A stretch of DNA of 64,000 nucleotides, taken from NCBI RefSeq assembly GCF_030373265.1, contig NZ_JAUCZC010000020.1:1-64000 (forward strand), written 5' to 3'. Below, one piece after another: positions 1 to 64,000 of the stretch. The notes beneath the pieces were generated by a model, which was not told where the DNA came from, ran no database searches, and was given only the letters and a program-made list of their open reading frames with translations. Each line of letters begins with the position of its first letter. Position 1 is the first letter of the stretch. The stretch comes from Blastomonas sp. Lineage in GTDB: Bacteria; Pseudomonadota; Alphaproteobacteria; Sphingomonadales; Sphingomonadaceae. The translations under genes and the position numbers were made by a program.

Positions 1-346
1 TCTGCGGCGCTATCGGGCGGCGTCCGCCATGCACCCGGCGCCAGTCCAGACCCTCCAGCAATGCGCCGAGTTGGGCCGCCGTAACGCGCATCACACCGTC
101 CTGGATACCAGGCCACTTGAAGCCTCCGGACTCCAGCCTCTTGGCCATCAGGCACAGGCCGGTGCCGTCCCACCAGACCAGCTTGATCCGGTCAGCGCGC
201 TTTGCCCGGAAGACATAGATCACCCCGGAATACGGATCGCCGCCATACTCAGCGCTGACCAATGCGGCCAGTGCGTCAGGACCTTTGCGGAAATCCACGG
301 GCCGCGTTGCCACCATTACCCGCGTGCCAGGACCGGGACCGATCAT
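1..346 (-). CDS. tnpB: IS66 accessory protein TnpB (IS66 Orf2-like), partial
   Basis: The frame starts with ATG at 346 and stays open to the window edge, giving about 115 residues, close to the usual length of this family, so only the last few residues should be missing. Family hallmarks are visible: VDFRKGPDALAALV near residue 18, YVFRAKRADRIKLVWWDGTG in the middle, and a C-terminal segment ending LLEGLDWRR. The start codon overlaps the tnpA stop in an ATGA, the usual translational coupling of IS66 tnpA and tnpB. TnpB is needed for IS66 transposition, but its biochemical role is not well defined. Confidence 0.88.
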   Translation of the reverse strand, partial: MIGPGPGTRVMVATRPVDFRKGPDALAALVSAEYGGDPYSGVIYVFRAKRADRIKLVWWDGTGLCLMAKRLESGGFKWPGIQDGVMRVTAAQLGALLEGLDWRRVHGGRRPIAPQ

Positions 347-786
347 GGGGTTGCTCTGACCGCTTCTATAACTGCAGCGATCAGGCTCACATCAGCATCA
401 CGACTAACCCTCACCACGACCCCATCGATCTCCACTTCAATCGCAAACCCATCCGTACGTCGCGGCTTGCGTGCTGGTCGGGTCGTGGGAAGGTGCTGAT
501 CCGGCTCGTCGTCTGAAATCACAGCTGGCACGAACGCCGGAGTCTGCGGCAGTGCTATACCTTGGCTCGGCAGGTGCTCGCGAAGCAGGCGACGCCAGGT
601 GAACAACTGCGAAGAGCAAAGAGCATATCGCCTGGCAACGGCGCTGGCACTCTCAAGGCCGGAATAGCTCTCAGCCACGATCGCCAGCTTAACATCATCA
701 GGCCAGTCCCGCCTGCGACCCGCGCCCGTGAAAACCTCGAAGCGCCGCACGCCGCTAGTACCAGTATCATCACATGACATCGTCAT
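343..786 (-). CDS. tnpA: IS66 family protein TnpA (IS66 Orf1)
   Basis: A 147-residue protein with a helix-turn-helix of the transposase-8/IS66 Orf1 kind in its N-terminal half (RRRDWPDDVKLAIVAES then ASAVARRYALCSSQLFTWRR), followed by a variable proline-rich linker and a C-terminal IS66 TnpA segment (IEVEIDGVVVRVSRDADVSL). ATG 786 is chosen because a GGAGG-like stretch lies just upstream; a TTG at 807 is possible. It is probably the DNA-binding accessory protein of the element. The stop overlaps the tnpB start by four bases. Confidence 0.85.
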   Translation of the reverse strand: MTMSCDDTGTSGVRRFEVFTGAGRRRDWPDDVKLAIVAESYSGLESASAVARRYALCSSQLFTWRRLLREHLPSQGIALPQTPAFVPAVISDDEPDQHLPTTRPARKPRRTDGFAIEVEIDGVVVRVSRDADVSLIAAVIEAVRATP

Positions 787-851
787 AGCACCAGCGCCCT
801 CCACCAACCAAAGGCGCGGACAATCGGTCCTGTCAACGATCAGGGCAAGGT

Positions 852-871
852 GGGGTCAAGGCGCCGCTTAC
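852..871 (-). repeat. Putative terminal inverted repeat of the IS66 element
   Basis: The minus strand reads GTAAGCGGCGCCTTGACCCC inward from position 871. IS66-family ends usually start GTAAG, and the distance to tnpA (start near 786) is normal for the leader of these elements. The partner repeat is outside the window, so the boundary is an inference. Confidence 0.6.
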
Positions 872-995
872 GCCAATGCCTTCACCTAAGCACTTTCTTG
901 AGTTAGCGTTGTAGCAACCGGCATGGGTGACCTAAGCGTGTTCAATTAGGCTGCAGCGTGTTGATTGGGTTGAACTGGCTTTAGGAATTTTGGTG

Positions 996-2360
996 ATGCC
1001 CGATAGAGACGTGGCGGTTTTCGCTGACACGAACAGCTTCCTTCAAATGAAGGATTTCAAGCAGATCGGATGGCTGACAGTCTTTCCCGGTGTGGAGACA
1101 ATCACAGTCTTCGTCTGCAATGCTGTCATTGCCGAACTCGACAAGCACAAGGTGTCCACAAACAAGCGACGACGTGACCGTGCAAGGAAGGCGCTTCGCC
1201 TTATTGAAGAAGCTGCGGCGACAACCGAGATGAGATTGACGGTAAGGGAGAAAGCGCCAAAAGTTGATATTGTGATTTGGCGCGGGAGGCCGGTTTGGAC
1301 CGATCTCCCCGACTTGGACTCGACCAACCCAGATGATTATTTGGTGGCTGCTGCTGCAACTTTGCCAGGTAGCGTTGTCTTATCGCATGATACCGGACCC
1401 CGCATTCGTGCGCGTATTGCAGGTGTTCAGGCCGAGTGTCCGCCGGAAGATTGGTTGCTTCCTGCCGAACAAACTGACGACCAGCGCAAGATCGGCCAGC
1501 TTACCCGCGAGCTGCAGGAAGCGCAGAATGCGCGACCGAGGCTTCGGGTCCAATTACCGCAAAGTGACCCGATGGTACTCTCGGTCGCATCGGTCCCAGC
1601 TCTCGGTACGAGGATCAGCAACCGGCTGAAAGAATTGATCCTTGAACAGTTTCCGAAGCAACATCTCGTCGCACAACACAATGACCGAATCTCGATTTTT
1701 ACCGATCCGTATGGTCTCGGACAGTCTCAGATAGATGCATATGAGGATAAATATGACTCATTCGTTTTAGCTGTAGAGGCATATTTCGTATCGCTTCACG
1801 AACGAGTAGCACGGCATTGCTTGGCGCAAATGCCCCCCGGCATCGTTGCCAACACTGGGAACGTTTCGGCTAAGAACCTGACCTTGACGATTGAAGCTGA
1901 TGGGAACATCGAACTTCTGGCGGACCGTGACGATGCGGAATCAGTGTTGGGCAGGATATCATTGCCCAAACCACCCAAACCTCCTCGCGCTGGTCCAACA
2001 TTTGATCACGGCCCGCTTATGAGCAGACCGCATCTATCCCGAACTCCAACAAGCTTCTATTGGCTGAAGCGCCCGGCGATAGTTGGGGCGCAGTCCGCCG
2101 GGTTCGAGTGCGCTGATTTCCGTCCTGGTCGCGAGGAGGATCTCGGCGTCCTCGCCCACGCGGTCGGTGAGTTGCCGTCCGCAGGCCGCATCATCGTGAG
2201 CGCGAGCGCGGAGCATCACGAAACAGTGTCGGAAGACCGCGCGATCATTTTTGAAAGCACGTTTGCTCTTTGGCTTGATCCGCTAGTGCAGGGGCTTTTG
2301 CCGGAGATTGTGCAGGATGCTTTCGACGGCCTGCCCCGCGAGGATCTCCCTGTGTGGTGA
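996..2360 (+). CDS. PIN-domain protein with a large unrecognised C-terminal region
   Basis: The N-terminal ~150 residues look like a PIN-fold nuclease: Asp11 in the FADTN motif, Glu47 in VIAELDKHK, Asp113/Asp114 in NPDDYLVAAAA and Asp132 in SHDTGPRIRA occupy the positions of the metal-binding acidic quartet, so cleavage of RNA is predicted. A short helical, probably coiled segment (about 155-180) follows, and then about 270 residues that I do not recognise. ATG 996 is preferred because AGGA lies about nine bases upstream; an in-frame TTG at 990 is possible. Total length is 454 residues, far longer than a VapC toxin, and no antitoxin-sized gene precedes it. Base composition is more AT-rich than in neighbouring housekeeping genes. 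It lies alone between the IS66 end and a convergent nucleotidyltransferase-HEPN gene, so a role in defence or island stability is plausible but unproven. Confidence 0.75.
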   Translation: MPDRDVAVFADTNSFLQMKDFKQIGWLTVFPGVETITVFVCNAVIAELDKHKVSTNKRRRDRARKALRLIEEAAATTEMRLTVREKAPKVDIVIWRGRPVWTDLPDLDSTNPDDYLVAAAATLPGSVVLSHDTGPRIRARIAGVQAECPPEDWLLPAEQTDDQRKIGQLTRELQEAQNARPRLRVQLPQSDPMVLSVASVPALGTRISNRLKELILEQFPKQHLVAQHNDRISIFTDPYGLGQSQIDAYEDKYDSFVLAVEAYFVSLHERVARHCLAQMPPGIVANTGNVSAKNLTLTIEADGNIELLADRDDAESVLGRISLPKPPKPPRAGPTFDHGPLMSRPHLSRTPTSFYWLKRPAIVGAQSAGFECADFRPGREEDLGVLAHAVGELPSAGRIIVSASAEHHETVSEDRAIIFESTFALWLDPLVQGLLPEIVQDAFDGLPREDLPVW

Positions 2361-2425
2361 GTGCTGGCAGCATTAAGGGTATACTGGACTGCGGTCCTTT
2401 CCGTTGCTGAAAACCAAGGAGACAC

Positions 2426-3355
2426 TCAACCCGCTGCGAGAGCCTTTGCCGAAAGGTTGGTGATCCGTTCCGAACAGATAGCGTGAACTGCCCGTCCGAG
2501 TTCCTCCACGCACCCGCCAAGCCACAAAAGCTCTTCTTCGGTGATCCGATAGTGCTTGGAGTAGCGGGCTTTCACATATGCCTCTTTCAGCTTCTCAAAG
2601 CGGGCACGATCAATCCGGGTGTCACGAGGCCAGGCATCGACCAGCCGCATATCGATCCGCTCGGCCTGGGTGCGAAGGAAGCCAAGGTTGTGCACGTGAG
2701 GCGAATAGAAAGTGCAGACGAGCAGAACGCAATGGTAAAGCCGTTCCGTGGCCTGATGCATGTTGAAGGCAGCTTCTCGCATCCCGCCTTCGCGCATCAG
2801 GAAGTCGGCAGCGCTCTTGAAGCGGGCAGAACTAGGGTACCACTCGTCAAAATACTCCCGCGCCATGGCCAGCGCCTGCTCAGGCGTCTTGGGCTTGGGC
2901 GTATGCAGAACTCTCTCATCGGCTTCGTGTAGCGCGATGCCGTCCTTCGCCACGTCCATGAAGAAATACCGGCCATGCGCCAGCCCGTCGTTCACCTCCT
3001 GCAGGGTGTGGACGATGAAGTTGACCGGCGTATGCAGCGTGCGGTCAATCGCCAGTTCGCGGATCAGCCGGTCCTCAAGCTTCAGCCAGTAATCGACACG
3101 CTCGGTGAGCCGCTTGTCGTTGACGATGATCAGCAGATCGAAGTCGGATCGATAGCCTTTGGCGGTGTGCGGTTCATCGACCCAGCCGCCACGCGCATAG
3201 CTGCCGTAGAGGATCAGCTTCTCGATCCGGCCCTTTTTCTTCCACTGGTGGGTGGCGAGCGCCAGTGCATCCTCGAATTCCTCAAAGATGATCTGCTTCA
3301 CGCGCTCTAGCTCGCGCTGCTTGTTGGCCGGGAGATGATCGAGATCGGTTCGCAT
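2426..3355 (-). CDS. Fused nucleotidyltransferase-HEPN domain protein
   Basis: A 309-residue protein. The N-terminal half is a polymerase-beta-type minimal nucleotidyltransferase: GSYARG at 51-56, then SDFDLLIIV with metal-binding Asp71 and Asp73. The C-terminal half, from about residue 150, is a HEPN-type helical domain (YFDEWYPSSARFKSAADFL, then AAFNMHQATERLYHCVLLV), ending in the RYSKHY segment at 264-269, which contains an R-x3-H pattern. In MNT-HEPN systems the two domains are often separate antitoxin and toxin; here they form one chain. ATG 3355 is preferred over the in-frame TTG at 3394 because AGGGTGG lies upstream. Exact function is unknown; toxin control or a stress response is an inference. 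Confidence 0.85.
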   Translation of the reverse strand: MRTDLDHLPANKQRELERVKQIIFEEFEDALALATHQWKKKGRIEKLILYGSYARGGWVDEPHTAKGYRSDFDLLIIVNDKRLTERVDYWLKLEDRLIRELAIDRTLHTPVNFIVHTLQEVNDGLAHGRYFFMDVAKDGIALHEADERVLHTPKPKTPEQALAMAREYFDEWYPSSARFKSAADFLMREGGMREAAFNMHQATERLYHCVLLVCTFYSPHVHNLGFLRTQAERIDMRLVDAWPRDTRIDRARFEKLKEAYVKARYSKHYRITEEELLWLGGCVEELGRAVHAICSERITNLSAKALAAG

Positions 3356-3407
3356 GGGTAGGGCCACCCTGTAGGCATGGGTTACGATTGGCAAGCTGGA
3401 AGCCGCA

Positions 3408-3656
3408 TCACCGGCGCCAGAACTGCCACCAGTCTGGTGGCTTCTCTGTCGGCATCTGCATCAGCACGAACAGGGCATTGGCAAAATGCTGCTCGACCTG
3501 TTGCAGGGTCATGCCGTGCTTGTTGGCAAGCTGGCGGTAGCTCATCTCATCGACGCGTATGCCAAGGAAGATTTCCCGGTCGAGCGGCTCCATCCGCTCG
3601 ACTGCTTTCTCGAACTTGCGCAAGCGCCTGCGCTCCGCGCGCGACAGGCGGGGCAC
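3408..3656 (-). CDS. Small sigma-70 region-4-like helix-turn-helix protein
   Basis: An 82-residue basic protein. A helical N-terminus rich in Arg and Lys (RAERRRLRKFEKAVERM) precedes a sequence that reads like sigma-70 region 4: LDREIFLGIRVDEMSYRQLA, then KHGMTLQQVEQHFANAL, with the helix-turn-helix near 40-62. It lacks region 2, so it cannot be a complete sigma factor. The gene begins one base after the integrase stop codon, so the two are almost certainly cotranscribed. It could act as an excisionase-like or transcriptional regulator of the island; this is inferred from position only. The C-terminus is unusually Trp-rich (DWWQFW). Confidence 0.7.
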   Translation of the reverse strand: MPRLSRAERRRLRKFEKAVERMEPLDREIFLGIRVDEMSYRQLANKHGMTLQQVEQHFANALFVLMQMPTEKPPDWWQFWRR

Positions 3657-3657
3657 C

Positions 3658-4821
3658 TCAGCTCTCCTTGTCGCAGTACGCGGCCCATTCGGCCATCATG
3701 ACCCGACGCTTCTCCAGCAGATTGCCGCGCCGGTAAGCGGCTTCGGTCTTGTTGGCGACCATATGGGCGAGGGCAGCCTCCGCAACATCGCTGGGGTGGT
3801 TGGTCTCTTCGCTGACCCAGTCCCGAAACGAAGATCTGAACCCGTGAGGCGTGTAAGGCTGGAGCATCTCCTTCATGAGCTTGGACAGCGTCATGTCGGA
3901 CAGGGGGCGATTGTTCTTGAAGCCGGGAAACACATAGGGCGATTCCCGAAGGCGCAGCTGCGCACAGCGACGGATGATCCGCAGCGGTCGCGGGCTGAGC
4001 GGGACCACATGTTCGCGAAAGGCCTTCATACGCGCCTTGGGAAGCGTCCAGAGGCCGCTCTCAAGATCGACCTCATCCCAGGTCATGCCGCGCACCTCGC
4101 CCGATCTGGCGGCGGTGAAAATGGCAAACTCAAGGGCCAGACGACTGAAGGATTCTCGAGCGCGCAGCTTCTGAATGAACTTGGGCACCTTCTCGTAGGG
4201 CATAGCCGGAAAGTGACCGTCACGGCGCGGCTGGCGGGGCAACCCCTTGGTGATCGCCCGCATCGGGGCTTCGTTCTCGCGGTAGCCTGACGCATAGGCC
4301 CAATCGAGCACCATACCGATCCGCTGCCGTACCCGCCGCGCAGTCTCGGGCTTGGCCAGCCAGATTTCCATCAGCACATCGCGGATCATCGGTCCGGTGA
4401 TCCGATCAACCCTCATCTTGCCCAACTGCGGGAAGGCATACATTTCCATAGTGCGCATCCACTGCCCATGGTGCTTGCCGTTGCGCCATGTCTTCGAATG
4501 AATGTCGAAGACCTTCTGTGCCGCGTCACGGAAGTTTGGCACCGCCTCGATCTTGCGCCGCTCGAACTGCGGATCGTAGCCTTGCTCAACCTGACGGCGC
4601 ACCACCAGCGCCCGCTCGCGAGCCTCCTCCAGGCCCACTGTCTTGCAACTGCCCAGGCCGAAATCTCTCCGGTTTCCTTTGTGCTGTACCCGGCAGACCC
4701 AACTGCTGGTCCCTCCCGGCCTCTCATAACGAAAAAGGCCGTCGCCAAAACTGACACGGCGGCTGGACTGAGGCTTGGCCTTCGGGCCGGTGTTCGAAGT
4801 CGTTTCCATGGAGCTGATCAT
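3658..4821 (-). CDS. Tyrosine recombinase (P4-type integrase)
   Basis: Site-specific recombinase of the P4/DUF4102 type. The N-terminal part carries the arm-binding domain (GDGLFRYERPGGTSSWVCRV, about 27-46), followed by a SAM-like core-binding domain and the catalytic domain. The catalytic residues are visible: Arg239 in ARSGEVRG, a likely Lys in LPKARMK, the H326-G-F-R329 box, His353 in LAHMV and the nucleophile Tyr363 in AAYRRGN. Length is 387 residues from ATG 4821, chosen for a GGGA about nine bases upstream; ATG 4809 and an in-frame GTG at 4872 are alternatives. The 5' end faces the 3' end of tRNA-Ser, so that tRNA is the presumed attachment site. Confidence 0.93.
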   Translation of the reverse strand: MISSMETTSNTGPKAKPQSSRRVSFGDGLFRYERPGGTSSWVCRVQHKGNRRDFGLGSCKTVGLEEARERALVVRRQVEQGYDPQFERRKIEAVPNFRDAAQKVFDIHSKTWRNGKHHGQWMRTMEMYAFPQLGKMRVDRITGPMIRDVLMEIWLAKPETARRVRQRIGMVLDWAYASGYRENEAPMRAITKGLPRQPRRDGHFPAMPYEKVPKFIQKLRARESFSRLALEFAIFTAARSGEVRGMTWDEVDLESGLWTLPKARMKAFREHVVPLSPRPLRIIRRCAQLRLRESPYVFPGFKNNRPLSDMTLSKLMKEMLQPYTPHGFRSSFRDWVSEETNHPSDVAEAALAHMVANKTEAAYRRGNLLEKRRVMMAEWAAYCDKES

Positions 4822-4930
4822 AAAATTTGTTCCCACATTTGCAAAAATGTCGGTCTGGACGACGTGGGACACACAGGGATCCGAATCACCAGCGTAACCC
4901 GCAGGGAAGCTGGACTTTCGGAGCTGATCA
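4810..4930. repeat. 11-bp direct repeat near the integrase start and the tRNA
   Basis: GGAGCTGATCA occurs at 4810-4820 (at the integrase start codon region) and again at 4920-4930 (about 23 bases from the tRNA 3' end). Two exact 11-mers this close could be integrase arm-type binding sites, but chance is not excluded. Confidence 0.3.
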
Positions 4931-4952
4931 GGGATGGAGTGGGATTAGTACC

Positions 4953-5042
4953 TGGCGGAAGAGGTGGGATTCGAACCCACGGAGAGCTTGCACCCTCGCC
5001 GGTTTTCAAGACCGGTTCCTTAAACCACTCGGACACTCTTCC
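4953..5042 (-). tRNA. tRNA-Ser (anticodon UGA)
   Basis: A 90-base gene read on the minus strand. The acceptor stem pairs GGAAGAG (from 5042) with CTCTTCC, followed by discriminator G and an encoded CCA ending at 4953. The anticodon loop reads CTTGAAA, giving UGA and so serine. A long variable arm (CGAGGGTGCAAGCTCTCCG) marks it as class II, and the T arm contains GGGTTCGAATCCC. The 3' end faces the integrase, making this gene the likely attB of the island. Confidence 0.97.
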
Positions 5043-5274
5043 CACGGCAACTGGCGCACCCGATCTGGACGATCGTGGCCGATAGCGTGCGGCGCGGTTC
5101 CTAGCGAAGGCGCGTGCGTCTGAAAAGCGAAAGTTCCGGGGCTGCTGCGGTTGGCAGACAGGCGCGATTAAGGCGCGGTGACCGATCAACCGTGGCTCAG
5201 CCGAGTTGGGGAACGTTGTTGGCTATTTCCCCCCGGCGGCAAAGTGTGGCACAACGCCTGATTGGGAGTATCGC

Positions 5275-6366
5275 ATGGTTTTCAATATCGTACAAAGGCT
5301 TGGATCGCGTCTGGCCGTGATGGGGGCGACGGCGGGGCTGCTCGCCTGTGGATCCCCCAGCACCGCCCAGCGGGAGATCGTGCAACCCCTTCCCGGAGTG
5401 AATGCACAGCAGGCGCAGGGGTTTGCCGCCTATCTTGATACGGTCGCGGCACGTGCCCGGCGCGAGGGCGTATCGCAGCGCACGCTGGACACGGTCTTGC
5501 CATCGCTCGGCTATGACGAAAGCGTCGCGGCGCTGGACCGGCGGTTCGCGCCGACGCCCGCTGGGCAGGCGTTCCCGTCCTTCGGCCCCGAAATGGCCAA
5601 GCGCATCAACGCCGCCAAGATCCGCCAGGGACGGCAGGTCTATGCCAACGAGGCCGCCCGTCTGGTGGCTATCGAACGGGAGACCGGCGTGCCTGCCTCG
5701 ATCATGGTGTCCATCTTTGGCCACGAGACCAGTTACGGCACGATCATGGGCAACACCGATCTGCCGCGCGCGCTGGCAACCCTGGCCTATGAGGGGCGCC
5801 GCCGCGACCTTTTCGAGGGCGAACTGATCGCGGTCCTCAAGATGGTCGATATGGGCGTTCCGCGTTCGGTGCTGCGCGGCAGCTATGCCGGCGCGTTCGG
5901 CTATCCGCAGTTCCTGCCTTCGGTGTATCTCAAGCTTGCCAAGGATGGTGATGGCGACGGCAAGGCGGAAATCTGGTCCAGCCGGGCCGACGCCTTCGCC
6001 TCGATCGCCAACTACATGGTCGCAGCCGGGTGGCGGCGCGGCGAGCCGTGGGGCTTTGCCGTGTCGGTGCCCGCAACGCTGAACGTCAACGCCATCGCCA
6101 ACCGCGAACGCGTGGCCAAATGCGAACGAGCGGTCGAGCGGCACAGCGAATGGAAGACGATGCGCGAGTGGAAGGCGCTTGGCGTCTATCCTGCAGGAGG
6201 TGTGTGGCCGGCAAATGACAAGGTGGAAGCCTCCTTGCTGATCACGCCGGGCCTCGATGCACAGGGCTATCTGCTGACGCGGAACTATCGCGCCATATTG
6301 GATTACAACTGTTCCAATTATTATGCGATGTCGGTTGGCCTGCTGGCAGATGGCGTTCGCGACTGA
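5275..6366 (+). CDS. Lytic murein transglycosylase, MltB-like lipoprotein
   Basis: Cleaves the glycan strand of peptidoglycan, producing 1,6-anhydro ends, in the periplasm. A lipobox (GLLACGS, Cys25) near the N-terminus suggests lipidation and outer-membrane anchoring. The SLT_2 domain covers most of the protein: ASIMVSIFGHETSYG holds the predicted catalytic Glu151, and GAFGYPQFLPSVYLKLAKDG is typical of MltB. A DGDGDGKAEIWS stretch resembles the family's calcium-binding loop. ATG 5275 is chosen because GGGAG lies seven bases upstream and it gives a proper lipoprotein signal. The 363-residue length is normal. The 232 bases between the tRNA and this gene hold no gene I can support. It precedes rlpA and dacA in a wall-remodelling run. 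Confidence 0.93.
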   Translation: MVFNIVQRLGSRLAVMGATAGLLACGSPSTAQREIVQPLPGVNAQQAQGFAAYLDTVAARARREGVSQRTLDTVLPSLGYDESVAALDRRFAPTPAGQAFPSFGPEMAKRINAAKIRQGRQVYANEAARLVAIERETGVPASIMVSIFGHETSYGTIMGNTDLPRALATLAYEGRRRDLFEGELIAVLKMVDMGVPRSVLRGSYAGAFGYPQFLPSVYLKLAKDGDGDGKAEIWSSRADAFASIANYMVAAGWRRGEPWGFAVSVPATLNVNAIANRERVAKCERAVERHSEWKTMREWKALGVYPAGGVWPANDKVEASLLITPGLDAQGYLLTRNYRAILDYNCSNYYAMSVGLLADGVRD

Positions 6367-6391
6367 TCGAGGCACGCGAAGGGGGATTGCG

Positions 6392-7525
6392 ATGAAGAGT
6401 GTGATGATGGGCAGCCTGGGAGCGGCTCTGTTGCTGTCGGGCTGTGGCGGCGGTGGCAGCACCAGCCGCAGTCTTGAAACGGCGCCGCCGACACTGGCGG
6501 GGTCGGTCTCTGATTACCCGGCCAAGCTGGGCGAGCCCTATGTGCTCGAAGGGATCACCTATACCCCTGTGGATGTCTTCAATTACGATGAGGCCGGCTA
6601 TGCGAGCTGGTATGGCAAGGAACTGAACGGTCGCGATACCGCCAATGGCGAGATGTTCCTGCCCGACGCGATCTCCGGGGCCCATCGCACATTGCCGCTG
6701 CCGAGCTATGTCGAGGTGACCGCGCTCGACACCGGCAAGACCATCCTCGTACGCCTGAATGACCGGGGGCCGTCCTCGGCCAATCGGCTGATCGACCTGT
6801 CCTATGGCGCGGCAAAGCAGCTTGGCATGCTCGAAAAGGGATCCTTCCCGGTGCGGGTGCGACGGGTCAATCCCCCCGAGGCCGAGCGCGCCATGCTGCG
6901 CGCGGGCCAATCCGTGGCGATGCGGATGGATACGCCGGAATCGCTGCTGGTTCCGCTGCGCCGCAAGCTCGATGGCCAACCCAGGCCAGCCAATGCGGCC
7001 GTCGCTCCCAATGCAAGCGTAGCGACGGCGGCGCCGGCCGCTCAAAAGCCCGCCAAGGGTGCAGACGGCACGAAGGCACCGAAGCCGGTTGCCGCCAAGC
7101 CTGCAGGCTCGACGGCTCAGCCAGCGCCAACAGCATCAAGTCCGACGTCCCAGGGTGACGGCCGCTTCATCGTGGAAGGCGCGGGTGGCCGCCCCACGAT
7201 GGCCCAGAACAGCACGGGCGACAACCGGGCGACCCTGGATACCCCGCGCGCACCCACCGCCTCGACCTCCCAGACCCCGGCAGCATCATCCCAGGCCACC
7301 GCGTCTGCTACCTATTTCGTTCAGGTCGCCGCATTTTCGACCAAAGCGCGGGCAGACGATCTCGCCAAGAGGATTGGCGCGAAGACGCAGGAAAGCAGCG
7401 ATGGCAAGCTATTTCGCGTGCGCTATGGCCCCTATGTCGATGCCAAGGCCGCAGAACAGGGTCTTACGCTGGCCAAGCGGAATGGCTATCAGGGGGCTCG
7501 AATCCTGCAGGACTCCGGTCGCTGA
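6392..7525 (+). CDS. rlpA: Septal ring lytic transglycosylase RlpA family lipoprotein
   Basis: A 377-residue outer-membrane lipoprotein (lipobox LLLSGC, Cys18). The double-psi beta-barrel domain starts near residue 69 (GYASWYGKELNGRDTANGE) and includes the conserved LNDRGP segment. A long low-complexity Ala/Pro/Lys-rich linker (about 200-300) leads to a C-terminal SPOR domain (about 306-377, TYFVQVAAFSTKARADDLAK), which binds denuded glycan at the septum. RlpA proteins cleave such denuded glycan in some bacteria. It starts 25 bases after the mltB-like gene and is probably cotranscribed with it and with dacA. Confidence 0.93.
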   Translation: MKSVMMGSLGAALLLSGCGGGGSTSRSLETAPPTLAGSVSDYPAKLGEPYVLEGITYTPVDVFNYDEAGYASWYGKELNGRDTANGEMFLPDAISGAHRTLPLPSYVEVTALDTGKTILVRLNDRGPSSANRLIDLSYGAAKQLGMLEKGSFPVRVRRVNPPEAERAMLRAGQSVAMRMDTPESLLVPLRRKLDGQPRPANAAVAPNASVATAAPAAQKPAKGADGTKAPKPVAAKPAGSTAQPAPTASSPTSQGDGRFIVEGAGGRPTMAQNSTGDNRATLDTPRAPTASTSQTPAASSQATASATYFVQVAAFSTKARADDLAKRIGAKTQESSDGKLFRVRYGPYVDAKAAEQGLTLAKRNGYQGARILQDSGR

Positions 7526-7579
7526 CACAAACGGGTCCTGCAACGGCCCGCCCCCTTTGATCAAAACCATGGAAAACTG

Positions 7580-8755
7580 ATGAAAACCCCGATTATCGGC
7601 ACTCCGCTTGTCGGCCGCGCGTTTGCCGGCCTTGGCCTGTTCTCGCTGCTCGCCACCCCACTGGCAGCGGCTCCTCCCAGCTATGTGTCGGAAGCTCCGA
7701 TCGCTTATATGACCGACCTTAATTCGGGCGCGGTGCTGTTTGCGCGCGATGCAAACCGGCAGATTCCGCCGGCTTCGATGGCGAAGATGATGACGGTCTA
7801 CGTCGCGTTCGACCTGCTGAAGAAGGGCGAACTCAAGCTTGACCAGAAAATCACGGTGTCACCCGACACGTGGCGCAAGTGGAACAACCAGGGCTCGAGC
7901 ATGTTTCTCGCCGTCGGTAGCCAGGTGTCCGTCGCCGATCTGCTCGATGGCATCGTGACGCTGTCGGGCAATGATGCATGCGTCGTGCTGGCGGAGGGCA
8001 TTGCCGGGTCCGAAGAGGCGTTCGTCGATATGATGAACAAGAAGGCCCGCGAAATCGGCCTGGCCAACAGCCGCTTCGGCAACAGCAATGGCTGGCCCGA
8101 TGAGGGGGTGACTCAGGTTACCGCGCGCGACCTTGCGCAGCTTGCGACCGCGACGATCCGCAATCACCCCACATTGTACAAGCGCTTCTATTCCAAAGGC
8201 AGCTTCACCTGGAACGGCATCACCCAGCCCAACCGCGATCCGCTGCTGGGCAAGGTCGACGGCGCCGATGGGCTCAAGACCGGACACACCGAAGAGGCAG
8301 GCTACGGCTTTACCGGGTCGGCCGAGCAGAACGGGCGCAGGCTGGTGATGGTCGTGGCCGGTCTCGACAGCTACAATGGCCGCATCAATGAATCGGTGCG
8401 GTTCATGAACTGGGGCTTCCGCTCGTGGAAGGCGGTACCGTTGTTTGCCAAGGGCAAGACCGTCGATACCGTGGCGGTGCAGCTCGGCAGCGTGCGGCAG
8501 TTGTCACTGGTGGCCCCGCGCGATCTGGCGCTGACCCTGCCGCGGACCGCCGATACCGATGCCGTGACGCTGAAGGTCGTCTATCAGGGGCCGCTCAAGG
8601 CTCCGATCGCCAAGGGCCAGCAGGTCGCGACCCTGGTTGTCTCCGCGCCGGATATGCAGCGACAGGTGATGCCGCTGGTCGCAGGCGAAGCGGTCGAGGA
8701 AGCAGGCTTTTTCGGGCGTTTATGGGCGGGCATTCTCTCGCTCTTCGGCGCCTGA
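7580..8755 (+). CDS. dacA: D-alanyl-D-alanine carboxypeptidase (PBP5/6 type)
   Basis: Removes the terminal D-Ala from peptidoglycan pentapeptides in the periplasm. A signal peptide ends near ATPLAAA. The serine-peptidase S11 motifs are complete: S66-M-A-K69, S129-G-N131 and K233-T-G. A C-terminal beta domain (about 295-370) and a final amphipathic segment (GFFGRLWAGILSLFGA) fit membrane attachment as in PBP5. The 391-residue length is typical. The symbol dacA is used for the family; dacC cannot be excluded. It is followed by tmk ten bases downstream. Confidence 0.93.
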   Translation: MKTPIIGTPLVGRAFAGLGLFSLLATPLAAAPPSYVSEAPIAYMTDLNSGAVLFARDANRQIPPASMAKMMTVYVAFDLLKKGELKLDQKITVSPDTWRKWNNQGSSMFLAVGSQVSVADLLDGIVTLSGNDACVVLAEGIAGSEEAFVDMMNKKAREIGLANSRFGNSNGWPDEGVTQVTARDLAQLATATIRNHPTLYKRFYSKGSFTWNGITQPNRDPLLGKVDGADGLKTGHTEEAGYGFTGSAEQNGRRLVMVVAGLDSYNGRINESVRFMNWGFRSWKAVPLFAKGKTVDTVAVQLGSVRQLSLVAPRDLALTLPRTADTDAVTLKVVYQGPLKAPIAKGQQVATLVVSAPDMQRQVMPLVAGEAVEEAGFFGRLWAGILSLFGA

Positions 8756-8765
8756 GGTCCTCCCT

Positions 8766-9392
8766 ATGCGCGGGCGCTTCATCTCGATCGAAGGTGGCGA
8801 GGCGGTCGGAAAGTCGACGCAGATCCAGTTGCTGGCCGATTGGCTGAGGGGCCAGGGCCACAGTGTCGAGGTCACCCGCGAGCCAGGCGGCACCGACAGC
8901 GCCGAGGCGATCCGGTCGCTGCTACTGGAAGGCGGCGCGGATCGCTGGAACGCGCGCAGCGAAGCCTTGCTGTTCGCGGCCGCACGTGCCGATCATGTCG
9001 CGCGGCGAATCCGCCCCGCCATCGATGCGGGGGGATGGGTGATCTCCGACCGGTTCATCGACAGCAGCCGCGCCTATCAGGGGATAGCAGGCGGACTGGG
9101 GGACGCGGCGATCCTCGACCTGCATCGTTTCGGGTCGGGGGGATTTTTGCCCGACTGCACATTGCTGCTGGAACTTCCCGCAGATGAGGCGGCGCGTCGC
9201 GCGACCAGGCGCGATGGTGTCGCCAGCGATCGGATCGGCGGACGCGATGCGGCGTACCATGAGGCCGTGGCGCAGGCGTTTCGCAGCTTTGCAGCCGCCG
9301 AGCCTGCGCGGTTCAGGCTCGTCGATGCGAGCGGCGACGCGGCCAGCGTGCACGATCGTATCGTGCAGGCCATCGCGCACATGGCGGCATGA
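8766..9392 (+). CDS. tmk: Thymidylate kinase
   Basis: Phosphorylates dTMP to dTDP with ATP. The P-loop EGGEAVGKST (9-18) is followed by the dTMP-binding REPGGTDSAE, the ISDRFIDSSRAYQG motif and a lid region rich in arginine (DEAARRATRRDG). The 208-residue length is normal for bacterial Tmk. It sits directly before holB, a pairing common in bacteria and standard in alphaproteobacteria. Confidence 0.97.
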   Translation: MRGRFISIEGGEAVGKSTQIQLLADWLRGQGHSVEVTREPGGTDSAEAIRSLLLEGGADRWNARSEALLFAAARADHVARRIRPAIDAGGWVISDRFIDSSRAYQGIAGGLGDAAILDLHRFGSGGFLPDCTLLLELPADEAARRATRRDGVASDRIGGRDAAYHEAVAQAFRSFAAAEPARFRLVDASGDAASVHDRIVQAIAHMAA

Positions 9393-9396
9393 CGTC

Positions 9397-10407
9397 ATGA
9401 TGGTGTCCGAAGCCCGATGGCTGGGTCACTCCGAGCCGGAAAGCACGCTTTTGCGGGCATTTCAGTCGCGCCGTCTGCATCACGGCTGGCTGCTGGCGGG
9501 CCCCGAGGGCATCGGCAAGCGCAGCTTCGCCTTGGCGGCTGCCGCGCATTTGCTGACCCGATCGCCCGACTTTGCGGCAGACCATTTCAGCGGCGACGTC
9601 ACCGGCCCCGAAGGGCGTTTGTTGCAGGACGGCAAGCACCCTGATTGCCATTACATCACGCTGGGGCCGCAGAACGACAAGGAGGCGCGCAAGGCCGAGG
9701 AGGGCAAGCCCTATGATCTGGCACGCAACATCAAGGTCGACCAGATCCGCGCATTGCAGAAGCGCCTGACTGTGCGGCCGAGCCTCGCCGACCGCCGTGT
9801 GATCATTTTCGATGCGGCCGATCAGCTCGAGCGCGGCGCCGCCAATGCGTTGCTCAAGAGCCTCGAAGAGCCACCCGCGGACACCGTCTTCCTGCTGATC
9901 GCGCACAATCCGGGCCGGTTGCTCCCCACGATCCGATCGCGCTGCCTGGTCCTCGACTTTCCGGCGTTGAGTGATCTCGACATGGCCGATGCTCTGCGCG
10001 CGGCGCGGCCCGAGCTGCCCGATGCCGAGATCGCCGCATTGGTGCGGCTAGGGCAGGGGGCGCCCGGCCAGGCGCTCAACTTTGCCGGGCTCGACATGGC
10101 GAAGATCGACGCGTTGCTCGCGGAAATTGCAGATCACGGCGACCGCGATCATCGCGTGCGCATTGCGCTGGGTGCGATGGTGGCCAACAAGGCCAACCGG
10201 GAGCGCTTTCAGGCACTGCTTCATTATGCGCCGCGGTTTGCCGCGCAACGGATCCGCCACCTGCGCGATGACCGCCTCCCCGGCGCGATCCAGGCTTGGC
10301 AGGAAATCGGAGGGTTGGCCTCGCGCGCTATGCTGCTCAATCTCGACGCGGCTGCGGTCGCGTTTCAAATTGGCGGCTTGCTGGCGCGGCTGGCCCCGCC
10401 TAGATAG
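9397..10407 (+). CDS. holB: DNA polymerase III subunit delta'
   Basis: Clamp-loader subunit that helps place the beta clamp on DNA. A Walker-A-like GPEGIGKRSF lies at about 35-44. The segments VDQIRALQKRLTVRPSLADR and ALLKSLEEPPADTVFLLIAH, followed by TIRSRC, are typical of delta'/DnaX-type AAA+ proteins (sensor 1 and the SRC region). The start ATG 9397 (MMVSEARW) follows the tmk stop by four bases; 336 residues is normal. The zinc-finger cysteines of other clamp-loader proteins are not evident. Confidence 0.95.
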   Translation: MMVSEARWLGHSEPESTLLRAFQSRRLHHGWLLAGPEGIGKRSFALAAAAHLLTRSPDFAADHFSGDVTGPEGRLLQDGKHPDCHYITLGPQNDKEARKAEEGKPYDLARNIKVDQIRALQKRLTVRPSLADRRVIIFDAADQLERGAANALLKSLEEPPADTVFLLIAHNPGRLLPTIRSRCLVLDFPALSDLDMADALRAARPELPDAEIAALVRLGQGAPGQALNFAGLDMAKIDALLAEIADHGDRDHRVRIALGAMVANKANRERFQALLHYAPRFAAQRIRHLRDDRLPGAIQAWQEIGGLASRAMLLNLDAAAVAFQIGGLLARLAPPR

Positions 10408-10460
10408 GCGGCAACCGGCCAATCCAGCCACCACCCGAACGAACGGCAGACCAGAACGCC

Positions 10461-12023
10461 ATGGGCGAACCCTATTACATCACCACCGCGATCAGCTATC
10501 CCAATGGCAGGCCGCATATCGGCCATGCCTATGAGGCGATTGCTGCCGACGTCATCGCGCGCTTCCAGCGGCTCAACGGCCGCGACGTCCGCTTCCAGAC
10601 CGGGACCGATGTCCATGGCCTCAAGATGCTGCAGAAGGCACGTGAACTCGACACCACGCCGCGGGCACTGGCCGATGAGATGTCGCAGTATTTCAAGGAT
10701 ATGTGCGACAGACTTGATGTCAGCTATGATCGCTTCATCCAGACATCCGAGGACGATCACCACCGTGCCAGCCAGGCGATCTGGAAGGCGATGGAGGCCA
10801 ATGGCGACCTGTATCTCGATCGCTATGAAGGCTGGTACTCGGTCCGCGACGAAGCCTATTACGCCGAGGACGAACTGGTCGATGACGGGCAGGGGGGCAA
10901 GCAATCGCCGCAAGGCACCCCGGTCGAATGGACGGTCGAGGAGAGCTGGTTCTTCAAGCTCGATGCCTACCAGGACAAATTGCTCGCGCTCTACGACGAG
11001 CATCCCGAGTTCCTGCAGCCCGACACCCGCCGCAACGAGATCGTCAGCTTCGTCAAATCCGGACTGCGGCCGCTTTCGATCTCGCGCACCAGCTTCGACT
11101 GGGGGGTCAAGGTTCCGGGCAGTGATGGGCATGTGATGTATGTGTGGGTCGACGCGCTGACCAACTATCTCACCGGTCTGGGCTATCCCGACGATACCGA
11201 ACTGATGGCCAAGCACTGGCCCGCCGATCTGCACCTGATCGGCAAGGACATCGTCCGTTTCCACGCGGTGTATTGGCCCGCCTTCCTGATGAGCGCGAAC
11301 CTCCCCGTACCCAAGCAGGTGTTTGGCCACGGTTTCCTGCTCAACAAGGGCGAGAAGATGTCGAAATCGGTCGGCAACGTCGTCGATCCGTTCGCACTCG
11401 CCGATGCCTTTGGCGTGGATCAACTGCGCTATTTCCTGCTGCGCGAAGTCAGTTTCGGACAGGATGGCAGCTATTCGCCGCAAGCCATTGCAATGCGGTC
11501 GAATGCCGATCTGTCGAACAGCTTCGGCAATCTGGCGCAGCGGATCCTGAGCTTCATCGCCAAAAACCTCGACGGCTATCTGCCGGCAATCCGCGGGCAC
11601 CAGCCTGCCGATGCCGCGCTGTTCGAAGTCCTCACCGATGCGTTGCAGACCGAAATGCCCAAGGCGTTCGAGGAGCTGTCGCTGTCGCAGGGGATTGAAG
11701 CCTGGATGCGTGCGGTGTTCGCCTGCAATGCCTATGTCGACGAGCAGGCGCCCTGGGCGCTCAAGAAGACCGATCCCGAGCGGATGGAAACGGTGCTGGC
11801 GACGTTATACATTGCCATCGCCCAACTTTCGATCGCCATCTCGCCGGTCATCCCGAGCAGCGCGAAGGCGCTGCTCGACCATATGGGTGTGCCGGACGAG
11901 GTGCGCTCGCTGGGCGCGATGGGAAGCCACTGGTATTCGCCGCTCGCCGAAAGCGATTACCAGGTCGGCGTTCCCAAGCCGCTGTTCCCGCGCATCGATC
12001 TGCCTGCCGAAGACGCCGAGTAA
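10461..12023 (+). CDS. metG: Methionyl-tRNA synthetase
   Basis: Charges tRNA-Met with methionine. This is a class I enzyme with the HIGH signature at 19-22 (GRPHIGHAYE) and KMSKS at 299-303. The C-terminal anticodon-binding helical domain ends near residue 510, and there is no C-terminal EMAP/Arc1-like tRNA-binding domain, so this is the short (520-residue) form usual in alphaproteobacteria. The four-cysteine zinc knuckle of the long form is absent from the connective peptide. Its stop codon overlaps the tatD start (TAATG), indicating coupled translation. Confidence 0.97.
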   Translation: MGEPYYITTAISYPNGRPHIGHAYEAIAADVIARFQRLNGRDVRFQTGTDVHGLKMLQKARELDTTPRALADEMSQYFKDMCDRLDVSYDRFIQTSEDDHHRASQAIWKAMEANGDLYLDRYEGWYSVRDEAYYAEDELVDDGQGGKQSPQGTPVEWTVEESWFFKLDAYQDKLLALYDEHPEFLQPDTRRNEIVSFVKSGLRPLSISRTSFDWGVKVPGSDGHVMYVWVDALTNYLTGLGYPDDTELMAKHWPADLHLIGKDIVRFHAVYWPAFLMSANLPVPKQVFGHGFLLNKGEKMSKSVGNVVDPFALADAFGVDQLRYFLLREVSFGQDGSYSPQAIAMRSNADLSNSFGNLAQRILSFIAKNLDGYLPAIRGHQPADAALFEVLTDALQTEMPKAFEELSLSQGIEAWMRAVFACNAYVDEQAPWALKKTDPERMETVLATLYIAIAQLSIAISPVIPSSAKALLDHMGVPDEVRSLGAMGSHWYSPLAESDYQVGVPKPLFPRIDLPAEDAE

Positions 12024-12802
12024 TGCTGGTCGATTCGCATTGCCACCTCAACTACAAGGGGATGGCCGAGCAGCAGGATGAACTGCTCGCAAGGGCGCGC
12101 GCATCCGGGGTCACCGCGATGCTCAACATCTCGACCCGCGCCAGCGAGTGGGACGCGGTGACCGCCACCGCCCAACGCGAACCGGACGTCTGGGCAAGCA
12201 TCGGCATTCACCCGCACGAAGCCGATGGCCATGCCGATATCGATACCGCGCGCCTGATCGCCCGGGCGGAAACCGACGACCGGGTGATCGGTATCGGCGA
12301 AACCGGGCTCGACTACTTCTACGACCATTCCGACCGTGATCAGCAGCGCCGCAGCTTCATCGCGCACATTGCCGCGTCGCGGGCCACCGGCCTGCCGTTG
12401 ATCATCCACACCCGCGATGCCGAGGATGATACCGCCGCGATCCTCGCGGACGAAATGGGGAAGGGGGCCTTCCCCGCTTTGATCCACTGCTTCACCGCGA
12501 GCGCAGATTTCGCCGGCAAGGTGCTGGATATGGGCCTTTATATTTCGATTTCCGGGATCGTGACCTTCAAGAACGCCAAGGATCTGCAGGCGGTGGCGCG
12601 CGATATCCCGGCGGATCGACTGCTGGTCGAAACCGATGCCCCGTTTCTCGCGCCGGTTCCGCACCGTGGCAAGCAGGGCGAACCTGCGTTCGTGGCGGAC
12701 ACCGCGCGTTGCGTCGCAGCGTTGCGCGACGAGCCTTACGAGCAGTTGTGCGCAACGACCTCGCAGAACTTCTACCGTCTGTTCAACCGGGCGCGTCCAT
12801 GA
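12023..12802 (+). CDS. tatD: TatD family metal-dependent DNase/hydrolase
   Basis: A TIM-barrel amidohydrolase-like nuclease. Metal ligands are visible in the order expected: DSHCHL at 3-8, GIGETGLDYFYDHS, IIHTRDAEDD, LIHCFTAS and the C-terminal VETDAPFLAPVPHRGK. The family has 3'-5' DNase activity in E. coli. The 259-residue length is normal. It lies between metG and the phnP-like gene, with one-base and four-base overlaps, so the three are translated as one coupled unit. Confidence 0.95.
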   Translation: MLVDSHCHLNYKGMAEQQDELLARARASGVTAMLNISTRASEWDAVTATAQREPDVWASIGIHPHEADGHADIDTARLIARAETDDRVIGIGETGLDYFYDHSDRDQQRRSFIAHIAASRATGLPLIIHTRDAEDDTAAILADEMGKGAFPALIHCFTASADFAGKVLDMGLYISISGIVTFKNAKDLQAVARDIPADRLLVETDAPFLAPVPHRGKQGEPAFVADTARCVAALRDEPYEQLCATTSQNFYRLFNRARP

Positions 12803-13575
12803 AGGCGATCCTGCTGGGATCGGGCACCTCTGGCGGCGTCCCGCGGATCGGCAACGACTGGGGCGCGTGCGATCCCGCCAACCCGCGCAACCGCCGCTCG
12901 CGGGTATCCATGATCGTCGAGCATGGCGGGCAACGGATCCTGATCGACACCTCGCCGGACTTGCGCAACCAGTTGCTCGCGCAAGACATCGGCGCGCTCG
13001 ATGGCGTCATCTGGACGCACGACCATGCCGATCACAGCCATGGCATCGACGATCTGCGCGCGCTGTATCACCGCAGCCGCAAGCAGCTTGGGGGCTATGG
13101 CCGCAGTTATACATTGCAGAGCCTTGTCAGGCGTTTCGACTATGTGTTCGCAGGCGGTGACGGCTATCCGGCGACGGTCGAGGCGTTCGACCTCGCCGAC
13201 GACCAAAGCATTTGCGGCATGCGCGTGCGCTGCGTCGATCAGCCGCACGGGCCCGTCTTCTCGACGGGGTTGCGGTTCGACGTGGATGGCAAGTCCGCGG
13301 TGTACGCGACCGATTTTGCCGAGGTTACCGACGCCATGGTGGCGCTCTATCGGGGTTGCGATCTCCTGGTGACCGATTGCCTGCGCTATGACAAGCATCC
13401 GACCCACGCCAATCTGGCGATGGCCTTGGATCTGGCGGAGCGCTGCGGCGCACGGCACACGGTTTTGACCCACATGGACAAGAGCCTGGACTATGCGACC
13501 CTGTGCGCCGAACTCCCCGATGCGATCGAACCTGGCTATGACGGGCTGACCATTGATCTGGGGCGGACGTCATGA
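12799..13575 (+). CDS. Metallo-beta-lactamase-fold hydrolase, PhnP-like
   Basis: A 258-residue cytoplasmic MBL-fold protein. N-terminal LGSGTSGGVPRIG is typical of PhnP-like phosphodiesterases. The metal motif THDHADH (His74, His76, Asp78, His79) is intact, and later ligands appear in YATDFAE and LTHMDKSLDY. PhnP cleaves a cyclic ribose phosphate in phosphonate breakdown, but no phn genes are visible here, so the true substrate is open. The start overlaps the tatD stop (ATGA), as does its stop with the next gene. Confidence 0.88.
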   Translation: MKAILLGSGTSGGVPRIGNDWGACDPANPRNRRSRVSMIVEHGGQRILIDTSPDLRNQLLAQDIGALDGVIWTHDHADHSHGIDDLRALYHRSRKQLGGYGRSYTLQSLVRRFDYVFAGGDGYPATVEAFDLADDQSICGMRVRCVDQPHGPVFSTGLRFDVDGKSAVYATDFAEVTDAMVALYRGCDLLVTDCLRYDKHPTHANLAMALDLAERCGARHTVLTHMDKSLDYATLCAELPDAIEPGYDGLTIDLGRTS

Positions 13576-14183
13576 CGGGAGGCAGCGACACCGCCAGCCT
13601 CGTCTACAGCCTGTTGCTGCTGGTGCTGGTCGGCAGCGCCTTGATATCGCGCGGGCTGCCGATTGGTCAGACGCTCAAGACGGCGCTGGGCTGGATCGGC
13701 ATTTTTGCGGTGATCTTTCTGCTGGTGAGCTTCCGGCCCGAACTGAAGACGATCTGGCAGCGGGTCACGGGCGAACTGGGCTTCGGCAATACGTCGGCGA
13801 TCAGCGGTGCGCCGATGACGCTGCGCAAGGAGTCGGATGGGCATTTCTGGGTCACGGCCGAGGTCAACGGGACACCGGTGCGGTTCATGGTCGACAGCGG
13901 CGCGAGCTATACCGCTTTGTCTGCCGAAGCTGCGCGCACCGCGGGTGTCGAACCGGACCGGTTCAGCATGAAGGTGGTGCTGAACACCGCCAATGGCATT
14001 GTCGAGGCCGACCGGGCCACAGTTCGCGAACTGCGCGTGGGATCGCTTTCGATGCAGGAGCATGCCGTGGTGGTCGCGGATGCGTTTGGCGACACCAATG
14101 TCCTGGGCATGAACTTTCTGTCGGCACTGGAAAGCTGGCGCGTCGAGGGCGGCAACATGATCCTTGAACCGGCTCTTCCGTGA
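13572..14183 (+). CDS. Membrane-anchored clan AA aspartic protease (TIGR02281-like)
   Basis: A 203-residue protein with two N-terminal hydrophobic segments (about 8-25 and 37-56) followed by a retropepsin-like domain. The active-site triad is D108-S-G in FMVDSGASYTALS, and the second hallmark is near DTNVLGMNFLSALESW. Single-domain retropepsin-like proteases of this type are common in alphaproteobacteria, but their substrates are unknown. It is coupled to the upstream hydrolase by an ATGA overlap. Confidence 0.88.
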   Translation: MTGGSDTASLVYSLLLLVLVGSALISRGLPIGQTLKTALGWIGIFAVIFLLVSFRPELKTIWQRVTGELGFGNTSAISGAPMTLRKESDGHFWVTAEVNGTPVRFMVDSGASYTALSAEAARTAGVEPDRFSMKVVLNTANGIVEADRATVRELRVGSLSMQEHAVVVADAFGDTNVLGMNFLSALESWRVEGGNMILEPALP

Positions 14184-14184
14184 G

Positions 14185-14212
14185 TTGACTGGAGAGCAAT
14201 TTAACATAATAT
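14185..14212 (+). promoter_or_regulatory. Sigma-70-like promoter for mazG
   Basis: TTGACT (14185-14190), a 16-base spacer and TAATAT (14207-14212) make a near-consensus housekeeping promoter, with transcription expected to start near 14219, a few bases upstream of the mazG ATG at 14233. The -10 overlaps a perfect 14-bp palindrome. Confidence 0.6.
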
Positions 14213-14219
14213 ATATTAT
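14206..14219. repeat. Perfect AT-only 14-bp palindrome over the mazG -10
   Basis: ATAATATATATTAT is its own reverse complement and stands out in a GC-rich genome. It covers the -10 and presumed start of transcription of mazG, so it may be an operator, or simply an easily melted start region. Confidence 0.5.
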
Positions 14220-14232
14220 CGGACTTAAAGAT

Positions 14233-15045
14233 ATGACATCCGAGCACAACCCGACCGATCAGTCTGACACTTCCCCCAGCGCACATGCGCCATCGGCTCC
14301 GCTCGACCGGCTGGTGGCCATCATGGCGCGGTTGCGCGATCCGGAGAATGGTTGTCCGTGGGATGTCGCGCAGGATTTCGCCAGTATCGCACCGTACACG
14401 ATCGAGGAAGCCTATGAGGTCGCGGACGCGATAGAGCGCAATGACATGGCGGCGCTCAAGGATGAGCTTGGCGATCTGCTGCTGCAGGTCGTGTTCCACA
14501 GCCGCATGGCCGAAGAAGCGGGCCATTTTTCGGTCGGTGATGTCGTGGAGTCGATCAGCGACAAGATGGTTCGGCGCCATCCTCACATCTTCGCAGACCA
14601 GTCGGTCGAGCAATGGGACTGGGAGGCGATCAAGGCCGAGGAACGCAGCGATGGCGGATCGACCAGCGCGATGGATGGTGTTGCCGTGGCGCTTCCTGCG
14701 CTGATGCGCGCGCAGAAGCTGCAGAAGCGCGCCGCGCGGACCGGGTTCGACTGGCCCGATGTCATGGGCGCGGTCGAAAAGATCGGTGAGGAAATCGAGG
14801 AACTGCTCGAGGCGGAGACCGGGGCTGAACGCATCGACGAGGCCGGCGACGTGCTGTTCGCGGCGGTGAACATGGTCCGTCACATGGGCGTCAGCGCCGA
14901 AGACGCGCTGCGCGCCGCCAACGCCAAGTTCGAACGGCGGTTTCGCGCGATGGAGACCGACGCGGGCGACGCTTTTGTCGGCCTTTCGCTCACCGAAAAG
15001 GAAGAACTATGGCAGCGAGCAAAGCAGTCGACGCGCCCGCTATAG
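14233..15045 (+). CDS. mazG: Nucleoside triphosphate pyrophosphohydrolase MazG
   Basis: Hydrolyses NTPs and dNTPs to monophosphate and pyrophosphate, sanitising the nucleotide pool and influencing ppGpp stress signalling in E. coli. Two MazG repeats are visible: CPWDVAQDFASIAPYTIEEA with DELGDLLLQVVFHSRM, and near the C-terminus VEKIGEEIEELLEAE with DEAGDVLFAAVNMVR, both with the E-E-x-x-D-type metal motif. ATG 14233 is chosen from the promoter position and family length (270 residues). The stop codon abuts the stop of hflX on the other strand. Confidence 0.93.
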   Translation: MTSEHNPTDQSDTSPSAHAPSAPLDRLVAIMARLRDPENGCPWDVAQDFASIAPYTIEEAYEVADAIERNDMAALKDELGDLLLQVVFHSRMAEEAGHFSVGDVVESISDKMVRRHPHIFADQSVEQWDWEAIKAEERSDGGSTSAMDGVAVALPALMRAQKLQKRAARTGFDWPDVMGAVEKIGEEIEELLEAETGAERIDEAGDVLFAAVNMVRHMGVSAEDALRAANAKFERRFRAMETDAGDAFVGLSLTEKEELWQRAKQSTRPL

Positions 15046-16347
15046 CGCCTGGAACCGGCCCCAATCCTTGTCGGAAAGCCGCACGGAAATAGCCAGCTGA
15101 TCCCCCTGCTCCTGCGTTTCGAGCACTTCGCCATGCGCATGGAGCCAAGCGAGTTTTTGTCCATCGTGGCGCGCAATGTTCACCGCGTAAATGCGATGGC
15201 CAACGACCAGAGCGGCCGAAGCGAGCCTGAGAAGGTTGTCGACCCCCTCTCCGGTCAATGCTGATATCGGACACACCGTGCGGTCGTCGGGCATGGTCTC
15301 GAGCAGAAACGCCCGCGCGTCTTCGTCCAGGCTATCCCATTTGTTCCACGCCTCGATCATCGGCACGGCGAGCCCCTGCCCGGCCAGAACCGGATCGAAC
15401 TCGAGCCCCAAATCGGTGAGGATGGCCTCAACCGATTCCGCCTGCATTTGCGCATCGGGGTGCGACATGTCGCGAACATGGATCACCAGATCAGCGGACA
15501 GCACTTCCTCGAGTGTCGCGCGGAAGGCGGCCACCAGTTCGGTGGGAAGATCCGATACGAAACCAACTGTGTCAGACAGGATGACCTTTTCCACTCCGTC
15601 GAGCCGGATCGCGCGCATGGTGGGATCGAGCGTGGCGAACAAAAGATCCTCGGCCATGACGTCCGCATGGGTCAGCCGGTTGAACAGCGTCGATTTGCCG
15701 GCGTTGGTATAGCCGACCAGCGCGACCACCGGCCAAGGCGCCTTTTGCCGGCGTTCCCGGTGCAACCCGCGGGTGCGCTTGACCTGTTCGAGCTCGCGCC
15801 GCAATTTGGCCATGCGATCGCGGATCAACCGCCTGTCGGCTTCGATCTGCGTTTCGCCCGGACCACCCAGGAAGCCGAAGCCGCCGCGCTGCCGCTCAAG
15901 GTGGGTCCAGCTGCGCACGAGGCGCCCGGCCTGATAATCGAGGTGCGCCAGTTCGACCTGCAGTCGACCTTCGGCGGTCGCCGCGCGCTCGCCGAAAATC
16001 TCGAGGATCAGCCCGGTACGGTCGATCACCTTGACCTTGAGCCGCTCTTCCAGATTGCGCTGCTGGATCGCGGACAGGCTGCCGTCGACGATAAGGAGCT
16101 CGGCCTTCTCGTCTTCCAGGCTGCCGGCGATGATATCGACCTGCCCCCCGCCAAACAGCGTTGCGGGTCGCGCGGTGCGAATGCGAAACCCATGCGCTGC
16201 GCACACGGAAATGCCGATCGCCAGCGCAAGGCCGCGCGCCTCTTCCAGACGTGCATCGGAATCCACCGCGCCGCGTCGACCGAGATCAGGATAGGCAATG
16301 ACTGCGCGGGTACCGCGAACGAAATCAAGAGCGTGAGGGTCGTTCAA
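15040..16347 (-). CDS. hflX: GTPase HflX
   Basis: Ribosome-associated GTPase that splits or rescues 70S ribosomes under stress. The N-terminal HflX domain contains LFGGGQVDII, followed by a coiled segment rich in Arg/Glu (about 160-200), and the GTPase domain has G1 GYTNAGKST (about 211-219), G3 DTVGF and NKWD. The TTG at 16347 is preferred because AAAGGA lies about 11 bases upstream and it matches usual family length (435 residues); the in-frame GTG at 16428, inside hfq, is the alternative (462 residues). hfq-hflX is a conserved pair. Confidence 0.95.
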   Translation of the reverse strand: MNDPHALDFVRGTRAVIAYPDLGRRGAVDSDARLEEARGLALAIGISVCAAHGFRIRTARPATLFGGGQVDIIAGSLEDEKAELLIVDGSLSAIQQRNLEERLKVKVIDRTGLILEIFGERAATAEGRLQVELAHLDYQAGRLVRSWTHLERQRGGFGFLGGPGETQIEADRRLIRDRMAKLRRELEQVKRTRGLHRERRQKAPWPVVALVGYTNAGKSTLFNRLTHADVMAEDLLFATLDPTMRAIRLDGVEKVILSDTVGFVSDLPTELVAAFRATLEEVLSADLVIHVRDMSHPDAQMQAESVEAILTDLGLEFDPVLAGQGLAVPMIEAWNKWDSLDEDARAFLLETMPDDRTVCPISALTGEGVDNLLRLASAALVVGHRIYAVNIARHDGQKLAWLHAHGEVLETQEQGDQLAISVRLSDKDWGRFQAL

Positions 16348-16387
16348 ACTTTGCTTTATCCTTTTGTCCGGCCCCCGGCAGAGTGGT

Positions 16388-16891
16388 TTATTCCGCTTCG
16401 CTGTCGCTATCGGCGTCGCCCCAGTCACCGGTCAGGTCGACAGGTGCATTGGGCTGTACCGTGGAAACGGCGTGCTTATAGGCAAGCTGGGCCATGCCTT
16501 CACGCTCAAGCAGCATGCAGAACAGGTCATAGGCCGCAACCTTGCCCTGCAGCATGACGCCGTTGATCAGGAACATTGTCACCGGGACGCCGGTTTCCTG
16601 TACCGTTCGCAGGAAAACTTCCTGCAAGTTGCGGTTCTTGGCGTTCTTCGCGCCCATCAGGCCGGAAAAAATGCCAAGATCGATCGGTTGGGCCGGCATG
16701 ACAGTCGAGATCGCGTGTTTGTACACCAGCTGCGACTGGCCATCGCGGCGAAGCATCACCGAAAAATTGTCAAACCAGGTCACGATGCCCTGCAGCTTGA
16801 CCCCCTTCACCAGAAACATGGTTACCGGAATCTTCGATTTTCTTAACGAGTTCAGGAACACGTCCTGAATGTTTTGAGCCTTTTCGGTCAT
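16388..16891 (-). CDS. hfq: Tandem-domain RNA chaperone Hfq
   Basis: A 167-residue protein made of two complete Hfq (Sm-like) domains in one chain: about 5-68 and 86-149, joined by a linker of roughly 18 residues, with an acidic tail ([12 protein letters not shown]). Ordinary Hfq has one domain per chain. Both copies keep the Sm2 signature YKHAxST (57-63 and 138-144). Domain 1 keeps Gln9-Asp10, Lys32 and basic rim residues (R17, K18, K20). Domain 2 has Gln90-Glu91, Met113 in place of the proximal-face Lys, and Gln98-Glu99-Thr100-Gly101 where the basic rim should be. A pseudo-hexamer of three chains is the simplest assembly. ATG 16891 is chosen for the GGGGG upstream and the alignment to family N-termini. 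Confidence 0.95.
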
Positions 16892-16982
16892 TCTGACCCC
16901 CGGTCTTGGTGATGACGTTGCACCACAGTTCATGAAAAGTCCGTCCTTCACGTCCGGACCCGACTGCAGCCGATAGCTGCAG

Positions 16983-16996
16983 CACTATACATAGTG
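16983..16996. promoter_or_regulatory. Inverted repeat in the hfq upstream region
   Basis: CACTATACATAGTG has 6-bp arms with a 2-bp centre, about 92 bases upstream of the hfq start. On the minus strand it contains TATAGT, which could serve as a -10, but no good -35 was found at the right distance. A role in hfq transcription is a guess from position. Confidence 0.35.
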
Positions 16997-17044
16997 GCGA
17001 ACCCCCCCGTCGCCAATGGCCAGTTTACGGGTTTTCCTGCGCCA

Positions 17045-18409
17045 TCAACGGTCGTGCAACCCAAGCAGCTTGAGTTTGCGATGCAGCGCAGAACGCTCCA
17101 TTCCGATGAACTCGGCAGTCTTGGAGATATTGCCCGAGAACCTGCGGATCTGGATCTTGAGATATTCGCGTTCGAAGCTCTCCCGCGCCTCGCGCAATGG
17201 GACGCCCATCAGGCTGGAAACCCCTGCCGCGCGCCCACCGTCGCCTTGCACCAGTTCGGGCGGAAGCATGTCGACATCGATGCGCGAAAGCCTGCCGCGC
17301 GGCGCCAGGATGATCGTCCGCTCGATGACATTGCGCAATTGCCGGACGTTGCCCGGCCAGTTGTAGCTCTGCAGCGCCGCCATGGCTTCGCTGCTGGTCT
17401 CGGGTGGGGTAATGCCGTGCTCGCTGGCGAACCGCGCGACATAGTGCTCGACCAGAGGCGGGATGTCGTCGCGCCGTTCACTGAGCGCGGGGATCTCGAC
17501 CGGCACCACATTCAGGCGATAGAACAGATCTTCGCGGAAACGCCCCTCGGCGATCTCGTGCTCCAGATTGCGAGAGGTGGCCGAGACAAACCGGACGTCG
17601 ACCTTGATCGGTCGGGTGGCGCCGACGCGCGAGAAGCTTTGGTCGGTGAGCACGCGCAAGATCTTGGCCTGGGTCGATTCCGGCATGTCGGCGACCTCGT
17701 CGAGGAAGAGCGTGCCGCCGTGGGCGCGTTCGAGCAGGCCGGATGTCGCCACCCTGCCCTGATCCTCTTCGCCGAACAGCTCCTGTTCGAACCGGTCCGG
17801 GGTCATCCGCGCCGAATTGACCGTGATGAACGGGCCGCCCGATCGTCCGCTCCAGCTGTGAAGCAACCGCGCCGCGACCTCCTTGCCGACCCCCGCAGGC
17901 CCTGTAATCAGCAACCGACTGCCGCTGTTGGCCACCCGCTTGAGCGTAGCGCGGACCGCATTGATTGCGCTCGAACTGCCGGTCAGCTCGTCGGAAATAC
18001 CCAGCTTTTCACGGAGCTGCGCATTCTCGCGGCGCAACCGCGCCGTTTCTGTTCCGCGCGCGACCATATGGATCAGCCGCTCGGCCTCAAACGGCTTTTC
18101 GATAAAATCCATGGCCCCGCGCGAAATGGCAGAGACGGCGGTGTCGATGTTGCCGTGGCCCGAGAAGATGATCACCGGCAGATCGGCATCGCGCGCCTTG
18201 ATCTCGTCGAGCAGTTCCAGCCCGTCGAGCTTGCTGCCTTTCAACCAGACATCGAGCAGCACAAGCGAGGGCCGGCGTTCGTCGATCGCGGCGAGCGCAG
18301 CGTCGCTTCCTCCCGCTGACCGGCAGCTGTAGCCCTCGTCCTCCAGCACACCGGCAACAAGGTCCCGGATGTCGCGTTCGTCATCTACGATTAGGATTTC
18401 CAAAGTCAT
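17045..18409 (-). CDS. ntrX: Response regulator NtrX
   Basis: Partner of NtrY in the alphaproteobacterial NtrYX system, linked to nitrogen, redox and envelope control. Domains in order: receiver (phosphoacceptor Asp53 in LLDVW), AAA+ domain (Walker A GPAGVGKE), and a Fis-type C-terminal HTH (NISKTAEFIGMERSALHRKL). The segment after ELFGEE reads DQGRVATSGLLERAHGGTL, so the GAFTGA loop that contacts sigma-54 is missing, as is usual for NtrX. It starts three bases downstream of ntrY. Confidence 0.96.
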   Translation of the reverse strand: MTLEILIVDDERDIRDLVAGVLEDEGYSCRSAGGSDAALAAIDERRPSLVLLDVWLKGSKLDGLELLDEIKARDADLPVIIFSGHGNIDTAVSAISRGAMDFIEKPFEAERLIHMVARGTETARLRRENAQLREKLGISDELTGSSSAINAVRATLKRVANSGSRLLITGPAGVGKEVAARLLHSWSGRSGGPFITVNSARMTPDRFEQELFGEEDQGRVATSGLLERAHGGTLFLDEVADMPESTQAKILRVLTDQSFSRVGATRPIKVDVRFVSATSRNLEHEIAEGRFREDLFYRLNVVPVEIPALSERRDDIPPLVEHYVARFASEHGITPPETSSEAMAALQSYNWPGNVRQLRNVIERTIILAPRGRLSRIDVDMLPPELVQGDGGRAAGVSSLMGVPLREARESFEREYLKIQIRRFSGNISKTAEFIGMERSALHRKLKLLGLHDR

Positions 18410-18412
18410 AGA

Positions 18413-20746
18413 TCAGTTGCTTCCCTCATCCTGTGCCGTGCGGCTCAGTTCGCTGTGCTGGCGTCCCGTCTGATATCCGGGCGCGGCCGTCTGTTCGGAG
18501 TCGCCGCGCCTGATCGCGGACGCCGCGCCTGCGGCATCCTGGACTGCGCTGGCAAGCAGCAGATCGGTATCGAGACGGATAACGACCCGGGTTCCGCCCG
18601 AAGCGTTGGACTCGAACGATAGGTCGCCGAAATGCTCCTCGACGATCTTCTTGACGATCGCGAGCCCGAGGCCCGTCCCCTTTTCGCGCGTGGTCATATA
18701 GGGCTCGACGATGCGGTCTCGGTCTGCAGGCAGCCCGATGCCGTTATCGTCCAGCGCCAGAACCAGATACTGCTCCTGCCGGGTGATGCACGCGGACACG
18801 CGGCCCTGATGCGTTTCATCGCTCTGAACTCTGGCTTCAATGGCCTCCACGGCATTCTTCAGGATATTCGTTACCGCCTGGCCGATCTGGCGGCGGTCAC
18901 AGCGCAGGTCGCTGCCGTCGTGGCTGCCCTCGGTCTCGAACTGGATCGCGGGATGCGCCACTTCCTGCAGGAAGATCGCCTGACGGATCAGATCGAAGAA
19001 ATTCTCTTCGCGAAACACTGGCTTGGGCATCCGCGCAAAGGACGAGAACTCGTCGACCATGTTGCGCAGGTCACCAACCTGGCGAACGATTGTGTCGGTC
19101 AATTGGCCGAAGGTCGGGTCGTCTTCGCTGACCTTCTTGGCATAGCGCCGCTTGAGCCGTTCGGCCGCCAGCTGGATCGGCGTGAGCGGGTTCTTGATCT
19201 CGTGCGCGATACGCCGCGCCACGTCGGACCACGCCGCCTGGCGCTGATCAACCAGCTGCTGGGTGATATCCTCGAAGGTGATGACCAGCCCATAAGGCTC
19301 GCGCACCGCCCGGACGGCCAGCGTGAGCAGGTCGCTGCCCCGCGAATACTGGATCACCGCCTTTTCGGTGCCGTCGGCGACCAGCCGGGCAAATGGTGGC
19401 GCAATGCTGGAGAGCGTACAGCCAAGGCACTGCTCGACATCGATCAGCAGCAGCCGCTGGGCGGTGCTGTTCATCAACCGCACCGTCCCCATGGGGTCGA
19501 CCGAAATCACGCCGGCGCTAACCGATTCCAGCACCGCTTCGGTAAACGCGCGGCGGTCATCGAGCTGGCTGTTGGCGCGGATCAGCGCGGACGTTTGTTC
19601 GGACAACCGGCTCGCCATCCGGTTGAAAGCGCGTCCGAGAACGCCGACTTCGTCGGTTCGGTTGGCTGTATCGACGCGGGTTGCGAAATTGCCCGTGCTG
19701 ATGTCTCTCGCGGCGCTGGCCATGTCGGTCAACGGTCGCACCATACGGTCAGCGAACTTGAGCGCCGCCCAAAGCGCCACCGCGACCAGCAGCAGCGACA
19801 CCACGAACAGCGCGATGTTGAAGCGTACCTGCAGCGTTTGCGATCGGGAAAACAGCGCCTTGTAATCGGAAAGCACCGTCTGCGCGCGCTCCCACTGGCT
19901 CAGCGCGAGCTGGTTCGAGGCGCGCGCGACATAGAGATAGACCTTGGCTTCCTTGTCGAGCGGCGTGACAACCTCGATCCGGTCGGCTTCGGCCGAGACC
20001 ACCGCAGTTTCGCCTGCCTCAAGCTGGCGCACGATGTCGGGTGTTACCCGGTCGGCCGATGTGCGGTTGTCCGGGTCGACGATCGCTGCGGTGCGAATGA
20101 CGCCGTCGTCGCCCATCTCGACGATCGCCGACTCGTTCATCTTGCGGCCAACCACCTGGAAAATATAGGCCTCGGCGAATTCCGGGCTGTCGATGCGGGT
20201 CTGCTGCAGATACTCGCGCAGATCGCTCGCCATCGCCACGGTTTCCGCCGAAACGTCGCGTCGGCCCTCTTCGTAATAGCCGCGAGCCAAATCATTCGCG
20301 TTTTCCAGCATGCCGCGTGCACGATCCGAGAACCAGAACTCCACGCCATACTGAAACAGGAGCGATGTGATCACGACCACCAGCAGCATCGGAATCGATG
20401 AGATCAGCGAAAACAGCGCGACGAACCGGACATGCAGGCGCCCGGTTCCCTGCTCACCGCTGATCCCGGCTCGGTTGATCGCAACCCGCCTGCCGATAAG
20501 CGCCAGCAACGCCATTGCAGGCACCAGATTGCCGACAAGCAGCGTCGCGGTGAGCGATGCCGGCACCATGACCCCACGGCCCTGATAGCTGCTGACCAGC
20601 CAGAAGGAGAGGCCGATGATGACCACCAGCAGCAGCACACAGCCAATTTCCAGCAGGGGAAACAGGTTGCCTTTGCGCATCATGACGGCGAGGCGTCGCG
20701 CGAGGCGGCCTTTGCGAGGTTGGGGCAGTGCGGATGACGCCAGCAT
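18413..20746 (-). CDS. ntrY: Sensor histidine kinase NtrY
   Basis: A 777-residue membrane kinase. Three hydrophobic segments lie in the first ~135 residues (for example LLLVVIIGLSFWLV), followed by a large periplasmic part and a fourth segment (IALFVVSLLLVAVALWAALK), then HAMP (MVRPLTDMASAARDIS), PAS, HisKA with phosphoacceptor His515 in RRIAHEIKNPL, and an HATPase domain with DDNGIGLP and GTGLGLAIVKK. The long N-terminal membrane domain is the NtrY hallmark. A GTTGT/ACAAC inverted repeat (20748-20763) lies immediately upstream of the ATG; no strong ribosome binding site is visible. Confidence 0.96.
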   Translation of the reverse strand: MLASSALPQPRKGRLARRLAVMMRKGNLFPLLEIGCVLLLVVIIGLSFWLVSSYQGRGVMVPASLTATLLVGNLVPAMALLALIGRRVAINRAGISGEQGTGRLHVRFVALFSLISSIPMLLVVVITSLLFQYGVEFWFSDRARGMLENANDLARGYYEEGRRDVSAETVAMASDLREYLQQTRIDSPEFAEAYIFQVVGRKMNESAIVEMGDDGVIRTAAIVDPDNRTSADRVTPDIVRQLEAGETAVVSAEADRIEVVTPLDKEAKVYLYVARASNQLALSQWERAQTVLSDYKALFSRSQTLQVRFNIALFVVSLLLVAVALWAALKFADRMVRPLTDMASAARDISTGNFATRVDTANRTDEVGVLGRAFNRMASRLSEQTSALIRANSQLDDRRAFTEAVLESVSAGVISVDPMGTVRLMNSTAQRLLLIDVEQCLGCTLSSIAPPFARLVADGTEKAVIQYSRGSDLLTLAVRAVREPYGLVITFEDITQQLVDQRQAAWSDVARRIAHEIKNPLTPIQLAAERLKRRYAKKVSEDDPTFGQLTDTIVRQVGDLRNMVDEFSSFARMPKPVFREENFFDLIRQAIFLQEVAHPAIQFETEGSHDGSDLRCDRRQIGQAVTNILKNAVEAIEARVQSDETHQGRVSACITRQEQYLVLALDDNGIGLPADRDRIVEPYMTTREKGTGLGLAIVKKIVEEHFGDLSFESNASGGTRVVIRLDTDLLLASAVQDAAGAASAIRRGDSEQTAAPGYQTGRQHSELSRTAQDEGSN

Positions 20747-20861
20747 AGTTGTCAGTTTACAACAGGTGCGTTGCCAGAATACAAGGCATTTCGCGTCAGG
20801 GGCCCGAATGTCGGCGTATATCGCACCCGCTTTGGCGCAGTCTCACGTCCGGCATGAACGA

Positions 20862-22265
20862 CTAGAGCGCGCCCAGCCCATGCTCGACCAGCTTCTTGCG
20901 AAGCGTGTTGCGGTTGATCCCCAGCATGGCGGCGGCCTTGACCTGATTACCGTCGCATTGCCGCATGATCGACTGAAGTAACGGGATTTCGAACGCTGCC
21001 AGCGCGCACTCATAGACTGCGCCCGGCTCTGGTCGCTCGGTGAGCAGGAAGCGGTTGACCGCCTGGCCGAAATCGCTCTCCTCGCGGCGGGTCTCGCCTC
21101 CCAGAGCGGGCTCATCGAAAATGCCGCCGAGAGCCTCCGAGGTGATCAGATCGTCACGGCTCATGATCACCGAGCGGAACACCAGATTGCGCAGTTCGCG
21201 AACATTGCCGCGCCAGTTGCGCCGTTGCATAGCAGCGATGGCGCTGTCGTCGAAGGACCGGCGCGGCAGGCCTTCCTGCACGGCAAGCGCCAGGAAGTGG
21301 TCTACCAGAGCCGGTATGTCGCTGAGCCGTTCGCGCAGCGGCGGCAGCTCGATGGGTACGACGTTGATGCGGTAATACAGATCCTCGCGGAACAGACCGG
21401 CTTCGATCAGCGGGCCGAACGGCTTGTTGGTCGCAGCAAGGAAGCGCACGTCGAGTTCGATCTCGCGATGGCCCCCGACCCGGGTAATGCGCCCGGTCTG
21501 GAGCGTGCGCAGGAGGCGCGTCTGCGCCTGCATCGGCATGTCACCGATCTCGTCGAGGAACAATGTACCGCCATGGGCCTGTTCGAACTTCCCGATCGAC
21601 TGGGTGACCGCGCCGGTGAACGCGCCCTTTTCATGCCCGAACAGCTCGGACTCGATCAGCTCGGCCGGGATCGCTGCCATGTTGACGGCGACGAAGGGGC
21701 CCTGCTTGCGGTGCCCCAACTGGTGGATCGCCTCAGCCACCAGTTCCTTGCCGGTGCCCGATTCTCCGAGAATGAGCACCGACAGATCGTTGCGCAGCAC
21801 CCGGGTGATCATGCGATAGACCGTCTGCATTGGTGCACTGCGCCCGACCAGCGGCAGGCCGCTGTCGGCAGGATCGGCGTCAAGACTGCCCGACGTATCG
21901 CCGCTGCGCGCAACCGCCTGCAGCACGGCGCGGATCAGCTCGTCGAGATCGAAAGGCTTCGGAAAGTACTCGTACGCACCGGCCTCACTCGCGCGGACCG
22001 CCGTGTCGAGCGTGTTCTGCGCCGACAGCACGATGACCGGCGTATCGGGATGCCGATCGAGCACAGCGTCCAGCGTCGCAATGCCATCGCCATCTTCCAG
22101 CATGACATCGGTGAGGATCGCGGCATAGCGCTTATTCGCGATCAGCGCGTTGCGCCGGGCGATCGAGGTGCAATGGTCCACCGCGCAGCCTTCTGCCTCC
22201 AGCGCCGCCATGATGACCTGGCTGATCGAGCGATCATCCTCCACCAGCAGGACCGATTTTCCCAT
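20862..22265 (-). CDS. ntrC: Nitrogen regulator NtrC (sigma-54 activator)
   Basis: Receiver with Asp53 (LTDVMLEDG), AAA+ domain with Walker A GESGTGKE and an intact GAFTGA at 214-219, then a Fis-type HTH (NQVKAAAMLGINRNTLRKKL). When phosphorylated by NtrB it activates RpoN-dependent promoters of nitrogen-assimilation genes. The 467-residue length is normal. It is followed by 115 non-coding bases before ntrY, so ntrYX may have its own promoter. Confidence 0.97.
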   Translation of the reverse strand: MGKSVLLVEDDRSISQVIMAALEAEGCAVDHCTSIARRNALIANKRYAAILTDVMLEDGDGIATLDAVLDRHPDTPVIVLSAQNTLDTAVRASEAGAYEYFPKPFDLDELIRAVLQAVARSGDTSGSLDADPADSGLPLVGRSAPMQTVYRMITRVLRNDLSVLILGESGTGKELVAEAIHQLGHRKQGPFVAVNMAAIPAELIESELFGHEKGAFTGAVTQSIGKFEQAHGGTLFLDEIGDMPMQAQTRLLRTLQTGRITRVGGHREIELDVRFLAATNKPFGPLIEAGLFREDLYYRINVVPIELPPLRERLSDIPALVDHFLALAVQEGLPRRSFDDSAIAAMQRRNWRGNVRELRNLVFRSVIMSRDDLITSEALGGIFDEPALGGETRREESDFGQAVNRFLLTERPEPGAVYECALAAFEIPLLQSIMRQCDGNQVKAAAMLGINRNTLRKKLVEHGLGAL

Positions 22266-22270
22266 GACGT

Positions 22271-23350
22271 TCAGTTCCCCTGTGCTGCCAGCGGCAGAAA
22301 CAGCCGGAAACTGGTCAACCCCTGATGATCGTCGCGCTCGTGCACGATGCGGCCGTTCATGTCGCGCACAAGCTTCTGGACCAAAGCGAGCCCGAGCCCC
22401 TGCCCGGTCTTTTTGGTGGTGACGAACGGTGAGAAAATGTCCTCGGCGATCTTGGCATCCAGCCCGGGGCCGTTATCGCTCACCCGGATCTCGACCGGGA
22501 GGCGGACATAGCCGCCAGCCCGCGACAGCCGCAGCCTCACGCCGCTGACGAACTTTGTGGTCAGCGTGATGCAGGCATCGTCCTGGCCCTCCATCGCCTC
22601 TCGGGCGTTAGTGATCAGGTTGAGCAGGACTTGCACCAGATTGTCTGCATCGGCCAGCACCGGCGGGATCGAGGGATCGAACTGCTCGACGAAGCGCACG
22701 GTATCGGGATGCGCGGTCTCGACGATCTCGCGTACTCGGCTAAGCGGTTCATAGATGTTGCAGGGGCCGACAGGAGCGGCCGTGCGCCGGGTAAGCGACT
22801 GCATCTGATCGATCAGCAACGCGATCCGATCAACCTCGGCCGTGATCAGCCCGGACAGCCGGCGGCCTGGTCCGTCGAGTTGTCGCTCGATAAGCTGAGC
22901 CGCTCCCTTGATGGCGGCAAGCGGGTTCTTGATTTCATGCGCCAGAATATCAGGGCCGCGCACCGCGAATCCCTCGGTGGCCGGCTCGCTGTCGAACAGC
23001 GGCGAACCCGCGCCGGATTCGTTCAGCACCAGCAGCTGCCACCCCTCGCCCACCGGACTGAGCGAGATATCGACTTTGCGCTGGCTGCTGCGCCCGATGT
23101 GCACCTGCATGCCATGCGCAGCAAGGTTGGTGTCGGGCTGATCGAGCGCGAGGACGATCCGGGCGTCGTCGAACCGCAGGAACTCCGACAAGGGCCTGCC
23201 GATCAGACGCCGCGCGCTTTGCTCGAGCATGTTCTCCGCCGCAGCGTTGGCAGCGGCGATAGTCCGGTCGGCATGCAGCATGACCACGGCCATCGGCAGG
23301 CTTTGCAGCTGCGCGGCGGCGTCGGGGGCCAGTCCGGTGATCGCCTCCAT
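22271..23350 (-). CDS. ntrB: Nitrogen sensor kinase NtrB
   Basis: Soluble PAS-containing kinase/phosphatase that controls NtrC in response to PII. The PAS domain covers about 15-120. HisKA contains LAHEIKNPLAAIKGAAQLIE with His138, and the HATPase domain shows SDNGPGLDAKI and GQGLGLALVQKLV. No transmembrane segment is present, which separates it from NtrY. Its start codon overlaps the dusB stop (TGATG), the classic alphaproteobacterial dusB-ntrB coupling. 359 residues. Confidence 0.96.
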   Translation of the reverse strand: MEAITGLAPDAAAQLQSLPMAVVMLHADRTIAAANAAAENMLEQSARRLIGRPLSEFLRFDDARIVLALDQPDTNLAAHGMQVHIGRSSQRKVDISLSPVGEGWQLLVLNESGAGSPLFDSEPATEGFAVRGPDILAHEIKNPLAAIKGAAQLIERQLDGPGRRLSGLITAEVDRIALLIDQMQSLTRRTAAPVGPCNIYEPLSRVREIVETAHPDTVRFVEQFDPSIPPVLADADNLVQVLLNLITNAREAMEGQDDACITLTTKFVSGVRLRLSRAGGYVRLPVEIRVSDNGPGLDAKIAEDIFSPFVTTKKTGQGLGLALVQKLVRDMNGRIVHERDDHQGLTSFRLFLPLAAQGN

Positions 23351-24357
23351 CAGGCGGCGGCGCGGCGCAGCCAGGGGCGGTAGAATTCGCCCAGCATATT
23401 CATGACCACATCGGGATTGTCGATCTGGTTCATCTTGTTGCGCAGCTCTGCCGAGCCGGACAGGCCCTTGGTGTACCAACCCAGATGCTTGCGTGCGATC
23501 TTGACGCCGACATCGCTGCCATAATGCTCCAGCATCGCGTGATAATGCTCGATGATCAGGTGGAACTGCTCGTCCAGATCGGGATCGGGCAGAATCTCGC
23601 CGGTGCGCAGCGCGTGCATCACCTGGCCCAGCAGCCAGGGCTTGCCATAGGCGCCGCGGCCGATCATGACGCCATCCGCGCCGCTCTGGTCGAGCGCGGT
23701 GCGGGCATCTTCGACGCTGCAGATATCGCCGTTGACGATCACCGGCAGCTTGACCGCCTGCTTGACCTTCGCGACGAACGCCCAGTCGGCGCTGCCCTTG
23801 TACATCTGGTTGCGGGTGCGGCCGTGCACCGTGATCATCTGCGCGCCAAGGTCCTCGGCAATCCGCGCGAGTTCGGGCGCATTGAGGCTGTCATGACACC
23901 AGCCCATCCGCATCTTGACCGTCACCGGCACCTTCACGGCCTTCACCGTGGCTTCGATCAACGCGGCGGCGAGCGGCAGATCGCGCATCAGCGCCGATCC
24001 CGCATCGCCGTTGACGACCTTCTTGACCGGGCAGCCCATGTTGATGTCGATGATCGCAGCGCCGCGATCCTCGTTGAGCTTGGCCGCCTCGGCCATCTGC
24101 CTGGGGCCGCAGCCGGCAAGCTGCATCGACACCGGTTCCTCGACCGCGTGCCATGCGGCCTTCTGCAGCGACTGGCGCGTCTCGCGGATCATCGCCTCGC
24201 TGGCGATCATTTCGGTGACGTTGAGCCCCGATCCATAGCGCCGCACCAATGTGCGGAACGGCATGTCGGTGACGCCGGTCATCGGTGCGAGCAGCACAGG
24301 CTCGTCGATCTGAAGGGAGCCGATCTGGATCGGCTTGAGCGTAGGGGTGTGGGTCAT
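23350..24357 (-). CDS. dusB: tRNA-dihydrouridine synthase DusB (NifR3 type)
   Basis: Reduces uridines in the tRNA D-loop with FMN and NADPH. N-terminal [14 protein letters not shown] and the catalytic Cys109 in [14 protein letters not shown] are present, followed by [22 protein letters not shown] and a phosphate-binding [16 protein letters not shown] 24357 gives 335 residues, typical for DusB. It is the first gene of the ntr operon on the minus strand. Confidence 0.96.
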
Positions 24358-24368
24358 GGTCGGTATGT

Positions 24369-24383
24369 GCCTAATATTTAGGC
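24369..24383. promoter_or_regulatory. Inverted repeat and promoter-like sequence between dusB and ispDF
   Basis: GCCTAATATTTAGGC has perfect 6-bp arms around a 3-bp centre and lies 12 bases upstream of the dusB ATG. On the minus strand TTGCGA, 17 bases and TATTAG form a weak sigma-70-like promoter running through it. It could be an operator for the dusB-ntrBC transcript; no NtrC consensus (TGCACC-N5-GGTGCA) is recognisable here. Confidence 0.4.
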
Positions 24384-24443
24384 AGGCCCATAATCGCAAA
24401 GCGGCTGGCGGGCAAGCGGCTCTTGGTCTATGCCCCGCGCCCG

Positions 24444-25646
24444 ATGCACGATGCAACGCCCAGCCTTGCCAGCGATACCCCCCGCACAGCCGCGCTGATC
24501 GTGGCTGCGGGCAAGGGTCTGCGCGCTGGCGGCGACGTGCCAAAGCAGTTCGCAGACTATGACGGCAAGCCCTTGTTGCGCCACAGCGTCGAAGCGTTTG
24601 CGCGATGGCAGAGCGCGCCGCTGATCGTTGTCGTCATCGGTGAAGGCCAGGATGCGATGGCGCGAGCGGCGCTCGGCGAGCTTGACGGCATCGCACTCGT
24701 GACCGGTGGCGCCGAGCGCAGCGACTCGGTCCGGCTTGGTTTGCTGGCAATTGCAGCGCTTGGCGGGATCGACCGGGTCTTCATTCATGACGCTGCCCGC
24801 CCTGCCCTGTCGTCCGACGTGCTCGACCGGCTGAACGCAGCACTGGACCATCACCAAGGTGCGGTTCCAGTATTGCCGGTGGTCGACAGCATCGCCCGCG
24901 GCGCAGATGGCGTCATGGAGCAGGCCGTCGATCGCGCCCAACTTTGGCGCATCCAGACCCCGCAGGCATTCCGCTTCGACGCCATTCTTACCGCGCATCT
25001 CGGCTGGCCGTCGGACCAGGCCGCGACCGATGACAGCCAGATCGCCCGTGCTCATGGCCTTGGCGTCGCGCTGGTCGAGGGCGATGAGGCGCTGACCAAG
25101 ATCACCTTTGCCAAGGACCTTGCCGTGCCCCATTCCCCTGTCCCGATGCCCGCCCCCATGATCGCCCGCACCGGAATGGGCTATGACGTCCACCGGTTGG
25201 TCGTTGGCGAAGAGTTGTGGCTGGGCGGTATCAAAATCGCGCATGACAAGGGGCTCGCCGGGCACAGCGATGCCGATGTCGCGCTGCATGCAATCACCGA
25301 CGCCCTGCTCGGCGCGATGGCACTGGGCGATATCGGCGAGCATTTCCCGCCCAGCGACCCGCAGTGGCGCGGCGCGGATTCGGCGCGGTTTCTGGCGCAC
25401 GCGGCATCATTGGTTAGGGCCAAGGGCGGCGTCATCGCCAATATCGATCTGACGATCATCTGCGAGGAACCGAAAATCGGCCCGCACAAAGCTTCCATTC
25501 AGCAACGCATTGCCACTCTGCTGGACCTGCGCCCCGATCAGGTCGGCGTGAAGGCGACGACGACTGAGCGGCTCGGCTTCACAGGGCGTGGCGAAGGCAT
25601 AGCGGCACAGGCGGCGGCCAGTATCATGGTCGCCGATACATTTTGA
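24444..25646 (+). CDS. ispDF: Bifunctional IspD-IspF enzyme (MEP pathway)
   Basis: Two steps of non-mevalonate isoprenoid synthesis in one chain. The N-terminal IspD (cytidylyltransferase, to about residue 225) has [26 protein letters not shown] and IQTPQAF. The C-terminal IspF (from about Met239) has GYDVH with zinc ligands Asp248 and His250, [11 protein letters not shown] and [14 protein letters not shown]. Fusion of ispD and ispF is typical of many alphaproteobacteria. ATG 24444 is preferred over an in-frame TTG at 24423 from family N-termini. Confidence 0.96.
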
Positions 25647-25658
25647 GGACACAACGAT

Positions 25659-26207
25659 ATGACACCAATGACGCTCTTTTCCCGTTCCGCTGCCACGTTC
25701 GCGATGATCAGCGCGCTGGCCGCAAATACAGCGGCAGCGCAGACAGCCGCATGCCTGTCCACCGATCAGGCGCAGTCGGTTGCCGTTGCCGCTCTGCCCG
25801 ATGCGCTGACCAGTGCTCGCCGGGCCTGCCTGCCGCACCTGCCGGCAGCATCGGCGCTAACCCGCTCATCGGCCAAGATCACCCAGGTCTATCAGCCGGC
25901 GGCCGACCGCGCCTGGCCGACAGCCGGGCGGGCGTTCATGTCGGCGGTCGATCTGCCGCTGCCGCCGGGCACTGACCCGCAGTTGATCCGGCCCTTGCTG
26001 ACAGCGGCGATTAGCGCGCTGATAGAGCAGGAGATCAAGCCGAAGGACTGCACCGCGGTGGATGATTTCTACAGTGCTCTTGAACCACTGCCGCCTGAGA
26101 ACATGGGCAAGCTGCTGATCGCGCTGATGAAGCTGGACGATTCGTCCAAGAAGCCCGGCGAGGAAAGTAAGAACCCGTTTACCTTGTGCAAGGACGCTGT
26201 GAAGTGA
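25659..26207 (+). CDS. Secreted hypothetical protein
   Basis: A 182-residue protein that I do not recognise. A signal peptide is clear (ALAANTAAAQT, cleavage near 24-27), and the mature part contains cysteines near the start (AACLS), in RRACLP, in KDCTAVD and near the end (TLCKDAVK), which may form disulfides. A predicted helical, Ala-rich body fits a small periplasmic protein. GAGG lies upstream of the ATG. Its final codons overlap the start of the next gene (GTGA), so the two may be translationally coupled. Confidence 0.75.
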   Translation: MTPMTLFSRSAATFAMISALAANTAAAQTAACLSTDQAQSVAVAALPDALTSARRACLPHLPAASALTRSSAKITQVYQPAADRAWPTAGRAFMSAVDLPLPPGTDPQLIRPLLTAAISALIEQEIKPKDCTAVDDFYSALEPLPPENMGKLLIALMKLDDSSKKPGEESKNPFTLCKDAVK

Positions 26208-26707
26208 ACAGCCTGCTGCCTTCGGTGCTGATGGACCTTGCCGCACGGGTGGTGGCGGAAAACGCCGCTGCCGGGCGGAGGGTCGTGCTGGCCGAAAGCT
26301 GCACCGGCGGGCTGGTGTGCGCGGCGCTGACCGAGATTGCGGGCAGCTCCGACGTCCTCGATCGCGGTTTCGTGACCTATTCCAACGATGCCAAGATCGA
26401 ATCGCTGGGGGTCAGCGCGGAGCTGATCGATACCTTCGGTGCGGTGTCGCCCGCTGTCGCTTGGGCGATGGCGCGTGGCGCGCTCAAGCATTCGGATGCA
26501 AACGTGGCGGTTGCGATCACCGGCGTTGCCGGACCGGGTGGCGGCACCGACAGCAAGCCGGTCGGGACGGTGGTGTTTGCCTGCGCGCTGCGCGGCCAGA
26601 ACGAAAACGACATCACCGCCGAGCAGAAGAACTTCGATCCCGGCCTCAGCCGCGCCGAGATCCGTCAGGAAGCGACGTTGGCCGCGCTGGAGTTGCTGTT
26701 GCCGTAA
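26204..26707 (+). CDS. pncC: CinA C-terminal-type nicotinamide-nucleotide amidohydrolase
   Basis: Deamidates nicotinamide mononucleotide in NAD recycling. Family motifs: LAESCTGGLVCAALTEIAGSS near the N-terminus (catalytic Ser/Thr region), FVTYSNDAKIESLGV, and AITGVAGPGGGTDSKPVGTV. Only the CinA C-terminal domain is present (167 residues), as in E. coli PncC. GTG 26204 overlaps the upstream stop codon and is the likely start. Its last 43 bases overlap the convergent COQ10-type gene. Confidence 0.9.
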   Translation: MNSLLPSVLMDLAARVVAENAAAGRRVVLAESCTGGLVCAALTEIAGSSDVLDRGFVTYSNDAKIESLGVSAELIDTFGAVSPAVAWAMARGALKHSDANVAVAITGVAGPGGGTDSKPVGTVVFACALRGQNENDITAEQKNFDPGLSRAEIRQEATLAALELLLP

Positions 26708-27129
26708 AGCGCTTCGGCGCGGGTTTCGAACGCACCCACCATCTTGCGAAAGGCGCGGTCGAAATACTGGCCGGCCAAAGTTTCGAACAGCCGGTTCTTG
26801 AAGGTGAACGACACGTAGAAATCGACGGTGCACCCACCCTCGCCGTCGCTGGCGAATTGCCAGATGTTTTCCAGATTCTTGAGCGGCCCGTCGAGATACT
26901 CGACTTCGATCCGTTCGCCCGGAACCTTGCGCACCAACGAGGTGAACTTCTCGCGCAACTGCTTGAAGCCGACGACCATGTCGGCGACCATTTCGGTGTC
27001 GCTATCCGACTTGATCCGGGTCGCGATCACCCAAGGCAGAAACTCGGGATAACGCGCAACATCGGCGACCAGATTGTACATCTGTTCGGGACGCCAGGGC
27101 AGATGCCGGGTTTCGCGGTGGGATGGCAC
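26665..27129 (-). CDS. COQ10/RatA-type START-like protein
   Basis: A 154-residue polyketide-cyclase/START-fold protein (MPSHRETRHLPWRPEQMYNL, then ADVARYPEFLPWV and LDGPLKNLENIWQF). Members bind ubiquinone or related lipids and support respiration (COQ10); the same family in E. coli was also described as RatA. In alphaproteobacteria it typically follows lipA, as here (11 bases downstream), and a coenzyme-Q role is more likely than a toxin role. Its 3' end overlaps the convergent pncC gene by 43 bases. Confidence 0.9.
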   Translation of the reverse strand: MPSHRETRHLPWRPEQMYNLVADVARYPEFLPWVIATRIKSDSDTEMVADMVVGFKQLREKFTSLVRKVPGERIEVEYLDGPLKNLENIWQFASDGEGGCTVDFYVSFTFKNRLFETLAGQYFDRAFRKMVGAFETRAEALYGNSNSSAANVAS

Positions 27130-27140
27130 GCGTGCTCGCC

Positions 27141-28082
27141 TTATCGGGCAGCCTGCCGGGCCAGCTTCGCCTCGCGCGCAGCGCGCATCTGAGCGAAGTC
27201 TTCTCCGGCATGGTAGCTGGACCTGGTCAAAGGGCTCGACGCGACCTGCAGAAAGCCCTTGGCGCGCGCGATTGCCGCATAGGCATCGAAGGCCTTGGGG
27301 GTCACGAAATCGATGACCTTGGTGTGGCGCGGAGTGGGCTGCAGATACTGGCCCATGGTGAGAAAATCGACATCGGCCGACCGCATGTCGTCCATCACCT
27401 GGTGCACCTCGAGACGCTCCTCGCCCAGCCCCAGCATGATGCCGGACTTGGTGAAGATCGACGGATCGAGCCGCTTGACCGATTCCAGCAGCCGCAGCGA
27501 GGCGTAATAGCGCGCACCCGGGCGGATCGTCGGATACAGCCGCGGGACGGTCTCCAGATTATGGTTGTAGACATCCGGGCGCGCGGTGACGATCGCCTCG
27601 ACGGCGGCCTCATGCTTGTTGCGGAAATCCGGCGTCAAAATCTCGATCGTGGTGGTTGGCGTGGTCCGCCGCAGCGCTTCGATCACCTTGACGAACTGGC
27701 TCGCGCCGCCATCGGCCAGATCGTCGCGGTCGACCGAGGTTATCACGATATGCTGCAGCCCCATTTGTGCGGCCGCATCGGCAACGTGTTGGGGTTCCTT
27801 CAGATCCACAACGCGCGGCATGCCGGTCTTGACGTTGCAGAAGGCGCAGGCACGGGTGCACACATCGCCCAGGATCATCACCGTGGCGTGCTTCTTGGTC
27901 CAGCACTCGCCGATGTTCGGGCACGCCGCCTCTTCACACACGGTGTTGAGGTTGAGATCGCGCATCAGCTTGCGGGTTTCGTTGAAACCTGCACTGGTTG
28001 GGGCACGAACCCGGATCCAGTCGGGCTTGCGGACACGGGCGGGGCGGCCTTCGGGGCTCTCGATGGGGGTAACTTCATTCAT
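27141..28082 (-). CDS. lipA: Lipoyl synthase
   Basis: Radical SAM enzyme that inserts two sulfurs into protein-bound octanoyl groups. Both [4Fe-4S] cluster motifs are present: the auxiliary C49-x4-C54-x5-C60 and the radical SAM C75-x3-C79-x2-C82. The C-terminal RSSYHAGE box supplies the serine ligand of the auxiliary cluster. ATG 28082 gives 313 residues, the family norm. Probably cotranscribed with the COQ10-type gene. Confidence 0.97.
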
Positions 28083-28196
28083 GCTCCGCGCTTTAGCGCA
28101 GCGCCAAGCGCACTTCCACTGGTAAAAGCATCGTCTCGGCCACACTTAGACCGCACCGCTGCCCGAAAGGCAGCGCGCCTGATGGATGGGGACACG

Positions 28197-28823
28197 ATGG
28201 ACGCCGCGAATTCTACCGACCTTTCCGACGATCTCGACGCTGTGCTGGCGGACATCTGGCAGAGGCTGGGCCGCGCCGCAAAGGACCGTCGCGCGGCGAT
28301 GCATACGCCTGTCATCGCCACGATCACCGCGGACGGAATACCCACCCAGCGGGTGATGGTGCTGCGCGCCTTTGATCGTGCCACGGCGACCTTGCGGTTT
28401 CACACCGATGCCCGCGCGGCCAAGGTCGACCAGGTGGGTTACACGGGCGCTGTCTCGGTGCTTGCATATGACCCGGGGGCCAAACGCCAGTTCAGGTTGA
28501 CCGGCGTGGCGCGGATCGAAACCGCGACACCGGCCGCCGACGCCGCATGGGCGGAAGCGACCTTGTTTGCCAAGCGCTGCTATCTTGCCGATCCCGCACC
28601 CGGCACCGTTTCGCAGTCCCCGGTATCGGGCCTTCCCGCCGATATCGAAGGGCGCAAACCCGATGATGAGGACGAGGTCGCTGCCGGCCGCGACAATTTC
28701 GCTCTGCTGATGGTGCAGATCGACACCATCGAATTCCTGCACCTGGCGCACACTGGTCACCGCCGCGCACGGTTCCACCAGACGGAAAGCCAGATATGGC
28801 AAGGCGCGTGGCTTGTGCCATGA
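28197..28823 (+). CDS. Pyridoxamine-phosphate-oxidase-like flavin split-barrel protein
   Basis: A 208-residue protein of the PNPOx-like FMN-binding split-barrel family. N-terminal DIWQRLGRAAKDRRAAMHTP leads into a barrel strand (IATITADGIPTQRVMVLRAF) and HTDARAAKVDQVG, matching the FMN-binding region of the family; a C-terminal LHLAHTGHRRARF resembles the substrate end. It may be a PdxH paralogue, but the canonical PdxH C-terminal motif is not clear. ATG 28197 follows GGGG by about five bases; ATG 28182 is also in frame. Confidence 0.8.
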   Translation: MDAANSTDLSDDLDAVLADIWQRLGRAAKDRRAAMHTPVIATITADGIPTQRVMVLRAFDRATATLRFHTDARAAKVDQVGYTGAVSVLAYDPGAKRQFRLTGVARIETATPAADAAWAEATLFAKRCYLADPAPGTVSQSPVSGLPADIEGRKPDDEDEVAAGRDNFALLMVQIDTIEFLHLAHTGHRRARFHQTESQIWQGAWLVP

Positions 28824-28860
28824 CGATTGCTTTTGATCCGACGAAGCTCCATTTTCGGGA

Positions 28861-29619
28861 ATGACCAAGGAAACGCCTCCCAACATCGCCCTGCTGATCG
28901 ACGCAGACAATGCCAGTCCCGCCGGAATCGACCCGGTGCTGACCGTGCTCGCAGAACTGGGCACGGTGAACATCCGTCGCGCTTACGCGAACTGGCGCAA
29001 GCCCGCGCTCAAGGGGTGGGCCGATATCGTCCACAAGTTCGGGATCGAGCCTCAGCAGCAGTTCGACCTCACCAAAGGCAAGAACGCCACCGATATGAAG
29101 ATGACCATCGATGCGATGGATCTGCTGTATCGGGGCCGGGTCAACGGCTTTGGGATCATGAGTTCGGACAGCGATTTCATGCCGCTAGCCCAGCGCATCC
29201 GCCAGGACGGCCTGCCGGTCTACGGCTTTGGAGGCGACAAGACGCCTGAGGCTTTCAAGCAGGCCTGTACCCGCTTCATCGACGTGAACGCGCTGATCAA
29301 GGTGCAGGGGGCAGAGAAGAAAGCGGACAATGCCGCGGCAGCAAAGGCCAATGCCAAGCCCGACCCCAAGCCGGCCGCGGGGGGTGCGAGCATCGACGAG
29401 GACGTCATCCAGTTACTGATCGATGCCTATCAGGCCAGCAAGCGCGACGAACGCGGCTTCGCGTCGTTGAGCGAAGTCGGCAAGATCGCGGGCAACCGCT
29501 CGAGCTTCGATGTGCGCAACCACGGCTTCCCGCGGCTGCTCGACATGTTCGAAGCCTCGCCCCAGTTCGCCACCGAGCGCCGGGACAACGGCGGGCTGTT
29601 CGTGAAACGCTTGCGCTGA
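28861..29619 (+). CDS. NYN-domain RNase-like protein with C-terminal LOTUS-like domain
   Basis: A 252-residue protein. The N-terminal NYN (PIN-like) domain carries acidic residues in LLIDADNASPAG, KNATDMKMTIDAMDLL and MSSDSDFMPLAQRIRQDG, followed by VYGFGGDKTPEAFKQAC; all fit a metal-dependent nuclease. After an Ala/Lys/Pro-rich linker (about 150-175), the C-terminal domain (IDEDVIQLLIDAYQASKRDE, then SLSEVGKIAGNRSSFDVRNHG) resembles an OST-HTH/LOTUS RNA-binding module. Bacterial NYN-LOTUS proteins are widespread, but their RNA targets are unknown. Confidence 0.87.
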   Translation: MTKETPPNIALLIDADNASPAGIDPVLTVLAELGTVNIRRAYANWRKPALKGWADIVHKFGIEPQQQFDLTKGKNATDMKMTIDAMDLLYRGRVNGFGIMSSDSDFMPLAQRIRQDGLPVYGFGGDKTPEAFKQACTRFIDVNALIKVQGAEKKADNAAAAKANAKPDPKPAAGGASIDEDVIQLLIDAYQASKRDERGFASLSEVGKIAGNRSSFDVRNHGFPRLLDMFEASPQFATERRDNGGLFVKRLR

Positions 29620-29625
29620 AGCCGC

Positions 29626-30429
29626 TCAAACCGTCGGCACGGTCCCGCCATCGATGACATATTCGGTGCCGGTGATCGTGCCCGCGCGATCTGACGCGAG
29701 AAACGCAATCAGGCTGGCAACCTCCATCGGCGACGAGGGACGCCCGATCGGGATACCGCCGAGAGAATCCATGATCATTTTCCTGCCCTGCGCGATATCG
29801 CCGCCGCTCTCTGCCGCTAGCCGCTGAGCGAGATCTATCGAGGCCTCGGTGTCTATCCAGCCCGGCGATACCCGCACCACGCGAACCCCGTGCGGCGAAA
29901 CCTGTTTCGACAGGCTCTTGCTGTAGGTCGACAGCGCCGCCTTGGCCGCAGCATAAGCCGTGGTCGCTTCGGGCAGCGGCAACCGCGACTGGATCGAGGT
30001 CACGTGGATGACCACGCCTTTGCCGCGCTCCACCATGCCCGGAACCAGTTCGCGATCGAGCCGCACCGCTGGCATGAGATTGAGGTCAAGTTCGCTCGCC
30101 CAGAGGACATCGCTTAACGCTTCAAAACCACCGGCGGGCGCGGACGAGCCGCCCAGCATGTGGACGATGATATCGACGCCGCCCAGCCGCTCGTGCACTT
30201 CGGACGCAAGCGCGGCGCAGCCTTCGGCGGTGGTCAGATCGGCAGCGACAAAGGGTGCGTCGAAACCTGCCGGACGCGTGCGCGCGGTCGTCAGGATCTC
30301 GGCACCAAGGTCTTGGAACAGCGAGACGGTTGCCGCTCCCGCGCCGCGCGTGCCCGAGGTTATCAGCGCCCGCTTGCCGGTGAGATCGAGAAACCGATTG
30401 GCGGCTGGAGCGTGTGGTTCGGCGGTCAT
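29626..30429 (-). CDS. SDR family oxidoreductase
   Basis: A 267-residue short-chain dehydrogenase/reductase. The cofactor motif is [11 protein letters not shown] (TGxxxGxG with Ser for the first Gly) and the active site is YAAAK. A TAR segment after the second strand suggests NADP preference. It ends in the typical SDR tail ([15 protein letters not shown]). Its start overlaps the stop of the upstream NTF2-like gene by four bases. A divergent LysR gene probably controls both. Substrate unknown. Confidence 0.9.
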
Positions 30430-30755
30430 GGCACGATCTCCAGCGCTGCGATCATGTCCTCGCTCAGCACAAATCGATAGCGCAGATCGACCGGACTACC
30501 GGGGAAGGTGCCGACAAGGTGGCTGGTGACGATGATCCGGTCGCCCTCGCCGACAATCGCAAACGGCTCGACCGTGTAGCTGTAGGTGCTGGCGGCACCC
30601 TCTTTCCATTCCCGGATTTCGTCGATGCCGGTGTAGGTCTTGCCCTCATCGCGGACGACCGCATCCTGTGCGAAACACCGCATAACAGCGTCGGACCCCT
30701 GCTCCGCATCGGCGGCAAAATACCGTGAAATGATCTCTGGCAGCTCGATATCCAT
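30426..30755 (-). CDS. NTF2-like/SnoaL-like small protein
   Basis: A 109-residue protein of the nuclear-transport-factor-2 fold: an N-terminal helix with [20 protein letters not shown], then [20 protein letters not shown], typical of SnoaL-like polyketide cyclase relatives. Such proteins bind or isomerise small organic molecules. It is the first gene of a two-gene unit with the SDR, divergent from a LysR regulator. Confidence 0.82.
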
Positions 30756-30828
30756 GTTGCGTCTCCATCGTTTGGAAGCGCCCCGTTGGCGCCTGTATCT
30801 GTCACAGCAAGATAGCGATGGACCTTTG

Positions 30829-30844
30829 ATCCGATAATCGGGAT
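30829..30844. promoter_or_regulatory. Imperfect palindrome, putative LysR operator
   Basis: ATCCGATAATCGGGAT, built around CCGATAATCGG, lies 34 bases upstream of the LysR gene and about 75 upstream of the NTF2-like gene, in their divergent 122-base intergenic space. The position and dyad symmetry fit an operator of the LysR protein; a strict T-N11-A box is not evident. Confidence 0.45.
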
Positions 30845-30877
30845 AAATCAGGATGCAGCGTCACGGAAAGCAGGACA

Positions 30878-31777
30878 ATGACCCGACACAGTCTCATCGA
30901 GCTTGATTGCATTCTCGCCATCGCGCGCCGAGGCACGTTTCGCGCGGCCGCGCTGGATTTGGGCCTATCGACGACGGCGGTCAGCAACACCGTGGCCAAG
31001 CTCGAGCGTGAACTCGGGGTCAGGATGTTCAACCGGACCACCCGCAGCGTTTCCCTCACCGACGCCGGTCGTGCGTTCGTCGATCAAGTCACCCCCGCAC
31101 TGCAGGATATCAGGGACGCGATGGACAGCGCGCGGGCGCAGCAGGAGACGCCGTCTGGAACATTGCGCATCAATGCCTTCGCCACCGCAGCTCGGGAAAT
31201 CCTTGCGCCGCTGCTGCTACAGTTTCTTCAGCGCTACCCGCAGGTGCATATCGATCTGGTCACCGAAGGGCGGCTGGTCGATATCGTGGCGGACGGCTTC
31301 GATATCGGCATCCGCACCGACGATCTCGTACCCAGCGATATGATCGCGATCCCGCTGGGATCGGCGCGCAGCCACGCCGTGGTCGCGACGCCCGCCTATC
31401 TGCGCGATTACGGCACCCCGCGTGTTCCGCCCGATTTGCTCGCCCATGCCTGCATAAGGGTGCGGCTACCCAATGGGGCGGCCTATCGGTGGCGCTTCGA
31501 GAAGGACGGGGAAGCCGTCCATATCGATGTCGGCGGGCGGATCACCCTCGACGAGGCCAGTCTGGCGCGGATTGCCGTGCTGGAGGATTTCGGCTTGGGG
31601 TTCTTCATGGAGTCCGATGTCCGCGACGATATCGCCGCGGGCCGTCTTGTCCGGGTGCTGGAAGACTGGACGCCACCGCTTGCGCCCTTGAGCCTGTATT
31701 ATCCAAGCCGGCGCAACCCTTCGGCCGCCTTCAGGGCATTTGTCGACCTCGCCCGCGCATTCGGACGTCAGCGTTAG
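30878..31777 (+). CDS. LysR family transcriptional regulator
   Basis: A 299-residue LysR-type regulator. The winged HTH occupies about 1-60 ([22 protein letters not shown] and [17 protein letters not shown]), followed by a substrate-binding domain ([40 protein letters not shown]). The sequence resembles the GcvA/DsdC-like group with an RTTRSV wing. It is divergent from the NTF2-like/SDR pair, which it probably regulates in response to a small-molecule ligand. Confidence 0.92.
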
Positions 31778-31796
31778 CGCCTGTCAGCGCGCCCGC

Positions 31797-33362
31797 TTAC
31801 TCCCACTCGATCGTGCCTGGGGGCTTCGACGTGTAGTCGTAGACCACGCGGTTGATGCCCTTGACCTCGTTGATGATCCGGGTCGCGGTGCGCTGGAGGA
31901 AGCTCGAGTCGAACGGATAGATATCTGCGGTCATGCCATCGGTGCTGGTCACCGCGCGCAGTGCGCAGACATTGTCGTAGGTGCGGCCATCGCCCATCAC
32001 GCCGACGGTCTTGACTGGCAGCAACACCGCGAACGCCTGCCAGATAGCGTCGTAAAGCCCGGCGTTGCGGATCTCGTCGAGATACACCGCATCGGCCTTG
32101 CGCAGCACGTCGCAGCGCTCGCGGGTCACCTCGCCAGGAATACGGATCGCAAGCCCGGGTCCGGGGAATGGATGGCGGCCGACAAACACGTCGGGCAGGC
32201 CAAGTTCGCGGCCCAGTGCGCGGACCTCGTCCTTGAACAGCTCGCGCAAGGGCTCGACCAGCTTCATGTTCATGCGTTCGGGCAGGCCGCCGACATTGTG
32301 GTGGCTCTTGATTGTTACCGAAGGCCCGCCGGTGAACGACACGCTTTCGATGACATCGGGATAAAGTGTCCCCTGCGCCAGAAACTCCGCGCCGCCGATC
32401 TTGCGGGCCTCGCTCTCGAACACATCGATAAAGGTCTTGCCGATGAACTTGCGCTTGAGCTCGGGATCGGTGACCCCGGCGAGCCCGCCCATGAACAGAG
32501 CTTCGGCCTGCACATGCACCAGCGGGATGTTGTAATGGCCCTTGAACAGGCTGACCACCTGATCGGCCTCGCCCAGCCGCATCAGGCCATGGTCGACGAA
32601 CACGCAGGTCAGCTGGTCGCCGATCGCCTCGTGGATCAGCACCGCCGCGACCGCGCTGTCGACTCCGCCCGACAGCCCGCAGATCACGCGCGAGCTGCCC
32701 ACCTGTTCGCGGATTTCGGCGATCTTGGCGGCCTTGAACTCCGCCATCGACCAATCCCCGCGGCAGCCACAGACATGCCGCACAAAGTTGGCGATCAATT
32801 TCCCGCCATCGGGGGTGTGCACCACCTCGGGGTGAAACTGCATCGCATAAAAACAGCGTTCGTCATCGGCGATCACCGCAAACGGCGCGCCGGGCGAGGA
32901 TGCCACCGTACGGAAGCCGGGCGCCAGCTCGGTGACCTTGTCGCCATGGCTCATCCAGACCTGATGCGCTTCGCCTTCCTTCCACAGCCCGTCGAACAAC
33001 CGGCAGCGATCGGTAATCTCGATAAAGGCTCGGCCAAATTCGCCGCCTTGTTCACCGCCGCCCTCGACCGTGCCGCCCAATTGCTGGGTCATCGTCTGCT
33101 GGCCATAGCAGATCCCCAGGATCGGCAGGCCTGACTGCAGGATGATATCGGGAACCCGCGGGCTGGCTTCGTCGAGCACCGAAGCCGGGCTGCCCGACAG
33201 GATGATCCCCTTGGGCTTCAACCGCTCGAACGCCGCCTCGGCGGTGGTGAACGGGGCGATCTCGCTATACACCCCCGCCTCACGCACCCGGCGTGCGATA
33301 AGCTGCGTCACCTGGCTGCCGAAATCGACAATCAGAACGGATTCGTCATGGGCTATGGTCAT
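31797..33362 (-). CDS. guaA: GMP synthase (glutamine-hydrolysing)
   Basis: Converts XMP to GMP with glutamine and ATP. The N-terminal glutamine amidotransferase domain has nucleophile Cys85 (LGICYGQ) and the His/Glu pair in MQFHPEV. The ATP-pyrophosphatase domain has [12 protein letters not shown], and the C-terminal dimerisation domain ends in PPGTIEWE. The 521-residue length is standard. It is the second gene after an acyl-CoA ligase, with 33 bases between them. Confidence 0.98.
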
Positions 33363-33395
33363 ACCTCAGCCGATAGTTTGAGCAGCGCGGCAAGT

Positions 33396-34955
33396 CTAGC
33401 CTGCAGTCTCCACCAGCATCGCCCTCAGCTCTGTCTTCAGGATTTTACCGATGTGGCTGCGTGGGAGCTCGTTGATCGGGTGGAGCACGGACAACCGCTG
33501 GGTCTTGCCCAGCTCGGCGTTGACGGTAGCGAGGACCTCGTCGGCATCCAGCGCCGCGCCCGGTGCCGCGACGATAAAGCCGACCGGGGTTTCGCCCCAA
33601 CGCTCGGACGGCATGCCGACCACCGCAGCATCGGCCACGGACGGGTGCTGCATCAGCGCCTCTTCGAGGTCCTTGGGGTATATGTTGAAGCCGCCCGAGA
33701 TGATCATATCCTTGGCGCGGCCGACGATCTGGACGAAGCCGTCCTCGTCGACGATGCCGATATCTCCCATCTTGAACCAGAGATTGCCGTCCGCATCGCG
33801 CCATTCCATGTCGCGGGTCTTGTCGGGCTGGTTCTTGTAGCCGCTCATCATCGTCGGCGACCGGCCCACCATCTCGCCCTTCGATCCGGGGGGCAGCGCG
33901 TTGCCCTCCTCGTCGATGACCTTGAGGTCGTGCCCCTTCACTGGCTGGCCGACGGTGTGCAACTTGTCGGGGAAATTGTGCGCCTGGAGCATGCACACCA
34001 CGCCGCCTTCGGTCATGCCGTAGATCTCGACCAGGCCTCCGGGAAAGCGTTCGAGCGCCTCGGCCTTGAGCTCGGCGCTGAACGGCGCGCTGGTGCAAAA
34101 CTTGAGCTGCATCGACGACAGATCATGCGTATCGAAGGCCGGATCGCTCATCAGGCGCTGATACTGCACGGGCACCAGCATCGTGTGCGTCGCGCGCATC
34201 GCCTCTGCCGCCTTGAGCCAATGGCCAGCGTCGAACTTGCCCATCAAGCGCGCCATGCCGCCATGCACCATCGTCGGCAGGAACACCGCGAGCGTGGTGT
34301 TGGAGTAGAGCGGCGTCGAGAGAATCGAGCGCGCCTGTTCGCTGTAGATCGCCTGGAAGCCCGCCACCGACTGCCGCCAGCGCATGCCATGCGAATGCAC
34401 GATGCCCTTGGGCGTCCCGGTGGTGCCGCTGGAATAGATGATGTTGAACGCATCGCCGGGGCGCGGCGGTGCGACATCGGGAGTCGCGCCCGCCGCAGCC
34501 ATCCACTCGGTGTAAACTGGCGCACCGTCAGCAGCCTGATCGAGCATGACGTGGCGCACGTCCGCTAGCGTGGTATCGCTTGCCAGCAGCTCTGCGCGCT
34601 TGTCGCCATCGATGAACAGGTGGATAGCACCGGAATCGGCCAGCATGTTGGCGAGCTGGCGCGGCGTGGCACTTGTCGTTAACGGTGCCGCGCAGCCCCC
34701 TGCCCGGATCGCGGCCAGATAGGCCAGCGCATAGGGTATCCCGGTAGTCCCCAGGATCGCCACCGCCTGGCCGCGCTGAAGCCCGTCGGCGAGCAATTGG
34801 GCGGCCATCCGGTCGACCGTCGCGGACAGATCCCCCCAGCTGATCTGCGCCGAGCCGTCATCGAGCGCGGTGGCGTCCGGCTGTGCCGCACCCCATTCGG
34901 CGATGATGCCCGGCCAATTGCCGAAGTCCCGCTCAAGCTCTGCGCTGATATCCAT
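33396..34955 (-). CDS. AMP-dependent acyl-CoA synthetase
   Basis: ANL-family enzyme that activates a carboxylic acid to its CoA thioester through an acyl-adenylate. The ATP-binding YSSGTTGTPKG, the acceptor-type motif VEIYGMTEG, GDIGIVDEDGF and the hinge GRAKDMIISGGFNIYPKDLE are present; the C-terminal catalytic Lys lies in RSHIGKILKTEL. ATG 34955 is chosen for GGGAGAGG upstream, giving 519 residues. It resembles medium- or long-chain and aryl-CoA ligases of sphingomonads; the acid is unknown. It could feed the catabolic cluster near 50-64 kb, but that is speculative. Confidence 0.92.
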   Translation of the reverse strand: MDISAELERDFGNWPGIIAEWGAAQPDATALDDGSAQISWGDLSATVDRMAAQLLADGLQRGQAVAILGTTGIPYALAYLAAIRAGGCAAPLTTSATPRQLANMLADSGAIHLFIDGDKRAELLASDTTLADVRHVMLDQAADGAPVYTEWMAAAGATPDVAPPRPGDAFNIIYSSGTTGTPKGIVHSHGMRWRQSVAGFQAIYSEQARSILSTPLYSNTTLAVFLPTMVHGGMARLMGKFDAGHWLKAAEAMRATHTMLVPVQYQRLMSDPAFDTHDLSSMQLKFCTSAPFSAELKAEALERFPGGLVEIYGMTEGGVVCMLQAHNFPDKLHTVGQPVKGHDLKVIDEEGNALPPGSKGEMVGRSPTMMSGYKNQPDKTRDMEWRDADGNLWFKMGDIGIVDEDGFVQIVGRAKDMIISGGFNIYPKDLEEALMQHPSVADAAVVGMPSERWGETPVGFIVAAPGAALDADEVLATVNAELGKTQRLSVLHPINELPRSHIGKILKTELRAMLVETAG

Positions 34956-35058
34956 GTGCATCCTCTCCCGCCGGCTTGTGTGCCGTTCGCTCGCCATGGG
35001 TTATGCCAGAGCGGTCAGGTGAGGAAAGAGGGTATTGTGGTCGGCGCTCCGCAACCGC

Positions 35059-35586
35059 TCAATTGGCGACGGATGCCACAAACGTGTTTTCCACCCAACC
35101 GCTCAGGCAGGGACCCGTATACGGCTGCTTGGTGCGAACCGGCCTGGTGACGCCGCAATCGACTGCGGGTGCTGCAGCCGCTGGCGCATCATCCACAGGT
35201 GGCGCTGCGGCACCCTGCGGTGCGGATGCACTTGCGGGGAACTGCCCGACAACGACGCCCAGCCACTGCTGGTCCAGGCTGCGGGTGCAGACGAAAACCT
35301 GCGTGTCGTCGGTCAGCGCGCCGATCTGCTTGGCACCGTCGAAGGGCGCGTCGCGTACAGGAAGCTCCGCTCCGCGCAGCCCGCCGACGCGTCCGCGACC
35401 CTGGCACGCAGCGAAACGCGCACCCCCCTCGCCGATGGTGACCGGACGTGCCGTCGGGCTTGCGTCAGAAGCACCCAGCCGCTCTCCGGCGGCCTGACCA
35501 CCCGGCTCGCGCTGGCGAGTCGGCTCAGGATCGGCGCAACCAGCAACGATCAGCATTGCAAAAACGGGGAGAAAAATGGCTTTCAT
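35059..35586 (-). CDS. Hypothetical lipoprotein with an SH3-like segment
   Basis: A 175-residue protein with a lipobox (MLIVAGC, Cys17). A Pro/Ala-rich region interrupts two parts of a likely SH3-like fold (LPVRDAPFDGAKQIGALTDD with VCTRSLDQQWLGVVV, then CLSGWVENTFV), reminiscent of SH3b domains that bind cell-wall material. Several cysteines are present. It faces gyrB from the opposite strand, and I see no closer functional clue. Confidence 0.75.
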   Translation of the reverse strand: MKAIFLPVFAMLIVAGCADPEPTRQREPGGQAAGERLGASDASPTARPVTIGEGGARFAACQGRGRVGGLRGAELPVRDAPFDGAKQIGALTDDTQVFVCTRSLDQQWLGVVVGQFPASASAPQGAAAPPVDDAPAAAAPAVDCGVTRPVRTKQPYTGPCLSGWVENTFVASVAN

Positions 35587-35604
35587 GCTGGCGGTTATAG
35601 GTGA

Positions 35605-38262
<2,658 letters not shown>

Positions 38263-38275
38263 TCCCGGGGGCGGC

Positions 38276-38743
38276 GTGAAGCCTATCCATCTGGCCTATA
38301 TCGTCGCGCAACGGGTGCGGGTGTGGTGGCGCCGTACGTTCCAAATCCGGACCCGCGGCGTCAAGGCGGTGGTGCTGCGCGGGGATTCGGTGCTGCTGAT
38401 CCGGCACAGCTATCAGTCGCCGGATACCTACATGCTGCCCGGCGGCGGTATCGACCGGCGTGAGCGCGCGATGGAGGCTGGGGCGCGCGAGGTACGCGAA
38501 GAAACGGGCTGCATCCTGACCGACATGCGTGAGCACGGCCAGTTTGTCGCTACCAGCGAAGGCTGGCCAGATCACATCACGGTAGTGGTCGGCCAGACCA
38601 CCAGCGCGCCTGTCGCTGATGGCAAGGAACTGCTCGAGGCGCGCTTCTTCCCGCTGAATGCCCTCCCCGCAAATCTGTCCCCTGCCTCGCTGCGCGGGGT
38701 GAAAGAGGTGCGGGACGGACTGCCGCCGGCAGATGCCTGGTGA
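38276..38743 (+). CDS. NUDIX hydrolase
   Basis: A 155-residue NUDIX protein starting at GTG. The NUDIX box spans about 57-79 (GGIDRRERAMEAGAREVREE), with the full G-x5-E-x7-REVREE pattern. The N-terminal basic helix (AQRVRVWWRR) could touch membranes or nucleic acid. Substrates of such small stand-alone NUDIX proteins are often nucleoside diphosphate derivatives; none can be predicted here. It begins 13 bases after gyrB and its stop abuts the stop of dinB. Confidence 0.9.
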   Translation: MKPIHLAYIVAQRVRVWWRRTFQIRTRGVKAVVLRGDSVLLIRHSYQSPDTYMLPGGGIDRRERAMEAGAREVREETGCILTDMREHGQFVATSEGWPDHITVVVGQTTSAPVADGKELLEARFFPLNALPANLSPASLRGVKEVRDGLPPADAW

Positions 38744-39844
38744 TCAGCCGAAGGGCAGCTCTTGCTGACGCACATCGGCAAGCTCTTCATCATCCGAATG
38801 CGCCAGCCCCGACAGGGTCAAACCCAACAGCCTGATACCATTTTGCAGCGGAAGAATCTGATCGACCAGCGATTGGCCGATCTGCCCGAACATGGCACGA
38901 TCCACGACCGCATGGCTGAGCGAGCGGGCGCGGGTGATGGTCTGAAAATCGGAATAGCGCGCCTTGAGCGTGATGGTGCGGCCTTGCGCCTCTGATCGCT
39001 CCACCCGTTCCCAGACGATATCGGCGATGGTTTCCAGCGCGCCGCGCAGTCCGTCCTCGGTCCAGATATCCTCGCCATAGGTCCGCTCTCCGCCGATCGA
39101 CTTGCGGATGCGATCGGGGCGCACCGGGCGATGATCTATCCCGTGCGCCGCGCCGAACAGATAGCTGCCCCAGCTTCCGAAATGCGCCAGCAGCCAGGCT
39201 TCCGGCTTCGCGGCGAGATCCGCCCCGGTGGCGATACCCAGCGCGGCCATTTTTTCGGCGGTTCGTGGGCCGACGCCGTGAAACCGCTTGATCGGCAGCC
39301 CCGCAACGAAACCGGGCCCCTGCTCCGGACGGATGACGCACATCCCATCGGGCTTGTTCTGGTCGCTCGCCAGCTTGGCGATGAACTTGTTGTACGACAC
39401 CCCGGCGCTGGCGGTCAGCCCGGTTTCGCGCGCGATGTCGGCGCGGATCATCTGCGCGATCTGCGTTGCCGACGCGATGGCCTGGTGGTTGGTGCTGACG
39501 TCGAGATAGGCCTCGTCGAGCGACAGGGGTTCGATCTGGTCGGTATGCCGCGCAAAGATTTCGCGGATCTGCCGCGAGACCTGCTGGTAGACATCGAACC
39601 GCGGCTTGACGAACACCAGGTCCGGGCATCGGCGCAACGCGGTGACCGATGGCATCGCCGAACGGACGCCGAATGTGCGGGCCTCATAGCTCGCCGCCGC
39701 CACCACGCCGCGTCGCGAGGACCCGCCAACCGCAACGGGTAGCCCTCGCAGCGCCGGGTTGTCGCGCTGTTCCACGCTGGCGAAGAAGGCATCCATATCG
39801 ATATGGATGATCTTGCGCTGCGCAGGTTCGGCCGGATCGGTCAT
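38744..39844 (-). CDS. dinB: DNA polymerase IV (Y family)
   Basis: Error-prone translesion polymerase. DMDAFFASVEQRDNP near the N-terminus and SLDEAYLDVS carry the metal-binding acids. The helix-hairpin-helix region (VGPRTAEKMAALGI) and little finger follow. The C-terminus reads QQELPFG, matching the beta-clamp-binding QxxLPF pattern. 366 residues is typical. Its convergent neighbour is the NUDIX gene, ending at the same TGATCA. Confidence 0.95.
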   Translation of the reverse strand: MTDPAEPAQRKIIHIDMDAFFASVEQRDNPALRGLPVAVGGSSRRGVVAAASYEARTFGVRSAMPSVTALRRCPDLVFVKPRFDVYQQVSRQIREIFARHTDQIEPLSLDEAYLDVSTNHQAIASATQIAQMIRADIARETGLTASAGVSYNKFIAKLASDQNKPDGMCVIRPEQGPGFVAGLPIKRFHGVGPRTAEKMAALGIATGADLAAKPEAWLLAHFGSWGSYLFGAAHGIDHRPVRPDRIRKSIGGERTYGEDIWTEDGLRGALETIADIVWERVERSEAQGRTITLKARYSDFQTITRARSLSHAVVDRAMFGQIGQSLVDQILPLQNGIRLLGLTLSGLAHSDDEELADVRQQELPFG

Positions 39845-39909
39845 CCCGGATTGAAATAGAAGCGGCGTTGGCGGTTGGCAATCGGCTTACCAAGCCCCAT
39901 TGAAGTCCG

Positions 39910-41187
39910 ATGCAGAAACAACAGACTCGAGACGCGGCGCGTGGCCAGGCCCCTGCGCAGACGGGGGATTTCCCGCTGGGAACGCGCGAGCTCGTCGCGA
40001 TGATGGCGGCACTGATGGCACTGAATGCGCTAGCGATCGATGCGATCCTGCCAGCCTTCCCGGCATTGGGCGAAGCGTTCGGCATCGTCGACCCCAATCG
40101 CCGCCAATATGTGATCAGCAGCTATCTGCTCGGCATGGGCATCGGATCGCTGTTCTATGGACCGATCGGCGACCGCGTTGGCCGCAAACCGGTGCTAATG
40201 CTGTCGACGGTGGTCTATGTGATCCTCGCGCTGGCCTGTGCGTTTGCCCCGGATTTCGAAACCTTTCTCGCGCTCAGGTTCGCGCAGGGCTTTGCTGCGG
40301 CCGCAATGGGCGTGCTGGTGGTGTCGGTGATCCGGGACATCTTTTCGGGCGACCGCATGGCGAGCTTCATGTCGATCATCTTCATCGTCTTCATGGCGGT
40401 TCCGGTGATCGCGCCGACGCTCGGCCAGCTCATTTTGTATTTCGCCGAGTGGCGCTTCATCTTCGTGCTGCTCGCGGTGATGGGGACGGCAGTGGGCGTT
40501 TGGGTATGGCTCCGCCTGCCCGAAACGCTGCGACCCGAGCACGTCATTCCGATCCGTTTCGATGTCATCGTCAGCACCTGGTCGAAGGTCATCTTCAACC
40601 GCACCGGTTTTGGCCATGTCACCGCCGGCGGGCTGGTGATGGGGGCGATGTTCGGGTTCCTCAACAGCTCGCAGCAGATATTCGCCGATGTATTCGATGC
40701 GCAGGACATCTTCCCTTACGCGTTTGCCGCGGTCGCAGGATCGATGGCCGTCTCGAACTGGTTCAACAGCCGCATCGTCGAGCGCTTCGGCGCGCGCCGT
40801 GTTTCGCAATGGGCATTGTTTGCCTTCCTCGGCCTGTCATTGCTCCAGATCGCCGCGGCTCTGCTGCCACACGAACCGATGTATGTGTTTCTGGTCCTTG
40901 TGGCGCTCAACATGGCGATGGTCGGCTTTATCGGCGCCAATTTCGGATCGATCGCGATGGAACCGTTCGGCGCGATGGCAGGCGCGGCGTCGTCGTTCCA
41001 GATGGCGCTGCGCACGGTACTGGGAGCCGGTATCGGCGCGCTGATCGGTCAGGCCTTCGACGGATCGACGTTGCCAATGGCGATGGGCTTCCTGCTGTGC
41101 GGGCTGGCCTCGCTGGCGGTCATCTTCTGGGCCGAAAGCGGCAAGCTGTTCCGCCGCCCCGGCACCTGCCCCAAATCGCCGATGTAA
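39910..41187 (+). CDS. MFS transporter, Bcr/CflA drug-resistance family
   Basis: A 425-residue inner-membrane transporter with about 12 transmembrane segments (MMAALMALNALAIDAILPAF, then FLLCGLASLAVIFWAES). The MFS motif A is clear (GPIGDRVGRKPVLM), and the PxG-containing region near 170-180 fits DHA1 exporters of the Bcr/CflA type. It is divergent from dinB, with only 65 bases between, so both may share regulatory DNA. It is followed by a strong bidirectional terminator. Confidence 0.92.
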   Translation: MQKQQTRDAARGQAPAQTGDFPLGTRELVAMMAALMALNALAIDAILPAFPALGEAFGIVDPNRRQYVISSYLLGMGIGSLFYGPIGDRVGRKPVLMLSTVVYVILALACAFAPDFETFLALRFAQGFAAAAMGVLVVSVIRDIFSGDRMASFMSIIFIVFMAVPVIAPTLGQLILYFAEWRFIFVLLAVMGTAVGVWVWLRLPETLRPEHVIPIRFDVIVSTWSKVIFNRTGFGHVTAGGLVMGAMFGFLNSSQQIFADVFDAQDIFPYAFAAVAGSMAVSNWFNSRIVERFGARRVSQWALFAFLGLSLLQIAAALLPHEPMYVFLVLVALNMAMVGFIGANFGSIAMEPFGAMAGAASSFQMALRTVLGAGIGALIGQAFDGSTLPMAMGFLLCGLASLAVIFWAESGKLFRRPGTCPKSPM

Positions 41188-41220
41188 CGGCTGTTTGCCG
41201 AAGCGCCAATGACGGCCAAC

Positions 41221-41253
41221 AAAAAACCCCGGCTGGTGAGGCCGGGGTTTTTT
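41221..41253. terminator. Strong bidirectional intrinsic terminator
   Basis: AAAAAACCCCGGC, a 7-base loop (TGGTGAG) and GCCGGGGTTTTTTT form a 9-bp GC-rich stem flanked by an A run and a T run, so it works on both strands. It ends transcription of the convergent exporter and amino acid permease. Confidence 0.93.
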
Positions 41254-41258
41254 TCTGG

Positions 41259-42806
41259 TCAACCGTGCGGGTTGAGGATGTCTTCGTCGGGAACCTCGAT
41301 GATCCCCTTGCCCAGATGGCTCGATTTGTAGCCATACAGGAAATAGATCACCAGCCCGATGGCGGCCCAAGCCGGCAGCACGATCATCGCCTCGAACGGC
41401 AGATTGAGGAACAGGAAGATACAGCCCGCGATCGTCGCCGGCCCGACCAGCCACAAGGCAGGGGTACGGAACACGCGTTTGCGATCGGGATCGGTCTTGC
41501 GCAGCATCATCACCGCGATCGCCACCATCATGAACGCATAGAGCGTCCCGGCATTGGCGATATCGGCCAGCTGTCCCACGGGAAGGAACGCTGCGGCAAA
41601 CGCAACGATCGCGCCGGTGATCGCGGTGACCACATAAGGCGTTTTCCACTTGGGGTGGATCTTCGACAGACCTTCAGGCAGCAGCCCGTCGCGCGCCATC
41701 ACGAAGAAGATGCGGGTCTGACCGAACAGCAGGATCAGGATCACCGAGGGCAGCGCGATAAAGGCGGCGATACCCAGCATGTTGCCGACGCCACTGAAGC
41801 CGATCATGCGCAGCACGTGCGCGAGCGCCTCGTTTGAGCAGACCAGCATTTCGGCATATTCGGGCAGAGCACACTGGCGGGCAAGCTCTTCAGACCCTGC
41901 CGGGAAAGGCACGCCATTGGGCCCCATGATCGGCTGACCACCGATCGATCCGACGGCGCCTGCGGCCACGAGGATGTAGAAGATGGTGCAGATGCCCAAG
42001 CTGCCGATCAGGCCGATCGGAACGTTGCGCTGCGGGTTCTTGGTTTCTTCGGCCGCAGTGGAGACCGCGTCGAAGCCGACATAGGCAAAGAAGATCGTCG
42101 CAGCAGCACCCACGGCGCCGACGCCCGATCCAAATCCGCCGAAGATGCCGGCGGGCAGGAAGGGATTGAAGTTGTCCATTTCGGTCGCAGGCAGCGTCAG
42201 CACGATGAAGGCGGTCAACGCGGTGACCTTGATCAGCACCAGCACGGCGTTGACCTTGGCCGATTCATTGGTGCCGATCATCAGCAGCCACGTGACCAGC
42301 AGCGCGATCACCACGGCAGGCAGGTTGATCATCCCGCCGGGTGCACCGCCGAGAGCCACAGGCCCCGCGGTCAGATAGGGAGGCAGCACAATCCCGAAAA
42401 ACTCGTTCAATATCGTGCCGGTAAAATAGCCGGACCAGCCCACCGAGACCGCGCTTGCGGCCACGGCGTATTCGAGGACCAGAGCCCAGCCCACGGTCCA
42501 GGCGAGCATTTCGCCCATCACCGAATAGGTATAGGTGTAGGCAGAGCCTGCCACGGGGATCATCGCGGCAATCTCGGCATAGCACAATGCCGCCACGATG
42601 CAGATCAGGCCGGCGATGGCAAAGGCCAGCATCAGGCCGGGTCCGGCCTTTTGCGCACCAGCCGACGTCAGCACGAAGATCCCGGTACCGATGACACAGC
42701 CGATCCCGAACAGGGTCAGCTGGAAGGCCCCTAGCGTCGGGTGCAATGATTTTTTCTTCGCGGTCGCCAAGATGGCGTCCAGCGGTTTGACACGGGCAAA
42801 TTTCAT
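41259..42806 (-). CDS. Amino acid permease (APC superfamily)
   Basis: A 515-residue inner-membrane protein with roughly 12-14 hydrophobic segments. The N-terminal consensus (LTLFGIGCVIGTGIFVLT) and the sequence AEIAAMIPVAGSAYTYTYSV are typical of cationic-amino-acid-transporter (CAT)-like APC permeases. A Cys-containing loop (LARQCALPEYAEMLVCSNEA) lies near residues 300-320. The soluble C-terminus ends near LNPHG. Substrate specificity is not predictable. Upstream lies an unusual palindrome. Confidence 0.92.
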   Translation of the reverse strand: MKFARVKPLDAILATAKKKSLHPTLGAFQLTLFGIGCVIGTGIFVLTSAGAQKAGPGLMLAFAIAGLICIVAALCYAEIAAMIPVAGSAYTYTYSVMGEMLAWTVGWALVLEYAVAASAVSVGWSGYFTGTILNEFFGIVLPPYLTAGPVALGGAPGGMINLPAVVIALLVTWLLMIGTNESAKVNAVLVLIKVTALTAFIVLTLPATEMDNFNPFLPAGIFGGFGSGVGAVGAAATIFFAYVGFDAVSTAAEETKNPQRNVPIGLIGSLGICTIFYILVAAGAVGSIGGQPIMGPNGVPFPAGSEELARQCALPEYAEMLVCSNEALAHVLRMIGFSGVGNMLGIAAFIALPSVILILLFGQTRIFFVMARDGLLPEGLSKIHPKWKTPYVVTAITGAIVAFAAAFLPVGQLADIANAGTLYAFMMVAIAVMMLRKTDPDRKRVFRTPALWLVGPATIAGCIFLFLNLPFEAMIVLPAWAAIGLVIYFLYGYKSSHLGKGIIEVPDEDILNPHG

Positions 42807-42829
42807 GATGTTGTCGATTTCCCACCCTA

Positions 42830-42847
42830 GGCAGGTTCGAACCTGCC
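42830..42847. promoter_or_regulatory. Perfect 18-bp palindrome upstream of the permease gene
   Basis: GGCAGGTTCGAACCTGCC is perfectly self-complementary and lies 24-41 bases upstream of the permease start, where an operator or leader hairpin would sit. A second inverted repeat, GGGGTTTACCCC (42859-42870), lies next to it. Together they suggest regulated expression of the permease by an unknown factor. Confidence 0.5.
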
Positions 42848-42956
42848 GGTTGCGTCCCGGGGTTTACCCCCTGTGCCAGAAGGATTAGCGGCTTTTCTCG
42901 CGGTGGCAACCGGCTTGTCATAAAGTTGCGCTGGAAGCGCTCGCTTTGCCTTCGGC

Positions 42957-43337
42957 TCAGGCGGTCATCAGCATGGGGCCAAGCTTGCGCCCGGCAAAAA
43001 GGTGGACATGCAGATGCGGCACTTCCTGATGCGCATCAAGCCCGACATTGGCGAGCAGGCGATAGCCCGGTTCGACCAACCCGAGCATCCGCGCGATCTC
43101 GCCAACGCCGCGCACGAACGCCGCAATCTGCTCGTCGGTCCCGCGGGCGGAAAAATCGTCCCAGCTGACGAACGCTGCCTTGGGGATCACAAGCACATGC
43201 GTCGGGGCCTGCGGGTTGATGTCGTGGAAGGCCAGGACATGGTCGTCCTCGTGCACCTTCTTGCAAGGGACCTCGCCACGCAAGATCTTGGCAAAGATGT
43301 TCTGGTCGTCATACGGAAGCGTGGGATCAATCGGCAT
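42957..43337 (-). CDS. HIT family (histidine triad) hydrolase
   Basis: A 126-residue HINT-like protein. The triad HLHVHLF is near the C-terminus and preceded by the typical HDINPQAPTHVLVIP segment and GLDAHQEVP. Such proteins hydrolyse purine nucleoside phosphoramidates. It is downstream of hisE with five bases between, so it belongs to the end of the his transcript. Confidence 0.94.
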   Translation of the reverse strand: MPIDPTLPYDDQNIFAKILRGEVPCKKVHEDDHVLAFHDINPQAPTHVLVIPKAAFVSWDDFSARGTDEQIAAFVRGVGEIARMLGLVEPGYRLLANVGLDAHQEVPHLHVHLFAGRKLGPMLMTA

Positions 43338-43342
43338 GATGG

Positions 43343-43666
43343 TCACTCCTTGGGGCGGGACGCCTTCTCGGCGATTCCCGAAACGCCTTCGCGGGCATCG
43401 AGCTCGGCGAGGAGTTGATCCCACGAAAGGCCCATATCGGCAAACAGGACCAGCAGGTGGAACACCAGATCGGCGCTTTCGCTGATCACGCCGGGTCCAT
43501 CATTCTTCATCGCGGCGATGACGGTTTCGACGCCTTCCTCGCCAATCTTCTGGGCGATGCGGGCACGACCCTTGCTGCTCAGCCTGGCGACATAGCTGCT
43601 GTCGGGCAAGGCGCTGCGCCGCTCGGCGATGACGGCCTCAAGCCGCTGGATAATGGGGTCTGCCAT
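43343..43666 (-). CDS. hisE: Phosphoribosyl-ATP pyrophosphatase
   Basis: Second step of histidine synthesis. A 107-residue MazG-like protein: RIAQKIGEEGVETVIAAMKN and SESADLVFHLLVLF carry the EExxE and ExxD metal motifs. Separate hisE (not fused to hisI) is usual in alphaproteobacteria. It lies near the end of the his cluster, separated from hisF by the small PEP-CTERM gene. Confidence 0.96.
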   Translation of the reverse strand: MADPIIQRLEAVIAERRSALPDSSYVARLSSKGRARIAQKIGEEGVETVIAAMKNDGPGVISESADLVFHLLVLFADMGLSWDQLLAELDAREGVSGIAEKASRPKE

Positions 43667-43720
43667 GCCAGCCCTCTGCGCGCCGCTTTGGCGAAGGTCA
43701 AGAGCGGCCAGCGCCTTGGA

Positions 43721-43996
43721 TCACCGCTCGGGCGGGTCCTTGCGCTTCTTTCCCGCCGCCCACCGACCGATGACAACGCCGGCGACGCCCATCAGCAAAA
43801 GCCCCAGATTGCCGGGCTCCGCGATCTCAATCCACTCCCGGATGCCGCCTGCACGGCTGATGCCATCCAGGGTTACGCCCGCCAGCGGATTGGCCTGAGC
43901 GTGCTGCATGGCGGACAGAGCCACCCCGGTGATCACAGCGATGCTGCGCGCCGCAAGACGCTGGGTTATGCCGGGTTTCATGCCGAGACACTTCAT
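43721..43996 (-). CDS. Small PEP-CTERM-like secreted protein
   Basis: A 91-residue protein that looks like an exosortase substrate. It has an N-terminal signal sequence (ITQRLAARSIAVITGVALSA), a short ~25-residue mature stretch, and a C-terminal sorting tail: AEPGNLG at 59-65, a hydrophobic segment 64-78 (LLLMGVAGVVIG), then a basic end (RWAAGKKRKD). PEP-CTERM tails target proteins for cleavage and anchoring by exosortase in strains making exopolysaccharide. The gene separates hisF from hisE on the same strand. ATG 43996 is the longest start; Met6 at 43981 fits better if the sigma-54-like site upstream is real. No exosortase is visible in the window. Confidence 0.7.
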   Translation of the reverse strand: MKCLGMKPGITQRLAARSIAVITGVALSAMQHAQANPLAGVTLDGISRAGGIREWIEIAEPGNLGLLLMGVAGVVIGRWAAGKKRKDPPER

Positions 43997-44008
43997 ATTG
44001 AAAGGTTA

Positions 44009-44024
44009 AGCAAGCTGCTGGCCA
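44009..44024 (-). promoter_or_regulatory. Sigma-54-like promoter upstream of the PEP-CTERM gene
   Basis: The minus strand reads TGGCCAGCAGCTTGCT, close to the RpoN consensus TGGCAC-N5-TTGCW, with GG and GC twelve bases apart as required. Transcription would start only a base or two before ATG 43996, which favours ATG 43981 as the true start. In many bacteria PEP-CTERM genes are controlled by sigma-54 with the PrsK/PrsR system, so the match is meaningful but unproven. Confidence 0.4.
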
Positions 44025-44122
44025 AAATGGCAATAGCGGCGAAATTGCTTGCACATAATAGTTAAAGCCCGACGCGCATTGCCATGCTTTGTCAAGCGGA
44101 CCGACGTTTGCGTGATCCGATT

Positions 44123-44911
44123 TTACGCGGACTGCCCGCTCGGTCCGGCAGCCCGCGCGGGCAATCCGGCGGCGCGCAGTGCGCTGTGCGCGTCGGCAAT
44201 GCTGGCTTCGCCGAAGTGGAAGATCGAGGCTGCCAGCACCGCGCTGGCATGGCCCTGGACGACCCCCTCCACCAGATGAGCGATATTCCCCACGCCGCCG
44301 CTGGCGACCACCGGGATGTCAACCTGGTCGGCGATCGTGCGGATCAGGTCGAGATCATAGCCGTCGCGGGTGCCATCGCGGTCCATCGATGTTACCAGCA
44401 GTTCCCCCGCCCCAAGCCGGGTCAGGTTGAGCGCGTGCTCGATCGCGTCGATGCCGGTCGCCTTGCGTCCGCCATGGGTGAAGATTTCCCAGCCTGCTCC
44501 GTCGGGACGACGACGGGCATCGATCGAGGCGACGACGCACTGACTGCCGAAGCGCTCCGCTATGTCCCCAACGAGCTCAGGTCGCGCGACTGCCGCGCTG
44601 TTGATCGCGACCTTGTCCGCGCCCGCCAGCAGCAACGCGCGGGCATCCTCGGGGCTGCGCACGCCGCCCCCGACGGTGACCGGCATGAAGCACACTTCCG
44701 CCGTCCGGCGCACGACGTCGATAATCGTTCCGCGCGCCTCGTGGCTGGCGGATATGTCCAGAAAGCACAGTTCGTCGGCACCGGCGGCGTCATAGGCACG
44801 TGCCTGCTCGACCGGATCGCCCGCATCCTTCAAGTCCACGAAGTTCACGCCCTTGACCACCCGGCCATTGGCAACGTCGAGGCAGGGGATGACGCGGACC
44901 CGGACGTTCAT
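44123..44911 (-). CDS. hisF: Imidazole glycerol phosphate synthase subunit HisF
   Basis: TIM-barrel cyclase partner of His[20 protein letters not shown] holds catalytic Asp11, and the second aspartate lies in [13 protein letters not shown]. Phosphate-binding glycines are in [12 protein letters not shown] and ASGGVG. 262 residues, slightly long at the C-terminus ([11 protein letters not shown]). Its start overlaps the hisA stop (ATGA). Confidence 0.98.
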
Positions 44912-45642
44912 CCGCGCGCGGCCATGGCAATCGCGGTGGCAAGGTCGAGCCGCCCGTCATACAGCGCGCGACCGGTGATCACGCCCTCGATGCCGTCTGT
45001 GGCGTGCAGGCTGAGCATATGGATATCGTCGATGCCCTTGACACCGCCGCTGGCGATCACCGGAATGTCGGTGGTGCGCGCAAGTGCCACCGTCGCCTCG
45101 ATGTTGCAGCCCTTGAGCATGCCGTCGCGGCCGACATCGGTGAACAGCAGGCTGGTGACGCCCGCATCCTCGAAGCGGCGCGCCATATCGGCGACGGGAA
45201 CATCGGAGACATCGGCCCAGCCATGCGTCGCGACCATGCCGTCGCGCGCATCGACCGCAACGACAATGCCGCCTTCATAGGCGCGCGCCATGTCGCGGAC
45301 AAATTCAGGATCGGTCAGCGCAGCGGTGCCGATGACGACGCGCGCGACGCCAAGGCCGAACCAGCCCTCGACCGCAGCTCGCGTTCGGATGCCGCCGCCA
45401 AGCTGGAGATAACCAGGAAAGCTTGCGATGATCGATTCGACCGCACTGCGGTTGACCGCCTCGCCCGCAAACGCGCCGTCGAGATCGACCACGTGCAGAT
45501 GCTGCGCGCCGGCTTGCGAGAACAGCATCGCCTGGGCGGCTGGATCGTCGCCATAGACGGTGGCGCGGTCCATATCGCCCTCGGCCAGGCGGACGACCTG
45601 TCCGCCCTTGAGGTCGATGGCCGGAAAAACGATGATGCTCAT
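44908..45642 (-). CDS. hisA: Phosphoribosylformimino-5-aminoimidazole carboxamide ribotide isomerase
   Basis: TIM-barrel isomerase of histidine synthesis. [14 protein letters not shown] holds the first catalytic Asp; TDVGRDGML has the second, and phosphate binding is in LGGGIRT and ASGGVKG. 244 residues. Its start overlaps hisH (ATGA), and its stop overlaps hisF, so translation is coupled through the operon. Confidence 0.98.
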
Positions 45643-46259
45643 GGCCAGCTCCAGTCGAGAAAGCGCCGGAGCAGGCCAAGCCCGTAGGCCTGGCTCTTTT
45701 CCGGGTGAAATTGCACGCCGATGATATTGTCCCGAGCTACGGCGGCAGTAACCGGCCCGCCATGATCGGTGCGTGCAGCGACATCGGCGTCATCGGCAGC
45801 GACGAAATGATAGCTGTGCAGAAAGTACGCTTCGCCATGCTCGATCAGCGGCGCGCCCAGCGATGGGACGACGTCGTTCCACCCCATATGCGGCACCTTG
45901 ATCGAAGACGCGGCCTCGATCATGCCGACTTCGCCCGGTATCCAGCCAAGGCCCTGGTGCACGCCATGCTCTACGCCGCGGGTTGCAAGCAGCTGCATGC
46001 CGACGCAGATGCCGAGGAACGGCACCTTGTCGCCGCGCACCCGCTGTTCCAGCGCGTCGATCATGCCCGGGATCGCGGCAAGACCGCCCATGCACGCGGC
46101 GAACGCGCCCACACCTGGGAGAACGATCCGCTCGGCACGACGGACGATAGCAGGGTCGGCGGTCACGATGGTGTCGGGCGCGCCTGCCGCCTTCAGCGCA
46201 TTGTGGACACTGTGCAGATTCCCGGCGCCGTAGTCGATCAGCGCGACGCGCTCAGCCAC
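45639..46259 (-). CDS. hisH: Imidazole glycerol phosphate synthase subunit HisH
   Basis: Glutamine amidotransferase that feeds ammonia to HisF. The class I triad is present: Cys in [10 protein letters not shown] and the His/Glu pair in [11 protein letters not shown]-terminal [18 protein letters not shown] is typical. GTG 46259 is the likely start; it overlaps the end of hisB by eight bases and gives 206 residues. Confidence 0.97.
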
Positions 46260-46845
46260 CCAGCACACCCTTGGTAGAAGGAATGGCTCCCTGCTTGCGC
46301 GGGTCGATCTCGACCGCAGAGCGCATTGCGCGGGCAAAGCCCTTGTAGATGCTTTCGCATATATGGTGGTTGTTTGCGCCGTAGAGCAGTTCGATGTGCA
46401 AGGTCAGCCCCGCGGTCTGGGCAATAGAGTGGAACCAGTGTTCGAACAGCTCGGTATCCATCTCGCCCAGCCGCGGCTGCGTAAATGCGGCCTTCCAGAC
46501 AAAGAACGGACGTCCCGAGATATCGACCGCAACGCGGCTCAAGGTCTCGTCCATCGGGGAATAGGCATGGCCGTAGCGCACGATTCCGCCCTTGTCGCCC
46601 AGCGCCTGGACAATCGCCTGGCCGATGGCCAGCGCGCAATCCTCGGTGGTGTGGTGCTGGTCGACATGCAGGTCGCCCTTGATCCGGCAGGTCAGGTCGA
46701 TCAGCGAATGGCGCGAGAACTGCTCGACCATGTGATCGAGAAACCCGATACCGGTGGACACGTCGAACTGTCCCGTCCCGTCGAGGTTGACCTCGACGAA
46801 TATGTCGGTTTCATGGGTCTTGCGTTCTATCCGGGCGGTGCGCAT
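46252..46845 (-). CDS. hisB: Imidazoleglycerol-phosphate dehydratase
   Basis: Manganese enzyme of histidine synthesis. Metal-binding histidine motifs are present ([49 protein letters not shown]). ATG 46845 ([14 protein letters not shown]) gives 197 residues, the length of the monofunctional bacterial enzyme. It is the first visible gene of the minus-strand his operon and is divergent from sspB. Confidence 0.98.
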
Positions 46846-46965
46846 GCTGCGCCCTATAATCACCTTGCGGGCACGCGCAACATCTTTGCCGCCCGAAGAG
46901 GTTGATTGGCCTTTCGTGCCAATAGCGCCTTGACCCTGCGCGGCAGGCAGTCCAACAAAAAGGCT

Positions 46966-47439
46966 ATGAGTGACGATGCAGCCGACAGCCTGATTCCCTA
47001 TGACGAGATCGTGCAGGAGGCTCTGCGCGCGGTTGTCGGCCGGGTGCTGGGCGAGGTCGAAGCCAACGGCCTTCCTGGCAACCACCATTTCTACATCACC
47101 TTCAAGACCAAGTCGCCCGGTGTCGATATCCCGCGGCATCTAGTCGAGCGCTTCCCCGACGAGATGACCATCGTGCTCCAGCAGAAGTTCTGGGACCTCA
47201 AGGTCGAGAAGACCGGCTTTGCGGTTGGGCTCAGCTTCAACCGCGTGCCTGCGCACCTGTTCATCCCGTTCAGTGCAATCACCGCGTTTGTCGATCCCGC
47301 TGTTGATTTCGGGCTCCAGTTCCAGGTGACGGGCGATACACCCCCGCCTGAGCCGCACGAGGCAGCGGAAAACGACCATCCCGGCGGCGACGGCGATGGT
47401 TCCAACGTCGTCAGCGTGGATTTCGGCAAGCGCAAATAG
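46966..47439 (+). CDS. sspB: ClpXP adaptor SspB (alphaproteobacterial type)
   Basis: Delivers ssrA-tagged proteins to ClpXP. The substrate-binding fold is clear ([49 protein letters not shown]), followed by an acidic, glycine-rich linker and a C-terminal ClpX-binding motif ([10 protein letters not shown]). ATG 46966 gives 157 residues, as in Caulobacter-type SspB. The 120 bases to hisB probably carry divergent promoters; nothing specific was recognised. Confidence 0.93.
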
Positions 47440-47473
47440 CGGCATGGCCGCCTCAACGGACGGACCAGCACCC

Positions 47474-48871
<1,398 letters not shown>

Positions 48872-48928
48872 AATAGCGGTGGAACGCTTGGTGGGAGCGG
48901 CGCGTTGAGATCGAAAGCCAGATAAGCT

Positions 48929-49330
48929 ATGGAATCCGACATGACCAGCCCCGCAAACGACACGCCTGCCCCCGCCCCCGCGCCACAAACCGCCGCGCCC
49001 GTCAGCACCCCGCCTGTACCCACAGGCAGTGCGGACGCGGCCCCTGCATCCGACAAGCCCAAGCACTGGTCGCGAGGAGCGATCAACGGCGCCGGAAAGC
49101 TGATCTCCACCGCCGCCAATGACGAAATGGTCCGCAACATGATCGGCTCGCACGCGCGCAGCAATCTGGCTGCGGGATTGTTTGGTGGAACGATCATGGG
49201 CGCGATCGCGGCGCGGGTTGCTACCCGGTCCGTGCCTGGTGCCCTGCTGGTGGGTGGGGTTTTGCTGGCCAAGGCGATCTACGATCATCGCAAGACCCAG
49301 AGCGAGACCTCTCCCCCTCCCAAGCCCTGA
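48929..49330 (+). CDS. Small hypothetical protein, Pro/Ala-rich with a C-terminal membrane segment
   Basis: A 133-residue protein I do not recognise. A disordered Pro/Ala/Thr-rich N-terminal third precedes an amphipathic region (SRGAINGAGKLISTAANDEM) and a long hydrophobic Gly/Ala-rich stretch (LAAGLFGGTIMGAIAARVAT, then VPGALLVGGVLLAKAIYDH), which probably forms one or two membrane helices. ATG 48941 is an equally good start. It lies between fumC and gmk with no clear operon partner. Confidence 0.65.
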   Translation: MESDMTSPANDTPAPAPAPQTAAPVSTPPVPTGSADAAPASDKPKHWSRGAINGAGKLISTAANDEMVRNMIGSHARSNLAAGLFGGTIMGAIAARVATRSVPGALLVGGVLLAKAIYDHRKTQSETSPPPKP

Positions 49331-49401
49331 TCGCCTTGCTCTGGCGTCGGCATTCGCACAAACCGGTTGACGTATAGCCGCTGCTTTGGCCTAGAGCGGC
49401 G

Positions 49402-50061
49402 ATGGTCATTTCCGCTTCCAAGAATGCTCTGGCCCGGCGCGGCTTGCTCTTCATCCTGTCATCGCCGTCGGGCGCGGGCAAATCGACCATCGCGCGGATG
49501 ATGCTCGAAGCGGATCGGCGGCTGTGCATGTCGGTGTCGGTGACCACCCGCCCGCCGCGCCCGGGCGAGATCGACGGCACGCATTATCACTTCATCGACG
49601 AGGCGACGTTCCATCAATTGGTGGAAGACAATGCGCTACTCGAATGGGCCAAGGTGTTCGGTCATTATTACGGCACCCCTAAGGCGGCGGTGAAGCAGGG
49701 TCTGCGCGACGGCCAGGATTTTCTGTTCGACATCGACTGGCAGGGCACGCAGCAGCTTTACCAGCGCGCCGAGGGCGATGTCGTGCGCGTGTTCATCCTG
49801 CCCCCCTCGCTCGAGGAACTGCACCGGCGTCTGCGTGGGCGCAACACCGATAGCGAAGAGGTGATCGCCAGCCGCATGGCGCGCGCGCAGGACGAGATCA
49901 GCCACTGGGACGGCTATGATTTCGTTGTCATCAACGACGATGTCGATAGTTGCTTCACCAAGGTCTGCCAGATTTTGCAGTCCGAGCGGATGCGGCGTGC
50001 GCGCCAGACCGGGCTGATCGACTATGTCCGCGATCTGATGAACCCGACCGACCGCCCCTGA
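49402..50061 (+). CDS. gmk: Guanylate kinase
   Basis: Phosphorylates GMP to GDP. The P-loop SSPSGAGKSTIARMM lies near residues 18-32, followed by SVSVTTRPPRPGEIDGTHYH (GMP binding), VEDNALLEWAKVFGHYYGTP, and DIDWQGTQQL. 219 residues fits the family. The ribosome binding site is weak. Confidence 0.97.
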   Translation: MVISASKNALARRGLLFILSSPSGAGKSTIARMMLEADRRLCMSVSVTTRPPRPGEIDGTHYHFIDEATFHQLVEDNALLEWAKVFGHYYGTPKAAVKQGLRDGQDFLFDIDWQGTQQLYQRAEGDVVRVFILPPSLEELHRRLRGRNTDSEEVIASRMARAQDEISHWDGYDFVVINDDVDSCFTKVCQILQSERMRRARQTGLIDYVRDLMNPTDRP

Positions 50062-50074
50062 CGTCTCGCCGTCG

Positions 50075-50797
50075 CTATTTCTGCCGGATGCTGTCGAGCA
50101 GCTTCTGCCCCGCCTTGAGCGGGTTCTTGCGGAATGTCGCTTCTTCGCGGCCGATATAGGTGAATATCCCCGACATCGCCTGATCGGTCACGCTATCGAT
50201 CAACCCGTCGCGGTTGATCCCGACCCCGGCAAGCGAGCCCAGCATGCCGCCGGCGCCACTGCCCCCCGCCCCGAGCGAATCAAGCTGTTTCAACGCACCG
50301 GTCCTGCCGAGCGCATCGCTGACCAGCGGCCGCATCTTCTGCCGCAGCACCTCGCCTGACGTGCGTCGCAGATATTGTGTCCCGCCGGTTTCGCCGCTGG
50401 TGACAATGCCCACGCCATCGGTCAGCGTCATCGAATCAATCGCGGACCGAAACACCGGCTTGGCCTCCTGGGCTGCGAGCCCTGCTGCATCGTTGATCGA
50501 TTTGGTCAGGTTGTTGGTGAGTCCGGCTTGGTCGGTCAGCTTCATCAGCTTGCTCGCCTTTTGCAGCGGCCCCGGAAGCAGGATGCGGACCGCCTCGTCG
50601 GCGTAGAACGCGCCCGGGCGAGAAAGCTGATCGAGCGCGCTGTCGGACGCATTGCCCAGCAGGCCCTTCATCGAACCGCCGGCCGATTTGGACGCCTTGG
50701 CCTTCTGGGCAAAAGCCGCCGTCGGAACGGCCAAGGCCGCCATCGTCGCGGTCGATGCCGCCAGCGCAAGCGCCATAGAGGATATCCGGAACGCCAT
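50075..50797 (-). CDS. DUF4197 domain secreted protein
   Basis: A 240-residue protein with a signal peptide (cleavage near AAFA-QK). The rest matches DUF4197: SDSALDQLSRPGAFYADEAV, ILLPGPLQKASKLMKL and the C-terminal GIFTYIGREEATFRKNPLKA. Function of this periplasmic family is unknown. It is convergent with gmk. Confidence 0.85.
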   Translation of the reverse strand: MAFRISSMALALAASTATMAALAVPTAAFAQKAKASKSAGGSMKGLLGNASDSALDQLSRPGAFYADEAVRILLPGPLQKASKLMKLTDQAGLTNNLTKSINDAAGLAAQEAKPVFRSAIDSMTLTDGVGIVTSGETGGTQYLRRTSGEVLRQKMRPLVSDALGRTGALKQLDSLGAGGSGAGGMLGSLAGVGINRDGLIDSVTDQAMSGIFTYIGREEATFRKNPLKAGQKLLDSIRQK

Positions 50798-50903
50798 CTT
50801 GCTCTCTCCTGTCGCTGTTTTCGGCAGGATGCAGCAAGCCGAACCGCAGCGCCAGTGCAGGCGCTGCGATTTTACGTCCGGTCACATCGAAGATCGGCTG
50901 GGA

Positions 50904-51704
50904 TCAATTGCCCTCGGGGTCATAGCCGCCCAGCGGGACCTGCGCATTGACGATGCCGCCATCCACGGGAATGGTCGTGCCAATGACATAGTCCCCTGCC
51001 CGGCTGGCGAGGAAGATCACCGCGCCCGAGATGTCCATCCAGTCGCCGACGCGCTTGTTCGGAATGCCCTTGGACACCATGTCGCCATGATCGCGCGCGG
51101 CCTTGTTCATGTCCGACGGGAACGCGCCCGGGCCGATGCCCGTGACATAGATGTGATCGCGCAGCAGCCTGACGGCCATCCGCTTGGTCAGCTGGATCAG
51201 CGCCGCCTTGCTCGCCTGATAGCTGTAGGTTTCCCACGGATTGATCCGCATGCCGTCGACCGACGAGATGTTGATGACCTTGGCCGGGGTCTCCGCGCTC
51301 GCACCCGCCTTGAGCAGACCGTGCAGCGACTGTGTGAGGAAGAACGGCGATTTGACGTTGAGGTCCATCACCTTGTCCCAGCCGATTTCGGGGAAATCCT
51401 CGAACTCTGCGCCCCAGGCAGCGCCGGCATTGTTGACCAGGATATCGAGCCGTTGCTCATGCTCGGCCAACTGCGCTGCGAGCTGGCGTGTTCCCTCGAC
51501 ACTCGAGACATCGGCGGGCAGCGAGATGCAGTTGGGGCCGAGTTCTTCCGCTGTGGCGTTGCAGGCATCGGCCTTGCGCGCCGAGATATAGACCTTGGCG
51601 CCGCCTGCGATCAGGCCCTGCGCGATCATCTTGCCGATGCCGCGCGAGCCGCCGGTGACCAGCGCAACCTTGCCTTTGACTGAAAACAGCTGTTCGAAAT
51701 TCAT
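50904..51704 (-). CDS. SDR family oxidoreductase
   Basis: A 266-residue classical SDR: cofactor site VTGGSRGIGKMI, NNAG motif (ILVNNAGAAWG), catalytic Ser in ISSVDG, and active site YQASK. It starts four bases after the stop of the acyl-CoA dehydrogenase at 51709-52851, so they are cotranscribed. It could oxidise a hydroxyacyl-CoA or an alcohol from the degradation pathway of the minus arm; the substrate is unknown. Confidence 0.93.
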   Translation of the reverse strand: MNFEQLFSVKGKVALVTGGSRGIGKMIAQGLIAGGAKVYISARKADACNATAEELGPNCISLPADVSSVEGTRQLAAQLAEHEQRLDILVNNAGAAWGAEFEDFPEIGWDKVMDLNVKSPFFLTQSLHGLLKAGASAETPAKVINISSVDGMRINPWETYSYQASKAALIQLTKRMAVRLLRDHIYVTGIGPGAFPSDMNKAARDHGDMVSKGIPNKRVGDWMDISGAVIFLASRAGDYVIGTTIPVDGGIVNAQVPLGGYDPEGN

Positions 51705-51708
51705 CCTA

Positions 51709-52851
51709 TTATCCTTCGTTGCGCAAGGCTTCCCTTGCGATGATGGTGCGCTGGATCTCGCTTGTCCCCTCATAGATGCGGAACAGGCGGACATCGCGGT
51801 AGAAACGTTCGATCCCGTAATCGGCGATATAGCCCGCGCCGCCGAAGATCTGCACCGCGCGGTCGGAGACGCGGCCGACCATTTCCGACGCAATCAGCTT
51901 GGCGCAGGCGCAATCCTCGGTGATGCGTTCACCGCGGTCCTTGGCGCGTGCGGTCTGCAGCACCAAAGCCTTGGCGGCCTTGGCCTCGGCGACGCTGTCG
52001 GCGATCATCGCCTGGATCATCTGAAACTCGGCGATCGGCTTGCCGAACTGCTTGCGCTCCTTGGCATAAGCAACGCTGTCCGCGATCAGCCGCTCGGCAG
52101 CGCCAACACACACCGCCGAGATATGCAGGCGGCCGCGGTCGAGAACGCGCATCGCGACCTTGAAGCCATCGCCTTCCGCGCCCAGCCGGTTTTCGGCAGG
52201 CACGCGGACATTGTCGAAGGTGACATCGCAGACATGCGCGCCCTGCTGGCCCATCTTGCGTTCGGGCTTGCCGACCGAAAGCCCCGGCAGATCGCGCGAG
52301 ACGAGAAACGCGCTGACCCCTTTGGGGCCGGGACCGCCGGTGCGGGCCATCACCGTGAACAGGTCGGCCTTGTCGGCGTTGGTGATGTAGCGCTTCGAGC
52401 CGTTGAGCACATAAACGTCGCCATCAAGCTCTGCACGGGTCTTCACCGCGCCGCTGTCCGATCCGACATCGGGCTCGGTCAGCGCGAACGAGGTGATGAT
52501 CTGCCCGCTGGCGATCAGCGGCAAGTACTTCGCTTTCTGCGCGTCGTTGCCATCCACCACCAACCCCTGGCTGCCGATGCCGACATTGGTGCCGAAGGTC
52601 GATCGCATCGCAGGCGACGTGCGCCCCAGTTCGAACGCTATACGGACCTCTTCCTCCATGTTGAGGCCGAGCCCGCCGAACTCCTCGCTGATCGACAGCC
52701 CGAACAGCCCAAGCTCGCGCATCTCCTGCACGAGGTCGTCGGGGATCTCGTCGGTCTCGGACACCTGCGCCTCCAGCGGACGCAGCCGTTCGGCCACGAA
52801 CCGGCGGACGCCTTCGAGCAATGCGTCGAAAATATCGGGATCGAGTGCCAT
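51709..52851 (-). CDS. Acyl-CoA dehydrogenase (complete active site)
   Basis: A 380-residue FAD-dependent acyl-CoA dehydrogenase. Flavin and substrate motifs: SFALTEPDVGSDSGA, YVLNGSKRYITNAD, ERKQFGKPIAEFQMIQ, and the C-terminal RIYEGTSEIQRTIIAREAL with predicted catalytic base Glu361. The complete EGTSE motif means it can act alone as a homotetramer. It is cotranscribed with the SDR downstream. The 154 bases upstream hold a palindromic repeat. Confidence 0.95.
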   Translation of the reverse strand: MALDPDIFDALLEGVRRFVAERLRPLEAQVSETDEIPDDLVQEMRELGLFGLSISEEFGGLGLNMEEEVRIAFELGRTSPAMRSTFGTNVGIGSQGLVVDGNDAQKAKYLPLIASGQIITSFALTEPDVGSDSGAVKTRAELDGDVYVLNGSKRYITNADKADLFTVMARTGGPGPKGVSAFLVSRDLPGLSVGKPERKMGQQGAHVCDVTFDNVRVPAENRLGAEGDGFKVAMRVLDRGRLHISAVCVGAAERLIADSVAYAKERKQFGKPIAEFQMIQAMIADSVAEAKAAKALVLQTARAKDRGERITEDCACAKLIASEMVGRVSDRAVQIFGGAGYIADYGIERFYRDVRLFRIYEGTSEIQRTIIAREALRNEG

Positions 52852-52871
52852 ACCGCTCTCCTTGTGTCTCT

Positions 52872-52996
52872 CCCCTCCCGCCTGCGGGAGGGGTGGCTGA
52901 GGCGCAGCCGAAGCCGGGGCGGGCCTGAGCTGTTGCCAATTTCAGGCCCACCCCGGTCCAGCAAGCTGGACCTGCCCCTCCCGCTTGCGGGAGGGG
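52872..52996. repeat. Intergenic multi-hairpin palindromic element
   Basis: Two near-identical hairpins, CCCCTCCCGC-CT-GCGGGAGGGG (52872-52893) and the same with a TT loop (52975-52996), bracket internal inverted repeats including CCGGGGCGGGCCTGA and its near-complement TCAGGCCCACCCCGG. It is a REP/BIME-like element between two acyl-CoA dehydrogenase genes. A related hairpin occurs near 58541. Confidence 0.8.
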
Positions 52997-53005
52997 AGAG
53001 GCTCA

Positions 53006-54142
53006 TCAATACCCGAAAATCTCGGCAACCCGGCCTGCGTGGAAGTTCGCGTCGCCCATGAACTCGTTCAACGCCCGGTCGCGCTTCATGTAGAAGCCGA
53101 TGTCGTATTCGTCGGTCATGCCGATGCCGCCGTGCATCTGCACGCCTTCGCGCACGACCAGATTGGTGGTGCGCCCTGCCTTGGCCTTGGCGACCGAGAC
53201 ATAGACCTCCGCGCTGTCCTTGCCTTCGTCGAGCAATTGCTGCGCCTTGAGCACCGCAGCGCGCGCGATCTCCATCTCGCTGTAGAGATGCGCCGAGCGA
53301 TGCTGCAGCGCCTGGAACTCGCCGATCAGACGCCCGAACTGCTTGCGCTGCTTGAGATAATCGACGGTCATGTCCATCGCGCCAGCACCGACGCCGACCA
53401 GCTCGGCCGACGACCCTGCGCGGCCTGCGCGAAGCAGGGCCGACAGCACCTGCCAGCCGTTGTCGACCTCTCCGATCACCGCATCGCCATCGACCTCGAC
53501 GCCGTCGAGCGTGACGTGCGCTGCCATCGCGCTGTCGACCAGCCGCGCGCTGTCCATCGACATGTTGGCCGCATCCTTGTCGACCGCAAACAGCGTGATG
53601 CCATCGGTTTCGCCCGGCGACCCGGCGGTGCGCGCCGCGACGATCAACGCGTCGGCGCTGGCGCCCTGGATCACGAACTGCTTTTGTCCGGTCAGCTTGA
53701 AGCCGTTGCCCGAACGCTCGGCCTTGGTCGCGATGTGAGCAGGCCGGTGCTTGGCGCCTTCGTCGATCGCCAGCGCCAGCACAGTGTTACCCGCCAGAAT
53801 GCCGGGAAAGAACTTGTCCTTGAGATGCTGGCCGCCATGGTTGAGCGCGGACACACCTGCAATCGCGGTGGTCAGGAACGGCGACGGCGACAGGTTGCGG
53901 CCGATCTCCTCGAGCACCACGCCGGCTTCGACATGGCCGAGGCCAAGCCCGCCATCGTCTTCGCCGATCAGGATGCCGGTAAAGCCCATTTCGCCGAACT
54001 GCTTCCATAAGGCGTGACGGAAACCGTCCTTGCAGTTGTCGTCGCGCAGCTTCCGCAGATGGCTGACCGGCGCTTCGGATTTGAGGAATTCGCGTGCGCT
54101 GTCGCGCAGCATCGCCTGGTCTTCGTTGAGGTACATTGGCAT
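53006..54142 (-). CDS. Acyl-CoA dehydrogenase-like subunit without the catalytic Glu motif
   Basis: A 378-residue acyl-CoA dehydrogenase-fold protein. The N-terminal domain (EMGFTGILIGEDDGGLGLGH) and flavin-domain segments (KQRKQFGRLIGEFQALQHRS, REGVQMHGGIGMTDEYDIGF) are clear, but where a catalytic EGTSE should occur near the C-terminus it reads RDRALNEFMGDANFHAGRVA. It resembles the non-catalytic partner of heterotetrameric acyl-CoA dehydrogenases. Its neighbour at 54280-55461 keeps the motif. ATG 54142 is used; Met at 54136 is possible. Confidence 0.9.
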   Translation of the reverse strand: MPMYLNEDQAMLRDSAREFLKSEAPVSHLRKLRDDNCKDGFRHALWKQFGEMGFTGILIGEDDGGLGLGHVEAGVVLEEIGRNLSPSPFLTTAIAGVSALNHGGQHLKDKFFPGILAGNTVLALAIDEGAKHRPAHIATKAERSGNGFKLTGQKQFVIQGASADALIVAARTAGSPGETDGITLFAVDKDAANMSMDSARLVDSAMAAHVTLDGVEVDGDAVIGEVDNGWQVLSALLRAGRAGSSAELVGVGAGAMDMTVDYLKQRKQFGRLIGEFQALQHRSAHLYSEMEIARAAVLKAQQLLDEGKDSAEVYVSVAKAKAGRTTNLVVREGVQMHGGIGMTDEYDIGFYMKRDRALNEFMGDANFHAGRVAEIFGY

Positions 54143-54175
54143 GGGAATGTCTCGCAATCGTTCAGATTTTCGTTT

Positions 54176-54254
54176 CCCCGCGAAGGCGGGGACCCATCTC
54201 CTAAGGGTGCACCAAGCGCTACCTTCGGGAGATGGCCCCCTGCCTGCGCAGGGG
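54176..54254. repeat. Interspersed palindromic repeat (different type)
   Basis: Three nested inverted repeats in order: CCCCGC-GAAG-GCGGGG (54176-54191), CCATCTCC with GGAGATGG (54194-54201 and 54228-54235), and CCCCTGC with GCAGGGG (54237-54254). It lies between two acyl-CoA dehydrogenase genes and resembles a short interspersed repeat common in sphingomonad genomes, distinct from the element near 52900. Confidence 0.7.
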
Positions 54255-54279
54255 ATCGAGCAAAAAGGGCGTCAGGCGC

Positions 54280-55461
54280 TCAAGCCCCCGGCAGATCCAG
54301 GATGCGCTTTGCGATCACGTTGAGCATCACCTCGCTGGTGCCGCCCTCGATGCTGTTCGCCTTGGTGCGCAGCCAGTTGCGCGCCTTGGCGCCGCCCTTC
54401 GAAGCTTCGCTCTCCCATTCGAGCGCGTCCGAGCCATTGCCCGCCATCACCAGTTCGTGGCGGCGCTTGTTGAGCTCGGTCCCGGCGTACTTCATCATGT
54501 TCGGCTGCGCGGGATGGCCCTTGCCCGACTTCATTTCGTCGGTGAAGCGCTCGGCCATCGCCTTGAACGCCAATGCATCGACATCGAACTGCGCCAGCTC
54601 TGCACGCAGCAGACCATCGTCGAGCTGGCCGAGTCCATTGGCACCAATCGAGGCGAGCATCTGTGCGCCCAGCGACGGCGCGCCATCGCCCAGACCGCCG
54701 CCCGAGATCATCTCGCGCTCATGGCCGAGCAGGTATTTGGCGACATCCCAACCGCGGTTCAGCGGACCGACCATCTGCTCCTTGGGCACCACGACATCGT
54801 CGAAGAAGGTCTCGCAAAACGGCGAGTTGCCACTGATCAGCTTGATCGGCTTGGTCGAGACGCCCGGCGTTTCCATATCGAACAGCAGGAAAGAGATGCC
54901 CTGATATTTGTTGGTCTTGTCGGTGCGGACCAGACAGAAAATCCAGTCGCACTTGTCGGCATAGCTGGTCCAGATCTTGCTGCCATTGACGTTCCAGTGA
55001 TCGCCTTTGTCTTCGCCGAACGTCTGCAGGCTGACGAGGTCCGAACCCGAACCCGGCTCCGAATAGCCCTGGCACCAGCGGATTTCGCCGCGGGCGATCT
55101 GGCCAAGATAATGCACTTTCTGTTCTTCGGTTCCGAAGTGCAGCAACGCAGGGCCGAGCATCCAGATGCCGAAGCTCGACAGCGGCGGCCGGGCATTGAT
55201 CCGCGCCATTTCCTGCCGCAAAATTTTGGCCTCGCCAGCCGAAAGCCCGGCGCCGCCATAGGCCTTGGGCCAGTCGGGAACGGTGTAGCCCTTGGCCACG
55301 CAACGCTCGAGCCACAGCTTCTGCGCTTCGTTCTTGAAGGTCCAGTTGCGCCCGCCCCAGCAGACGTCATCCTCGCCGCGTACCGGTTCGCGCATCTCGG
55401 CCGGGCAGTTCGCCTCCAGCCACTCGCGCACGTCCAGCCTGAACTGATCGAGATCGCTCAT
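54280..55461 (-). CDS. Acyl-CoA dehydrogenase with catalytic Glu
   Basis: A 393-residue acyl-CoA dehydrogenase of the FadE type seen in steroid and terpenoid degradation: N-terminal FRLDVREWLEANCPAEMREP, substrate/flavin region GYSEPGSGSDLVSLQT, NGSKIWTSYADKCDWIFCLV, and C-terminal SIEGGTSEVMLNVIAK with the predicted catalytic Glu372. It is immediately upstream of the 53006-54142 subunit on the same strand. The start at 55461 follows GGGAGAGG; ATG 55467 is possible. It is the first gene of the minus arm. Confidence 0.94.
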   Translation of the reverse strand: MSDLDQFRLDVREWLEANCPAEMREPVRGEDDVCWGGRNWTFKNEAQKLWLERCVAKGYTVPDWPKAYGGAGLSAGEAKILRQEMARINARPPLSSFGIWMLGPALLHFGTEEQKVHYLGQIARGEIRWCQGYSEPGSGSDLVSLQTFGEDKGDHWNVNGSKIWTSYADKCDWIFCLVRTDKTNKYQGISFLLFDMETPGVSTKPIKLISGNSPFCETFFDDVVVPKEQMVGPLNRGWDVAKYLLGHEREMISGGGLGDGAPSLGAQMLASIGANGLGQLDDGLLRAELAQFDVDALAFKAMAERFTDEMKSGKGHPAQPNMMKYAGTELNKRRHELVMAGNGSDALEWESEASKGGAKARNWLRTKANSIEGGTSEVMLNVIAKRILDLPGA

Positions 55462-55597
55462 CGTCATCCTCTCCCGCATGGTTAAATCCTGTGCGCGCTC
55501 TGGCCGGAAAGATTTTTCTGCGGTCAAAACTGCGCTTCGCGACTCAGTCTATGGTGGAGCGAACCGGGCTGCAAGCCTGTTGAATCCTACGCCGAAT

Positions 55598-55635
55598 GCC
55601 GTAACGTCATCGCCAGCGGAGTTGACGTTTACGGC
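55598..55635. promoter_or_regulatory. Large inverted repeat between divergent catabolic arms
   Basis: GCCGTAACGTCA (55598-55609) and TGACGTTTACGGC (55623-55635) are inverted copies with one extra base in the right arm, separated by 13 bases. They lie in the 323-base divergent space between the minus-arm dehydrogenase and the plus-arm transporter. The right arm overlaps the TTGACG of a promoter-like sequence, so this looks like an operator for a dimeric regulator that is not encoded in the window. Confidence 0.6.
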
Positions 55636-55649
55636 AGGCATCATATGGT
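55622..55649 (+). promoter_or_regulatory. Sigma-70-like promoter of the plus-arm catabolic operon
   Basis: TTGACG (55622-55627), 16 bases and TATGGT (55644-55649) resemble a housekeeping promoter reading toward the transporter gene. The -35 lies in the right arm of the inverted repeat, so a bound regulator could block or position RNA polymerase. Confidence 0.45.
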
Positions 55650-55680
55650 GCGGCCAAGCAAAGCAAGCGGGAGAGAATCA

Positions 55681-55788
55681 ATGCAGCGGGCCACCTGGTC
55701 CATCGCATCGCCAGCGCCACAAGGTGCGGCGGTGCCCCGGCCCGACCGTTGGCAACCCGCCGTCGGACAAGGCGATCGCCACGCATGA
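55681..55788 (+). CDS. 35-codon upstream ORF coupled to the transporter gene
   Basis: A short ORF (ATG 55681, MQRATWSIASPAPQ...) with a strong ribosome binding site, GGGAGAG, five bases upstream. Its TGA overlaps the ATG of the transporter (ATGA at 55785-55788), whereas the transporter itself has no clear ribosome binding site. This points to translational coupling or a leader peptide. The peptide has no recognisable domain and may not be conserved as protein. Confidence 0.45.
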   Translation: MQRATWSIASPAPQGAAVPRPDRWQPAVGQGDRHA

Positions 55789-57227
55789 CCGATCTTGCCA
55801 GCCTGACCACCAAGCCAGTAGCTGCCCGCGTGTCGATGGGCACCAAGCTGGCCTATGGGTTCGGGTCTGTGGCGTACGGCATCAAGGATAATGGTTTTGC
55901 CGTCTTCCTGCTGATCTACTTCAATCAGGTTGTCGGCATGCCCGCCGAACAGGTGGGACTGGCCGTGCTGATCGCGCTGATCGCGGACGCCTTCTTCGAT
56001 CCGATCGTCGGGCACAAGTCCGATGCGACTCGCAGCCGCTGGGGGCGACGCCACCCCTGGCTGTATGCCGCAGCCGTGCCGATCGCCCTGTCATGGATCC
56101 TGCTGTGGAACCCGCCGCAGATCGGCGATGGCCTGATGTTCTTCTACGTCATTTTTGTGGCCATGGCGGTGCGCTTCTCGTTCTCGGCCTATGAGGTGCC
56201 AGCGCTCGCGATGCTGCCCGAGCTGACACGCGACTATCACGAGCGCACCGAGGTGCTGCGCTACCGCTTCCTGTTTGGATGGCTGGGCGGGCTGGTGATG
56301 CTGTATGCGGCCTATGCGCTGCTGCTCGTGCCCGAACCGGGCTACGACAATGGCATACTCAATCCCAACGGGTATCATCGCTATGCGGTGGTAGGGTCGA
56401 TCGTGATGCTGATCTCGGTGGTTGTTTCGGCGCTGGGCACGCACAAATTGATGGCGCGGCCCAACCAGTCCGATGCCAAGAGCGTTTCGCACGGGTTCAG
56501 CGATTTTGGAGCGGCGCTGCGGTTTCGACCGTTCCAGATCCTGCTGGGCGCAGGCGTCTGCGCATTCGCCAGCCAAGGTCTGACGTTTGCACTGACCAAC
56601 TATTTGCTGCTGTATGTCTGGGAGCTGCCGCCTTCGGCGTTCAACATCTATCCGTTCGTCCTGTTTGTCGGTGTGGCTCTCGCGTTCGGCATCGTCGGGC
56701 CGATGTCGCGCCGTCTGGAAAAGGGGCCGACCGGAGCAGTGTCGGCGGTGCTGTCATTGATCTTCGGCACCCTACCCTATTGGTTGCGCTGGTTGGGACT
56801 CTTTCCCGACAATGGATCGGACTTGGCGACCGCGGCGGTCCTGGGCCTGATCGCGCTGTCGATGACCTTCGGGATCTGCGCGATGATGATGATCAGTTCG
56901 ATGATCGCCGATGTCACCGACGCACATGAAGCGCGCACCGGAAAGCGCACCGAGGGGATTTTCTTTGCCGGGTTCTTCTTCATGCAGAAATGCATCGGGG
57001 GCCTGGGAATTCTCGCCTCTGCGCTGATCCTGTCGATTGCCGGCTTTCCCGAAAACGCCCAGCCCGGTGAGGTCTCTGCAGAGGTGATCGACCGGCTCGC
57101 CATCACCTTTGCCATCACGGCGACCATCATCGGCATCGGTTGCGCGTGGCTGTTCACCCGCTTTCCCCTCGGCCGCGCCGACCACGAGGCACGGCTCGCC
57201 GAAATCGCAAAAGCCAGATTATCATGA
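55785..57227 (+). CDS. GPH-type MFS transporter
   Basis: A 480-residue inner-membrane symporter-like protein of the glycoside-pentoside-hexuronide family. The first helix region (KLAYGFGSVAYGIKDNGFAV) and the loop motif (ADAFFDPIVGHKSDATRSRW, then GRRHPWLY) are typical. About 12 transmembrane segments are visible. It is the first large gene of the plus arm and probably imports the compound degraded by the downstream enzymes; relatives in sphingomonads sit in lipid, sterol or terpenoid clusters. 15 bases separate it from the next gene. Confidence 0.9.
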   Translation: MTDLASLTTKPVAARVSMGTKLAYGFGSVAYGIKDNGFAVFLLIYFNQVVGMPAEQVGLAVLIALIADAFFDPIVGHKSDATRSRWGRRHPWLYAAAVPIALSWILLWNPPQIGDGLMFFYVIFVAMAVRFSFSAYEVPALAMLPELTRDYHERTEVLRYRFLFGWLGGLVMLYAAYALLLVPEPGYDNGILNPNGYHRYAVVGSIVMLISVVVSALGTHKLMARPNQSDAKSVSHGFSDFGAALRFRPFQILLGAGVCAFASQGLTFALTNYLLLYVWELPPSAFNIYPFVLFVGVALAFGIVGPMSRRLEKGPTGAVSAVLSLIFGTLPYWLRWLGLFPDNGSDLATAAVLGLIALSMTFGICAMMMISSMIADVTDAHEARTGKRTEGIFFAGFFFMQKCIGGLGILASALILSIAGFPENAQPGEVSAEVIDRLAITFAITATIIGIGCAWLFTRFPLGRADHEARLAEIAKARLS

Positions 57228-57242
57228 AAGGACACCCCAAAC

Positions 57243-58532
57243 ATGGATTTTGATCTCAACGAGCGTCAGGCCTATTGGCGCGACCGCGTCCGTGCCTTCA
57301 TCGAAAGCAACGTCCGCCCGCGCGAGCACGACTATCACCAACAGCAGGCCGAAGGCTCGCGCTGGAAGGTGCTGCCGGTGATCGAGGAAGAGAAGGCCAA
57401 GGCCAAGGCCGCAGGCATCTGGAACCTGTTCATGCCGCCGTCGAACCCCAATCTGGCGCATGTCGATGACAGCTTCGAGTTCGACGGTCCGGGCCTCACC
57501 AACCTCGAATACGCCTTGTGCGCCGAGGAAATGGGCCGCGTCGGCATGGCCAGCGAGGTCTTCAACTGCTCGGCGCCCGATACCGGCAACATGGAAGTGC
57601 TGCATCGCTATGGCACCCGCGCGCACAAGGACGAGTGGCTGAAGCCCTTGATGGATGGCGAAATCCGTTCTGCCTTTCTGATGACCGAACCCCAGGTCGC
57701 CTCGTCCGATGCGACCAACATCGAAACCTCGATCCGCCGCGAGGGCGACGAATATGTCATCAACGGCCGCAAATGGTGGTCGTCGGGTGCCGGCGATCCG
57801 CGCTGCAAGATCGCGATCGTCATGGGCAAGACCGATTTCGAGGCCAAGCGCCATGCCCAGCAGTCGATGGTGCTGATGCCGCTCGATGCGCCCGGTGTGA
57901 ACATCGTGCGTCACCTGCCCGTGTTCGGCTATGATGATGCGCCCCACGGTCACATGGAAATCGAGCTCAAGAATGTTCGCATCCCGGCATCCAACATGCT
58001 GCTCGGCGAAGGCCGCGGGTTCGAGATCGCGCAGGGCCGCCTCGGGCCGGGCCGCATCCATCACTGCATGCGCACCATCGGTGTCGCCGAAGAAGCGCTC
58101 GCCAAGATGGCCCGTCGCCTGCAGACCCGTGTCGCCTTCGGCAAGCGCATTTCCGAATTCAGCATCTGGGAAGAGCGCCTCGCTACCGCCCGGATCGATA
58201 TCGAGATGAACCGGCTGCTGTGCCTCAAGGCCGCAGACATGATGGACAAGGTCGGCAACAAATACGCCAAGGCCGAAATCGCCATGATCAAGGTGGCTGC
58301 GCCGCGCATGGCATTGAAGATCATCGACGATGCCATCCAGGCGCATGGCGGCGCTGGCGTGAGCGAAGACTTCGGTCTCGCCAAGGCCTATGCCCATATG
58401 CGCACGCTGCGGCTTGCCGATGGTCCCGATGAAGTGCACAACCGCACCATCGCGCGCATCGAGCTGGGACGCCATGGTGTGAACGATGACGACGGCGCAT
58501 TGAGCTCGGGCGATCTGGGCGTGGCGCGCTGA
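57243..58532 (+). CDS. ACAD11-like acyl-CoA dehydrogenase
   Basis: A 429-residue acyl-CoA dehydrogenase of the ACAD10/ACAD11/LvaC group. It contains [73 protein letters not shown] and the terminal [18 protein letters not shown], which in human ACAD11 reads nearly the same. In place of the usual EGTSE base the segment is GPDEVH. Human ACAD11 and Pseudomonas LvaC convert a 4-phosphoacyl-CoA to an enoyl-CoA; with the APH-like kinase two genes downstream this suggests 4-hydroxyacid breakdown. Confidence 0.93.
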
Positions 58533-58540
58533 TCGATCTT

Positions 58541-58563
58541 CCCCCTCCCCTTGCGGGAGGGGG
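58541..58563. repeat. G/C hairpin similar to the element at 52872-52996
   Basis: CCCCCTCCC and GGGAGGGGG pair around a short loop (CTTGC), just after the ACAD11-like stop codon; it shares the CCCTCCC/GGGAGGG core with the element near 52900. It could also damp transcription between the dehydrogenase and the alcohol dehydrogenase, but there is no T run. Confidence 0.6.
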
Positions 58564-58619
58564 AAAGCCCCGCACAAGACGGGGGCGCAGGACGAAGGAT
58601 AGGGCTTGGGAGAGCAACG

Positions 58620-59702
58620 ATGAAAGCCGCCATCTGTTATGAGCCGGGCAAGCCGCTGGAGGTGCGCGAGGTCATCATCGACAAGCCTGGCCCGCGTGAG
58701 GTGCTGATCCGCACCGCAGCGACCGGGGTGTGCCGATCCGATCTTCACTTCGTCGACGGTACCTATCCGCATCCCCTGCCCTTCATCCCCGGCCACGAAG
58801 CTGCAGGAATTGTCGAGGCGGTGGGTGACGGCGTGTCGACTGTGAAGGTGGGCGATGCGGTGGTCACCTGCCTCAGCGCCTATTGCGGCCATTGCGAATA
58901 TTGCGTCACCGGACAGATGTCGCTGTGCCTGGGCGGGGATACACGCCGCGCACCCGGCGCGCCGCCACGGCTGCGGCTCGAGGACGGACCGCTCAACCAG
59001 ATGCTCAACCTGTCGGCTTATGCCGAAATGATGCTGATCCACGAGCACGCCTGTGTCGCGATCAATCCCGAGATGCCGCTGGACCGCGCCTGCGTAATCG
59101 GCTGTGCGGTCACCACCGGTGCGGGCGCGATTTTCAATGCCGCCGATCTGGTTCCCGGCGAGACCGTTGCAATCGTCGGCTGCGGGGGGGTCGGGCTGGC
59201 GGCGGTCAACGCCGCGAAGATTGCAGGCGCCGGGCGTATCATCGCAATCGATCCTGTTGCCGAGAAACGCGCGCTCGCTCACAGATTGGGCGCGACAGAC
59301 ATGATCGATTCGAGCGCCGACGGTGCCGCCGCGCAGATCATCGAGATGACCAAGGGCGGCGTCCATCACGCGATCGAAGCCGTCGGTCGGCCAGCATCGG
59401 GAGCAATGGCGGTGAAGGTCCTGCGGCGCGGCGGCACCGCGACCATTCTGGGAATGATGCCGCTCACCGAAAAGGTTTCCCTGGGTGCGATGGAGTTGCT
59501 TCAGGGCAAGAAGCTCCAAGGGTCGCTTATGGGCAACAACCGATTTCCCGTTGAAATTCCACGACTTGTGGAGTTCTATATGCGCGGGATGCTGGACCTC
59601 GACACGATTATTGCCGAACGCATGCCGCTCGAGCGGATCAACGATGCCTTCGATGCGCTGCGGGTCGGCGATTCCGCGCGCTCGGTGATCACATACAACT
59701 GA
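58620..59702 (+). CDS. Zinc-dependent alcohol dehydrogenase (MDR family)
   Basis: A 360-residue medium-chain dehydrogenase. Catalytic zinc ligands: Cys38 (GVCRSDLH) and His59-Glu60 (GHEAAG). The structural zinc site is complete (Cys89, 92, 95, 103 in YCGHCEYCVTGQMSLC). NAD is bound by VGCGGVGLAAVNAAKIAGAG with an Asp after the second strand (IAID), so NAD is preferred. ATG 58620 follows a GGGAGAG. It probably oxidises a hydroxylated intermediate in the same pathway. Confidence 0.94.
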   Translation: MKAAICYEPGKPLEVREVIIDKPGPREVLIRTAATGVCRSDLHFVDGTYPHPLPFIPGHEAAGIVEAVGDGVSTVKVGDAVVTCLSAYCGHCEYCVTGQMSLCLGGDTRRAPGAPPRLRLEDGPLNQMLNLSAYAEMMLIHEHACVAINPEMPLDRACVIGCAVTTGAGAIFNAADLVPGETVAIVGCGGVGLAAVNAAKIAGAGRIIAIDPVAEKRALAHRLGATDMIDSSADGAAAQIIEMTKGGVHHAIEAVGRPASGAMAVKVLRRGGTATILGMMPLTEKVSLGAMELLQGKKLQGSLMGNNRFPVEIPRLVEFYMRGMLDLDTIIAERMPLERINDAFDALRVGDSARSVITYN

Positions 59703-59724
59703 TTGGGTGAGGATTTAAGCGATT

Positions 59725-60798
59725 ATGGATCAGATCGACGCACAGGCGACGATGACCGGCACCATGGAGGTGCCCGAGCAGGACCGGCTTGACGAAGCGA
59801 AGCTCACGGCCTGGTTCGAGGCCAATGTCGAGGGCTTCTCCGGCCCGCTGACGATGTCCAAGTTCAAGGGTGGCCAGTCCAACCCCACCTACAAGGTAAC
59901 CACCCCGGACGCTGCCTATGTGCTGCGGCGCAAGCCGTTCGGCACGCTGCTGCCGTCGGCGCATGCCGTCGATCGCGAATACCGTGTCCAGGCAGCGCTC
60001 TACGATCAGGGCTTTCCGGTCTCACGCCAGTTCGGCCTGTGCGAGGACGAGAGCGTCATTGGCTCGATGTTCTATGTCATGGCCTTCACGGATGGTGCGA
60101 GCTACTGGGATGGCACGCTGCCGGGCAAGACCCCCGATGAGCGAGCCGCGATCTACAACGCGATGATCGATACGCTGGCGCATCTGCACAGCTTCGATCC
60201 TGCCGCAATCGGGCTTGAAAGCTATGGCAAGCCGGGCAATTATTGTGCGCGACAGATCTCGCGCTGGACCAAGCAGTATCGCCTGTCCGAGACTGAAACT
60301 ATTCCAGAGATGGACCAGCTGATTGCATGGCTTGAAAAAACCGTGCCCGAGCAGCGCGGATTCGGCATCGCGCACGGCGATTTTCGCATCGACAACATGA
60401 TCTTCGCCAAGGATGAGCCCAAGGTGCTGGCGGTGCTTGATTGGGAGTTGTCGACGCTGGGTGATCCCATCGCCGACCTGTCCTATTTCCTGATGAGCTG
60501 GGTGCAGCCCGCCGAGGGCCGCAACGGGTTGCTGGGTGTGGACTTGCAGGCGCTGGGAATTCCGACGATGGAAGAAGCCATGGCGCGCTACAGCGAAAAG
60601 GCCAGGCTGGATCATGTGCCGGATCTCGACTGGTACCTGGCCTACAATCAGTTCCGGATTGCCGCGATTTTGCAGGGCATCAAGAAACGCGTGATCGATG
60701 GGACCGCTTCGAGCTCTCAGGCCGAGCAGATGGCCCAGCGGGTGATTCCGCTCGCGCAGGCTGCCTGGGCCTATGCCAAGAAGGCCGGGGCGCGCTAA
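59725..60798 (+). CDS. APH-like phosphotransferase, ACAD10/ACAD11 N-terminal type (LvaA-like)
   Basis: A 357-residue aminoglycoside-phosphotransferase-fold kinase. KFKGGQSNPTYKV and YVLRRKPFGTLLPSAHAVDR match the N-terminal kinase part of ACAD11. The catalytic Brenner box is H217-G-D-F-R-I-D-N224 and the metal-binding Asp239 is in VLDWELSTLGDPIADL. In animals this domain is fused to the dehydrogenase; here they are separate genes in one operon. LvaA phosphorylates 4-hydroxyvaleryl-CoA; the substrate here is unknown. Confidence 0.93.
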   Translation: MDQIDAQATMTGTMEVPEQDRLDEAKLTAWFEANVEGFSGPLTMSKFKGGQSNPTYKVTTPDAAYVLRRKPFGTLLPSAHAVDREYRVQAALYDQGFPVSRQFGLCEDESVIGSMFYVMAFTDGASYWDGTLPGKTPDERAAIYNAMIDTLAHLHSFDPAAIGLESYGKPGNYCARQISRWTKQYRLSETETIPEMDQLIAWLEKTVPEQRGFGIAHGDFRIDNMIFAKDEPKVLAVLDWELSTLGDPIADLSYFLMSWVQPAEGRNGLLGVDLQALGIPTMEEAMARYSEKARLDHVPDLDWYLAYNQFRIAAILQGIKKRVIDGTASSSQAEQMAQRVIPLAQAAWAYAKKAGAR

Positions 60799-60800
60799 GC

Positions 60801-61577
60801 ATGTCCAGCTTCGATCTGACCGGGCGTGTCGCAGTCATCACCGGTTCTTCGCGCGGCATCGGCGCTTCCACCGCGCGCAAGCTGGCAGAGCATGGCGCCA
60901 AGGTTGTCATTTCAAGCCGCAAGCAGGATGCCTGCGATGCGCTGGCGGCCGAGATCAACGCGCAGCACGGTACGGCCACTGCGATCGCCATCGCTGCCAG
61001 CATATCGCGCAAGGAGGATCTTCAGAACCTCGTCGATCAGACGCGCGCGCAACTGGGACCGATCGACATTCTTGTCTGCAACGCGGCGAGCAATCCGTAT
61101 TACGGCCCGATGGGAGGAATCAGCGACGACCAATTCCGCAAGATCCTCGACAACAACATCCTGTCCAATCACTGGCTGATCCAGATGGCGCTACCAGACA
61201 TGCGCGCCGCCGGGCGCGGATCGGTGATCATCATCTCTTCGATCGGTGGAATGCAGGGTGCTCGCAGCATCGGGGTGTACAACATCTCGAAGGCAGCGGA
61301 CTTCCAGCTCGCCCGCAATCTCGCAGTCGAACTGGGCGTCGACAATATCCGCGTCAACTGCATCGCACCGGGCCTGATCCAGACAGATATGGCGCGCGCC
61401 TTGTGGGAGGACGAGAAGCTAATGGGCTATGTTCGCACCGTCACCCCGCTGCGGCGGATCGGGCAGCCCGATGAGATCGCCGACGCAGCGGTGTTTCTGG
61501 CTTCGGATGCATCGACCTATATCACCGGCCAGTCCATCGTCATCGATGGCGGCACCACTATCGCAGCGGCGATCTGA
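60801..61577 (+). CDS. SDR family oxidoreductase (DHRS4-like)
   Basis: A 258-residue classical SDR starting two bases after the kinase stop codon. Cofactor site [24 protein letters not shown] in place of the NNAG, catalytic Ser in ISSIGG, and active site YNISKAA. RKQDA after the second strand suggests NADP. The sequence resembles peroxisomal DHRS4-like reductases. In the proposed 4-hydroxyacid route it could interconvert oxo- and hydroxyacyl groups. Confidence 0.93.
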
Positions 61578-61600
61578 CAGCCGTATCAGGAGGGAATTTC

Positions 61601-62392
61601 ATGGATCTTCAGGGCAAGGTTGCCATCGTCACGGGCGCGGGCAGCGGCATCGGCAGGGCGAGCTGCCTGCTGTTCGCACAGCACGGCGCCAAGGTCATCG
61701 CGAGCGACATCACCGGCAAGCAGGACGAAACGGCTGCGGAGAATCCGGGCGCGATTACGGCAGTCCAGGCTGACGTTAGCAAGGAAGCCGATGTCCAGAT
61801 GCTCGTCAGCAAGGCTGTCGAGCAGCAAGGCAAGCTTGATGTGTTCTTCGCCAACGCGGGCATTTCCGGCGGGTTCGACGGCATCTTCGACCAGACCGTC
61901 GAGGAATGGGAGCGTATCCTGGCGATCAACCTGATCGGGCCGTTTCTCGCGATCAAGCATGCGGGCAAGGCGATGGCCGACGCCGGCAACGGTGGATCGA
62001 TCATCTGTACCGCCTCGGTTGCGGGCTTGCGTTCGGGAGCAGGCGGTCCTGCCTATACCGCGAGCAAGGCTGGCGTGATCAATCTTGTGCGGATTGCTGC
62101 GCAGCAATTGACCGGCAGCGACGTGCGCTGCAACGCCATCTGCCCTGGCCTGATTCAGACGGGGATGACCGAATTCATCTATACCAAGGCGCGCGAGAAG
62201 GGCTTTGAGGACAAGATCGGTCAGCTCAACCCCATGCAGCGCGGTGGCGTTCCCAACGAGATCGCAGAGGCGGCCCTGTTCTTGGCGTCCAACAGGTCGA
62301 GCTATGTGAACGGGCATGCGCTGGTGGTCGACGGCGGGCTCAGCACTTCGCATCCCTATGCCCGGCAGCGTTTTGGCCAGACCGCCACGTGA
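61601..62392 (+). CDS. SDR family oxidoreductase
   Basis: A 263-residue classical SDR with a strong ribosome binding site (AGGAGGG). Cofactor site [13 protein letters not shown] with an Asp in SDITG, ANAG motif ([10 protein letters not shown]), catalytic Ser/Thr region ICTASVAGL, and active site [11 protein letters not shown] preference is likely. A second SDR in the same operon suggests two different alcohol/ketone steps. Confidence 0.93.
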
Positions 62393-62428
62393 GCTATCAA
62401 CCATCCATGGAGCAATGGACTTTTCCAG

Positions 62429-63649
62429 ATGAGTATTTTTGTGTCTGACCCGGCTGACCTTGGCTTCAACCAGGATTTGCTCGAGCGCATTCCGACCCAT
62501 ATCCAGAGCAAGTATCTGGAAACCAAACGCCTGCCGCATGCCGCGGTGCTGATCGGGCGGGGGCACGAGGTGGCGCAGCTTTCGCTGCAGGGCGAGGCGC
62601 GCCCGGGGCAGCCGCTTGCGGAGAATGCGATTTTCCGGATCGCCAGCATGACCAAGCCGATCACCTCGGTCGCGTTCATGCAGCTTGTCGAGGAAGGAAA
62701 GCTGGCGCTCTCGGATCCTGTTCACCGGGTGATCCCCGAATGGAAGAACCTCGGCGTTTTCGTCTCAGGCGGCGGCGCCCAGCCATTCGTCACGCGGCCG
62801 ACAACTCAACCGATGCGGATGATCGACCTGCTGCGGCACACCTCGGGGCTGACCTATGGCTTTCAGGAGCGCACGCCGATCGATGCGGCGTACCGCAAGC
62901 ACAAACTGGAAGCCTTTGCCGGCCCCGATCTCGAAGAGTTTATCCGCATCCTGGCGGATGTCCCGCTGCAGTTCGATCCCGGCACGTCGTGGAACTATTC
63001 GATCTCGACTGACATACTCGGCGCGATCCTCCAGCGTGTCGATGACAAGCCGCTCGACCAGATCATCGCGGATCGGGTCACCGCGCCGCTGGGTATGGAC
63101 GACACGCATTTCCAGATTCCCGAGGGCAAGCTGGATCGCGTCCCCGATTGCTATGTCTTCCACCCCACCGAGCGGATGAAGATGTACGATCCCGGGGCGA
63201 CCACCGCCTGGGGCCGCAAGCCCAGCCAGCTTTCGGGCGGTGGCGGCATGGCTTCGACCCTGGCCGACTATCACCGGTTCTGCCGGATGCTGCTCAACGG
63301 CGGCACGTTGGATGGCGTGCGCATCCTGGGCCGCAAGACGCTTGATCTGATGATCGCCAACCACCTGCCCGGCGGCGGCGACCTGACCCAGCACAGCAAA
63401 GCGCTGTTCAGCGAGGCAGAGAATGCTGGCGCAGGCTTTGGCCTGGGATTTGCCACCACCATCGACAGCGCCGCAACCGGCGTCCCCGGCTCGGTCGGCG
63501 ACTTCTATTGGGGCGGCATGTTCTCAACCGCGTTCTTCGTCGATCCGGTCGAAGACATCGTGATGATCTTCATGACGCAGCTTATGCCGTCCAGCACCTA
63601 TCCCATCCGGCGAGAGATCAAGACGATGCTCTACGCCGCCGTCGAATAA
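62429..63649 (+). CDS. Serine hydrolase, class C beta-lactamase/EstB fold
   Basis: A 406-residue serine hydrolase. The SxxK motif S73-M-T-K76 (RIASMTKPI) and Tyr190 (WNYSIS) supply the catalytic Ser, Lys and Tyr. The GGGGMAST region and the C-terminal [15 protein letters not shown] match EstB-type esterases. No signal peptide is evident, so it is probably cytoplasmic, arguing against a beta-lactamase role. It could open a lactone or hydrolyse an ester in this operon. Confidence 0.9.
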
Positions 63650-63665
63650 CCAAAGGAAAACCGAT

Positions 63666-64000
63666 ATGTCCGATTCCCCGATCTCCACCGAGAAACGCGG
63701 CGATGTTCTGATCGTCACGTCCAACAACCCACCGGTCAACGCGCTCGGCGCGGGTGTACGCACCGGACTGGAAGCTGCCCTCAATGAAGCCGCCGCCGAT
63801 GACGGCATAAAGGCGATCGTGCTGATCTGTGCTGGCCAGACTTTCTTCGCCGGGGCCGACATCACCGAATTCGGCAAACCGCCTGTCGAACCCATGCTCC
63901 CCGCGATCATCGCGCGCATGGAAGCCTTCGACAAGCCGGTGGTCGCTGCGATTCACGGCACCGCTTTGGGTGGCGGGCTGGAGACCGCACTGTGCGCGCA
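63666..64000 (+). CDS. Enoyl-CoA hydratase/3-hydroxyacyl-CoA dehydrogenase (FadJ-like), partial
   Basis: The first 111 residues of a crotonase-superfamily protein; the gene runs off the window. [38 protein letters not shown] (oxyanion-hole GAD) and [17 protein letters not shown] are typical of the N-terminal domain of bifunctional FadJ/FadB-type proteins. ATG 63666 follows AAGGAAAA. It supplies the hydration and dehydrogenation steps of beta-oxidation that would receive the enoyl-CoA made upstream. Confidence 0.9.

Follow-up and report, generated by a model that had tools for sequence, protein, structure and literature searches.

The window, a stretch of 64,000 nucleotides of Blastomonas sp. 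DNA, contains at its end a cluster of twelve genes arranged in two divergent arms around a conserved inverted repeat (Table 1). At its centre are two intact open reading frames encoding a dehydrogenase of 429 aa and a kinase of 357 aa; the gene of a zinc alcohol dehydrogenase (ADH) separates them, and the three genes lie in a tight unidirectional operon. The ADH coordinates are given from the first ATG, while the searches were run with a start two codons upstream, and the enzyme class is presumed from zinc motifs. The esterase is presumably of the type named class VIII. All the neighbours named in the preliminary description (zinc ADH, two short-chain dehydrogenases (SDRs), esterase and FadJ-like enzyme) were confirmed, with the FadJ-type gene lying mostly past the window end (contig 63666-65693; L007:8666-10693). 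The simple gene caller gives spurious reading frames in GC-rich DNA, and labels were kept only where tblastn agreed. Neither a CoA ligase nor a thiolase was found among the twelve cluster genes; at locus L231, from another alphaproteobacterium, a ligase gene follows the pair and SDR1. No regulator of the conserved dyad was found.

Table 1. Genes and features of the cluster
Feature	Position	Strand	Basis or remark
SDR0, short-chain dehydrogenase, divergent arm	50904..51704	-	
Ordinary acyl-CoA dehydrogenase	51709..52851	-	Glu in the catalytic column; HCMR motif absent
PimD-like small subunit, divergent arm	53006..54142	-	Start codon uncertain
PimC-like large subunit of two-subunit acyl-CoA dehydrogenase, divergent arm	54280..55479	-	Start codon uncertain
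Inverted repeat GCCGTAACGTCA...TGACGTTTACGGC between divergent arms	55598..55635	.	Conserved in six close relatives
GPH-type MFS transporter, first gene of operon	55785..57227	+	Ends 15 bp upstream of dehydrogenase
ACAD10/11-type acyl-CoA dehydrogenase, predicted to eliminate phosphate from 4-phosphoacyl-CoA	57243..58532	+	PDB sequence matches, ACAD11 residues
Zinc alcohol dehydrogenase, NDMA-dependent/class-III-like	58620..59702	+	Below both NCBIfam cut-offs
ACAD10/11-type APH-fold kinase, predicted 4-hydroxyacyl-CoA kinase	59725..60798	+	PDB matches, residues, tree
SDR1, DHRS4-like short-chain dehydrogenase	60801..61577	+	DHRS4 matches, tree
SDR2, short-chain dehydrogenase	61601..62392	+	
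Beta-lactamase-fold esterase	62429..63649	+	SxxK at residue 73; 7pp3 'Esterase' E 5e-112
FadJ-type enoyl-CoA hydratase/3-hydroxyacyl-CoA dehydrogenase, start	63666..64000	+	Runs on to contig position 65693

Among PDB sequences, the dehydrogenase is closest to ACAD11 chains (8v3u, E 3e-132; 2wbi, 2e-131) and to the bacterial protein 4hr3 (2e-127), after which the next of the best 60 matches listed drops to 1e-36; it is 57.3% identical to the ACAD11 chain 8v3u/8v3v over 379 aligned columns. The ACAD11 residues R626, R631, H634, R637 and D753 are all found in the window protein, that is, the HCMR motif with its upstream arginine (R626, H634, R637), R631 and the catalytic aspartate (D753) that replaces the glutamate. 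The five residues are present in 110 of the 110 homologues closest to the window protein and in none of the 82 PimC-like, 83 PimD-like and 32 ordinary acyl-CoA dehydrogenases of the fetched loci. That the enzyme is an ordinary dehydrogenase linked to electron-transferring flavoprotein (ETF), with the kinase as an unrelated neighbour, would agree with its fold and FAD domain, which are those of acyl-CoA dehydrogenases; this is however extremely improbable in view of the HCMR motif, the extra arginine and the aspartate base kept throughout those 110 homologues, and of the pairing with the kinase at the genome level (see below).

The kinase matches 3dxp (2e-116), the ACAD11 kinase domain (4e-79) and 9o56 (2e-49) before the E value rises to 3e-10, and its identity to the same ACAD11 chain is 40.6% over 342 aligned columns. 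Judged by these values, the PDB matches of both proteins reflect homology and not chance. Counterparts of the catalytic D220 and N225 and of the CoA-contact R86 and R176 of ACAD11 occur in the window kinase and in 115 of 115 window-type kinases, R86 having been mapped by its description (beside the alpha-C Glu) because its residue number is inconsistent with that of the chain. A tree built from 55 kinases places the window protein with ACAD11, 3dxp and 9o56, on a side whose internal order is partly unresolved, and splits it from the DUF6285-linked kinases at 100/100. The bacterial kinases are thus sorted into a clade without DUF6285 and a DUF6285-linked one, which bears on the role of LvaB. 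Pfam and NCBIfam assign the kinase to broad families only, and this, together with the APH fold, would suit an enzyme that acts on a different small molecule, such as an aminoglycoside, or at another hydroxyl position. Such an activity is nevertheless very improbable: the NCBIfam APH(3') model, whose cut-off is 205, gives only 27 bits, the ACAD11 CoA-contact residues are conserved, and the kinase is paired with the dehydrogenase both in the operon and across genomes. By homology, the products of 57243-58532 and 59725-60798 are therefore an ACAD10/11-type acyl-CoA dehydrogenase and an ACAD10/11-type kinase, encoded by two reading frames and not as a single chain. The split ACAD10/11 identity put forward in the preliminary description is supported by the PDB matches, the residues and the kinase tree, and its six quoted motifs are all present in the translations.

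The pairing was followed in an order-wide set of 196 genomes with cut-offs of E<=1e-60 for the kinase (found in 132) and E<=1e-90 for the dehydrogenase (found in 159), the two lists being compared by hand. The dehydrogenase occurs in 127 of the 132 kinase-bearing genomes vs 32 of the 64 others (Fisher p 5e-14, uncorrected for relatedness), which leaves five genomes that at these cut-offs have a kinase only. From the 32 dehydrogenase-only genomes, 27 belong to one family; a repeat search of 15 of these at E<=1e-10 brought up a more distant kinase in every one, located 4-20 kb from the dehydrogenase on the same strand in the 10 genomes with both positions listed. The gene order dehydrogenase-ADH-kinase is found at 40 of 70 loci. 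The ADH is missing from 23 related loci that span 15 kb or more, and at 11 of them the fetched DNA also lacks an ACAD10/11-type dehydrogenase. In the genus taken to be Pseudomonas, 144 of 149 genomes carry an ACAD10/11-type dehydrogenase. No kinase adjoins the dehydrogenase at six Pseudomonadaceae-type loci (four of the presumed Pseudomonas genus and two of its family), and kinase-free use of the dehydrogenase in such genomes was considered and discarded, since a related kinase lies elsewhere in 13 of the 13 genomes of that family searched; at locus L267 a divergent second dehydrogenase copy does have an adjoining kinase. Bacteria commonly have the split two-protein form, and genes for handling 4-hydroxy acids by the ACAD10/11 route would belong to the regular complement of one large bacterial family.

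Taking into account that the ACAD11 active-site residues of both dehydrogenase and kinase are present, we propose, with a probability of about 0.83, that the pair is the two-protein form of ACAD10/ACAD11 and would convert 4-hydroxyacyl-CoA through 4-phosphoacyl-CoA to 2-enoyl-CoA; the chemistry predicted earlier is thereby supported at the residue level. What the analysis itself establishes is homology, residues, gene order and conservation; both reactions are inferred from the orthologues, and the 4-position is assumed likewise. In the model, the kinase would phosphorylate the 4-hydroxyl of 4-hydroxyacyl-CoA at the expense of ATP. The aspartate standing where glutamate is usual in the dehydrogenase would then abstract the C2 proton, the bound FAD would act as a transient hydride carrier, and the phosphate held by the arginine/histidine/arginine set would be expelled to give the 2-enoyl-CoA, with no electrons passing to ETF. 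Hydration and oxidation by the FadJ-type enzyme would follow in normal beta-oxidation. For ACAD10/11, the available parts of PMC11342911 and PMC12440821 describe the 4-hydroxyacyl-CoA reaction, report phosphate elimination without an electron acceptor and present the FAD hydride shuttle as a proposal. Neither biochemical nor genetic work on this organism or cluster turned up in our literature search.

The animal ACAD11 and ACAD10, which allow 4-hydroxy fatty acids to be degraded, resemble the pair in both homologous domains and in the conserved catalytic and substrate residues. They differ from the window, where two separate proteins, with the zinc ADH gene between theirs, belong to a bacterial operon with esterase, SDRs and FadJ; ACAD10 also has a HAD domain that the pair lacks. 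Stand-alone proteins are found as well in Burkholderia, whose LvaA/LvaC orthologues could stand in for the corresponding parts of ACAD10 in vitro and, by their description in the accessible text of PMC11342911, are nearer to ACAD10 than the P. putida ones. The levulinate cluster of Pseudomonas citronellolis likewise has a kinase (59% identical to LvaA) and a dehydrogenase (78% to LvaC) in a region where the portion of PMC6692424 consulted places no lvaB, but it differs in having a histidine phosphatase, the CoA ligase LvaE2 and an acetate-type symporter. The locus can hardly be singled out as the leading candidate for a system still awaiting detailed description, as was claimed at first: the reaction is published, the Burkholderia orthologues were tested, a cluster lacking lvaB has been reported and the genes occur widely. 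What appears new relative to the literature is the 15-kb Sphingomonadaceae cluster around the pair, for which searches on the cluster, on bacterial ACAD10/11 pairs and on DHRS4 found no published description.

The pair had also been likened to LvaA/LvaC of Pseudomonas putida. The likeness stands for the predicted reactions and for the separate kinase and dehydrogenase; equating the kinase with LvaA is only approximate, as it belongs to the ACAD10/11 clade. To read the pair as the levulinate (lva) pathway itself, with equivalents of LvaA, LvaC and LvaD acting on 4-hydroxyvaleryl-CoA, would fit the identical two chemical steps, a transporter that could import the acid and an SDR adjoining the pair, as in lvaABCD (PMC6692424, as far as available). 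Missing from the twelve cluster genes are, however, a CoA ligase such as that for levulinyl-CoA, an LvaFG-type transporter, an LvaR-type regulator and a DUF6285 gene; the kinase falls outside the DUF6285-linked clade, and SDR1 groups with DHRS4 and not with the SDR of an lvaABCD-like Pseudomonas operon. This reading is quite unlikely, and membership of the cluster in lva was rejected on the absence of DUF6285 beside the pair and on the kinase clade. The comparison uses DUF6285-linked operons as stand-ins and is weaker than one with the real LvaABCD. We take DUF6285 to be probably LvaB, purely from gene order: in the presumed Pseudomonas genus, 8 of 149 genomes have a DUF6285 match, and at 5 of these 8 loci the order is kinase-DUF6285-dehydrogenase-SDR, that of lvaABCD. 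On that assumption, the absence of an LvaB-like helper noted in the preliminary description holds for the cluster; none lies beside the kinase, and the genome has a single DUF6285 match, on contig C39, which forms a fusion with another kinase. The dehydrogenase of the DUF6285-linked operon L235 shares only 34% identity with the window protein, although the eight dehydrogenases closest to it all carry the RRHRD signature. LvaC is 62% identical to ACAD10 in the part of PMC11342911 consulted; given this difference, the DUF6285 operons are no more than possible lva operons, and LvaA no more than possibly a kinase without the CoA-contact arginines.

DHRS4 is a carbonyl reductase of peroxisomes with no agreed natural substrate. 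Within this genome SDR1 matches animal DHRS4 best, the DHRS4 proteins are its closest solved relatives and the match is reciprocal in 11 of 13 genomes, at an identity of only about 39-40%. The likeness suggests a possible link between DHRS4 and ACAD11. SDR1 may interconvert 4-oxo- and 4-hydroxyacyl-CoA, which is a guess, and we tentatively put forward two readings, doubtful when taken together: that a DHRS4-type reductase is a third member of the ACAD10/11 pathway, turning 4-oxoacyl-CoA into 4-hydroxyacyl-CoA, and that kinases without the ACAD11 CoA-contact arginines need DUF6285/LvaB for acyl-CoA binding. If the first were true, animal DHRS4 would likewise feed peroxisomal ACAD11; if the second were, a kinase of the window type could do without the helper. 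The cluster offers a cheap and concrete test of an unsuspected link between the two animal enzymes.

The remaining genes of this conserved, apparently catabolic Sphingomonadaceae cluster may point to the natural substrate. The esterase and the zinc ADH would probably work upstream, we guess on an ester, a lactone or an alcohol. The two-subunit dehydrogenase and the SDRs also brought steroid or bile-salt catabolism into consideration. The PimCD homologues hint at a dicarboxylic substrate, such proteins being tied to dicarboxylate use in the available part of PMC12543098.

The dehydrogenase and the kinase of the window constitute a real, well conserved and chemically interpretable pair. Among the 60 PDB matches listed, the dehydrogenase finds ACAD11, an animal fused kinase-dehydrogenase (E about 1e-131), and 4hr3 from a bacterium (2e-127), after which the E-value jumps to 1e-36; the kinase matches 3dxp at 2e-116, the ACAD11 kinase domain at 4e-79 and 9o56 at 2e-49. 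The dehydrogenase residues that PMC12440821 names for ACAD11 are R626, R631, H634, R637 and D753, those of its kinase R86, R176, D220 and N225; motif mapping located all of them in the window proteins. D220 and D753 were confirmed by the altered letters of two ACAD11 chains, whose numbering is that of the paper minus one, except for R86: this arginine, next to the alpha-C glutamate, was placed by description only and has chain position 83. Taking only stop-free hits of at least 300 residues in the fetched loci, the five dehydrogenase residues are present in 110/110 proteins closest to the window enzyme (many of them close relatives, hence non-independent), 8/8 closest to the enzyme of a DUF6285 operon (L235), 4/4 closest to 4hr3 and 1/1 closest to ACAD11, and in 0/82 PimC-like proteins, 0/83 PimD-like proteins and 0/32 ordinary ACADs.

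According to the available parts of PMC11342911 and PMC12440821, the ACAD10/11 orthologues start with an ATP-dependent 4-phosphorylation; an aspartate then deprotonates C2 and phosphate is lost, with FAD as transient redox partner, to give the 2-enoyl-CoA without an external electron acceptor, the exact role of the flavin being a proposal in both. By analogy, the same two-step chemistry may be assigned to the window proteins. The kinase would convert 4-hydroxyacyl-CoA and ATP into 4-phosphoacyl-CoA, from which the dehydrogenase, through its Asp base and FAD, would release phosphate and 2-enoyl-CoA. The FadJ-type enzyme, with enoyl-CoA hydratase and 3-hydroxyacyl-CoA dehydrogenase domains, would be a fitting next step. 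As a guess, the substrate might be a longer or branched 4-hydroxy or 4-oxo acid freed from an ester or lactone.

The window is the first part (1-64000) of a contig of 76,440 bases, and the genome measures 3.66 Mb. The closest named kinase relatives (89-91% identical) belong to Blastomonas species, Sphingomonas ursincola and Sphingomonas sp. 35-24ZXX, which makes the host a Blastomonas-like sphingomonad. The pair lies in a co-directional operon of eight genes (55785 to 65693) with intergenic gaps, from the coordinates, of about 2 to 87 bp, next to a divergent arm of four genes. Families were assigned from Pfam and NCBIfam; in the NCBIfam search neither member of the pair reached the cut-off. 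No regulator gene was seen in the window cluster. An inverted repeat between the arms is kept in six close relatives, and repeat words such as GACGCTACGGC and TTGACGC...GCGTAA are found at the same place in other genera.

Coordinates of the window cluster (contig positions) and of related loci
Feature	Position	Strand	Remark
SDR0	50904-51704	-	divergent arm
Ordinary ACAD	51709-52851	-	divergent arm
PimD-like	53006-54142	-	divergent arm
PimC-like	54280-55479	-	divergent arm
Inverted repeat	55598-55635		between arms
GPH-type transporter	55785-57227	+	operon
ACAD10/11-type dehydrogenase	57243-58532	+	operon
Zinc ADH	58620-59702	+	operon
APH-fold kinase	59725-60798	+	operon
SDR1	60801-61577	+	operon
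SDR2	61601-62392	+	operon
Beta-lactamase-fold esterase	62429-63649	+	operon
FadJ-type enzyme	63666-65693	+	operon
Paralogous cluster	L097:4044-8992	-	contig C17, about 28000-33000
Kinase-DUF6285 ORF	L004:859-2265	-	contig C39
Two facing pairs	L086:4857-9402
Histidine phosphatase	L181:9317-9967		near kinase
AMP-binding ligase	L181:13219-15201		near kinase
Kinase-DUF6285-dehydrogenase-SDR operon	L268:6921-10259		Pseudomonas-type genome
Kinase-DUF6285-dehydrogenase-SDR operon	L269:6088-9423		Pseudomonas-type genome

Within Sphingomonadales the kinase was found in 132/196 genomes (E ≤ 1e-60) and the dehydrogenase in 159/196 (E ≤ 1e-90); comparing the lists by hand, 127 genomes have both, 5 the kinase alone and 32 the dehydrogenase alone, 27 of these last belonging to one family (f5). 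A looser kinase search (E ≤ 1e-10) was positive in 30/30 genomes (15 of f5, 13 Pseudomonadaceae-type and two others), and all ten loci fetched from it retain the four kinase residues. For ten f5 genomes both places are listed; in these, kinase and dehydrogenase share a strand and are separated by about 4 to 20 kb. Phylum-wide, 129/398 genomes have the dehydrogenase (E ≤ 1e-110); 249 plasmid records carry the kinase (E ≤ 1e-20) and 123 the dehydrogenase (E ≤ 1e-90).

Dehydrogenase, ADH and kinase stand side by side on one strand in 40 of 70 loci found by kinase, each spanning 10 kb on either side, some perhaps cut by contig ends. Fifty-nine loci are 15 kb or longer, and 36 of them have ADH (counted at ≥50% identity), accompanied by dehydrogenase, PimC and PimD in all 36, transporter in 35, SDR0 in 33, SDR1 and SDR2 in 25 each, esterase in 24 and FadJ in 22. 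The 23 loci without ADH hold SDR0 in 17, dehydrogenase in 12, PimC and PimD in 10 each, esterase in 7, and SDR1 and SDR2 in one each. A Phaeobacter locus (L181) combines the kinase with PimC, PimD, SDR0, a nitronate-monooxygenase-family protein and the esterase. The two-subunit PimCD-type dehydrogenase, SDR0 and esterase thus recur beside the kinase beyond sphingomonads. The Phaeobacter locus also carries a histidine phosphatase, an AMP-binding ligase and, by eye, an ORF resembling enoyl-CoA hydratase; the P. citronellolis lva cluster likewise has a histidine phosphatase (PMC6692424, in part), and PimCD homologues of beta-proteobacteria show fitness phenotypes in dicarboxylate use (PMC12543098, in part). 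The literature searches made gave no description of this cluster. The window genome has a second, paralogous cluster with PimD-, PimC- and GPH-transporter-like genes and an ACAD ~40% identical to ACAD11 with the RRHRD signature; the 19 kb read there gave no kinase match. One genome holds two kinase-dehydrogenase pairs face to face, one dehydrogenase of window type and the other closest to the L235 enzyme.

SDR1 had only three PDB matches at E ≤ 1e-40, all named DHRS4 (39% identity). In the reverse search with DHRS4 (2zat), the SDR neighbouring the pair was the best match in 11 of 13 genomes, chosen for SDR1 near the pair or one member (adjacency judged from coordinates) and each with between 23 and 69 SDR candidates; in G381 that SDR came second, and in G639 the match lay elsewhere. 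A tree of 39 SDRs groups DHRS4 with SDR1 at 95/92, in a seven-row set including two other rows, one very long, and places SDR0, SDR2 and the SDR of an lvaABCD-like operon away from them. Beyond the order, SDR1 (≥50%) adjoins the pair in 3 of 20 dehydrogenase-centred loci (L220, L231, L234), 9 of the 20 holding a window-type kinase; this, together with the single SDR1 among the 23 loci without ADH, counts against a general SDR1-pair link. Five papers were listed as mentioning DHRS4 as well as ACAD11, but no title or abstract among them has the two together, and a narrower search gave no paper; a functional link between them is our prediction.

LvaB of the P. putida levulinate proteins LvaA/B/C is, we assume, a DUF6285 protein; gene order fits this in five genomes, whereas the printed identity figure does not. 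DUF6285 occurs in 26/299 genomes phylum-wide, and all loci read (27 phylum-wide and 8 further) have an APH-type kinase match beside it or in frame with it. R86 and R176 are both present in 115/115 window-type kinases; among kinases closest to DUF6285-linked queries 0/39 have both and 1/39 has one, the alignment between clades (21-23% identity) being unsure, above all near R176. A tree built from 55 kinases, after thinning at 70% identity, parts the two kinds at 100/100. Six Sphingomonadaceae genomes of 100% estimated completeness (G005, G039, G044, G047, G053, G056) have kinase and dehydrogenase and no DUF6285 match, and the single DUF6285 of the window genome is fused behind an other-clade kinase; hence the window-type kinase occurs without a DUF6285 helper. 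DUF6285 might, at a guess, stand in for kinase CoA contacts. The fused protein, a single 468-aa ORF with the DUF6285 domain C-terminal, is perhaps a natural LvaA-LvaB fusion. Kinase and DUF6285 also share open frames of 455-487 aa in three family genomes (L210-L214). In the operons of the L268/L269 type, the dehydrogenase carries the phosphate-eliminating signature despite only about 34% identity to the window protein.
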